Source of the DNA: Chloroflexota bacterium | GTDB lineage: Bacteria; Chloroflexota; Dehalococcoidia; Bin125 | Assembly (NCBI GenBank): GCA_028874365.1 | Contig: JAPPJZ010000044.1 | Location: 124,850 to 166,824 of the forward strand | Reading direction: 5' to 3' | DNA length: 41,975 nt | Shown: piece after piece, positions 1 through 41,975 of the stretch | Layout: every line of letters begins with the position of its first letter | Position numbering within the stretch: the stretch's first letter is position 1 | Made by a program: the position numbers and the translations under genes | The notes under the pieces: model-generated | Databases searched by the model: none | Seen by the model: the letters and a program-made list of their open reading frames with translations, nothing else | Told to the model about the DNA's origin: nothing

Positions 1-235
1 AAACTTTGGCGCCCCCGCCCAGCGGCCCCCCCATTTTTGGGGGGGGGGGGGCGTGTTGGTGTCTTTGTGACTGGGGCCCCCCGGCTATGGGGGGGGCGAC
101 TTCGTTGGGTCGGAACGCGCGGGCTTCCAACGGGCAAAGCCAGCTACAGCACGCGGCAGCGTTCATATGCTGTTCATTGAGGGCAACCTGCCTGCAATCG
201 CCCGCTCATAGGGTGGCTGAGACAGGAGCGGGGCC
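1..235. other. Homopolymer-rich window edge and nirA leader
   Basis: There is no supportable gene here. Bases 39-51 are a run of 13 G, and further C and G runs follow up to about 100, which looks like a contig end or low-quality sequence rather than genomic composition. The last 30 bases are normal and carry AGGAG at 224-228, a good ribosome binding site seven bases ahead of the GTG start at 236. Confidence 0.6.
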
Positions 236-1774
236 GTGGTCGTCAACAAGATCGAAGTGCTCAAGTCGGCCAGGGACGGCCTTGACGTCCTGCCCGACCT
301 GCATCGCTACGCGGCGCTGGAGGCGGCGGGCGAGGATCCGCAGATTCCGGCTGAGGACTTCGAGCGGTTGAAGTGGTACGGCCTCTTCCATCGCAACCGC
401 ACACCCGGCCACTACATGCTGCGCATGCGCATTCCCGGCGGCGTACTCAACGCCGAGCAGATTGCGGCGATCGGCGAGATCTCCAACGCGGTCGGGCGCG
501 GCCAGGCCGACATCACCTCGCGGATGAACATCCAGCTCCGCTGGATCACGATCGCAGACGCGCCCTGGGTGCTGCAGCGGCTGTCGGCGGCCGGACTCAC
601 GACGCAGCAGTCGGGCATGGACAACGTGCGCAACGTGGTCAGTTGTCCGCTGTCCGGTCTGACCGAAGACGAAGTGATCGACACCCGCGTCCTGGCGACC
701 CGGATGCAGCAGGCGATCATTGGCAGCAAGCGCTTCTCGAATCTGCCGCGCAAGTTCAATCTCTCGATTACCGGCTGCCGCGAGGACTGCGGTCACGCCC
801 AGGTTCACGATCTGTCATTCGTTCCGGCGCAGCGGGACGGCGAGATCGGTTTCAACGTGCTGGTCGGCGGCGCGCTGGGCGGGATGACGCCGGAGTACGC
901 GCGGCCGCTGGACGCCTTCGTCGGCGTCGACGACGCGGTCGAGCTGGCGGTCGCCATTCTCGAGGTCTATCGCGACCACGGCCTGAGGGAGAAGCGTAAG
1001 CAGTCGCGTCTCAAATGGCTATTGCGCGAGTGCGGCATGGAGAGGTTCCGCGAAGCTGTCGAGGTGCAACTGGGCCGGTCGCTCGCACCAGCCGGTCAAT
1101 CGCTGACGTCCCGACACGGCGGCGACCACATTGGTGTTACGAATCAGCGAGATCCCGAACGGCGCGCCGTCGGATGCCTGGTGCCCGTCGGCAGAATCAC
1201 AGGCGACGCGCTGATCGAGTTTGGTCGGCTGGCCAGAGAGTACGGGACGGCGGAGCTGCGACTGACGGTCCAGCAGAACATCTTGATTCCCAATGTGCAC
1301 AGCGACCGGATCGACTCACTGTGGCAGGAGCCGCTGCTGCAGACGTATTCGCCCACGCCGTCAGCGTTCCTCCGGGCGATGGTCAGTTGCACCGGCAACG
1401 ACTTCTGTGCGTTCGCGCTAATCGACAGCAAGGGCGAAGCGACGAAGCTGGCGGCAGCGCTGGAGGAACGCTACGAAATCGCGCCCGATGCCGAGCCCGT
1501 TCGCATCCAGATGTCGGCCTGTCCGCACGCCTGCGGGCAGCATCGAGCCGGCGAGATCGGGCTGCTGGGCGGCCGCAAGCGAGTCGACGGCGAGATTATC
1601 GACGTCGCCGATGTCTTCACGGGCGGACGACTGGGCGATGATCCATTGCTGGCGGACGTCACCGCACCGGCGGTACCGACAGTGGATCTGCCTGAAGCGG
1701 TCGCCGAGCAGATTCGCGCCGTACGAGGCCGCGGCGCGTTGATTGACCGACCCGAGTCGGTGCTCGCGGACTGA
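236..1774 (+). CDS. nirA: Ferredoxin-nitrite reductase (siroheme, 4Fe-4S)
   Basis: This enzyme reduces nitrite to ammonium with six electrons from ferredoxin in the cytoplasm, the second step of nitrate assimilation. It has 512 residues, normal for NirA. An N-terminal ferredoxin-like half carries the conserved stretch SGMDNVRNVVSCPLSG (about 126-141). The siroheme/4Fe-4S cysteines are C385 and C391 (in SCTGNDFC) and C429 and C433 (in ACPHACG), the exact spacing of assimilatory nitrite and sulfite reductases. The GTG start is chosen because AGGAG lies seven bases upstream. The nitrate reductase gene follows after 7 bp and a nitrate transporter comes next, which favours nitrite over sulfite as substrate. 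A sulfite reductase is the alternative, less likely from context. Confidence 0.9.
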   Translation: MVVNKIEVLKSARDGLDVLPDLHRYAALEAAGEDPQIPAEDFERLKWYGLFHRNRTPGHYMLRMRIPGGVLNAEQIAAIGEISNAVGRGQADITSRMNIQLRWITIADAPWVLQRLSAAGLTTQQSGMDNVRNVVSCPLSGLTEDEVIDTRVLATRMQQAIIGSKRFSNLPRKFNLSITGCREDCGHAQVHDLSFVPAQRDGEIGFNVLVGGALGGMTPEYARPLDAFVGVDDAVELAVAILEVYRDHGLREKRKQSRLKWLLRECGMERFREAVEVQLGRSLAPAGQSLTSRHGGDHIGVTNQRDPERRAVGCLVPVGRITGDALIEFGRLAREYGTAELRLTVQQNILIPNVHSDRIDSLWQEPLLQTYSPTPSAFLRAMVSCTGNDFCAFALIDSKGEATKLAAALEERYEIAPDAEPVRIQMSACPHACGQHRAGEIGLLGGRKRVDGEIIDVADVFTGGRLGDDPLLADVTAPAVPTVDLPEAVAEQIRAVRGRGALIDRPESVLAD

Positions 1775-1781
1775 GCATCGA

Positions 1782-3932
1782 ATGGCTCGCCCGTCCCTGC
1801 GTCGTCGTGATGGATGGAAGCGCTCCATCTGCTGCTACTGCGGCGTCGGCTGCGGAGTGAAAGTGCAGACGCGCAACGGGGTCGTCTCGGCGGTGCGCGG
1901 CGACGAGGATCACCCGGTCAATCGAGGCAAGCTTTGCGCCAAGGGGGCGCTGCTGCCCGACATCTTTGTCGAGGAAGCCAGGCTGTTGCATCCGCACGTG
2001 CGCGATGTCAACGGGAGCGGCCCACGCCGAACATCGTGGGACGAGGCGATCGAACGAGCCGCCGGTGCGATTCGTCGCGCCGTCGATGAGCACGGCCCGG
2101 ACAGCGTGATGATGTACGGCTCGGGGCAGCTCGTGACCGAGGACTACTACCTGTTCGGCAAGCTGGCCAAGGGCTACATCGGTACCAACAACCAGGACAC
2201 CAACTCGAGGCTCTGCATGGCCTCGGCCGTGACCGCGTACAACATGACGTTCGGAGCCGACGCCCCGCCGGCCGGCTACGCCGACATCGAGCAGGCGAAC
2301 ACGTTCCTGGTCGTCGGCGCCAACATGGAGGCCTGCCACCCGATCCTGTTCGAGCGGATTAAGGCGAGGAAACGCGCGGCAAAGGACCGCGTCAAGGTGA
2401 TCGTGGTCGACCCAAGGGCGACCAGAACGACGGAGATTGCGGACATCCATCTCGCGCTGAGACCCGGCGCCGATGTCGCGCTTCTGCAATCACTCTTGTT
2501 CGAAGTCCGGCTCAGCGGTGGTCTCGACAAGGAATTTCTGCAGAATCACACCACAGGCTGGGATCAGGTCGCGGACTCGCTCGACGGCTGGTCGGCGGAG
2601 CGGGCGGTCGAGGTCACGGGACTGGATGCCGTCGACATCCTCGAAGCGGCGCGGATCATCGCACACAACGGACCGATGCTGACCTTGTGGACGATGGGCG
2701 CGAATCAGTCGACCTCGGGCGTCGACAAGAACCTCGCCCTGATCAATCTCTCGCTGGCAACCGGGAACATCGGCAAGCCGGGCGCCGGGCCGATGTCTCT
2801 CACAGGTCAACCCAACGCAATGGGCGGACGCGAGCAGGGCGGACTGGCGACGACATTGCCGGGACACCGGCTGGTCAACAACCCGGAACACCGCGCTGAG
2901 GTCGAGCAGGCCTGGGGGATTCCGCCGGGAGCCATTTCCGACCGACCGGGCGTTACGGCGATTGAGATGGTCGAGCGGTTGGAGCGTGGCGAGGTCAAGG
3001 TGGTCTGGGTCGCGGCGACCAATCCGGTCGCCTCGTTGCCGAACAGCGACCGCGTCCGCGCCGCCTTCGAGCGGGCCGAGACCGTGATCGTCCAGGACGC
3101 GTATCACCCGACGGAGACGACGCAGGTCGCCGATGTCCTGTTGCCGGCTGCGCAGTGGTCGGAGCGCGCCGGCACGATGACCAACTCGGAACGTCGGATC
3201 TGCCTGCTCGAACAGGTGTCGCGTCCGCCCGGCGAGGCGCTGCCGGACTGGCAGATCATCTGTCGCATCGCGGCGGCGCTGGGCTACGGCGACGCCTTCC
3301 AGTACGACGGCCTGGAAGAGATCTTCTACGAGTACCGGGAACTGTCTCGCGGTCGCGACATGGATATCACCGGCATTTCCTACCCGTTGTTGGCCCAGCA
3401 CCGCGCCGGAATCCAGTGGCCCTACCCGTCGACCGCCCGATCTGGTCCGCCAGAGGATGGCCGCCGTCTGTTCGAGGATGGCCGGTTTCAAACGGCAGAC
3501 GGACGCGCGCGAATGCACGTTCCGCAATCGACGCTGCCGGCAGAGTCGATCGATGACGACTATCCGTATGCACTGATCACCGGGCGGGTCAAGGACCAGT
3601 GGCACACAATGACTCGCACCGGCCGCTCGGCCAAGCTGATCAAATCGGAACGCCAGCCGTTCCTCGAGCTCAATCCTTCGGACGCGGTCGGCCTCGGCAT
3701 CCGCGACCGTGATCGGGTCCGCGTCAGCTCGCGCCGAGGTGCGTTCGAGGTGACTGCGCGCGTCAGCAACGGGATCCGGCCCGGATCCGTCTTCGCCCCA
3801 TTCCACTGGGGATCGCTATGGGCGGACAGCGGATCGTCCAACGCCTCGGCCAGCGAAGCGGTGGATCCCCGCTCGAAGCAGCCCGAATTGAAGTTCGCCG
3901 CGGTCCGGATCGAACCGGTCGCCGCAGACTGA
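1782..3932 (+). CDS. narB: Assimilatory nitrate reductase, catalytic subunit
   Basis: This molybdopterin (bis-MGD) enzyme reduces nitrate to nitrite in the cytoplasm, probably with ferredoxin as donor. From the ATG at 1782 it has 716 residues, close to cyanobacterial-type NarB. The N-terminal 4Fe-4S site has C17, C20, C24 and C52 in the pattern C-x2-C-x3-C-x27-C. The molybdenum ligand is C145 in TNSRLCMASAV, the NarB/NasA signature. The C-terminus has the molydopterin-binding domain with FHWG and AVDPRSKQPELK. There is no C-terminal [2Fe-2S] or FAD domain, so electrons must come from outside. An in-frame TTG at 1743 would overlap nirA by 32 bp; the ATG 7 bp after the nirA stop is preferred. 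Formate dehydrogenase is a paralogue, but the neighbours rule for nitrate. Confidence 0.9.
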   Translation: MARPSLRRRDGWKRSICCYCGVGCGVKVQTRNGVVSAVRGDEDHPVNRGKLCAKGALLPDIFVEEARLLHPHVRDVNGSGPRRTSWDEAIERAAGAIRRAVDEHGPDSVMMYGSGQLVTEDYYLFGKLAKGYIGTNNQDTNSRLCMASAVTAYNMTFGADAPPAGYADIEQANTFLVVGANMEACHPILFERIKARKRAAKDRVKVIVVDPRATRTTEIADIHLALRPGADVALLQSLLFEVRLSGGLDKEFLQNHTTGWDQVADSLDGWSAERAVEVTGLDAVDILEAARIIAHNGPMLTLWTMGANQSTSGVDKNLALINLSLATGNIGKPGAGPMSLTGQPNAMGGREQGGLATTLPGHRLVNNPEHRAEVEQAWGIPPGAISDRPGVTAIEMVERLERGEVKVVWVAATNPVASLPNSDRVRAAFERAETVIVQDAYHPTETTQVADVLLPAAQWSERAGTMTNSERRICLLEQVSRPPGEALPDWQIICRIAAALGYGDAFQYDGLEEIFYEYRELSRGRDMDITGISYPLLAQHRAGIQWPYPSTARSGPPEDGRRLFEDGRFQTADGRARMHVPQSTLPAESIDDDYPYALITGRVKDQWHTMTRTGRSAKLIKSERQPFLELNPSDAVGLGIRDRDRVRVSSRRGAFEVTARVSNGIRPGSVFAPFHWGSLWADSGSSNASASEAVDPRSKQPELKFAAVRIEPVAAD

Positions 3933-4084
3933 GCCAGTTCGACCTTTCCTCCCGTCGCGCAGTTGACACGACACCCAACGGCAATGTCCGTGTCATTCAG
4001 ACGAAACATGGCGCAATCAGCGCGTAACTGCGTCTCCGTAGCGTCGGCGTCGTTGGACCGGACTATCGGTGACCGAGGTGCAAA

Positions 4085-5431
4085 TTGAACACAAGCGAGC
4101 TGAGCGGCAAAGCCACTTCGATCAAGTTGAAGAGCTTTGCCGCCCCGCACATGCGGACCTTTCACCTCACCTGGCTGGCCTTCTTCCTCTGCTTCTTCGG
4201 CTGGTTCGGGATTGCGCCCTTGCTCGGCGAGGTGCGGGAGGACCTCAACCTCACCCATTCCCAGGTCTTCACCTCGCTGATCGCCTCGGTCTTCATCACT
4301 GTCTTCGCCCGCGTGGCTGTCGGCTGGATATTGGACCGCGTCGGACCGCGGCGCACGTACACGGGACTGCTGATTCTCGGCTCGATCCCGGTGATGTTGA
4401 TCGGGCTCGCGCAGAACTTCGAAACGTTCGTGATCTTCCGTCTGCTGATTGGCGTGATCGGCGCGTCGTTCGTGATTACGCAGTACCACACGTCCGTGAT
4501 GTTTGCGCCCAACGTGGTCGGCACTGCCAACGCGACAACGGCGGGCTGGGGGAACCTTGGCGGTGGCGTGACTCAGCTCGTCATGCCGCTGGTGATGACC
4601 GGTGTACTCTTCTTCGCCGCCAACGAGGCCGCCGGCTGGCGGATCGCCATGGTCATTCCCGGCGTCGCGCTACTGCTGATGGGTCTCGTCTACTACCGCT
4701 TCACTCAGGACGCCCCAGAGGGCGACTTCAAAGACCTGCGTGCTCAAGCCAAGGTGACCGCACAGAACCAGCCGGGCGCGTTCGCCAAGGCATCGCGTGA
4801 CCCACGCGTCTGGATGCTGTTCGTGATTTACGGCGCCTGCTTCGGGATTGAACTCACGATCAACGGCATGGCTTCGCTCTACTTCCAGGATCGCTTTGGG
4901 CTCGACATTGTGCTCGCAGGCGTGATCGCCTCGCTGTTTGGTCTGATGAACATCTTCGCCCGCACGACGGGCGGTATGTTCTCCGACAGGTTCGGCATCA
5001 AGATGGGACTGCGCGGCCGGACGTTGTTCATGTCCGGCGTGCTGCTGCTTGAAGGACTCGCTCTGGTCGCCTTCTCGCGCATGGAGGTGTTGATCCTGGC
5101 GATCCCGATGCTGATCGTGTTCAGCATCTTCGTGCAGATGTCCGAGGGCGCCACGTTCGGCGTGGTCCCCTTCGTCAACAAGAAGGCGCTGGGCGCCGTG
5201 GCCGGGATCGTCGGGGCGGGCGGCAACGCGGGTGCGGTCGCGGCGGGATTCCTGCTCCGGGCCGAGGGAGTCGCGATGCAAGACGCATTGCTCTACTTCG
5301 GCATCATCGTGATTGCAATCGCGCCGCTCGCCTTCTTCGTCCGCTTCCCCAAGCGAGTCGAAGCAATCGAGCGCCGGCGCATGCGAGAGGCTCTCGAGAG
5401 CGAGGGTCGGCCGGCCGTGGTTCTCGACTAG
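4085..5431 (+). CDS. Nitrate/nitrite MFS transporter (NarK/NrtP family)
   Basis: This is a 12-helix major facilitator protein of 448 residues in the inner membrane that brings nitrate (or nitrite) in for the two reductases just upstream. Both nitrate-signature motifs of the family are present: GWGNLGGG at about 154-161 and GAGGNAGAV at about 376-384. The TTG at 4085 is chosen as start because GAGGTG sits about five bases upstream and because the family carries a short cytoplasmic leader before the MRTFHLTW stretch that begins helix 1. The first ATG, at 4151, would remove that leader. The gene follows narB after 152 bp without an obvious terminator, so it may be co-transcribed. It ends 12 bp from a convergent dehydrogenase gene. 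Confidence 0.87.
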   Translation: MNTSELSGKATSIKLKSFAAPHMRTFHLTWLAFFLCFFGWFGIAPLLGEVREDLNLTHSQVFTSLIASVFITVFARVAVGWILDRVGPRRTYTGLLILGSIPVMLIGLAQNFETFVIFRLLIGVIGASFVITQYHTSVMFAPNVVGTANATTAGWGNLGGGVTQLVMPLVMTGVLFFAANEAAGWRIAMVIPGVALLLMGLVYYRFTQDAPEGDFKDLRAQAKVTAQNQPGAFAKASRDPRVWMLFVIYGACFGIELTINGMASLYFQDRFGLDIVLAGVIASLFGLMNIFARTTGGMFSDRFGIKMGLRGRTLFMSGVLLLEGLALVAFSRMEVLILAIPMLIVFSIFVQMSEGATFGVVPFVNKKALGAVAGIVGAGGNAGAVAAGFLLRAEGVAMQDALLYFGIIVIAIAPLAFFVRFPKRVEAIERRRMREALESEGRPAVVLD

Positions 5432-5443
5432 AAGCGGAGCCTG

Positions 5444-6529
5444 CTACAGCGCTTCGACGATCGCCGCTCCCAGGTCGGCGGTCGATGCGCTGCCTCCAAT
5501 ATCCGGCGTCCGCGGAGCGCCGCTGCCGGGATCGAGCACCGTCTCGATTGCGCCAAGGATCGCGTCATGCGCACGCCGATGACCGAGGAAGTCGAGCATC
5601 ATTGCGCCGCACCAGATCTGACCGATCGGATTCGCAATTCCCTGTCCAGCGATGTCCGGCGCTGAGCCGTGCACCGGCTCGAATAGCGACGGGAAGACGC
5701 CGTCAGGATTGAGGTTGGCGCTCGGCGCGATGCCGATCGTTCCGGTGCAGGCCGGCCCGAGATCGCTAAGGATGTCCCCGAACAGGTTGCTGGCGACCAC
5801 AACATCGAAGAAGTCGGGCCGCTGCACGAAGTGCGCCGTGAGGATGTCGATGTGGAACTTGTCGACCTCGACCTCGGGATAGCTCGCCGACATCGCCTCG
5901 ACGCGCTCGTCCCAGAACGGCATCGTGATCGCGATGCCATTTGATTTCGTCGCGCTCGTCAGGTGCCGCTTCGGTCGTGATTGCGCCAGATCGAAGGCGT
6001 ACTTGAGCACGCGATCGACGCCGACGCGCGTCATCACCGTCTCCTGCATCACCATCTCGCGTTCGGTGCCGGAGAAGATCCGGCCGCCGATGCTGGAGTA
6101 CTCGCCCTCCGTGTTCTCGCGCACGATGTACATATCGATCTCGCCGGGCTCGCGCGGACTGCCGTCGCGTCTCACCACCGGCGCCACGATGCCCGGCATC
6201 AACCGCGCCGGTCGCAGGTTGATGTACTGGTCGAACTCCCGCCGGAACTGCAGCAACGAGCCCCAGAGCGAGATGTGGTCGGGAATCTTCTCAGGCCAGC
6301 CGACCGCGCCGAAGAACAGGGCGTCGTGTCCGCCGATCTGGTCTTTCCAGTCGTCGGGAAGCATCTGACCGCGCCGCTCGTAGAAGTCCCAGGAGGCGAA
6401 GTCGAAGTAACTGAACTCCAGATCAATCTCGAACTTCGTCGCAGCCTCTTCGAGCACGCGAATGCCCTCGGGCACGACTTCCTGGCCGATCCCGTCGCCG
6501 GGAATGACGGCGATCCGCTTGGCGCTCAT
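5444..6529 (-). CDS. Tartrate/D-malate dehydrogenase family protein
   Basis: This is a member of the isocitrate/isopropylmalate dehydrogenase family, TtuC/DmlA branch, which oxidises D-malate, tartrate or a related 2-hydroxyacid with NAD+ and a divalent metal, often with decarboxylation. It has 361 residues, a full-length family member. Visible signatures are the N-terminal IPGDGIG, SLWGSLLQFRREFDQYINLRP (the TtuC-type substrate-loop region), the ENTEGEYSSIGG segment, and the metal/NAD region NLFGDILSDLGP followed by EPVHGSAPDIAG. The start at 6529 is the first ATG, 86 bp from a divergent hydrolase gene, so both promoters probably lie in that gap. Exact substrate cannot be read from sequence; 3-isopropylmalate dehydrogenase is less likely because of the TtuC-like loop and lack of leu neighbours. 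Confidence 0.82.
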   Translation of the reverse strand: MSAKRIAVIPGDGIGQEVVPEGIRVLEEAATKFEIDLEFSYFDFASWDFYERRGQMLPDDWKDQIGGHDALFFGAVGWPEKIPDHISLWGSLLQFRREFDQYINLRPARLMPGIVAPVVRRDGSPREPGEIDMYIVRENTEGEYSSIGGRIFSGTEREMVMQETVMTRVGVDRVLKYAFDLAQSRPKRHLTSATKSNGIAITMPFWDERVEAMSASYPEVEVDKFHIDILTAHFVQRPDFFDVVVASNLFGDILSDLGPACTGTIGIAPSANLNPDGVFPSLFEPVHGSAPDIAGQGIANPIGQIWCGAMMLDFLGHRRAHDAILGAIETVLDPGSGAPRTPDIGGSASTADLGAAIVEAL

Positions 6530-6615
6530 CGTGGTCGGTCCTTTACTCGAAGTGGCGGCATCTTCAGCAAGCTACATTGCCCGCTAGGTTCGATATGGCG
6601 GGAAGGAACGACGGC

Positions 6616-7305
6616 ATGGCGACATTCGTACTGATTCACGGCGCGTACCAGGGTGGTTGGATCTGGTCGCCTGTGGCAGGTCGGCTGCGCGACGCCGGGC
6701 ACCGCGTCTACGCGCCGTCGCTCGACGGTTGCGCAGAGCGTTCGTCGCAAGTGCGTCCCGGCATCACGACGGAAACGCAGGCCGACGAGATCGCCGAGTT
6801 GATGCGCTACGAGGACCTTAGCGATGTCGTGCTGGTCGGCACCTCGTCGGGCGGGATGGTGCTGTGCCGGGTCGCCGAGATCGCCAGTGAGCGGGTCCAG
6901 CGCATCGTCTTCGCCGACGCACTCGCGCTGTACGACGGAGAAACGATCCGCGACATCGTCTCCGGCGCTGGCGTCGACCCTGACGCCGTCTCGACCGGCC
7001 CCGCGCCCGGGTCGATGCTCGAATCGCTGAGTGCGAGCATGGATGCCGAGATAGCTCGATGGGGTGCTGATCGGTTCGGACCGCACCCGGCCGCCGCGTT
7101 CAACCGGCCGGTCGAACTCGATTCGTTCTGGGATCAGACCTGGGATGCCTGTGTGATCTGGTGTCGTCAGGCGCCGAATCCGGGCGAGGCGCACCAACGC
7201 CGCTGCGCCGAGCATCTGAACGCGCGCTGGCACGAGCTCGACACCGGCCACTACCCAATGCTCAGCACGCCCGACGAACTCACCGGACTCATCCTCGAGG
7301 GATAG
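6616..7305 (+). CDS. Alpha/beta hydrolase (esterase-like)
   Basis: This is a small soluble alpha/beta hydrolase of 229 residues. The N-terminal strand and oxyanion segment VLIHGAYQGGWIW, the nucleophile elbow GTSSG with S77, and a late H212 in DTGHYPM give a recognisable Ser-His pair; the acid residue is not certain. The layout resembles the plant methylesterase/EstC group that opens with VLVHGA-x-GGW-x-W, so an ester substrate is plausible but unproven. The ATG at 6616 is chosen because GGAAGGA lies eight bases upstream; an ATG at 6595 and a TTG at 6577 are weaker. It is divergent from the TtuC/DmlA gene, and an SDR gene follows 46 bp downstream on the same strand. Confidence 0.75.
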   Translation: MATFVLIHGAYQGGWIWSPVAGRLRDAGHRVYAPSLDGCAERSSQVRPGITTETQADEIAELMRYEDLSDVVLVGTSSGGMVLCRVAEIASERVQRIVFADALALYDGETIRDIVSGAGVDPDAVSTGPAPGSMLESLSASMDAEIARWGADRFGPHPAAAFNRPVELDSFWDQTWDACVIWCRQAPNPGEAHQRRCAEHLNARWHELDTGHYPMLSTPDELTGLILEG

Positions 7306-7351
7306 CGTCGAGTCCAGCCCTGCGGATACGGGCATGACGGAGGTGACCAGG

Positions 7352-8137
7352 ATGTCCGACAACTCATTCGCACGATTTCGAGGCAAGGTGGCACTAATCA
7401 GCGGGGCAGGCAACGGGATTTGCCGGGCCAGCGCGGAGATCATCGCTGCTGAGGGCGGGACGATCGCTGCCGTCGACAACAATCGGAAGGTGCTCGACGA
7501 CGCGATGCACGGGTTCGCTGCGGCCGGTGGCGGCGAGCACCAGGCCTATCACGCCAATGCGCTCGCGCAGGAGGATGTTGAAGACGTCGTCGCCGACGTC
7601 GTGGACCGCTACGGTCGGATCGACATTCTGATCAACGGCGTCGGCGGCTCGACGATCATCGACGATGCAGGCGCAACCGTTGATGAGTTGACGATGGAGG
7701 AGTGGCAAAAGCTGCTCGACTTCAACCTCAGCGGCACCTTCCTGTTCTGCCACGCGGTTGTTCCACACATGATCCGCCAGGGCGGCGGCAAGATCGTCAA
7801 CTTCGCCTCGATCGCTGGGCGGGGCAGGAGCGCGACTAGTTCGACCGCCTACTCGGCAGCCAAGGGCGGAATCATCGCCTTCACGACCAAGCTCGCGCTG
7901 GAGGTCGGACCCGCGGGAATCAATGTCAACGCGATTGCGCCCTCAGCCACCCTGACCGAGCGCATTCGCACACACTGGGAACACCGCCCGCCCGAGCTCC
8001 AGGAGCAGGTAATCGCCGCGACCCCGCTGCGGCGGATCGCCGAGCCGATCGATCAGGCCAACGTCGTCTGCTTCCTCGCGTCCTCGCACGCCGACTTCGT
8101 CACCGGCGTGACGATAGACGTGACTGGCGGCACCTAG
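7352..8137 (+). CDS. SDR-family oxidoreductase
   Basis: This is a classical short-chain dehydrogenase/reductase of 261 residues that acts on an unknown alcohol or ketone with NAD(P)H. It has a Rossmann start SGAGNG-I-C (about 17-24), NGVGG after strand 4 (about 94-98), catalytic S152, Y166 and K170 in YSAAKGG, and a C-terminal VTGVTIDVTGGT. The third Gly of the usual G-x3-G-x-G loop is Cys24, which is uncommon. The ATG at 7352 has GGAGGTGA at 7339-7346 and is preferred to the upstream ATG at 7334, which overlaps that ribosome binding site. The stop overlaps the convergent flavin-oxidoreductase stop by four bases. Confidence 0.82.
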   Translation: MSDNSFARFRGKVALISGAGNGICRASAEIIAAEGGTIAAVDNNRKVLDDAMHGFAAAGGGEHQAYHANALAQEDVEDVVADVVDRYGRIDILINGVGGSTIIDDAGATVDELTMEEWQKLLDFNLSGTFLFCHAVVPHMIRQGGGKIVNFASIAGRGRSATSSTAYSAAKGGIIAFTTKLALEVGPAGINVNAIAPSATLTERIRTHWEHRPPELQEQVIAATPLRRIAEPIDQANVVCFLASSHADFVTGVTIDVTGGT

Positions 8138-9171
8138 AACTTGCCCGACTTCATCACGGGCAAGACCTCATCGGCGAACAGCTCCATCGAACTCCGCACC
8201 TGTTGCTGAGACAGGTTGCCGAACCAGAAGTTGGCGTTGAAGTGATCGGTGCCCATGACTTCGCGGAGTTGCTTGATCTTGGCGATGCAGGTGTCAGGCG
8301 TGCCCATCACGAAGTAGCGGTCGAGCAAAGAGTCGGCGCTTGGCTCCGTTTCCATCGGGATGGCGACAGCGCGGCCGTGCTCGACGCGTGCGAGGCCCTG
8401 GCGCAGGCTCAGCGTCACTCGCATGTTCCAGCGGGCCTGCTCGACGATGTCCGGCAGCTCGGATTCGTCGTGTGTGACGTAGACGGGGCGCTGGGTGCTC
8501 ACCCGGACTGCTTTGCGCTTTTCGGGATCGGTGATTGCGCGCTCGAACGTCTCGCGGAACTCGGCCAATCGCTCGATCGGTATGCCAAACCCGCCGGAGA
8601 CGAGATTGAAGCCGCGTTCGCCAATCGCCGCAATCGACTCGTGGCTCTGTCCGACCACCCAGAAGGGCGGATGCGGCCGCTGAATCGGCATCGGGAAGAT
8701 GCTGGTCTCGTCGAAGCAGTAGTACTTGCCTTCGTGTGAGAACGGCTTGCCGGCGAACGCCTTAAGTAGGATGTCGACCGATTCGTCGAAGCGCTCGCGG
8801 CTCTCATCGAGCGTGTGCCCGAGCCGGTCGAACTCATAGCGCTGGTAGCCGCGTCCTAGGCCGACATCGAGTCGTCCACCGCTGAGCACGTCTGCGGTGG
8901 CGATCTCCTCGGCCACGACCAGCGGGTGATGCAGCGGCAGCACGACGACGGCGGAGCCGACGCGGATCTGTTCCGTGTGGGCGGCCAGATGCTGCGCAAA
9001 CATCAGCGGACGCGACAGGTAGCCGTAAGTCGAGAAGTGATGCTCGGCGCACCAGATGCTGTCGAAGCCCAATCGATCGGCGGTTTGGGCCATCTCAGTC
9101 GCGCGGTCAAAGACCTCGACGTGGTCTTGAGCTCCCGGTGACTGGAGCAGCAGGAACGTTCCGCAATCCAT
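8134..9171 (-). CDS. LLM-class flavin-dependent oxidoreductase
   Basis: This is a bacterial-luciferase-like monooxygenase of about 345 residues that uses reduced flavin (FMN or F420) to oxidise an organic substrate. The fold is shown by GFDSIWCAEHHF near the N-terminus, the RVGSAVVVLPLHHPLVVAEEIA strand-helix unit, then LSGGRLDVGLGRGY, and PPFWVVGQS before the insertion region. These are the standard landmarks of the family. The ATG at 9171 is used; an in-frame GTG at 9180 is equally possible and neither has a clear ribosome binding site. Substrate and flavin type cannot be read here. Neighbouring hydrolases and an SDR suggest breakdown of some organic compound, which is inference only. Confidence 0.85.
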   Translation of the reverse strand: MDCGTFLLLQSPGAQDHVEVFDRATEMAQTADRLGFDSIWCAEHHFSTYGYLSRPLMFAQHLAAHTEQIRVGSAVVVLPLHHPLVVAEEIATADVLSGGRLDVGLGRGYQRYEFDRLGHTLDESRERFDESVDILLKAFAGKPFSHEGKYYCFDETSIFPMPIQRPHPPFWVVGQSHESIAAIGERGFNLVSGGFGIPIERLAEFRETFERAITDPEKRKAVRVSTQRPVYVTHDESELPDIVEQARWNMRVTLSLRQGLARVEHGRAVAIPMETEPSADSLLDRYFVMGTPDTCIAKIKQLREVMGTDHFNANFWFGNLSQQQVRSSMELFADEVLPVMKSGKF

Positions 9172-9221
9172 GGGCCGCACTTTCGTTGCAGATTCGCGGT
9201 CGGACGCTCTGGCAATCGAGC

Positions 9222-10196
9222 CTAGCGCGGACCGTTCAGGGCGCGGTCCAGCGCCGCCAGTTCGTCGCTGTTCCAGCGCCGGGAAATTTCCGCGTCCGGA
9301 ACCATTGCATTTGAGCCATGAAATGCGCCAGGGTAGACGTGCAGCTCGGTTGGAACGTTGGCGTCTAGCAGTGCCTTGGCGTAGGCGACATCCTCGTCGA
9401 GGAACAGATCGAGCGTGCCGACGTTGATGTAGGCGGGCGGCAGGCCGGCCAGATCGGTCGCGCGCGCTGGCGCCGCGTACGGCGAGACATCGTCGCCGCC
9501 GGCATTGCCTTCCAGGTAGGCGTTCCAGCCGGCGAGATTCGCGGCTCGGTTCCAGACGCGAGAGTCGGTGATCGCGTGACTGCTGCGAGTTGCGTTACGG
9601 TCGTCCAACATCGGGAAGACCAACAACTGGAAGCAGACATCGACCTCGCCGCGGTCGCGGGCGACGAGCGCGAGCCCCGCCGCGAGACCGCCTCCGGCGC
9701 TGCCGCCGCCGATCGCGATCCGGCTGCGGTCGACGCCGAGCTCGTCAGCGGAAGAAGCGAACCAGCGCAATCCGGCGTAGCAGTCCTCGATCGGCGCAGG
9801 GAACGGGTGCTCGGGCGCGAGCCGGTACTCCACCGAGGCAACCAGCACATTCAGTTGGTCGGCGACGCCGGCGCAATACGGGTCGTTCATCGCGACATCG
9901 CCGAGGACCATGCCGCCGCCGTGGATCCAGTACAAGGCAGGGGCGTCGGCGGGCAGCGAGGCGGGGCGATACGTGCGGACCATCACCTCTGGAGCGCCGT
10001 CCGGCCCCGGAACCATGTGATCCTCGACGGTCACACCGTCCGGCATGGGAGCGCCCAATAGCGCCGCTCCGAGCTCGGCCAGGCTGGCGCGCGTGGCGGG
10101 AATGTCGGACAGATCCAGGCGCAGCGGCATCACCTCGAGCACGGCCAGATGCTCGGCGTCCAGGTATGCCTCTATGTCGAGTGCAGGAACAGCCAT
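9222..10196 (-). CDS. HSL-type alpha/beta hydrolase (esterase/lipase)
   Basis: This is a hormone-sensitive-lipase-family carboxylesterase (family IV) of 324 residues, cytoplasmic, with no signal peptide. The family's oxyanion motif HGGG is at 92-95, the nucleophile elbow GGSAGG contains S166, and the remaining triad residues are D263 (in GTLDLFLDED) and H293 (in GAFHGS). The ATG at 10196 is chosen because GAGGAG lies about eight bases upstream on the minus strand; the reading frame extends 63 bases further upstream without a good start. It is divergent from the small NTF2-like gene, with 97 bp between them. Substrate is unknown; short-chain esters are typical of the family. Confidence 0.85.
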   Translation of the reverse strand: MAVPALDIEAYLDAEHLAVLEVMPLRLDLSDIPATRASLAELGAALLGAPMPDGVTVEDHMVPGPDGAPEVMVRTYRPASLPADAPALYWIHGGGMVLGDVAMNDPYCAGVADQLNVLVASVEYRLAPEHPFPAPIEDCYAGLRWFASSADELGVDRSRIAIGGGSAGGGLAAGLALVARDRGEVDVCFQLLVFPMLDDRNATRSSHAITDSRVWNRAANLAGWNAYLEGNAGGDDVSPYAAPARATDLAGLPPAYINVGTLDLFLDEDVAYAKALLDANVPTELHVYPGAFHGSNAMVPDAEISRRWNSDELAALDRALNGPR

Positions 10197-10293
10197 CGGA
10201 TCATCTCCTCGTGGTATCTCGTTCGTTCGACTGCAGACTACCGTTGTCCTGAGACGCAACTGCTAAGCGCCGCAACCAACAGAGGAGACTTGC

Positions 10294-10692
10294 ATGTCGG
10301 ACATCACCGATCACGCGAGAGCAGCGGTCGATGCGTTCCAGGATGCGTTCAACGCCCAGGACCACGAACGGCTGGCGGGGGCGCTCAACTATCCGCACGT
10401 GCGGCTCTGGAGCGGCCAGTTCACGACAATCGAGACCCCGGAAGAGTTCGCCGAGATCAGCCGGCGCGGACAGGCTCGCCTCGAGGCCGAGGGCTGGGAT
10501 CATACGGATACGGTCGCGATGGAAGTCGTCCAACAGGGACCAGACAAGGCGCACTGCGCGCTGGTCAACCATCGCTGCCGCGCCGACGGCACGGTCTACC
10601 ACAAGTTCGACACGCTCTGGATCGTTACCAACCAGGACGGCCACTGGGGCGTCAAGTTCCGCTCCAGCTACCTCGGATCACCCTCGCACTAG
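10294..10692 (+). CDS. NTF2-like (SnoaL/DUF4440-type) small protein
   Basis: This is a 132-residue protein with the cone-shaped NTF2-like pattern: an N-terminal helix pair (ARAAVDAFQDAFNAQD) followed by alternating strands, including a central HCALVNHRCRADGTVYHKFDTLWIV and a final strand GVKFRSSY. Such proteins are either small-molecule isomerases/hydrolases or binding subunits; no catalytic residue can be assigned. A strong ribosome binding site (AGAGGAG, about eight bases upstream) supports the ATG at 10294. It is divergently placed from the HSL-type esterase. Confidence 0.6.
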   Translation: MSDITDHARAAVDAFQDAFNAQDHERLAGALNYPHVRLWSGQFTTIETPEEFAEISRRGQARLEAEGWDHTDTVAMEVVQQGPDKAHCALVNHRCRADGTVYHKFDTLWIVTNQDGHWGVKFRSSYLGSPSH

Positions 10693-10696
10693 CCCG

Positions 10697-11095
10697 CTAG
10701 CCGGTCTTCATTTGGCCCTTCATCTCGCCCTCCCGACCGAGACCCGACCAGGACGGCCGCCTTCGCGCGTCCAGCACGCCGCCCTCCGGAATCGGCGGTA
10801 CGCCAATCGTGTTGGCGGACATCCAACCGCCGTCGACCAGCAACGCGTGCCCGGTGACGTAGCTGGCCATGTCGGAGAGTGGGAACACGACAGCGTTGGC
10901 AACCTCGTCCGTCGTCCTCAGCCGTTTGAAGGGAATCAGAGCCTCCGCGGTTCTCTTCACGCGCTCGGGCGATGCCGGAATCCGCGGCGTCGCGATGCTG
11001 CCAGGTGCGACCGAGTTAACGCGGATGTGGTGCGGGGCCAGCTCGACCGCCATGCTGTGCACGAGGTTGATCAGGCCGGCCTGGGCCTGCACGGC
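10697..11095 (-). pseudogene. 3' fragment of an SDR gene
   Basis: Reading the minus strand, this is the C-terminal part of a short-chain dehydrogenase: AGLINLVHSMAVELAPHHIRVN is followed by SVAPGSIATPR and then SYVTGHALLVDGGW, after which an unusual basic tail runs to the TAG at 10697-10699. The cofactor-binding half is absent, and the residues where the catalytic Y-x3-K should sit read A and Q, so the break lies at or just before that point. The reading frame continues rightwards into sequence that is clearly the antisense of another gene. It is therefore a truncated remnant, not a working enzyme. Confidence 0.6.
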
Positions 11096-11104
11096 TATCC
11101 GATC

Positions 11105-11632
11105 ATGAGCGACCTTTTCGGCGATGAGATAGGCGGGCTGATCGGAAACGGTGTCACGATCGACGCCGGCGTCGCAATCGTCATGACGCTGTTGCTGGAA
11201 GCGATGAGTTCGCGGCGCTCGCGGCTCGAGGTGACACTGGACATGGCTTCGCTGCCGGCGATCGACGACTTCCTCGCCGCGCTGGCGATCAGGCGGGGCT
11301 GGGACGATGCCTCCACGCTCCGACTGCGCTCGGCTGGCGAAGAGACGCTGGCCACCCTGCTCGGTCAGGAAGACGAAGGCGGCGAACAGCCCGAACGGCC
11401 CCGGCTGGTCATCGTCGCCCGGCCCCAGACCGCAATGGTGGAGCTGGAATTCGTCGCCACCACGCGCCAGGAGAACATCGAGGATCAGCTCGCTTATCTG
11501 ACGGACGAAGCGCCGATTCCGACGGCCGACGATCTCTCCCTGCGTCTGCTCTGGTACCACGCATCGGCGGTGCGGCACCAGAAATTCCACGGCGCTGACA
11601 TTGTGACAGTGCAAGTCGACGGCAACGCCTGA
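11105..11632 (+). pseudogene. 3' fragment of an NCS2 permease with ATPase-like tail
   Basis: This + strand open frame (175 codons from ATG 11105) begins with GLIGNGVTIDAGVAIVMTLLLEA, which looks like the last membrane segment of a xanthine/uracil (NCS2) permease. It continues into a soluble tail with an HATPase/anti-sigma-like pattern (SAGEETLATLL, then LVIVARPQTAMVELEFVA and LRLLWYHASAVRHQKFHGADIVTV). I recall this permease-plus-tail arrangement from Chloroflexota genomes but cannot check it. No ribosome binding site precedes the ATG, and the other permease helices are missing. It is best read as a 5'-truncated remnant that abuts the SDR remnant. Confidence 0.5.
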
Positions 11633-11914
11633 CAGGTGCGCGGCCGGAGCAGACGCCGGGCCTGAGGGAGTCGTCGTGGGGAAGCCGCCCAGCGCACATC
11701 CAGGATCAGAATCGAGATCCGGCCTCGTGTGGTGGGCTGGTCCAACGCTTGCGTGTTGATTCGCACGTGACGTTGACGTGTCTGATCGACCTCTAGTCCG
11801 CTGCGCGGTTGCACTACGCGAGATTCGTCGACAATGGCTGATCGGCGGAGGCGTTGACGTACTGGATTGATTGTGGCTCTCTGAGTGTCGGTGCTACGCT
11901 CAAGCGCAGCAGCA
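11633..11914. other. Intergenic region ahead of cobalamin riboswitch
   Basis: No supportable gene is visible in these 282 bases. The promoter for the riboswitch-controlled transcript should lie near the right end, but I cannot name a convincing -35/-10 pair. Confidence 0.5.
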
Positions 11915-12105
11915 TTCGTCCAGGTGCCCGTCCCGGGAGAATAGGGAAGTCGGTGAGATTCCGACGCGGTAGCGCCACTGTAAGCGGGGCTCGCTCGATC
12001 GAGTGAGCAGAATGGAGAGCTGACGCCCACTGTCGACCGACCACGCGTCGATGGGAAGGGCTCGGCCAGGACCTCCGCCCGCAAGCCAGGAGACCTGCCT
12101 GGACG
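11915..12105 (+). ncRNA. Cobalamin riboswitch
   Basis: This RNA element binds adenosylcobalamin or a related corrinoid and lowers expression of the downstream gene. The conserved blocks occur in the right order: AGGTGCC (11922-11928), GAATAGGGAA (11939-11948), CGGTGAGATTCCG (11951-11963), GCGCCACTGT (11972-11981), and the B12 box AAGCCAGGAGACCTGCCT (12083-12100). About 100 bases separate the B12 box from the start codon of the B12-binding lipoprotein gene and must hold the expression platform. A short CTCTC/GAGAG hairpin is visible there but no U-run, so control of translation is more likely than termination. Confidence 0.93.
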
Positions 12106-12205
12106 AGAGGTGACAACTCTCCGCTTCAGAGAGGTCCCTCGATCTCCGGGCGCGTGCTCCGGTCAGGTCGAACCCAACCCTCCGGCGGAGCCGAAGGGAA
12201 TGGGC

Positions 12206-13519
12206 ATGTTGAGATCGCCTTCATCGCGTTGGATTGGTTGGCTGGCGGTACTGATCGTCGGTCTGTTCCTGGTGGCGTGTTCGTCGGACGAACCCCCGCA
12301 GGCACAGCCTGCGCCGCAGAGCATGGCGGAACAGACGGAGCGACAGCAAGCTGGGGACGAAGCGCGGGTTGCCGGGGAGGCAGAGGAGGAAGCTGAGACG
12401 GCCGGACAGCAGGAGGCCGTGGCTGAACAGCAGCGACAGGCGGAGGCCGTCGCCGCCCAGGCTGAGCAAGCGGAGCAGCAGCAGATCCAGGATCAAGCCT
12501 CGGAACGGGCTGCGGCTGAGCAACAGGCCGAAGCTCAAACGCAGGCCGAGCAGCAAGCGGTGGCGCCGCAGGCACAGTCCGCCCAGGCAACCGCGAGAAC
12601 ACTCGAAGGTGTGCGTGGCGTGGTCGATCCGAGCAACAGCGGCTGGCCGCGCCAGGTTGAGGGGCTGAATGGCATCGTCAGCATTCCGGCCAAGCCGATG
12701 CGGATCATCACGGCGTCAGTCGGGCATGATGAGATGACGCTAGCGCTGGTGCCCAACGACCGATTGGTCGCGGTCGGGTCGGCGACCAAGAATGCCACAT
12801 ACTCGAATGTGGCGGCACTGGTACAGGACAAACCTGAAATCTCTCGAGATCCGGAAGTGATCATCGCGCAATCGCCGGATGTCGTCGTGACCAGCCCGTT
12901 CTTCCCGGTGGAGGCGATCGATGCGTTGCAGCGGGTCGGCATCGTCGTGGTCCAGACGGAACTGATCCAGAGTCCCGAGGCGCGGATCAACAGCATCCTG
13001 CTGATGGGCTACATCTTCGGCGAAGAGGAGCGTGCTTCCGAGTTCGCTGACGAGGTAGAGGCGCGCTATGAGGCGCTGATTTCGGTCACGAGTGTCAAGT
13101 CTCCGCAGCCCAGGGTGCTGGCGCTGACTCAATACTCGGACACGCTGTGGGTCGCCGGTGGCAACTCGACCGAAGGCGGCGTGATCATTGCGGCCGGTGG
13201 CGTCAATGCAGCCGAAGTCCCCGGTATCCAGGGCAACCAGACCACCAGCCTCGAGGGCGTGATCGCGATGGCGCCCGAGATCATCATCATTGCTCAACCG
13301 ATCGAGTTCGGCGCGGAGGAGTTTCGCCAGAGTCTGCTCAACAACGAGGCCCTGGCCGAAGTCCCGGCGATCCGGGACGGCGCGGTGCACGTGGTCGAGA
13401 GCAAACACTTCACGACGCTCTCCTACTGGAATATCCGGGGGGCGGAAGACCTGGCCCGGCTGCTCTGGCCCGACGACTTCCCAGACCCGCCGTCGGAGTC
13501 GTTCAGTCTGGCCGAGTAG
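12206..13519 (+). CDS. btuF: Cobalamin ABC transporter substrate-binding lipoprotein
   Basis: This is the extracytoplasmic binding protein of a B12 (or siderophore-type) ABC importer, 437 residues. It has a lipoprotein signal peptide with lipobox LVAC (acylated Cys near residue 26). A very long linker (about 30-135) consists almost entirely of Q, A and E. The periplasmic-binding-protein type III domain (about 150-430) follows, recognisable from SPDVVVTSPFFPVEAIDALQ, LWVAGGNSTEGGVIIAAGG and LEGVIAMAPEIIII. Control by the cobalamin riboswitch directly upstream is the main reason for assigning B12. The ATG at 12206 has AAGGG seven bases upstream; ATG 12200 is too close to it. No permease or ATPase gene follows, so it must partner with proteins encoded elsewhere. 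Confidence 0.85.
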   Translation: MLRSPSSRWIGWLAVLIVGLFLVACSSDEPPQAQPAPQSMAEQTERQQAGDEARVAGEAEEEAETAGQQEAVAEQQRQAEAVAAQAEQAEQQQIQDQASERAAAEQQAEAQTQAEQQAVAPQAQSAQATARTLEGVRGVVDPSNSGWPRQVEGLNGIVSIPAKPMRIITASVGHDEMTLALVPNDRLVAVGSATKNATYSNVAALVQDKPEISRDPEVIIAQSPDVVVTSPFFPVEAIDALQRVGIVVVQTELIQSPEARINSILLMGYIFGEEERASEFADEVEARYEALISVTSVKSPQPRVLALTQYSDTLWVAGGNSTEGGVIIAAGGVNAAEVPGIQGNQTTSLEGVIAMAPEIIIIAQPIEFGAEEFRQSLLNNEALAEVPAIRDGAVHVVESKHFTTLSYWNIRGAEDLARLLWPDDFPDPPSESFSLAE

Positions 13520-13557
13520 GAGCCGTTCTCACGAGGTGACGAACTGACGGCAACGGC

Positions 13558-15081
13558 TTATGCGGGAAGACCCATCGCGCCCCGAATGTGGTCCATGTCC
13601 AGATGGGCTCGCACGAGGGCGGCCAGCTTGTCGTACTCCTCATTGAGATCGACATCCTCGTTAGCCCACGTGAGCGTGACGCCCTTGCGGCTCGCGACGA
13701 ACTCCAGCATCGAGCGCCTCACGTCGCGATTGTGGAACAGGCCGTGCATGTAGGTGCCGAGGGTCATGCCTTCGTCATCCAAGGCGCCGTCAGGCGAGTT
13801 GGTGGCAAGGCCAGAACGGGACTCAATGGCAAATGGGCTGGTTGGCGTCTCGTCGGTTGCTAGGCCCATGTGAATCTCGTATCCCGCTAGCGGTGTCCCC
13901 CGGCACCCGCCGAGCAGGCCGCGCCCGTCGGTGACTCGCGCCGAAACCTGGTGCGTGACCTTCTCGGAGTGGAAGGTGGTTGAAGTCGGAAGCAGATCGA
14001 GCCCGCTTGTGACCCTCCGGTCGGATTCGACGCCGTCGGGGTCACGCAGTTGGCGTCCGAGCATTTGAAATCCGGCGCAGATACCGATCACTGGCGTGCC
14101 CACCTTGCGAGCGGCCGTGATCTTGTCTGCGAGGCCTTGCCTCCGGAGCCAGTCGAGATCATCCACGGTCGTCTTGCTCCCGGGGATCACGATCAGATCC
14201 GGTTTGCCGAAGTCGTCGATCGCGCGTACGAAGCGGACTCGCACGCCGCGCTCGTAACGCAGCGGATCGAAGTCGTCGAAGTTGGCGATGTGAGGCAGCC
14301 GCATGACGGCCACGTCGACGAGCGTGTCCTGGTCACTCAGGCTGTCGGGTTGGAGGCCGAGCGAGTCCTCTTCGGGGAGATGAATGTCGAAGTAGTAGGG
14401 CAGCACGCCAATCGCCGGCGCGCCGGTGTGTTCCTCGAGCAGATGCAGTCCCGAGGTGAGCAGCGATGGATCGCCGCGGAACTTGTTGATCACGTACCCC
14501 GTGACCAGCGCGCGCTCCTCCGGTTCCAGCAGGACCATCGTGCCGACGATCTGGGCGAAGACGCCACCGCGGTCGATGTCGCCGACCAGTAGCACCGGCG
14601 AGTCCGCATGGCGAGCGACGCGCATGTTGACGATGTCGTGCTGCTTCAGATTGATCTCGGCCGGACTACCCGCTCCCTCAATCACGACGACGTCGAAGTC
14701 GCGTCGCAGTGAATCGAGCGCTGATGTGATGGCCGGCCACAGCTGTTGCTTGAGTTCGTAGTACTCGCGCGCCGATTTCCTTGCGTGCGGCCGGCCCATA
14801 ACCACGACCTGCGATCGCGCCTCGGCCTCCGGCTTGAGTAGGACCGGGTTCATCTCGACTCGCGGTGCGACCATCGCTGCGGCGGCCTGGACCGCCTGTG
14901 AGCGACCGATTTCGCCGCCGTCGGGCGTGACGAAAGAATTGAGCGACATGTTCTGCGCCTTGAACGGCGCGACCTGGAAGCCGTCCTGCGTGAAGATGCG
15001 GCAGAGCGCAGTGGCGAGGATCGACTTGCCGGCGTGCGACGAGGTTCCCTGGACCATGATTACTTTGGCGAGTTCGTTCAT
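13558..15081 (-). CDS. cobQ: Cobyric acid synthase
   Basis: This enzyme amidates adenosylcobyrinic a,c-diamide at four side chains using glutamine and ATP, a late step in cobalamin synthesis. It has 507 residues, typical for CobQ/CbiP. The N-terminal ATPase (dethiobiotin-synthetase-like) domain begins VQGTSSHAGKS (about 10-20), with FKAQNMSLNS and VIEGAGSPAEINL. The C-terminal glutamine amidotransferase-like domain has Cys335 in GICAGFQMLG and late YEIHMG and GTYMHGLFHN histidines. The ATG at 15081 overlaps the stop of the preceding decarboxylase gene by four bases (ATGA), so it is translated as the last gene of cbiB-cobD-cobQ. The convergent btuF gene ends 38 bp away. Confidence 0.95.
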   Translation of the reverse strand: MNELAKVIMVQGTSSHAGKSILATALCRIFTQDGFQVAPFKAQNMSLNSFVTPDGGEIGRSQAVQAAAAMVAPRVEMNPVLLKPEAEARSQVVVMGRPHARKSAREYYELKQQLWPAITSALDSLRRDFDVVVIEGAGSPAEINLKQHDIVNMRVARHADSPVLLVGDIDRGGVFAQIVGTMVLLEPEERALVTGYVINKFRGDPSLLTSGLHLLEEHTGAPAIGVLPYYFDIHLPEEDSLGLQPDSLSDQDTLVDVAVMRLPHIANFDDFDPLRYERGVRVRFVRAIDDFGKPDLIVIPGSKTTVDDLDWLRRQGLADKITAARKVGTPVIGICAGFQMLGRQLRDPDGVESDRRVTSGLDLLPTSTTFHSEKVTHQVSARVTDGRGLLGGCRGTPLAGYEIHMGLATDETPTSPFAIESRSGLATNSPDGALDDEGMTLGTYMHGLFHNRDVRRSMLEFVASRKGVTLTWANEDVDLNEEYDKLAALVRAHLDMDHIRGAMGLPA

Positions 15082-16133
15082 GGGCCGAGCACCTGTCGCA
15101 GCGCACTGACCAACTGCTCGCATTCATCCCGTCGGCGCACGGCGATGCGAATGTGTTCGGGCAGTCCGAACGAGGCGCAATCCCGAACCGCGATGCCGCG
15201 GCGCAAGAGGTCGGCTCTGACTCTGGTCGCGTCTCCGACCTTGACGATCAGAAAGTTCGTCGCTGAGGGCGTGAACCCCAGCCCCATCGCAGTGAACTGG
15301 CTGTAGAGGTACGCCTTGGCCGACCGGATGACTTGTCGCGCAGCGTCGATGTACTCCTCGTCCTCAAGCGCAGCCAGCCCGGCAGAGAGGGCCACCGCGT
15401 TGACGCTCCAGGCGGGCTGTAAGCGGCGGACGTATTCAATCAGCTCTGGCGTTGCAGCCATGTAGCCAAGCCTGGCGCCGGCGAGGGCGTGTTCCTTTGT
15501 CATCGAGCGCAGAATGACAACGTTGCCGGTTTCCAATAGCTGGACAGAATCCCATCGGTCTTCCGAGAGCGAGACGTAAGCGTCATCGAGAACGAGCAGG
15601 GCGTCAGGCCCGATTGCAGTTTGAATTCGCTGCACCCGCTCGCAGTCGAGGTAGCGGCCGGTCGGGTTGTTGGGGTTGCAGAGGAAGACGACGTCGGGGC
15701 GCGACCGCCTGATGATTCGCTCGGCTGATTCGATTGACCAACAGAAGTCATCAGTCTCCTCAGCGGCAACGCGGCGGATGATCGCGCCAGCGAGGGCGGC
15801 GGCAGCCTCATACTCGCCGAAGGTCGGCTCGAAGAGCAGGCAGGTTGCTCCTTCGTAGAGTCGGGCCCGCGTGAGTAGATGAATCAGCTCTGTGGAGCCG
15901 TTGCCGACCAGCAGATGGTCCCGTCCGACACCGAGGCGGTCCCCCAGCGCTTCCCGCAAGAGCAGGCAGTCACGGTCTGGGTAGGCGGACAGATTGGCGT
16001 CGGCAGCCGCCTGCCGCACTCGTTCCGAGGTCCCCAATGGATTGATGTTCGAACTGAAGTCGATCACGTCTTCGGGCTGGAGCCCCAGTTCGCGCGGTTC
16101 GGACGTGTCAAGGCCTCCGTGAACGGTTCTCAT
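15078..16133 (-). CDS. cobD: L-threonine-O-3-phosphate decarboxylase (PLP)
   Basis: This PLP enzyme makes (R)-1-amino-2-propanol phosphate, the linker that CbiB attaches to adenosylcobyric acid. It has 351 residues and the class I/II aminotransferase fold: N-terminal DFSSNINPLG, then LLVGNGSTELIHL, the FLCNPNNPTG segment (about 150-159), D183/D184-AYVSL, and the Schiff-base lysine K213 in RSMTKEHALAGARLGY. It overlaps both neighbours by four bases (cbiB upstream, cobQ downstream), which marks a translationally coupled operon. The family also includes histidinol-phosphate aminotransferase, but the CobD-type sequence and context decide the call. Naming caution: some schemes call this gene cobC. 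Confidence 0.92.
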   Translation of the reverse strand: MRTVHGGLDTSEPRELGLQPEDVIDFSSNINPLGTSERVRQAAADANLSAYPDRDCLLLREALGDRLGVGRDHLLVGNGSTELIHLLTRARLYEGATCLLFEPTFGEYEAAAALAGAIIRRVAAEETDDFCWSIESAERIIRRSRPDVVFLCNPNNPTGRYLDCERVQRIQTAIGPDALLVLDDAYVSLSEDRWDSVQLLETGNVVILRSMTKEHALAGARLGYMAATPELIEYVRRLQPAWSVNAVALSAGLAALEDEEYIDAARQVIRSAKAYLYSQFTAMGLGFTPSATNFLIVKVGDATRVRADLLRRGIAVRDCASFGLPEHIRIAVRRRDECEQLVSALRQVLGP

Positions 16134-17098
16134 GCCGCAACCCAGTGTCTGAGGGTGAGGACTCCCAGTGCCAGAACGACGCCAAGCAGAGCGGTCCCAT
16201 GGGCGACTCGATTGCCGCGAGCAATGTCCCTGGCCTCAGGTCGCGGAAACTCTGCGCCGAGGTCGTAATGGCCCGGCTTCTCCAATCTCCGACCGAGCAG
16301 GCCCGCCATCGCAGACATCGTCCAACCGGCATTGGGACTCTCGGTGGAACGGCGGTCGCGTAGCATCACCTGCCAGCCCTGCCGAATCGGTAGCCGGAGT
16401 AGCGCTCCGCTGAGCAGCATCAAGAGCGCACTGAGCCTGGCCGGAATGAGAATGACCAGGTCGTCCAGCCGTGCGGCGGACTTGCCGAGATGCTCGTAGC
16501 GGCCGCGTTTGCCCCACATGCTGTCCAGCGTATTGGCCGCCCGGTACGCGACCGCGAGTGGCACGGCAAGGATCGAGAACGCGAGCCAGGGTGCGATGTA
16601 GCTGTCCGTGGTGTTCTCTGCCACCGACTCGATCGCGGAAGCAGCGACCAGGGGTGCGCTCATGGCCGCGCGGTCGCGGCTTACGAGGCTCCGCAGCCTC
16701 GTTCGCGCGGTCTGCAGGTCATCGTCCTCGAGCGCGCGCCGGGTTGACTCCCCGGCCGCGACGAGTCCTCGAACGGTGAAGCTCGTGCGAAGCAGGACGG
16801 CGCCGCCGAGCAGGTAGGCAGCGGGACCCAACGCAGCCAGGCCGAGCATTGCCGCCCAGCAGATGGCCCCCCAGGCTCCCACCGTGACGACGACACCGAC
16901 GAAGCCATACAGCAATGCCGAGGCGGGCCGTTGGGGCGCGAAACGTTCAAGGCCGCTGATCATCCGCCCCATCCAGACGACCGGATGAAATCGAGCCGGC
17001 GGCTCGGGCAGAAGCTGATCCAGGGCCAACGCCAGCATGACCACGCCGACATCGAGCGCCAGATTGGCCCACCATTCGGAGTAGATCGATGGAGTCAT
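16130..17098 (-). CDS. cbiB: Adenosylcobinamide-phosphate synthase
   Basis: This integral membrane enzyme joins adenosylcobyric acid with aminopropanol phosphate to give adenosylcobinamide phosphate. It has 322 residues and several hydrophobic segments. Family landmarks are the N-terminal DQLLPEPPARFHPVVWMGR, the central AIESVAENTTDSYIAPW, AANTLDSMWGKRGRYEHLGK, and the late SPNAGWTMSAMAGLL. The start at 17098 is the first ATG, with no strong ribosome binding site. It is the first gene of cbiB-cobD-cobQ. Only 222 bp separate its start from the recombinase gene that opens the accessory island, and I see no B12 box on the minus strand in that gap. Confidence 0.93.
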   Translation of the reverse strand: MTPSIYSEWWANLALDVGVVMLALALDQLLPEPPARFHPVVWMGRMISGLERFAPQRPASALLYGFVGVVVTVGAWGAICWAAMLGLAALGPAAYLLGGAVLLRTSFTVRGLVAAGESTRRALEDDDLQTARTRLRSLVSRDRAAMSAPLVAASAIESVAENTTDSYIAPWLAFSILAVPLAVAYRAANTLDSMWGKRGRYEHLGKSAARLDDLVILIPARLSALLMLLSGALLRLPIRQGWQVMLRDRRSTESPNAGWTMSAMAGLLGRRLEKPGHYDLGAEFPRPEARDIARGNRVAHGTALLGVVLALGVLTLRHWVAA

Positions 17099-17320
17099 CG
17101 TCGTTGTGCGATCTGCGTCGGTTGTTCGCCGTCATTGGGGCACGGCATGCGCACGCCTGACGGTAGAGCAGAGGCGGAACATGCCGGATAGTTGCCTCGT
17201 TGACCGACGCTAGCGATCACCGGCAGAGGCGGCGTCAGCGCTGTTGCGCACACGCAGAAACGCGCAGTGGAATGATCCAGCCACTACAAGCAGCCAAAAG
17301 AAGACTCGAGGCGTATGGCA

Positions 17321-18892
17321 TCAGGGTGGTAGGCCAGAGTTGGCGAAATAGAGAACGGACGTTTCTTCCTTTGTCGCGCCGTCAGACGGCATAGGAATCG
17401 TGTAGGTCAGTGTGGCCTGGTCGCCGACCACCTCGATCTCTTGGACGAAGTTGCGAATCAACGCTTTCCGCTCGGGGAACGTGCCCTGCTGGAGGAACTC
17501 CCGGAAATCCCTTACGTACTCCTTGATCTCCTCAGTGCTTGGGAGATCGACGCGGCGCTTCTCAAGCTGGCGGCTCAGATCATCCTGTGCGGCCATGAGC
17601 TGCTCCTCGCGGTGGCGCATCGAGTAGATGCGCGGCGACAGGACTTCCATCGTCAGGTCGCTTGTCTCGAGGGCCTCATAGAGACGCGACAGCCGCTTGC
17701 GCACGTCCGCTAGTTCGCCCTCGACCGCCTCCAGTTTGCCGCCCAACTCACCGGCCACCTGATCGACCTCTTCGGCGACGAGCGTCACGAGTTCCGTGAT
17801 CGTCTCGTCGGTGAGGATGCGTTCCTTGATCTTGTCGACCACGAATCCCTCGACCTTGGGGGCGTTGAGATAGCGCGACTCGCAGGCGCCGGCGCCCTCG
17901 CGCATGAGCTTGCTGCAGACGTAGTAGGCGAACTTGCCGCTCCTCGCACTCTGAATGCTGAAGGGACTGCCGCAGACTCCGCAGCGCAGCAATCCGCTCA
18001 GGAGGAACTTGCTGCCCACGCGCGCCGGCGGTCGCATCGCGGGAGCGCGCTCACGCATCGCCTGGCTGACGGCGTCGAACAGTTCGCGCGAGACGATTCC
18101 GGGCCACGCTCCCTCGACACGGACGGGGTCGGATGCCTTCTTTCCCCTATTGGTCTTTCCCCAGACTGCCGTCCCGGTGTACGCCTCGTTGACTAGGAGC
18201 TTGTGCAGGCTCGCCCGCTGCCAGCGCCTGCCTCTGTTGGTGATCCCACGCTCGTTCAGGTCGCGGCATATGTCCTTGAGGCCGTGACCGCGGAGCGCCT
18301 TGTCGAAGATCTCCTTCACGACCGGAGCGGCGGCTTCGTCGATCTCCAGTTTGGGTCTCTCCTTGGCGCCGTCCTGGACCTTCACGCGCCGGAATCCGAA
18401 GGGCGCGACCGGCGCCATGAAGAACCCGCGGGAAGCGGCCTCGCGCATCCCGCGGCGGACCTCCTGGGCGAGGTTCTCCGAGTAGAACTCGTCCACGCTC
18501 TCGATGATCGCCTCCATCAACCTCCCCGTGGGAGAGTCGTCCGCGTGCTCGGTGATGGAAGTGACTCGGATGCCTCGTCGCCTCAGCATCGACTTGAAGG
18601 CGACCGCGTGCTCGCGCTTGCGGGTGAAGCGCGAGAACTTCCAGACCAGGATTTCCTCGAACGGGGCATTGGATTCCGAGGCCTCGTCCAGCATCTTGCG
18701 GAACTGCGGCCGATCCGCAACACGGCCGCTCTCGGCTTCGTCGATGTACTCGCGGGCGACGACGTAGCCGTGCCGGTCGGCGAAGTCGCGCAGGGCGCGA
18801 AGCTGTGCGGCGACGGAGAGATCGACGTCCTGGCGCTCGCTGGAGACTCGCGCATAGAGCGCGACTGGAGTTCGTACAGTGCTGGTTTCCAT
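17321..18892 (-). CDS. Large serine recombinase (site-specific integrase)
   Basis: This recombinase cuts and rejoins DNA with a serine nucleophile and probably moves the island that begins here. It has 523 residues. The resolvase domain (about 9-150) carries YARVSSERQ with catalytic S17 and WKFSRFTRKREHA. The recombinase domain (about 175-285) includes LNERGITNRGRRWQ and LLVNEAYTGTAVWGK. A zinc ribbon (about 300-360) has LLRCGVCGSPF and YYVCSKLMREGAGACESRY, and a coiled-coil stretch (about 385-470) follows. The ATG at 18892 is chosen because GAGGGGA lies about seven bases upstream. The open frame extends 165 bases further upstream, but that part has no family likeness. Target site is unknown. 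Confidence 0.93.
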   Translation of the reverse strand: METSTVRTPVALYARVSSERQDVDLSVAAQLRALRDFADRHGYVVAREYIDEAESGRVADRPQFRKMLDEASESNAPFEEILVWKFSRFTRKREHAVAFKSMLRRRGIRVTSITEHADDSPTGRLMEAIIESVDEFYSENLAQEVRRGMREAASRGFFMAPVAPFGFRRVKVQDGAKERPKLEIDEAAAPVVKEIFDKALRGHGLKDICRDLNERGITNRGRRWQRASLHKLLVNEAYTGTAVWGKTNRGKKASDPVRVEGAWPGIVSRELFDAVSQAMRERAPAMRPPARVGSKFLLSGLLRCGVCGSPFSIQSARSGKFAYYVCSKLMREGAGACESRYLNAPKVEGFVVDKIKERILTDETITELVTLVAEEVDQVAGELGGKLEAVEGELADVRKRLSRLYEALETSDLTMEVLSPRIYSMRHREEQLMAAQDDLSRQLEKRRVDLPSTEEIKEYVRDFREFLQQGTFPERKALIRNFVQEIEVVGDQATLTYTIPMPSDGATKEETSVLYFANSGLPP

Positions 18893-18984
18893 TGTTGGTT
18901 CCCCTCGATCTCTTTGTCGTGTTCGGCCGCTCGACTTCCAGGCGTAGCTCCGAGCTTCTTCTCGGGCTCGCCCAGTTCTATGTT

Positions 18985-19036
18985 CGAAACATCTTAGCGA
19001 CACAGAGGCGCATGATGTGGCGCATACGAAACATCT
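18985..19036. repeat. 10-bp direct repeats upstream of recombinase
   Basis: CGAAACATCT occurs at 18985-18994 and again at 19027-19036, 42 bp apart (start to start), between the recombinase start and the PIN gene stop. The first copy also sits in a small hairpin ATGTT-CGA-AACAT. Position suggests an operator or recombinase-binding site, but this is inference from location alone; a chance repeat of ten bases is possible. Confidence 0.35.
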
Positions 19037-19098
19037 CTTGCAAGATTTGACGACCACTCGCGAGCGGTCCAGCGCCCGGACGTTGACACTGACGAGCG

Positions 19099-19506
19099 CT
19101 AACGCATCTCCAAGATCGACAGGAAGCTGGGCGCTCTCAGGATTTCCACCCCCTCGTACTCAGCAAGCGGCAGGAGATGCTGTCGATCGCCGGTGACTAG
19201 ATAGTCCGCTGAAATCTCAACGGCGCACTCCAAGATGCGGTTGTCCGCGTGATCGCCCTCAATCACTGTGATCGTGCCGGAAGGCTGAATCACCGTCGCG
19301 GCGTCTTCGAGCGCTTGCAAGGCCTGCGACGAACGCTCGCGACTCCACCCAAACTTGCGCTCCAGAACGCCAGCAACCTCTGCCAAGATGAAAGGCGACA
19401 GAAACAGCTCAAACCGTCCGCGACGCGCTAGTTCTAGTACACGGCGCTCGTTGCCGGGGAAGTTCAACCCGGAGATGATGACATTGGTGTCAAGAACGAC
19501 TCTCAT
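19099..19506 (-). CDS. PIN-domain toxin (putative RNase)
   Basis: This is a 135-residue single-domain PIN protein, probably the ribonuclease toxin of a type II toxin-antitoxin pair. It is closest in layout to the PIN group in which the sequence starts VVLDTNVIISGL. Acidic residues of the PIN site are visible: D6, E43, D85/D88 with E93, and D101/D107 in ADYLVTGDRQHLL. Its ATG overlaps the stop of the RHH antitoxin gene by four bases. The pair sits just behind the recombinase gene, where it could help keep the island in the cell. Confidence 0.85.
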   Translation of the reverse strand: MRVVLDTNVIISGLNFPGNERRVLELARRGRFELFLSPFILAEVAGVLERKFGWSRERSSQALQALEDAATVIQPSGTITVIEGDHADNRILECAVEISADYLVTGDRQHLLPLAEYEGVEILRAPSFLSILEMR

Positions 19507-19760
19507 GCTTGCGAAGACTGCGCCTCGACCCGGTACTCCTCCACCAACCTTGCAACATCCTCAGGACCGATTCCCTGCTCTCGGGCCTGCTGTTCTCCAT
19601 ATTGGACCAGTTCTCCCCACTCACACTCCACGAGGTAGCGGTCCAATGCTTCCCGCACGAACTCACTCCGAGAACGCCCTTGCAGTCGCCTGGCGTCGTC
19701 GACACGGTCCGACATCTCCGGCTGAAGAGACACGGTAATCGTCTTGGTGGTTCGCGGCAC
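19503..19760 (-). CDS. Ribbon-helix-helix antitoxin
   Basis: This 85-residue protein has an N-terminal ribbon-helix-helix DNA-binding domain: strand TKTITVSLQPEMSDRVDDA, turn, then GRSRSEFVREALDRYLVE. A short acidic C-terminal part should bind and silence the PIN toxin encoded directly downstream with a four-base overlap. Such antitoxins usually repress their own promoter, expected just upstream in 19761-19800, though I see no clear palindrome there. Confidence 0.85.
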   Translation of the reverse strand: MPRTTKTITVSLQPEMSDRVDDARRLQGRSRSEFVREALDRYLVECEWGELVQYGEQQAREQGIGPEDVARLVEEYRVEAQSSQA

Positions 19761-20048
19761 GACAGTCTCCGTTGTTACTGAGTCTTACTGGGATCTTGGT
19801 CCGATCGGGTGCGCTTGTCAACCTCAGATTTCGTTTCGTCGAATCCGAGTGTCGTCGCGCTCTCCGAAAGCCTGCGCAGAACCACCCGTGGGGCGCTGTG
19901 TTGTGTCGTGGCTCGGATATCCAACGTGACTTCTACCTCTGCCTAGGCCAACGAATGGAGGTGGCGGACAACCTCTTCTCCGACTTGGCCCGCTTGGGTG
20001 CCCGTTCGCGCGAGATCACGATCCACAGGGTGAGCGACTGCGAGGAGT
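19761..20048. other. Intergenic region, no clear gene
   Basis: This stretch lies upstream of the toxin-antitoxin pair. A + strand open frame (19772-20095) has no family likeness and no ribosome binding site, so I do not call it a gene. Confidence 0.4.
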
Positions 20049-20345
20049 TCAAACACCGAATGGCACTCTTGACGTTCGGCACGACTCGCAGGTAGGAGTC
20101 TCCGTCATGGTGACTTCGACGGACTCATCGCCCTTTTGACGATCGATTCCACAGGCCGTGAATCTGCCATCCGGAAACCCGCGATGCAACAATCCTGTGT
20201 CCAGTTCGTCCGAGTCGGAGTCGGCGTAGCCCCTACGCGACATGATCCACTCTTGGACGACCGTCGGGAGGCAGCTGAGCCGATACTCCCTGAGCCTGCG
20301 CCAAGCATCGGCAGTTCGGACACAGTTGTCGTGCGAGTAAGCCAA
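20049..20345 (-). CDS. Uncharacterised small protein or read-on tail
   Basis: This 98-codon frame from a TTG at 20345 ends with ETPTCESCRTSRVPFGV, a possible half zinc site. Composition is protein-like, but I do not recognise a family. The frame is open back to the TAG at 20409-20411, which is also the stop of the 240-residue zinc-cluster gene upstream. The two are therefore in the same frame, separated by one stop codon. It may be a separate short gene, or the original C-terminus of the upstream protein cut off by a nonsense change. Confidence 0.35.
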   Translation of the reverse strand: MAYSHDNCVRTADAWRRLREYRLSCLPTVVQEWIMSRRGYADSDSDELDTGLLHRGFPDGRFTACGIDRQKGDESVEVTMTETPTCESCRTSRVPFGV

Positions 20346-20408
20346 CAGAGGCGGTCCCGGCGGACGGTCCCACGCCGGCGCGCCAATCGGTTGAAGGAGC
20401 GTCTGTCC

Positions 20409-21131
20409 CTAATTCCAACGCTCTGCATCAAGGGAGGCCTCAACCAAGTCCAGGCGGGCTCGCGTCTTTTCTTCCGCGGTCCACGCCTCCTGTACGTTGC
20501 GACTCCGCCCCGCCCACACCGTTGACCAGAACTCCGCGTCGGAGAACGACAAGAACAGCTTGATCACATCCGCATTCGCCCCAGGTATCCGTTCGGCCGG
20601 ATCGCCGAGGGCGAACTCGCCAGGAGAGCGCCACTGCCCGTCGGATGATCTAGCGGCGCATTCCAAGCAGACAGGTTCATCTGGTTGGTCCCAGTCAATG
20701 AGTGCCTGTGGGAAGTCCAGGGCGTGGAGATATCGGAGACAGCGCGGACATGACGGAGCGCGACATGGGCAAGAACTCTCTTCGTGGCGGTGGGACCAAC
20801 AGATCGGTGAGCAGTACCCGCTGAACCCGTCCTCCAGAGCATCCATGGTCACGTAGAACGCCCCCTCCAGTTCCGACTGCGCGGTAAGAACCTGCTCACT
20901 CGGCGGGTTGGTGTTCACAATCTCGACGACGGCGACGAAACCGCCCAAGTGATCCAGCGCAGCCACATCTGCTCGGAAGTGTCGATGACCTCCTTCCGTC
21001 ACGACTCGAGCGACGTTCTCTGTGGGGAGCGAAGTCTTGCTGTCGCAGAAGAGGCAACTCAACGCCGGCAGCTCGAAGTACTCGTGCGCGATTCGGTCGC
21101 GAAGCTTGTCATGCTCGCTTGCCAGTGCCAT
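20409..21131 (-). CDS. Zinc-cluster protein with CoiA-like nuclease motif
   Basis: This 240-residue protein is not firmly recognised. Around residues 50-75 it has the pattern R-x-D55 followed by a strand and E70-I-V-N, with NPPSEQ next. This is how the nuclease-like part of CoiA-type proteins reads (D-x(n)-E-V/I-V). Cysteines come in groups: C26/C29, C107/C111, C121/C123, C128/C131 and C155/C158, enough for two or three zinc sites. It may be a DNA-binding nuclease of the restriction-endonuclease fold, but a catalytic lysine is not visible. It starts 200 bp from the divergent helicase gene, so the two may share a control region and a job in defence. Confidence 0.5.
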   Translation of the reverse strand: MALASEHDKLRDRIAHEYFELPALSCLFCDSKTSLPTENVARVVTEGGHRHFRADVAALDHLGGFVAVVEIVNTNPPSEQVLTAQSELEGAFYVTMDALEDGFSGYCSPICWSHRHEESSCPCRAPSCPRCLRYLHALDFPQALIDWDQPDEPVCLECAARSSDGQWRSPGEFALGDPAERIPGANADVIKLFLSFSDAEFWSTVWAGRSRNVQEAWTAEEKTRARLDLVEASLDAERWN

Positions 21132-21331
21132 TGGTGCTCCTCATGCCCCTGCCCGACATTGCTGTCGACAATGGAGTCCGATAGCAGGTACGAACGCTCA
21201 CGAAGCGGGCTGCCTATCCTAGCGGTTCCGAGCGGAAGTTCAGGATTGCGAAGACGCGCCGCGACTGGCAGCCATTTGTGGTGCTGCGAGTACCGTTCAT
21301 GCAGGTGACTTGACTCAAGGGAGCGCGAAGA
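21132..21331. promoter_or_regulatory. Divergent intergenic region of the defence operon
   Basis: These 200 bases separate the start of the zinc-cluster gene (minus) from the helicase start (plus) and must hold the promoter of the long operon that follows. I see no palindrome or -35/-10 pair strong enough to name. Confidence 0.35.
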
Positions 21332-24300
21332 GTGGCGAAGCTCGAAGATCTCAAGCAGTCCGCGAGCGTCCGCGGCGTTGTTCCCGACGGCCTCGCGACC
21401 GTGGTCAACGTCCAGTGGTTCGGCTCCGACGCGATTGAGTTGACCTTCAAGGATGCCTCCGGCCGACCCGACAGCGTGCTTCTCTACCGGGACGATGAAG
21501 AACGCCTCGAAGTGGTCGAGGAGGGCAGACCCTGGAGCTTCGATGGCGACGGCTCCCTTTTCCGCCTCGTGTCCGAGGCCCAGCGGATTCGGTTGGCCCA
21601 CCTCTTCGACCCGCTGTTAGCAGTCCACACCTCCGACATCGACCCGCTTCCGCACCAGATCACGGCGGTCTACGAGGCCATGCTGCCGCGACAGCCGCTT
21701 CGATTCCTTTTGGCCGACGACCCTGGCGCTGGCAAGACGATCATGTCGGGTTTGCTCATCAAGGAACTGATCGCACGTGGTGACCTCAAGCGCTGCCTCA
21801 TCGTCTGCCCTGGCAGCCTGGTGGAGCAGTGGCAGGACGAACTCTCGCGCAAATTCCAGTTGCCGTTTGAGATTGCCACCAACGACAAGCTGGAGGCCGC
21901 GCGGACGGGTAACTGGCTCGCGGAGACCGACCTGGCGATCGCGCGGCTGGACAAGCTGGCCCGGGACGAAGATGTGCAGGCCAAGCTCCAGGCGCCGGAC
22001 TGCCGCTGGGACCTCGTGGTGTGCGACGAGGCGCACAAGATGTCGGCCTCGTTCTTCGGCGGCGAGGTCAAGTACACCAAGCGCTACCAGCTCGGGCAAC
22101 TGCTGTCTCAGCTGACTCGGCACTTCCTGTTGATGACTGCGACGCCGCACAACGGCAAGGAAACGGACTTCCAGCTCTTCCTCGCCCTACTGGACGGCGA
22201 CCGATTCGAGGGTCGCTTCCGCGACGGCGTGCACCGCGTTGAGGTCGACGACCTCATGCGGCGGATGGTTAAGGAGAAGCTGCTCAAGTTCGACGGGCGG
22301 CCGCTGTTCCCCGAGCGGATCGCGTACACCCTCCCGTTCGAACTCACGCCGCCTGAGGCTCGGCTGTACACCGAAGTGACCGACTACGTCCGCGAGGAAT
22401 TCAACCGCGCCGAAAAGCTCAACAACGACAAGCGCGCTGGGACGATTGGTTTTGCGCTCACCGTCCTCCAGCGACGGCTCGCGTCCTCACCCGAGGCGAT
22501 TCTCCAGTCGCTGCGACGACGACGCGAGCGACTGGAGAGCCGTCAGCGGGAAGTCGAGGTGATGAAACGCGGCGCCGAGACGCTCGACCGAGCCATGCCC
22601 TTGCTGGACGACGACGACCTCGACGACCTCGATCAGCTCGATGAGGCGCCGGAGGACGAGATTGAAGAACTCGGCAGGACCATCCTCGACCAGGCGACCG
22701 CGTCTCGCACTATCGCCGAGCTGAAGGCAGAGATTTCCACTTTGCGGCGGCTGGAGCGTCTGGCCTCAGAGGTGAAGCGCACTGGCGACACGAAGTGGAA
22801 GGAACTCGCTTCAACGCTGTCGTATCTCCTCGATCTCTCAAGCGGGCGAAGCGTGGCAGAGGACTCCCGACCGTACGGCTCCGGGCCGATTCCGCCCCCG
22901 AAGCCGTCGCGGAACCAGAAGATCGTGATTTTCACCGAGCACCGCGACACGCTCAGCTACCTCTACGACAACATCGCCAACCGGCTGCTGGGGCGCAGCG
23001 AGGCGGTAGCGGTGATTCATGGCGGGCTGGGGCGCGAGGACCGGCAGAAGGCGCAGGAGCGGTTCCTGCACGACACCGATGTGCAGGTGCTACTCGCCAC
23101 TGACGCGGCCAGCGAGGGCATCAACCTGCAGCGTGCTCACCTGATGGTGAACTACGACCTGCCCTGGAATCCCAACCGGATCGAGCAGCGCTTCGGCCGC
23201 ATCCACCGGATCAAGCAGACCGAGATCTGCTACCTCTTCAACCTCGTCGCCAACGAGACGCGCGAGGGCGATGTCTACCGGACCTTGCTGGAGAAGATCG
23301 AGCAGGCGCGAACGGCGCTGGGCGGGCAGGTCTTCGACGTGCTGGGCAAGCTCGACTTCGAGGGCCGACCGCTGCGCGACCTGCTGATCGAGGCGATCCG
23401 CCACGGTGAGCAACCGGAGGTCCGCGCCCGGCTCAACACCGTCATCGAGAACGCGATTGATCGGCCGCAGCTCGAACAGCTCATGGAGGACAAGGCGCTC
23501 GCGCCGGAGATCATGGACGCCGGCCGCGTGGCCAGCGTGCGCGAGGACATGGAGCGGGCCGAGGCGCGGCGGCTGCAGCCGCACTACATCGAGGAATTCT
23601 TCCGCGAGGCCTTCCGCCGACTGGGTGGCAAAATGAGCGAACGCGAGTCACGGCGCTACCAGATCACCAACGTGCCCGCGCCGATTCGCGACCGCGACCG
23701 GATCATTGGCCTGGGCGAGCCGGTGCTGCGGCGCTACGAGCGGGTTGTTTTCGAGAAGGAACTGATCTCGCCCCAGGGCAAGCCGTTGGCGGCGTTCATC
23801 TGTCCCGGACACCCGCTACTCGACGCAACACTCGACCTCACGCTCGAACGTCATCGCGACCTGCTGCGGCGTGGCGCGATTCTGGTTGACGATCGCGACC
23901 CCGGCACCGAGCCGCGAATGCTGTTCTATGCCGAGCACGCAATTCAGGACTCAAGCGTGCTGGCCTCCGGCGAGCGGCGCACGATCTCCAAGCGGATGCT
24001 CTATGTCGAGCTCGATGCCGAGGGCAACGCGCGTCACATCAACTACGCGCCCTACCTGGACCTTCGACCGTTGCGCGAGGACGAACCGGATGTGGAAGCG
24101 TTCCTCGCCCGTGAGGAGTGCGACTGGATCACGCGCGAGTTGGAACAGCGGGCGATGCAGCATTTGATCTCCGAAGTGGCACCGGAACACCTTGCCGAAG
24201 TGCGCGGGCGGCGGGTGCGATGGATCGACAAGACTCGTGACGCGGTCAAGGATCGGCTGGTCAAGGAAATCAGCTACTGGGATTACCGCGCAGGCCAGCT

Positions 24301-24907
24301 CCTGGAGCAGGAGGCGGCGGGTAAGCCCAACGCGCGGCTCAACGCGCAAGAAGCGCGGCGTCGTGCCGATGACCTGCAGGGTCGGCTGCGCAAGCGGCTG
24401 GACGAACTGGAGCGCGAGTCCGCGATCAGCGCGTCGCCGCCGGTCGTGATTGGCGGACTGATGGTTGTCCCGGCAGGACTGATCGCTGAGATGACCGGCT
24501 CACCGGCACAGGCGCCGACCGCCGACACGCAAGCAGTGGCCGCCGAGGCGCGCAAGATCGTGATGGAAGTGGAACGCGGACTCGGATTCGAGCCGGAGGA
24601 CCGGGAGTTCGAGCACCTCGGCTACGACATCGAGAGCCGCGACCCCTCTGGCGGACAGGGATTGCGCTTCATCGAGGTCAAGGGACGCCGCGCCGACGCC
24701 GACACCGTGACTGTGACGAAGAACGAGGTCCTCTACTCGCTCAACCAGCCTGACAACTTCATCCTCGCACTGGTCGCGTTCGATGGGGACGGCAGCCACG
24801 AGGTTCGCTACCTGCGCCAGCCATTCCAGCGCAAGCCCGATTTCGGCGTTACAAGCGTCAACTATGACCTCGGTGAACTCCTGGATAGAGCGGAGGCCCC
24901 ATCATGA
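21332..24907 (+). CDS. SNF2-type helicase with C-terminal DUF3883
   Basis: This superfamily 2 ATPase/translocase has 1191 residues and is the first gene of the defence operon. A short N-terminal module (1-100) precedes Walker A DDPGAGKT (129-136) and the DEAH box D232-EAH. A long charged insertion follows (about 370-530). The second helicase domain has ATDAASEGINLQ and NPNRIEQRFGRIHRIKQT (about 589-630). A helical arm spans about 640-1060. At the end, from about 1075, GYDIESRDPSGG and FIEVKGRRAD mark a DUF3883 domain with a restriction-endonuclease-like core. The GTG start has AAGGGAG about eight bases upstream. It resembles the helicases of Hma and class 1 DISARM (DrmD). Its stop overlaps the protease start by four bases. 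Confidence 0.9.
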   Translation: MAKLEDLKQSASVRGVVPDGLATVVNVQWFGSDAIELTFKDASGRPDSVLLYRDDEERLEVVEEGRPWSFDGDGSLFRLVSEAQRIRLAHLFDPLLAVHTSDIDPLPHQITAVYEAMLPRQPLRFLLADDPGAGKTIMSGLLIKELIARGDLKRCLIVCPGSLVEQWQDELSRKFQLPFEIATNDKLEAARTGNWLAETDLAIARLDKLARDEDVQAKLQAPDCRWDLVVCDEAHKMSASFFGGEVKYTKRYQLGQLLSQLTRHFLLMTATPHNGKETDFQLFLALLDGDRFEGRFRDGVHRVEVDDLMRRMVKEKLLKFDGRPLFPERIAYTLPFELTPPEARLYTEVTDYVREEFNRAEKLNNDKRAGTIGFALTVLQRRLASSPEAILQSLRRRRERLESRQREVEVMKRGAETLDRAMPLLDDDDLDDLDQLDEAPEDEIEELGRTILDQATASRTIAELKAEISTLRRLERLASEVKRTGDTKWKELASTLSYLLDLSSGRSVAEDSRPYGSGPIPPPKPSRNQKIVIFTEHRDTLSYLYDNIANRLLGRSEAVAVIHGGLGREDRQKAQERFLHDTDVQVLLATDAASEGINLQRAHLMVNYDLPWNPNRIEQRFGRIHRIKQTEICYLFNLVANETREGDVYRTLLEKIEQARTALGGQVFDVLGKLDFEGRPLRDLLIEAIRHGEQPEVRARLNTVIENAIDRPQLEQLMEDKALAPEIMDAGRVASVREDMERAEARRLQPHYIEEFFREAFRRLGGKMSERESRRYQITNVPAPIRDRDRIIGLGEPVLRRYERVVFEKELISPQGKPLAAFICPGHPLLDATLDLTLERHRDLLRRGAILVDDRDPGTEPRMLFYAEHAIQDSSVLASGERRTISKRMLYVELDAEGNARHINYAPYLDLRPLREDEPDVEAFLAREECDWITRELEQRAMQHLISEVAPEHLAEVRGRRVRWIDKTRDAVKDRLVKEISYWDYRAGQLLEQEAAGKPNARLNAQEARRRADDLQGRLRKRLDELERESAISASPPVVIGGLMVVPAGLIAEMTGSPAQAPTADTQAVAAEARKIVMEVERGLGFEPEDREFEHLGYDIESRDPSGGQGLRFIEVKGRRADADTVTVTKNEVLYSLNQPDNFILALVAFDGDGSHEVRYLRQPFQRKPDFGVTSVNYDLGELLDRAEAPS

Positions 24908-25623
24908 TCACGACCAACGTGGTTCAGCGGACGCTTCACATCCGTTTTGGGAACAAGACCGGGACTGCGTTTGCGATAGACAGGGAAGACAGGCAGTATC
25001 TGGTGACCGCAAGGCATCTACTTGAGGATGCCGGACAGAATGACGGCACATACATCTACAAAGACAAGAAGTGGGTCAACTTCCAGTTCCAGGCGGCGGG
25101 GATAGGAGAAGGCGAAACGGACGTCGCCGTCATGGCCCTTCCTTTTCGGATCGCTCCGCGCTATCCATTGGAACCCTCCTCTGGAGGGATGCTCCACGGA
25201 CAGCAAGTGTTCTTCCTAGGGTTTCCCTTCGGTTGGGACGGCAGAGGGGAGAACATCAACCATGGATATCCGGTTCCATTCGTGAAGGCAGGTGTCATGA
25301 GCGCTGTGCACTTCGGTGAACCCTCTCTGATCTACATAGATGCTCATGGCAACAAGGGATTCAGTGGTGGGCCGGTTGTGTACAGGGATCCGAGTAAGCC
25401 CAACTCCGACTTGAAGGTGGCGGGCGTCGTTGCACACGGTCCCACACCGATTAGGAAGCCGATCGTCGATGAGCGTGGGCTGCCACTGGTTGAAGAAGAC
25501 GGCAAAGGGGCGTACTTCGCTGAAAATCAAGGATTCGTCGTTGCCATAGGAATCCGACACGTGGTCGACCTGATCGACTCGAACCCCATCGGCTTTAGCC
25601 TTCCTGCCGAGGAGGCGGAATGA
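24904..25623 (+). CDS. Trypsin-like serine protease within defence operon
   Basis: This 239-residue protein has a trypsin/HtrA-type peptidase fold with a full catalytic triad: H38 in LVTARHLLED, D73 in ETDVAVMALP, and S154 in NKGFSGGPVV. It has no signal peptide or membrane segment, so it should act in the cytoplasm, and no PDZ domain. The ATG overlaps the helicase stop (ATGA) and its own stop overlaps the methylase start, so it is translated as part of the operon rather than being a chance neighbour. By eye its DNA is less GC-rich than the helicase gene, which hints at later acquisition. Possible roles are cleaving a partner protein after phage sensing or processing an operon product; these are guesses. 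Confidence 0.85.
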   Translation: MITTNVVQRTLHIRFGNKTGTAFAIDREDRQYLVTARHLLEDAGQNDGTYIYKDKKWVNFQFQAAGIGEGETDVAVMALPFRIAPRYPLEPSSGGMLHGQQVFFLGFPFGWDGRGENINHGYPVPFVKAGVMSAVHFGEPSLIYIDAHGNKGFSGGPVVYRDPSKPNSDLKVAGVVAHGPTPIRKPIVDERGLPLVEEDGKGAYFAENQGFVVAIGIRHVVDLIDSNPIGFSLPAEEAE

Positions 25624-28508
25624 TGTCAACAGACTCGCCCGTCGTGACCAAGCGCAAGCTGATTGAGGTGGCGTTGCCCCTCGACGCCATCAACAAGGCG
25701 TCGGCGCGGGAGAAGTCGATTCGGCATGGGCATCCTTCGACTCTTCACCTGTGGTGGGCTCGGCGACCTCTGGCGGCGGCTCGGGCGGTGATCTTTGCCC
25801 AGATGGTGGACGATCCCTCGGCCAATCCTGACCTCTTCCCGACCGAGGCAGCGCAGGAGAGAGAGCGGCAGCGGCTGTTCAAGATCATCGAGGACCTCGT
25901 TCAGTGGGAGAACACGACCAACGAAACGGTGTTGGAGCAGGCGCGCGAGGAGATCTGGCAGTCGTGGCGGCGGATCTGCGCCGAGAACGCCGACCATCCA
26001 CGCGCCGACAAGCTGTTCAACCGCGACAAGCTGCCCGCGTTCCATGACCCCTTCGCCGGTGGAGGCTCGCTGCCCCTTGAGGCGCAGCGGTTGGGGCTGG
26101 AAGCGCACGCCTCCGACCTCAACCCGGTGGCGGTGCTGATCAACAAGGCGATGATCGAAATCCCGCCCAGGTTCCCGGGCCAGCCGCCGGTTAACCCCGA
26201 GACGCGCGGCGAAGCGCGGCTGACCGACAAGACCTGGCGCGGCGCTGAAGGGCTGGCCGAGGATGTGCGCTACTACGGACAGTGGATGCGCGACGAGGCC
26301 GAGCGGCGCATCGGCCACCTCTACCCCAAGGTGCTGGTGACCAAGGCGATGGCCGCCGACCGGTCCGACCTCGAGCCGTATGTCGGTCGCGAGTTGACGG
26401 TCATCGCCTGGCTCTGGGCGCGGACGGTGAAGAGCCCAAACCCAGCGTTCGCCGATGTCGACGTTCCGCTCGTCTCGACCTTCATCCTCTCCAAGAAGAA
26501 GGGCAAAGAAGCGTGGGTCGAGCCGATGATCGAGGAGTCCGGCTATCGGTTTGAGGTGCGCTCAGGCAGGCCTCCTGAGGCGGCCGCTTCTGGAACCTCA
26601 GCCGGCAAACGCAGGGCATTCCGATGCCTCATGTCCGACACAGCTCTTCCCTACGAGTACTTGAGAACAGAGGGCAAAGCAGGTCGCATGGGCGAGCGTT
26701 TGATGGCAATCGTCGCCGAAGGTGATAGAGGACGTGTCTACCTTGCACCAACGCGGGTTCACGAAGAAACCGCAAGGTCAGCTCAACCCACGTGGAGACC
26801 GACTACCGAGATGCCGAAGAAGCATCGGAACTTCCAGGGACCTGTCTATGGTCTGGACACCTTAGGCGACGTTTTCACCGACCGACAGCTGGTGGCGCTG
26901 ACAACCTTCTCCGACCTCGTATCGGAGGCCAGAGAACTGGTCCACCGGGACGCTGTTACTGCTGGTCTCTCGGATGAGGAGGCAAATGAGTATGCGATTT
27001 TAACGAAATTTTTTTTCGCAATGTGCGTTAGCAAGTCGTCTGACAGCAGTTGTACAATCTCCCGTTGGCAAAGCGCCGGCGACTTTGTCGCCGGCGCTTT
27101 CTCACGTCAAGCCCTGCCGATGCTCTGGGACTATGCAGAGGCCAACCTCTTCTCTAGTTCAACACAAAACTGGATGGGTCAAGTGAACTGGGTCGCCAAG
27201 GCGGTCCGGTTCCTGCCTTCCGATCCGATTCCGGGCAGAGCCATTCAGGCTGATGCGGCAGATCCATCAGACCAGAGCGGCCAATACCCGTTCCCGCCGG
27301 CGGTGGCATCCACGGACCCTCCTTACTACGACAATGTGGGGTACGCCGATCTGTCGGACTTCTTCTACGCGTGGTTACGGAACATCCTTCGCGATGACCT
27401 CCCGGAACTGTTTGCCACATTGGCGGTTCCGAAGGAGCAAGAACTGATCGCCGCTGCGTACCGCCACTCGAGCAAGCAGGCTGCTGAGGACTTTTTCCTG
27501 GACGGCATCTCCGACGCCCTTTCCCACCTTGCGAACAACCAACTCGATCCTTTTCCGCTCACCATCTATTACGCCTTCAAGCAGTCCGAGGCAACGGAAG
27601 AGGGGCTGACGAGCACCGGTTGGGAGACATTCCTTGACGCGGCGATCCGATCCGGCTTGGCGATCACTGGCACTTGGCCTGTGCGAACTGAGCGCGGAGC
27701 CCGGGCATTGGCGATTGGCGTCAACGCCCTAGCTACAAGCATTGTCCTCGCGTGCCGCTCCCGGACATCTAGTGCGCCAACTGCCACGCGGCGAGAGTTC
27801 CAAGACCGTCTGCGCGCCGAGTTCCCTGACGACCTCATTCACCTCCAACGCTCTAACATCGCCCCAGTCGACCTCGCCCAGGCCTCGATTGGGCCCGGAA
27901 TGCGTATCTTCACCGAGTACCGCGAGGTGCTGAACGCCGATGGTTCGCCGATGACCGTGCGCGAGGCGCTGGCCATGATCAACGCCACCCTCGACGAGGT
28001 GCTGGCCGAGCAGGAAGGCGACTTCGACGCCGACTCGCGCTGGGCTCTGACCTGGTTCGAGCAGCACGGCTTCGAAGAGGGCGAGTTCGGCGACGCCGAG
28101 CAGCTCTCGAAGGCCAAGAACACCAGCCCCGACGGCCTCGTCCAGGCAGGCGTGATCGAGTCGCGTCGCGGCAAAGTCCGCCTTTATCGACCATCCGAAC
28201 TCGCCGAGGACTGGGACGCCGCCAGCGACTCGCGCCTGACGGTCTGGGAGATGACCCACCATCTGATCCGCCTGCTGGAATCGGAGGGCGAGCCTGCCGC
28301 CGCTGAACTCGCCGCCGCTCTCGGCGCACGAGCCGAGACCGCCCGTGACCTCGCCTACCGTCTCTACGTCGTCAGCGACCGCAAGAAGCGAGCCGAGGAC
28401 GCCCGCCAGTACAACGCTCTCGTCCAGTCGTGGTCGGAGATCATGCGCCTCGCCCAACTCCCCTCCACCACCTCCCGCCAGGCCGGCCTGGAGTTCGCTG
28501 AGGAGTAA
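25620..28508 (+). CDS. DUF1156 DNA adenine methylase
   Basis: This large DNA N6-adenine methyltransferase (962 residues) presumably marks host DNA for the helicase/ATPase system. The DUF1156 opening KLIEVALPLDAINKASAREKS, then LHLWWARRPLAAARA (about 42-56), is followed by the AdoMet motif DPFAGGGS (143-150) and ASDLNPVAVLINKA. The catalytic motif D566-P-P-Y is in STDPPYYDNVGYADLSDFFYAWLR. A tail beyond 750 is helical. The ATG at 25620 overlaps the protease stop; a second ATG at 25623 is possible. By eye the middle third (about 26.6-27.9 kb) is less GC-rich than both ends, and it contains a T8 run at 27009-27016 and a perfect hairpin at 27070-27100, yet stays in frame. The middle probably holds the target recognition region. 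Confidence 0.92.
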   Translation: MMSTDSPVVTKRKLIEVALPLDAINKASAREKSIRHGHPSTLHLWWARRPLAAARAVIFAQMVDDPSANPDLFPTEAAQERERQRLFKIIEDLVQWENTTNETVLEQAREEIWQSWRRICAENADHPRADKLFNRDKLPAFHDPFAGGGSLPLEAQRLGLEAHASDLNPVAVLINKAMIEIPPRFPGQPPVNPETRGEARLTDKTWRGAEGLAEDVRYYGQWMRDEAERRIGHLYPKVLVTKAMAADRSDLEPYVGRELTVIAWLWARTVKSPNPAFADVDVPLVSTFILSKKKGKEAWVEPMIEESGYRFEVRSGRPPEAAASGTSAGKRRAFRCLMSDTALPYEYLRTEGKAGRMGERLMAIVAEGDRGRVYLAPTRVHEETARSAQPTWRPTTEMPKKHRNFQGPVYGLDTLGDVFTDRQLVALTTFSDLVSEARELVHRDAVTAGLSDEEANEYAILTKFFFAMCVSKSSDSSCTISRWQSAGDFVAGAFSRQALPMLWDYAEANLFSSSTQNWMGQVNWVAKAVRFLPSDPIPGRAIQADAADPSDQSGQYPFPPAVASTDPPYYDNVGYADLSDFFYAWLRNILRDDLPELFATLAVPKEQELIAAAYRHSSKQAAEDFFLDGISDALSHLANNQLDPFPLTIYYAFKQSEATEEGLTSTGWETFLDAAIRSGLAITGTWPVRTERGARALAIGVNALATSIVLACRSRTSSAPTATRREFQDRLRAEFPDDLIHLQRSNIAPVDLAQASIGPGMRIFTEYREVLNADGSPMTVREALAMINATLDEVLAEQEGDFDADSRWALTWFEQHGFEEGEFGDAEQLSKAKNTSPDGLVQAGVIESRRGKVRLYRPSELAEDWDAASDSRLTVWEMTHHLIRLLESEGEPAAAELAAALGARAETARDLAYRLYVVSDRKKRAEDARQYNALVQSWSEIMRLAQLPSTTSRQAGLEFAEE
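27070..27100. repeat. Perfect 14-bp inverted repeat inside methylase gene
   Basis: AAAGCGCCGGCGAC at 27070-27083 and its exact complement GTCGCCGGCGCTTT at 27087-27100 are separated by TTT. It looks like a bidirectional terminator stem, but it lies within the coding frame and no T-run follows. The encoded residues (around AGDFVAGAFSRQ) sit where the family normally has a W-x(n)-F-x-RQA stretch, so the protein is not lengthened. Confidence 0.8.
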
Positions 28509-28520
28509 GATTGGTCCAGT

Positions 28521-28554
28521 CCCCTCTCCCTCTGGGAGAGGGTTAGGGTGAGGG
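28521..28554. repeat. REP-like palindromic element
   Basis: CCCTCTCCC (28522-28530) and GGGAGAGGG (28534-28542) form a 9-bp stem with loop TCT, followed by TTAGGGTGAGGG. This motif is a common dispersed intergenic palindrome in many GC-rich genomes, as I recall. It lies in the 70-bp gap between the methylase and the small nucleotidyltransferase-like gene, the largest gap inside the operon. Confidence 0.65.
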
Positions 28555-28578
28555 CCCATCGAGACAGGGAGCCGAGCC

Positions 28579-28908
28579 ATGGTCACCACGTCATCACCCG
28601 AAGTCGCCATGCAGCACATGGTTGAAGAGCTCGTTGAGCAGTTCGACCCCGAGAAGGTCTACCTGCTTGATGTCCTGATGTCGGGCGACCAGCGGGTCTG
28701 GCACGAGGCCAACTTCCTCGTCGTGCTGGACGGCGAGTGGGAGTACCGGGAGAAGGTCACCGAAATCATGGGCGCGCACTCCAAGACCGGCTTCGGCGCG
28801 TTGTTCCGTGTTGTCACGCCAGAGCAGTTTGAGCGGTATCGGGGGCACGGCTACATTCCGCCGCACTTCAATCTCAACGAATCACGCATGCTCTATGAAC
28901 GGAAGTGA
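28579..28908 (+). CDS. Degenerate minimal nucleotidyltransferase (MNT-like)
   Basis: This 109-residue protein aligns by eye with minimal nucleotidyltransferases that pair with HEPN proteins. LVVLDGE follows the second motif, and RVVTPEQFERYR with a final MLYER matches the usual end. The catalytic parts are changed. The G-S of the first motif reads D31-V32 (in LLDVLMSGD), and the D-x-D metal site reads E43-A-N45. It is therefore probably inactive as a nucleotidyltransferase and may only bind its HEPN partner. A GGGAG box supports the ATG at 28579. The HEPN gene overlaps its 3' end by 14 bp. Confidence 0.65.
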   Translation: MVTTSSPEVAMQHMVEELVEQFDPEKVYLLDVLMSGDQRVWHEANFLVVLDGEWEYREKVTEIMGAHSKTGFGALFRVVTPEQFERYRGHGYIPPHFNLNESRMLYERK

Positions 28909-29299
28909 ACGCGACCCTCTGGACCCGCCGCTCTGGCTGGACGACGCGGAGGAGGACCTGCGCGCCGCGCTGTTGTTTCAAGAGCGGGGGGATTTCGCCC
29001 CTCGACATGCCTGTTGGTACGCCTTACAGTCGGCGGAAAAGTCGCTCAAGGGCCTAACCGTTCTGGATCAGAGAACTCATCAGAGGACTCACAACCTGAG
29101 GGATCTGTTGCCAGAGTCTGCCGAGCTGTCAGTCTCAGGAGCCGATCTGGATCACCTCACGGCCGTTGGAGTCGCCGGGCGATATCCCGATGCCGGTTAC
29201 CCACCCACGGCGGAAGACGCCCGCCGAGCGGTCGGACTGGCTGGGACCATCTACGATCTCGTCGCCGCAGAGTTTGAGCGTCGCGGCGCAATCAACTAG
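28895..29299 (+). CDS. HEPN-domain protein
   Basis: This 134-residue helical protein has the MNT-associated HEPN pattern: WLDDAEEDLRAALLFQERGDF, then HACWYALQSAEKSLKG, then THNLRDLL. A possible R-x5-H RNase motif is R60 to H66. In MNT-HEPN pairs the HEPN partner is often an RNase toxin held in check by the MNT protein. Here the MNT partner lacks its catalytic residues, so control would have to be by binding. The start at 28895 overlaps the upstream gene by 14 bases, and the DUF499 ATPase gene begins nine bases after the stop, so it belongs to the operon. Confidence 0.75.
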   Translation: MNGSERDPLDPPLWLDDAEEDLRAALLFQERGDFAPRHACWYALQSAEKSLKGLTVLDQRTHQRTHNLRDLLPESAELSVSGADLDHLTAVGVAGRYPDAGYPPTAEDARRAVGLAGTIYDLVAAEFERRGAIN

Positions 29300-29308
29300 A
29301 GAAGCAAC

Positions 29309-32300
29309 ATGGCCATCACAAATCGAGACCGTGTCGGTAAGGCACTTGACTTGCTCAAGGAAGGCCTCGGGCCATTCGTCGAGCGGGAGTTTGTCCGCGT
29401 ACACCGCAAGCGCGCCGACGAACAGGCGCGTCTCTACTTCAACGACCGGCAACTGAGCACGGATCGGCCGATTCGCGAGTGGGATGCCGCCGCGCTGCTC
29501 GGTCTGATGTCGACCCGAGCCTGGGGTGATGTGTTCGCACAGGTGTTGGGCCACGTCGAGCGGTCGCATGTTAGCGAGCTACGCGACGCCAGGAACAAGT
29601 GGGCGCACCAAGAGCAGTTCACGGGCGACGATACAGAACGGGCGCTCGATACCGCTGCTCGCCTGTTGACCGCCATTTCAGCCGAGCAGGCCGCAGAGGT
29701 CGCGAAGATGCGGCAGGAACTCCGCCTACTGGTGATCGACGAGCAAACGCGCAGCGCCACACGCCGCGCCGGAGGCTCATTGATCGAACCTGCAGCCGCC
29801 GAGTCGCTCAAGCCCTGGCGTGAGGTTGTCACTCCGCACGTGGACGTGGCTAGCGGAGGCTTCCAGCAGGCAGAGTTCGCAGCCGACCTGTGGCAGGTTC
29901 ATCTCAACGAAGGCAGCGACGAGTACCGCGATCCGGTCGAGTTCTTTCGCCGCACATATCCGACCGAGAGTCTGCAGAAGCTCTTGGTCGGCGGCATCGA
30001 GCGTCTGACGCAGGGCAACGGCGATCCGGTGGTGCAACTGCAGACCAACTTCGGCGGGGGCAAGACGCACTCGATGCTGGCCCTCTATCACCTGTTCTCC
30101 GGAGTCGCGCCATCGTCGCTGCCAGGCATTGAATCGCTCCTCTCGGAGGCCGGTGTCACCGAGTTGCCGAGGGTACGTCGCGCGGTGCTGGTCGGAAACA
30201 AGATCTCGCCGGGCAATCCGGTGACGAAGTCGGATGGCACAGTCGTGCGCACGCTGTGGGGCGAGATCGCATGGCAGCTCGGTGGGGCAGAGGCCTTCGC
30301 ACGCATCGCAGCCGACGATGAACGAGCCTCAAACCCGGGTGACCGCCTGCGCGAGCTGTTCAACGAGTACGGTCCATGCCTCATCCTGGTCGACGAATGG
30401 GTGGCCTACGCGCGACAGTTGCACGACGAGGCCGATCTGCCAGGCGGCGACTTCGAAACTCACTTCACCTTTGCCCAGGCGCTCACTGAAGCCGCCAGAT
30501 CGGCAGACAAGTGCCTGCTGCTGATTTCGCTTCCGGCCTCAGATGGTCCCGGCTCTTCGCACTCTCAGTCGGAAGACATCGAGGTCGGAGGCATTCGCGG
30601 TCGGGAGGCGCTGCAGCGTCTGCGCAACGTGATCGGACGGATCGAATCGGCCTGGCGTCCAGCTACCGCTGAGGAGAGCTTTGAGATCGTTCGTCGTCGC
30701 CTGTTCGACGAACTCAGCGGAGACGAACAGCATCGAACTCGCAATCTCACGGCCCGCGCGTTCTCGGAGCTTTACAACAAGGAACGAGACGAGTTTCCTC
30801 TCGAATGCCGTGCGGCCGATTACGAACGTCGAATCCAGAGCGCCTACCCGATACATCCGGAGATTTTCGATCGGCTCTACTCGGACTGGTCCACGCTGGC
30901 CAACTTCCAGCGCACCCGAGGGGTCCTGCGCCTGATGGCGACCGTCATCCACAGTCTCTGGGAGAAGGGCGACCGAAATCCACTGATCCTCCCTTCAACA
31001 ATCCCGATGGATGACGCTCGAGTGCAATCGGAGCTGACCAGGTACCTCTCCGACAACTGGACTCCAATCATTGCGGCCGACATCGATGGTCCAAACTCGC
31101 TGCCTCTGAAGATCGACAACGAAGTATCGAATCTGGGCAAGCTCAGTGCGACTCGCCGCGCTGCGCGCACGATCTACCTCGGTTCGGCCCCGTCCTCTGA
31201 TACGAGCCAGCGGGGGATTGAAGATCGGCGCGTCAAGCTCGGCTGCGTGATGCCAGGCGAGTCACCACAGGTCTTTGGTGACGCGGTACGTCGTCTCGCG
31301 GCCGGAGCCACATACCTCTATCAGGACGGTCCGCGCTACTGGTACGCCACGCAGCAAACCGTCACCAAGCTGGCCGACGATCGTGCCCAGCAGCTCGAAC
31401 GTGACCCGGATGCCGTTCACGCCGAGCTGGAGCGGCGGCTGCAGAGCGACCTTGGCCTGAAGCCACGCGACGAACGCCGACGCGGAGACTTCTACGCGGT
31501 TCATCTGATGCCTCAGAGCGGCGGCGACGTGCCTGATCAACTGGAAACGCGTCTCGTCGTGCTCGACCCGGAACATGCTTATGCCCGCGGCGACGGGAAC
31601 CAGGCAGAAGCCGCTGCCCAGACGATCCTGCAATCACGCGGGTCCGGGCCGCGTCTCTACCGCAACACGCTCGCCTTCCTCGCCGCCGACAAGGTCCGTC
31701 TGCAGGACCTGCACGATGCGATCCGTCGCTTCCTGGCATGGGAGTCGATTCTCAGCGAGCGAGTGGAGTTGAATCTCGACCCGCACCAGGTACGCCAAGC
31801 GGAGAATCAACGAGAAGCCGCGAACGGCGCCGTCGAGGCGCGCCTCCCGGAGACCTATTGCTGGGTCATCGTCCCGACTCAAGCGAATCCCAGCGCCGAC
31901 GTGTCCTGGCAAGCTTCCCGTCTCAGTGGAAGCGACTATCTCGCTGTCCGCGCCAGCCGAAAGCTCAGCCGCGATGAGCAACTAGTCGGCAAGCTGGGCG
32001 CGACCATTGTGCGCAAGGCACTCGACGACATTCCGCTGTGGCGCGGGAATCACCACGTTCCCGTCAGGACTCTCGTCGACGATTACGCGCAGCAGCTCTA
32101 TCTGCCGCGCCTAGCCGGTCCCGGCGTCCTGATCGAGGCGCTGCGCTCCGGCGTGGCGACGCTTACCTGGGAGCTCGACACATTCGCGTATGCCGAATCG
32201 TTTGATGAGCAGAAGGGACGGTATCCGGGCTTGTTGGCCGGGGTGCAGATACCCTTGTCGGCTGACGATTCAGGAGTCATTGTCAAACCCACTGCTGCAC

Positions 32301-32641
32301 AGAGTCAGCTGAAGCAGGAGGTCGAAGACGACGAATCGCCTGCGGCTGAGGAAGATCCTGAGCAGCCAAGCGCCGAATCGACCGAGGAGCCGACCCCGCA
32401 GCTCCATCGTCGGTACCACGGCACTGTTCGCCTCGATCCGACTAGGGTCGGCCGCGATGCGGGTCAGATCGCGCAGGAGATCATCGCGCACTTGGTCGGC
32501 TTGTCAGGGGCTGAAGTGACGGTGACGATTGACATTGACGCGACTCTGCCCGAGGGCGCGTCGGATCACGTGGTGCGGACTGTCACTGAGAACGGCCGGA
32601 CGCTGAAGTTCGAGCCAGGTTCGGGGTTCGAACGTGACTAA
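29309..32641 (+). CDS. DUF499 ATPase with N-terminal HEPN-like domain
   Basis: This large P-loop ATPase (1110 residues) is the third core component beside the helicase and DUF1156 methylase. Residues 1-135 look like a Swt1-type HEPN domain: [34 protein letters not shown], and the R-x4-H motif R95-NKWA-H100. The DUF499 part has Walker A NFGGGKT (247-253) and Walker B CLILVDEW (about residues 357-364), followed by a long C-terminal region. An acidic P/E-rich linker lies near 1010-1035. A closing domain contains [14 protein letters not shown] and ends [15 protein letters not shown]499 proteins are almost always encoded beside DUF1156 methylases. It is the last gene of the operon; a minus-strand gene ends 66 bp further on. 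Confidence 0.9.
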
Positions 32642-32707
32642 ACCGCCAAGAAGGTGTGGTGGACGCAACTAGTGATCGCCAAGGGGAGCATGGAATTGTA
32701 CCTGGTG

Positions 32708-33859
32708 TCACTCGTCCTCTCCGGCATCCGGAAAAGGGTCTTCATGTGGAACGTCATCGTTCCAATATCCATACCGATCCGTGAGGAGGTGCTCGATGGC
32801 TGGGATGTCCGGCGTCATCTGATGACATTCCAGCCCCCAGTGGTTCAAGAGGGCCAGCATGGCTAACTGCCGCCGTTGGTCGAGCTCTTGAAGCGCGAAG
32901 CGAGCAACGGGTACCGGATCGGAACTGGCGCTCTCTAACCCGAATGCCATGTTCTTCATTTCCTTGTGTGTTTCTTCTGACAGTCTGTCGAACTGAGCTT
33001 CCGGAAATCGGTGGTCCATCACGATGTTGTGTACGGCCGTCAGAAGATGCCAATCGAGCCAGCCCCTTTGGCGAAGGTCCCTAACGATAGGCTGAAACTG
33101 GGGCGAGTACCTAAGCATCACGGAGGTAATCCGAAGGCTCTTGGCGAGATTGTCGTATCGAGCCTGAAGAAGCTCGTCCGCTCTTCCCTGCGAGTACGTG
33201 GGCCCCGGCCCTCTCTGCCACTCGAGTTCCTCGTGAACACCGAAGCTTCCGTCGTCGCTCTTCCAAGTTGTCTCGGCAGTTCGGTCGAGTTGGTCGTCTT
33301 GGTCGGTTGCGAAGGCCGCTGAAAGCTCGTCAAAGGGACGCCCTACAAACAACTTGTGTCCTATCCCTTTCTCGTGGGCTCGCCTCATGGCCGCTGAGAA
33401 GTCGTCATCCGGGAGAAGCGACGCCTCTCTGAGAATCATGGTCAACGTTGTCACGAGTTCGAGTTCCAACTCCTCCACATCTGAGTCGCCTGGAACGCCG
33501 GCAGGCTTTAGGCGCACAACCCATTTTCGTCCGTCATTGCTCGGGAGCGCCTCTAGTGACTCTGACAGGCCGCTAGTCGATTGCCTATTCAGTTCGACCG
33601 TCACCGCGATCTTCACCGGGACGAGGCAAAGGTCCTCACGGGCCAATGCCGCAAGCATGACCTGAGCCCCGGCCGCGAACCGCTCGGCTGCCCAGACCGA
33701 ATCGCGATCATTGGCGCATCGGACGCTCCAGTCCGTGCCGAGGGCACGGAACCGAATGCAGTGAGACCCTCCCAAATCGGAGAATGGTGGCCCCGTCAAC
33801 TGTTCGCGCCCGAAAGAAGCCCATGAGTTGTCGAAGGGTTTCTCAGCGTCCTCAAGCAC
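32708..33859 (-). CDS. Uncharacterised protein, partner of upstream nuclease
   Basis: I do not recognise this 383-residue protein. It has no signal peptide or membrane segment. The first half is mixed alpha/beta with an acidic stretch (GDSDVEELELELVT); the second half is helical (LLQARYDNLAKSLRITSVMLRY, RQRGWLDWHLLTAVHNIVMDHR) and ends in a very acidic tail. The likely start is a GTG at 33859 without a visible ribosome binding site (an ATT at 33862 is the other choice). It lies in the same frame as the upstream 633-residue gene, only four codons after that gene's TAA. It is therefore either translated by re-initiation or once formed one long protein with it. Confidence 0.6.
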   Translation of the reverse strand: MLEDAEKPFDNSWASFGREQLTGPPFSDLGGSHCIRFRALGTDWSVRCANDRDSVWAAERFAAGAQVMLAALAREDLCLVPVKIAVTVELNRQSTSGLSESLEALPSNDGRKWVVRLKPAGVPGDSDVEELELELVTTLTMILREASLLPDDDFSAAMRRAHEKGIGHKLFVGRPFDELSAAFATDQDDQLDRTAETTWKSDDGSFGVHEELEWQRGPGPTYSQGRADELLQARYDNLAKSLRITSVMLRYSPQFQPIVRDLRQRGWLDWHLLTAVHNIVMDHRFPEAQFDRLSEETHKEMKNMAFGLESASSDPVPVARFALQELDQRRQLAMLALLNHWGLECHQMTPDIPAIEHLLTDRYGYWNDDVPHEDPFPDAGEDE

Positions 33860-33871
33860 AATGTCGATGAC

Positions 33872-35773
33872 TTAGTGAAGGTCGAATCGAGCGGTTACCG
33901 ATCGCACAGCATCTGCGAGCGAGGCATCCACATCGCGGGCGCATGCCGTGATGTAGGAGAACTTCAGGAGAGCGTCTTGGACTTCGCTACGTTCGTCGAA
34001 GTTGGCATCGTCCTCTGCGAACATGCGCAGGCTTTGCAATCCAAGGTCGAACATCTCTACTGCGCTGCACCATGCACCGGCTATGAAGTCGCAGTTCGCC
34101 GCAGTGAGGAGCCCGTGCGGAATGAGATCTGCGAGATCCTCATCGCCGCGTGACCAAGCAACATACGCCGCCGCTAATGCGTGAGCTTTCGCGGCGAGGG
34201 GTAGGCGCAAGTCCAGATAGGTGCGAGAGATCATGAGCATTGCCAGGAGTGAACCACGGACAGTCTCTCCCGCCCACCAATCCACCTTGGCTTGATGGAA
34301 CTCCTCCAAGGCGTCGATGCGGCGCCCGGCCTTTAGGAGCTTCATGGCCCTATCTCGCGCTCGAGCTGCAACGGCTCTCTTCCCCGAACGGACTTCAACC
34401 GCTTGATCCACGAGATCCAGCAGCCTTCGCCATTCGGCTACTTTGCTCCAGAGTGGTACCAGCAGCTGCAGCAGGTCCGCCACGCGTTGAATCGGGAAGA
34501 GTGGAGTGGCGTCCAGGTTCTCAACGAGCTCAGTCCAAGAGGAGAGCGTACGCTCATCGTCGACGAGGACAAGATCTTCAGGCAAGGCGACATCGACTAC
34601 GGCAACGCTCTCGTCACTCTGAATCCGACGCGCCTTCGCACGTGATTCCTCCGACGGTTCTTCAATGTCGCCATCCTTCAGCGCCGGATGAAGGCCTAGG
34701 TGGCCGAGCGCGAAGAGCAAACTTGCTCTGCGGTGCGGCGTCTCGGCGGCAAGGAGTTCTTGTGCCCTCGATGCGAGGCGGTCGTTCCAGTCGGCAAGTT
34801 CAGCAGGCGTGATCGATGTGAGTCCAGCTCTCACGGCAGTGTTGGTGTACATGAGCAGGGCGCTAGCGTCCTCTATGCGAGCCGGCTCCGTCTCTATCAA
34901 CGCTTCTTCGAAATATGCCCGAGCGACTTCCTCGACCGCTTCGAGTTCTCCAGTACCGCGGAAAGTTGCCACCACGAGTTCATAGCGCGCTCGTTGCTGG
35001 ATGTGCGGGGAAAGCTCAGGAATCGATAGAAGGGTTCGGATCAGGTCCAGCCAGAACGGAAGATCGATTCGGGCCTCAGCACGAAACGTAGCGAGACGAA
35101 GGCCACTCTTTAGGTCCACGAAGTCACCAATGGTGGGGATTGGGACCCTCTTCTCTCGCCAGCGGCGCCTGCGCTCCAAGTACTCTTCGGGCAGGTCTTG
35201 ATCGTCGGGCGGTGGGTCAGGTCGAATCTCAGCGGGCAAAGTGAGAAACTGGTCGGCAATCCAGAAGCCTTCTGGTTCTGCCAGGAGATCGGCGATGGAC
35301 TTTGCGTCATGGAATTGAAGGTCCACGTTGTAGGCGTCACGGCACTCGGTCTCAAGCGCGTGCCGAGCAGCGACCGGTACCGACGCTAGAGTGAAGGCGC
35401 GAATCTCGTGAACTGGGTGTCCAGAGCCGCAGACCTTGGCGATGTCTCGGCTCAGTTTCGATTGCAAATCATCGGCCTGGATGGTGCAGACGAATGCGAC
35501 GGTGCCTTGGCTGACGCGACCCAGAAACCAACCGTGGGGACCGAGTTCCTCGAGTAGGTAGGTATGAAAAGTCTCGAAGTCACGTCCTTGGTCGCCGCCT
35601 TTCGACACCGGTCCAGTTGCAGGGAGGAGGTTCGAGCAAATGAACTGCTTCGCGAGGTGGTAGCAGACCTCTTCAAATGTGTGATGCCCATTGCGACCAG
35701 ACAGTTGGCACAGCGCAAAGTGAACCAGAGTCGCAACTTCAGCTGGATTCGCCACGGACTCTCCACAATCCAT
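33872..35773 (-). CDS. Mrr-like nuclease fused to helical-repeat domain
   Basis: This 633-residue protein combines two parts. The N-terminus (about 10-165) reads like a restriction-endonuclease-fold domain: TFEEVCYHLAKQF (E34/E35), then KGGDQGRDFET with D65, then AFVCTIQ with Q99. The usual lysine after the Q-containing strand is not where expected (A100), so activity is uncertain. From about 240 to the end it is a long alpha-helical array (YELVVATFRGTGELEAVEEVARAYFEEAL, AKAHALAAAYVAW, and more) that looks like TPR/solenoid repeats and may sense a partner. It is encoded with the 383-residue protein downstream. A two-gene defence module is plausible from position between an Hma-like operon and McrBC, but this is inference. 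Confidence 0.6.
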   Translation of the reverse strand: MDCGESVANPAEVATLVHFALCQLSGRNGHHTFEEVCYHLAKQFICSNLLPATGPVSKGGDQGRDFETFHTYLLEELGPHGWFLGRVSQGTVAFVCTIQADDLQSKLSRDIAKVCGSGHPVHEIRAFTLASVPVAARHALETECRDAYNVDLQFHDAKSIADLLAEPEGFWIADQFLTLPAEIRPDPPPDDQDLPEEYLERRRRWREKRVPIPTIGDFVDLKSGLRLATFRAEARIDLPFWLDLIRTLLSIPELSPHIQQRARYELVVATFRGTGELEAVEEVARAYFEEALIETEPARIEDASALLMYTNTAVRAGLTSITPAELADWNDRLASRAQELLAAETPHRRASLLFALGHLGLHPALKDGDIEEPSEESRAKARRIQSDESVAVVDVALPEDLVLVDDERTLSSWTELVENLDATPLFPIQRVADLLQLLVPLWSKVAEWRRLLDLVDQAVEVRSGKRAVAARARDRAMKLLKAGRRIDALEEFHQAKVDWWAGETVRGSLLAMLMISRTYLDLRLPLAAKAHALAAAYVAWSRGDEDLADLIPHGLLTAANCDFIAGAWCSAVEMFDLGLQSLRMFAEDDANFDERSEVQDALLKFSYITACARDVDASLADAVRSVTARFDLH

Positions 35774-35996
35774 CGGAGATTGGATGGTCCCGGCTCATCG
35801 TAGCTCGGTTCGCCGACAGTGGTCGCCCAGAGCCAGAAGAGCGAACTGGGAAGACGGAGCGACTCGATGTCGGGGTGCCCGTCATTGCAGCGAGCTTGGT
35901 GATCGGGGCTCAAAGATCGCGTTGCGATGCGTCGACAGAGAGTGTGAAGGGGAAGCAGCATCCAGCGCCACGCGCTCTACCCATATGGTGCCTCAC

Positions 35997-37217
35997 CTAC
36001 GCTGGATGTCGCCAGTGGTGAGCTGACTGGGAGCGAAGTTGACAGCAACGGCTTGCGAGTCGGGCGACTGAAGCCTCCATTGCCTCAATCGAGCCGTCCA
36101 GGTTGACTGTCTCGACCTCCAGCCGCTTGTCGGAGTGTGACAAATCGTAGGATGCTCCCCATCCCTCCGCATAAGCCAGAAGCGCCCCGGGCAGGTCGAG
36201 CGCAGAAGCGTACGCGAGCGCCTGGTAAAGGTCTGCGTTGGTGGCGCTGCCGTCTTCGATGATCTTGTACTTCGCGTCGCCTGCAAACACACACCTGCCA
36301 CCCTCCCACCAGGTGAAGTCCGGTCTGAGGGCGATCCGACGATCTTTGTCCAGGTACGCCGCAGCACATCCGGCATCAGAGCGGAAGTTGCGCTCGGACA
36401 GGTCCAGCTGCCGCCGAAGCGCATTGGTGACGAACTCCTGAAAGACGACGTTCATGTCCATCAGGAAGCCGGACGCGCGCACTTCGCCGCGCACCGCATC
36501 GAGCACTGTATGCCTCAGGATCAACCGCGACAGCTCGACCACTTCGCGGTAGTGGTCGTTGAGTCGGTCGAACTGGACAGATGGCACTTGGCGGCAGGGA
36601 ACGCGAATCAAGGTGACGTTCGCCAGGGTCGCGTCGATCAGCCGCAGACTCTGGTGCCAGCGGGGCGTCTGGAGGTTCATTCCGGCGAGCCGCCTGGCTG
36701 CGGCCCTGACCAGCCGGTTGGATAGCACATCTTCCGTGAAATCGTCGTACCGAACTTCGACCGGCAAGGGGAGGTCGTAGCGGCGGCGAAACTGTTCGGC
36801 GAAGTCGATGCGGCCTCGCACCGTCGTCAGCGAGTCTTGAACACTGCGGTACCCATGCAGCAATCCACCAGAGAACGCCCGCTGCGCCGCTGCGATGAAG
36901 GCGGGTACCAGGATGTGCTGCGGTGTGGCAGCTTCGTCGAATCCGAATGGCTCGTCGCGAAAGTCCACTCTGTTGATCGCCTGCGAGGCCAGGTACAGGA
37001 CCCTCTGGATCGGGAGCTTGGGCCGGATCCGGATCGAAAGCCCACCTAGTTCGAGCGCCCCAACAACGGAAGCCGGCGTCAAGACGTAGGCGTCTCGAGC
37101 GCCGGCGGCCGGCGTGATGCGGAGTGATGGGATCGCGGCGGCAAGGGCGTCTCGCTCGGCGACCGAGAGCGCAACCGCGTCCGACGGCTCGTACTCGCGC
37201 AGTTCAATCGTCCGCAT
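35997..37217 (-). CDS. mcrC: McrC-like restriction nuclease subunit
   Basis: This is the nuclease partner of McrB in a modification-dependent (McrBC-type) restriction system, 406 residues from the ATG at 37217. The N-terminal domain contains the McrC landmarks LGGLSIRIRPKL (about 58-69) and TTVRGRIDFAEQ (about 131-142). Then come DFTEDVLSNRLVRAA and FLMDMNVVFQEFV, followed by the restriction-endonuclease core P299-D300 ... D314-A-K316 in FAGDAKYK. The gene overlaps the end of mcrB by 14 bases. A GTG/ATG further upstream at 37232 is possible but not needed. In the family McrC cuts DNA when the McrB ring moves along it. Confidence 0.9.
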   Translation of the reverse strand: MRTIELREYEPSDAVALSVAERDALAAAIPSLRITPAAGARDAYVLTPASVVGALELGGLSIRIRPKLPIQRVLYLASQAINRVDFRDEPFGFDEAATPQHILVPAFIAAAQRAFSGGLLHGYRSVQDSLTTVRGRIDFAEQFRRRYDLPLPVEVRYDDFTEDVLSNRLVRAAARRLAGMNLQTPRWHQSLRLIDATLANVTLIRVPCRQVPSVQFDRLNDHYREVVELSRLILRHTVLDAVRGEVRASGFLMDMNVVFQEFVTNALRRQLDLSERNFRSDAGCAAAYLDKDRRIALRPDFTWWEGGRCVFAGDAKYKIIEDGSATNADLYQALAYASALDLPGALLAYAEGWGASYDLSHSDKRLEVETVNLDGSIEAMEASVARLASRCCQLRSQSAHHWRHPA

Positions 37218-39195
37218 CGTCCCCACCGGCACCGACCGGCGGATCGACAGCGTCGGCTCCCACCTTCAACTCAGCGCGCAGAACGTCCAGGCCGAACTCG
37301 CGGAGCCGGTCAGGCTCGCCGTACAGCTGTTCCTCGATGTACGGCAGGACGTTGTGGTTCCAGGTCAACTCGACCTGTTGCTCGGTGCGTCCGGCTTTCA
37401 TGAAGTAGCTGGGTCCGACCGCCGCCTCCCTCGCCTCCAACTTTTCGTTCGCAAGGTCGACGACTTCTGCTACCCACAGGAGCTCGGGCGCATGTGCGCT
37501 CAACCAACGATGGAGCAGACCCTTGATCGGCGCAGTATCAGGGTGAAACTCGACGAAGTGGAAGCGCCGGCGCAGAGCGAGGTCGACCAAGGCGATCGAG
37601 CGGTCGGCCGTGTTCATCGTCCCGATGATCCGCAGATTGCGCGGCAAGCGGAACAACGCATCGGAGTACTGCAACTGGATCGCTTCGTTCCGGTACTCCA
37701 GCAGGAAGTACAACTCGCCGAGGATCTTTGCGAGGTTGCCTCGATTGATCTCGTCGATGACGAGGAAGTGATCATGTTCGGGATCGTTCAGGGCGCGCGT
37801 CGCCAACTCGACGAGCGGTCCGTCGCGCAGCGTGAACGTGGCGCGGCCCTGGTCGTCGAGCGCCGGCCGGTAGCCCTGTACGAAGTCCTCGTAGGCGTAG
37901 GAGGGATGGAACTGCACGAGCCGTACGCGCTCGGCCGCGCCGGCCAGGTGCTCGACGAGTCGCTTGGCGACGAAGGTCTTGCCGGTACCTGGTGGTCCCT
38001 GGAAGATGACCTGCCGCTTGTCATCGAGCAGGCGTTGGACGGTCTCCAGAAATTCCAGAGGCAGCAGGAGTTCATCGGCCAAAGCTGCGAGGCTAGGCGG
38101 CTGATGCTCAAGTTGGTCTTCCTGTTCATCGGGCTGACCGGCTTGCGCCGAGTCCTGATACATGATCCAGATCAGCGACTGCGCTTCAAGCCGGTCTGCC
38201 GGCCGCTCCAAACTCAAGGCAGTGGCGCGGTCAATCAACCGATCCAGGAAGGCGAGCGCATGAGCGTACATCACGCCCGGGTCGGCGCCGCGCCGCGGGC
38301 GGGGACGGTGCGTTGCCTGGTATGCGAGTTCGTACGAGGTCTTGGTGAACGGCGGGTGGTCCGGACCGAGTGCCATCAGCAGGGCGGAGACGGTCCTCAG
38401 CGTCATGCCTATCTCGGACCGCCGGAAGCTGTTGCTCTCGGGAATGCGCTCGACCAGACGCCGGATGCGCTTGATGTCCCACTGATCATTGTCATCGTCC
38501 GACCAGAACGCGCGCATCGCGTCGCGCGCTTCGTCCGGCGCCGAGTCGAACCAGCTGTAGATCGCTGTGCCGCTTCTCCAGGTCATGGGGCTGCCCTGGA
38601 CCGAGAGCGCCTTGCGGACCAGCGCAGGCCATTGCGGGTCATCGGCAAACAGCGCAGACCGGGCCCGTCCGAGCCCTTCGATCATCTCGTGCTTGTAGTG
38701 CAGTTCCTGGCTGTCCAACTGGCCTGAATCGAAGTAGGTCTGCGCGCGCTTCAGGTATAGGTCGATCCACCTTGAGCTCAGCTCCATGACTCGCTCGCGC
38801 CCACCCTCCACGTTCACCCGATGAAAGGTCGAGGGACTGCGGATCGACTTGACCAGTTCTTCTCCGAACTCAGCGTCGGGTAAGTCGACGGCGTGCCAAT
38901 GGATGGCCCGGATATGATGCGGGTCTTCTTCTCGAAACACGTAATCGCCGGTGATTGACCCCACGTTGATGCGATGCTGCGAGAGCGGGACCGCGACCAG
39001 GTCACCCCGCTCCAGTTCGTGACAGAACCGCCAGAGCACGCCTGGTTGATTGTCGTGCTGTTGTTTGATGTCGTCCTCAGAGTCGAACTCCCGCAGATCG
39101 CGAGCGAAGCCGAAACTGATGCCGACGTGGGCGCGCTCAAGAAAGTCGACCTCATAGGCGAAATCTTCACCTGGGAAGACCTTCCAGAGCGTCAT
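37204..39195 (-). CDS. mcrB: McrB-like AAA+ GTPase with unusual N-terminal domain
   Basis: This is the motor subunit of an McrBC-type restriction system, 663 residues. The C-terminal AAA+ module has Walker A GPPGTGKT (400-407), Walker B VIDEINRGN (D481/E482), and the McrB GTP-specificity motif MNTADRS (527-533) followed by ALRRRFHF. Instead of the McrB DUF3578 DNA-binding domain, the N-terminus (about 1-105) holds a beta-rich unit (GDLVAVPLSQHRINVGSITGDYVF, then IRAIHW) of the kind seen at the front of some Mrr-like and McrB-like proteins. A helical section spans about 110-380. The N-terminal unit probably decides which modified DNA is recognised. mcrC follows with a 14-base overlap. Confidence 0.9.
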   Translation of the reverse strand: MTLWKVFPGEDFAYEVDFLERAHVGISFGFARDLREFDSEDDIKQQHDNQPGVLWRFCHELERGDLVAVPLSQHRINVGSITGDYVFREEDPHHIRAIHWHAVDLPDAEFGEELVKSIRSPSTFHRVNVEGGRERVMELSSRWIDLYLKRAQTYFDSGQLDSQELHYKHEMIEGLGRARSALFADDPQWPALVRKALSVQGSPMTWRSGTAIYSWFDSAPDEARDAMRAFWSDDDNDQWDIKRIRRLVERIPESNSFRRSEIGMTLRTVSALLMALGPDHPPFTKTSYELAYQATHRPRPRRGADPGVMYAHALAFLDRLIDRATALSLERPADRLEAQSLIWIMYQDSAQAGQPDEQEDQLEHQPPSLAALADELLLPLEFLETVQRLLDDKRQVIFQGPPGTGKTFVAKRLVEHLAGAAERVRLVQFHPSYAYEDFVQGYRPALDDQGRATFTLRDGPLVELATRALNDPEHDHFLVIDEINRGNLAKILGELYFLLEYRNEAIQLQYSDALFRLPRNLRIIGTMNTADRSIALVDLALRRRFHFVEFHPDTAPIKGLLHRWLSAHAPELLWVAEVVDLANEKLEAREAAVGPSYFMKAGRTEQQVELTWNHNVLPYIEEQLYGEPDRLREFGLDVLRAELKVGADAVDPPVGAGGDDADD

Positions 39196-39479
39196 CGCAG
39201 AATCCCAAGCCTGTCGGCGTGCATACAGCGGAGTCTACTTCTCCACCTGAGTTCGGAGGCCGACGCTGGCCACGCTCGTGACGAGGCATGGGGTCGAAGC
39301 CACAGTTATCGCAGACGAGTCAGACCCGCCGACCAGCGAGCGCCTGTCGTGCTTGCGTCGACGCCGCGACAAGGACTGAACTGCCATGCTGGCGCTAGCA
39401 AGTCAACTGATGCCGTCATGGCAGAGGAACGCTGCTCCTCGGCCAGCGAGTCAACGGTTCGACACGCTCGGCCGAGCGG
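39196..39479. other. Region upstream of mcrB, no intact gene
   Basis: No supportable gene lies here. On the minus strand it follows the DUF1016 remnant, and its reading frames show no DUF1016 C-terminal nuclease domain, so that domain has been deleted rather than frameshifted. The mcrB promoter should lie near the left end. Confidence 0.5.
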
Positions 39480-39968
39480 CCCTGGGTTTGAGACCGAGAA
39501 CAAACGCACGTACGCGGACTAGGGCCGGGGAAACGCGTCGACCAACGACAGGGCAACGGATTCGCCAGACGACGTCTGGCGAATCTGTGACTCAGCCGAA
39601 CGAGCCGAAATGCCAGACCGCAGCTGGCCGATTCGACCAGGCGAGAAAACGAGGAAGAGCCGTCGCATGTACTGGAGGTTCTGACGCAAGAACCCCAGCC
39701 CGAACTGGGCCGTCAACTCGTCCGCCAACTTCGCGATCAGTTCCACCTCGTACTCGGCCCGTGCCCGATCGGATTGCCCGAACTCGACGATCCGCTGCCC
39801 GACCGGCCAGTATGCGGACGCCAGAACGGCATTGACGGTGCGGGCCGCCGAGACTCTCGCGGCGTTGACAATGGTGGCCACGTCACTGATCGCCGTTGCG
39901 AGCGCCGCTTCGCGTCCTTCGGAACCGGGCTGGTGTTCGGTCGTTCGCTCGACATTTCTGTTCGCCAT
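39480..39968 (-). pseudogene. DUF1016 (YhcG-like) nuclease remnant
   Basis: From ATG 39968 (GGAGA about eight bases upstream) the frame encodes the N-terminal DUF1016 domain: VNAVLASAYWPVGQRIVEFGQ, then LIAKLADELTAQFGLGF and LRQNLQYMRRLFLVF. The S/T/Q-rich linker typical of the family follows (IRQTSSGESVALSL). The frame stops at TAG (39519-39521) after DAFPRP. Beyond the stop, the same frame reads SAYVRLFSVSNP. Family members normally read DAFPLPWSAYVRLL-x-V here, so the TAG stands where Trp (TGG) is expected. After SNP the likeness ends and the C-terminal nuclease domain is missing. It is a decayed gene with both a nonsense change and a deletion. Confidence 0.75.
39559..39585. repeat. Perfect 13-bp inverted repeat in DUF1016 linker
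   Basis: GATTCGCCAGACG (39559-39571) and CGTCTGGCGAATC (39573-39585) flank a single A. It lies inside the sequence coding for the RQTSSGES linker of the DUF1016 remnant. DUF1016 linkers often repeat a QT-x-S-A-x-S unit, so the palindrome may simply reflect coding, but perfection over 13 bp is notable. Confidence 0.8.
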
Positions 39969-40105
39969 CGTTCCGGTTCTCCGATCAGTCGAGGACCTGG
40001 TCAACCGCAAGGATGCGAATGCTGCCTCCGCAATCGTCCCTCGACTCCGACCATGCCCCTGTCGTTTCGCCGGCGCTACGCCTGGAGTTGGCCGCGGCTC
40101 TCTCG

Positions 40106-41812
40106 TCATCGACGAAGAGCGAGTGGCGAAGCCCTTGCGGTCAAGCCCAGCAGATCGCTCTGCCCAGCTCTCTCATATGAGTTGGATCCTGAGTTGAGAG
40201 ACGGCGGCATCCCCCAGATCGGCTCCAGCGGGCCGCGGCTCGCCAACAGGTGCTGGGAAGTGACGAACAGCGGCAGTTCGATGGCGCTACGTGTCATCTG
40301 TTCACCTGCGATACGAACGAAGTGATCCTTCGCCAACCCATCATCGAACGCAACCAGAACAAGCGGCAAGACGCCGTGATCCTCAAGCGGCTGGCTGGTC
40401 GCGTAGTAGCGCAGGTATGGCGCGAGCCGCCGGGCCATGGTTGAGGGCCGGATCGCGCGTCGCTCCCATTCCAAGAAGAACGGGTAGTCGCGCCCGTCGC
40501 GACGGAGTACGCCGAAAGCATCGGGCTGGATCGAGCGCAGCTGGTCGTCGAAGCGGAAGTAGCGCGACGCACGCTGCGGCGGATCGATCTGCATCAGCTC
40601 CCAGCCGTCGGCGCGGGCATGTTCGGCCAGCATTGCCAGAAATCCGTGCGCGGCTTCGGTGTGGGCGAGGTTGCGCAGCAGCTGGCGGCTCCTGATTCCC
40701 TTGACGTTGCGCCAACTGATCACGGCGGCACGGTCAATCAGTTCTGGACTACAGCGCTTGCGCAGTTCGCCGACAGAGACGCGGTCGCGCCGAGCGAGAA
40801 GGGCCAGGCCGCGGTCGGATAGCGCGAGCCGGAACCGACCCACGACGTCGGCGCGGACGATCAGCCCCCAGTCGCCCGCGCGCCGGAAAAGCTGGCGTAG
40901 GCGGGCGCCGCTCACGCCGAGCAACGTGGCCAGGTGATCGAGCCGCAGCCAGGGCCAGTCGCCGATCAGGTCGAGACAGCGCTTCTCCGACGGTCCCAAC
41001 AGGGCGGACCACATCCAGTCAGCAGGCTTGCACGCAAGACCCTCATCTGCGGGCACTGAGACACGAACCAACGGACGCTCGGCCGGGTACGCCTTGTGAG
41101 GCCCGGCAAGGCCCAGCGCCTCACGCAGGCTGAGCGCGACTTCCGCCGAGGGCGCGCGCCAAGTGAGCGAATCCGGCCCCGCCTTCACTGCGTCCCGCTC
41201 GAGCGCGAGGAAGCAGGGTTGTGGGAAACTCCAAAGCCGCCTGGCCGTGTCGCGCAGCCGGGTCTCGTCCGGCGCGAGCAGCAGCACCGCGGCGAACGCC
41301 GGGCCGTCGCGCAGGCGGGTGAGCCGCCTGGCGAGGGACCGCCGTTCGTTGATCCGGCCCAGGCGCACGAGCGCAATCGTGCGACCGTCCGCCAGCCGCA
41401 GGCAGAGATCGACCGGCAGCGCTCGGTAGCAGCGGATCTGGATCGGAAAGGCGATATCGGCCACGGTGCAGCAGAGCCGGTAGAGCACAGCGAGGGCGTC
41501 GATCCGACCGAGGAACAGCCGCCGCACCTGCTCCGAAACAGGCCGCTCGTGCAGCAGACGCTCGGCGTTGATGCCTTCCGACTCGGCCAGACGGCGCAGC
41601 CCTGCGGCCGTGAGCGTGTAGCGGCGGGTCGGCGGGATCAGATCCGAGGCGTGCGCGACCGGCTGGACCAGGCGCTCGCCCTCCAGCGACTCGACCGCGC
41701 GGTAGACGGCGCTGCGCGACCAGCCCGAGAGCGCGGCCAGTTCGAGCCGGTCGAGCAGCGGTACCTGACTCAACCAGCTCAGAATGCTGACCGCCGGATC
41801 GCCCGTTCTCAT
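40106..41812 (-). CDS. Replication-relaxation family protein
   Basis: This 568-residue protein belongs to the replication-relaxation family found on integrative and conjugative elements and plasmids of Gram-positive and related bacteria. It has an N-terminal winged helix (ILSWLSQVPLLDRLELAALSGWSRSAVYRAVESL) and a second winged helix near 265-330 (CLDLIGDWPWLRLDHLATLLG). A C-terminal domain (about 430-480) contains QPDAFGVL and YPFFLEWERRAIRP, typical of the family and suggestive of a nuclease-like fold. Its ATG overlaps the stop of the upstream gene (ATGA), so the two are coupled. Its presence opposite a serine recombinase supports a mobile origin for the island. Confidence 0.75.
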   Translation of the reverse strand: MRTGDPAVSILSWLSQVPLLDRLELAALSGWSRSAVYRAVESLEGERLVQPVAHASDLIPPTRRYTLTAAGLRRLAESEGINAERLLHERPVSEQVRRLFLGRIDALAVLYRLCCTVADIAFPIQIRCYRALPVDLCLRLADGRTIALVRLGRINERRSLARRLTRLRDGPAFAAVLLLAPDETRLRDTARRLWSFPQPCFLALERDAVKAGPDSLTWRAPSAEVALSLREALGLAGPHKAYPAERPLVRVSVPADEGLACKPADWMWSALLGPSEKRCLDLIGDWPWLRLDHLATLLGVSGARLRQLFRRAGDWGLIVRADVVGRFRLALSDRGLALLARRDRVSVGELRKRCSPELIDRAAVISWRNVKGIRSRQLLRNLAHTEAAHGFLAMLAEHARADGWELMQIDPPQRASRYFRFDDQLRSIQPDAFGVLRRDGRDYPFFLEWERRAIRPSTMARRLAPYLRYYATSQPLEDHGVLPLVLVAFDDGLAKDHFVRIAGEQMTRSAIELPLFVTSQHLLASRGPLEPIWGMPPSLNSGSNSYERAGQSDLLGLTARASPLALRR

Positions 41813-41975
41813 TCGTCAGCGTCCTCGGTACGCCTGGCCTGGCGGTCCTCCCGCTTCGGCTTGGGTGGGTGGTCCGGTTTCGGCGGCTTGGGTTTCTTGC
41901 CGTTGCGCAGCGCGTCTGCCCCGTCCTGGTACTGGTCCAGCTGGCGCTTCAGCTCCATCTCCTGCGCCTCCAAGC
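41809..41975 (-). CDS. C-terminal end of a gene cut by the window edge
   Basis: Only the last 54 codons and the stop are inside the window. They read a helical, coiled-coil-like stretch (LEAQEMELKRQLDQYQDGADAL) followed by a very basic proline-rich tail (KKPKPPKPDHPPKPKRED) ending ARRTEDADE. Next to a replication-relaxation gene this could be the tail of a conjugation-type ATPase or other transfer protein, but the fragment itself does not prove it. Confidence 0.6.
   Translation of the reverse strand, partial: LEAQEMELKRQLDQYQDGADALRNGKKPKPPKPDHPPKPKREDRQARRTEDADE

Follow-up and report, generated by a model that had tools for sequence, protein, structure and literature searches.

The stretch of DNA analysed here (the window, 41,975 nucleotides of a Chloroflexota contig) carries two adjacent open reading frames on the minus strand, ORF1 of 633 amino acids (33872-35773) and ORF2 of 383 amino acids (32708-33859). 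Both were found where an earlier note on this sequence had placed them, as were the GGDQGRD motif in the 633-residue frame and the systems that flank the pair on opposite sides, HmaABC and McrBC, which were assigned with PADLOC and Pfam. The note had read the two frames as a module of two separate genes. Translation of 32708-35773 on the minus strand gives 633 codons, a TAA and 387 more codons without a further stop; ORF1 and ORF2 thus belong to the same frame, with a single TAA at 33872-33874 between them (FDLH*VIDIVLEDAEK across the stop). The supposed two-gene module is one gene split by one in-frame stop in this genome. The gene, its parts and its neighbours are as follows.

35997 to 39195, minus strand: McrB and McrC (Pfam McrBC, 4.6e-48; AAA_5, 1.8e-21)
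32708 to 35755, minus strand: the whole nuclease-solenoid gene, 1015 codons plus stop on read-through, interrupted at codon 628
35222 to 35755, minus strand: predicted PD-(D/E)XK (Mrr/MspJI-like) nuclease domain of about 178 residues (model of residues 1-180 of the relative L018)
35579 to 35599, minus strand: GGDQGRD motif of the nuclease core (from the sequence; near-invariant in alignment A7)
33875 to 35200, minus strand: the part of the TPR-like helical solenoid that precedes the stop (residues 189-646 of the L018 model, all helical)
33872 to 33874, minus strand: interrupting in-frame TAA, absent at this position in intact relatives
32711 to 33793, minus strand: C-terminal alpha/beta-plus-helical domain of about 360 residues (predicted model)
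21332 to 32641, plus strand: HmaABC operon into which protease and HEPN genes are inserted, a convergent neighbour (PADLOC HmaA, HmaB and HmaC, E 0)

One gene interrupted by a stop codon

The start of the whole gene is probably GTG 35755, since this codon has a good Shine-Dalgarno-like site (-6.4 kcal/mol) and the relatives begin with MANPxxV or MASPxxI at the equivalent of this position. At GTG 33859, the start of ORF2, the pairing amounts to -0.8 kcal/mol, compared with a mean of -3.2 for random 22-mers of the window, and this frame thus has no ribosome-binding site of its own.

The relatives carry the gene in one piece. In G004 and G011, both from the window's genus, the frame is unbroken and encodes 1019-1021 amino acids, the identity between the G004 copy and the window being 46-57% depending on the region. 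When plasmids were searched with tblastn, both halves matched within the same records, where they belong to one annotated coding sequence of about 990-1250 amino acids in Streptomyces, Mycobacterium, Blastomonas, Agrobacterium, Hymenobacter and Fibrella. Scanning GTDB with each species represented by one genome gave 128 relatives, and at least 72 of the best 80 of these, archaea included, are intact single genes encoding about 970-1040 amino acids. Homologues of the two halves, whose failure to co-occur would have counted against the earlier note's proposal, do occur together, being one protein. Neither the description as two separate genes nor a two-gene pair as the ancestral state can be upheld, and we reject the latter.

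Beyond the stop, the window copy is conserved to the same degree as intact genes. Its identity to outgroups in this part is 0.281, compared with 0.277-0.283 in three intact relatives, and it keeps 28 of the 32 conserved C-terminal positions; a conservation comparison gave no sign of relaxed selection after the stop. All catalytic residues are retained as well. Judged from this sequence conservation, the stop is therefore recent, an assembly error or tolerated. In this metagenome bin it could be an assembly error. The window protein has probably lost its C-terminal part and its activity, unless translation of that part continues.

Other copies are damaged too. The Streptomyces cavernae copy has an in-frame TAG (L031, 9804-9806) about 29 codons before the position of the window's stop. 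In a contig of the window's genus (L017, 1-7053), an IS21-type element interrupts the gene near codon 606, and the C-terminal part lies on the opposite strand at the contig end. Frameshifts were seen in further damaged copies elsewhere. Clustering of the disruptions at the boundary between solenoid and C-terminal domain (window, S. cavernae and the IS21 element in G008) was not significant (p = 0.07, the positions of some sites having been judged by eye).

These data bear on a true fission of the gene, in which ORF1 and ORF2 would both be translated, the latter by termination-reinitiation, and would reassemble as a split protein. Some 25 codons lie between the stop and the C-terminal domain, which would allow both pieces to fold; the distance of 12 nucleotides between stop and start fits translational coupling; the half after the stop is normally conserved; and the upstream neighbour McrC likewise has no good Shine-Dalgarno site. 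However, such a site is also absent before GTG 33859, the split is conserved in no relative, the stop of S. cavernae being a different and earlier one, and the disruptions do not cluster significantly. We consider a fission improbable, and one interrupted gene is the reading followed below.

A predicted nuclease, a helical solenoid and a C-terminal domain

An AlphaFold2 model of L018, an intact relative from the same genus, was calculated with 69 sequences (mean pLDDT 86.9) and shows three regions. The first, for which the pLDDT is mostly 84-93 except at residues 41-80, superimposes with residues 2-172 on MspJI (4f0p_A; VIA Z 10.0, 3.9 A, 146 aligned residues). In L018 numbering, E27, D54, D58 and K99 are present in the window and in all 70 other aligned rows; position 92 is Q or E in 63 of the 70 rows, and the conservation of Q92 is thus incomplete. 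According to the model, the domain has the REase fold with the residues of a PD-(D/E)XK active site, a fold that does not by itself imply cleavage. The Mrr-like nuclease joined to a solenoid that had been proposed from the sequence is thereby borne out, as is the long helical array, which is seen in the same model.

The solenoid ends close to the stop, only a few of its residues lying beyond the TAA. Its best fold matches are the TPR proteins LGN, kinesin light chain and the Rap regulators (VIA Z 10-12), and structure matches in BFVD are to generic TPR-type repeats.

The 383-residue frame, which had been taken for the partner in a sensor/effector pair, encodes the nuclease protein's own C-terminal domain. 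Residues 655-1013 of L018, folded alone, gave a confident model (pLDDT 89.6, pTM 0.88) with an alpha/beta part followed by helices. The acidic tail singled out as a feature of this frame is merely a variable C-terminus without conservation. The best match of the alpha/beta part is to M1 aminopeptidases (VIA Z 8.1 over about 123 residues, 3.6 A), a value that is borderline by the tool's own yardstick. The HExxH zinc motif was found in none of 68 sequences; with the metal ligands absent and the zincin-like resemblance weak, the domain was assigned to no known fold. Likewise, the Walker A pattern occurs in none of 71 sequences, and the Pfam families AAA, NACHT and nSTAND gave no match at E <= 1 in the window proteins or the relatives. 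The alignment of all divergent C-terminal sequences (A1) is too diverse for pattern scans.

The fold of the C-terminal domain also raises the question of whether the family is a distant branch of Upx, a known single-gene defence system. Upx takes its name from the PD-(D/E)XK motif; a survey that Gao and colleagues published in 2020 reportedly introduced it as a (P)D-(D/E)XK defence gene that had not been characterised. Like the present family it is a long single chain (9wuf, 1212 amino acids), and it ranked third in a Foldseek search with the C-terminal domain alone (E 0.023; VIA Z 6.3 over 151 residues), a weak similarity in which only this domain was compared. A Z of 6.3 is, however, within the range scored by unrelated folds. 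Profile searches of PDB sequences did not return Upx, and PADLOC gave no match for the window or L018 (E <= 1), although its library may hold no Upx model; no sequence relationship was detected by these two means. We treat a distant kinship with Upx as a lead of low but real probability.

Relatives, exchanged nucleases and genomic setting

The family is rare, and its spread over bacteria and archaea is patchy. In the window's class, five of 393 sampled genomes gave a match, four of them in the window's genus, while samples of 395 Bacteroidota and 396 Actinomycetota genomes yielded the two seed genomes and one Bacteroidota genome only. No relatives were found in IMG/VR contigs by pattern search or in E. 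coli genomes by DNA search, and none of the C-terminal domain in phage records. Scans of the window proteins and the intact REase-type relatives with Pfam, PADLOC and NCBIfam assigned them to no credible family; with PADLOC, the REase-type proteins gave no match at E <= 1 except one weak hit to another candidate family. Searching PDB sequences with profiles or with individual relatives returned nothing of note, and none of the papers searched names an accession of the relatives. Judged by these scans, no model in the libraries searched covers the REase-type family.

The proteins of Hymenobacter and Fibrella have an N-terminus that differs from the REase type. The copy of Hymenobacter DG01 passes the Pfam cut-off for Cap4_nuclease (PF14130, 4.9e-8 in L005), and the Cap4-type proteins match LmuA models weakly (1.6e-7). 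When the REase-type family was aligned with three Cap4-type proteins, the solenoid and the C-terminal domain matched over 787 columns (hhalign 100%, E 9e-100), while the REase profile found no match in the N-terminus of the Cap4-type proteins. In Bacteroidota, a Cap4-type nuclease is thus joined to this solenoid and C-terminal domain, which suggests a defence protein made as one chain, in which the sensing core is conserved and the nuclease, of either REase or Cap4 type, can be exchanged. On two Hymenobacter plasmids, a gene of no known family encoding about 416 amino acids lies directly upstream of the Cap4-type version (L005, 6780-8030; L008, 6732-7982); the L005 protein has a weak PADLOC match to a type II REase (1.5e-5).

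A sister family of about 1086 amino acids was found on plasmids of Cohnella, Nostoc, Cupriavidus and Agrobacterium. Homology (hhalign 100%, E 9e-40) covers the nuclease, the solenoid and the beginning of the C-terminal domain, which are common to both families, but the motif of the sister family is GGGDSKVD and the rest of its C-terminus is different. In an Acidobacteria MAG (L039, 7815-14437), a window-type gene is directly followed in tandem by a sister-family gene of the Cohnella type.

The HmaABC operon beside the gene in the window is not part of it. This operon contains a trypsin-like protease gene (24904-25623; Pfam Trypsin_2, 1.6e-11), which shares four bases with the end of hmaA and another four with the start of hmaB. 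HmaC, preceded by an HEPN gene (PF05168, 2e-14) that has a small ORF upstream of it (28579-29299 and 29309-29680), itself has an extra N-terminal Swt1-like HEPN domain (PF18731, 3e-32); the Hma operon thus has added HEPN modules. On the other side, a short DUF1016_N gene (39519-40109), of which the C-terminal half is apparently missing, lies upstream of McrB (37204-39195). Residues 1-144 of this McrB match the PADLOC model PDC-S02 (1e-16), and the DUF1016_N gene matches the same model group.

McrC is encoded 241 bp upstream of the nuclease-solenoid gene on the same strand, and no promoter or terminator match was found in between, as would be expected if the gene were an accessory part of the McrBC operon. 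Linkage to mcrB or mcrC does not recur in the flanks of 69 relatives, however, and same-strand neighbours are at chance level (39/69 and 36/69), so that this role is highly improbable. The same flanks contain no recurrent neighbour family beyond an actinobacterial gene (five loci) and relaxase-like proteins (four loci), and the conserved partner gene expected of a sensor/effector pair was thus not found. The actinobacterial gene, directly downstream in L047, L054, L055, L060 and L066, encodes a conserved protein of about 331 amino acids (no Pfam match in the one member scanned), which is a possible lineage-specific partner.

Defence genes are common around the relatives. Strong PADLOC matches among 147 flanking proteins include DpdF, a CBASS SAVED effector and cyclase, PtuA, GajB, AbiEii, PsyrT, IetA, methyltransferases and others, and IetS, PDC-S28 and PDC-S06 adjoin three copies; among 97 control proteins, one Septu pair reached comparable strength. 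Because the control proteins come from one bacterial class and the flanking proteins from mixed taxa, and because families only were counted, this enrichment is approximate and taken as supportive only. With this restriction, the relatives recur among defence genes; their absence from defence islands would have counted against the earlier note's proposal. The idea of an unrecognised module holds in that the REase-type family is absent from the Pfam, PADLOC and NCBIfam catalogues; it fails in that the module does not consist of two genes.

A putative single-chain defence protein

Several known systems share parts of this architecture. Avs/STAND proteins likewise combine an exchangeable N-terminal nuclease (Mrr or Cap4-type) with a long helical or TPR sensor in one chain, lie in defence islands and are patchily distributed, a likeness of architecture only and not of kinship. 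In contrast to the nuclease-solenoid family, they have a central NTPase with a Walker A motif, and to our knowledge they have no extra C-terminal alpha/beta domain. With Cap4 of CBASS and LmuA of Lamassu, the Bacteroidota branch shares the Cap4-type N-terminal nuclease, but neither a SAVED ligand domain nor an LmuB partner was detected at the loci of this branch, and the sensor core is the family's own.

The likeness to MspJI and Mrr is confined to the fold of the nuclease domain; an MspJI-type DNA-reading domain was not detected, and a TPR solenoid and the C-terminal domain are present instead. A modification-dependent, type IV-like restriction system, in which the C-terminal domain would read modified phage DNA and the MspJI/Mrr-like domain would cut it without protein sensing or abortive infection, is nevertheless conceivable, as MspJI is itself a modification-dependent enzyme and McrBC, also of type IV, is encoded next door. 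However, no known modified-base reader domain was detected with Pfam, Cap4-type nucleases, too, are found joined to the solenoid and C-terminal domain, and TPR solenoids usually bind peptides or proteins. We give this mode of action a low but real probability.

Taken together, our results favour, with a probability of about 0.6, a single-chain protein of about 1015 residues that consists of a predicted nuclease, the TPR-like solenoid and the C-terminal domain, belongs to a family that no model in the libraries searched covers, is interrupted in the window by a stop where solenoid and C-terminal domain meet, and likely serves in anti-phage defence. The defence role is proposed by analogy. As in Avs-type proteins, the solenoid and the C-terminal domain may keep the nuclease inactive until they recognise a phage-derived molecule or a change induced by infection; the nuclease would then be released or oligomerised and cut DNA, and protection of the cell may follow. 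The sensing core would remain constant while the nuclease, of REase or Cap4 type, could be swapped. The parts and the logic of the family are of known kinds. A broader proposal, to which we give somewhat less than even odds, is that these proteins form a group of NTPase-free immune receptors of bacteria and archaea that has not been described before, in which a conserved TPR solenoid and a C-terminal pseudo-enzyme-like domain sense infection and control interchangeable nucleases in an Avs-like manner without ATP-driven assembly.

The locus illustrates how, in raw sequence, a lone stop codon may give one gene the look of a two-gene system. Intact relatives, if they protect their hosts against phages, would represent a widespread family that current defence catalogues have missed. 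Should the proposed mechanism be true, the family would provide another route by which the sensing of infection is coupled to the cutting of DNA, one that does without an NTPase.
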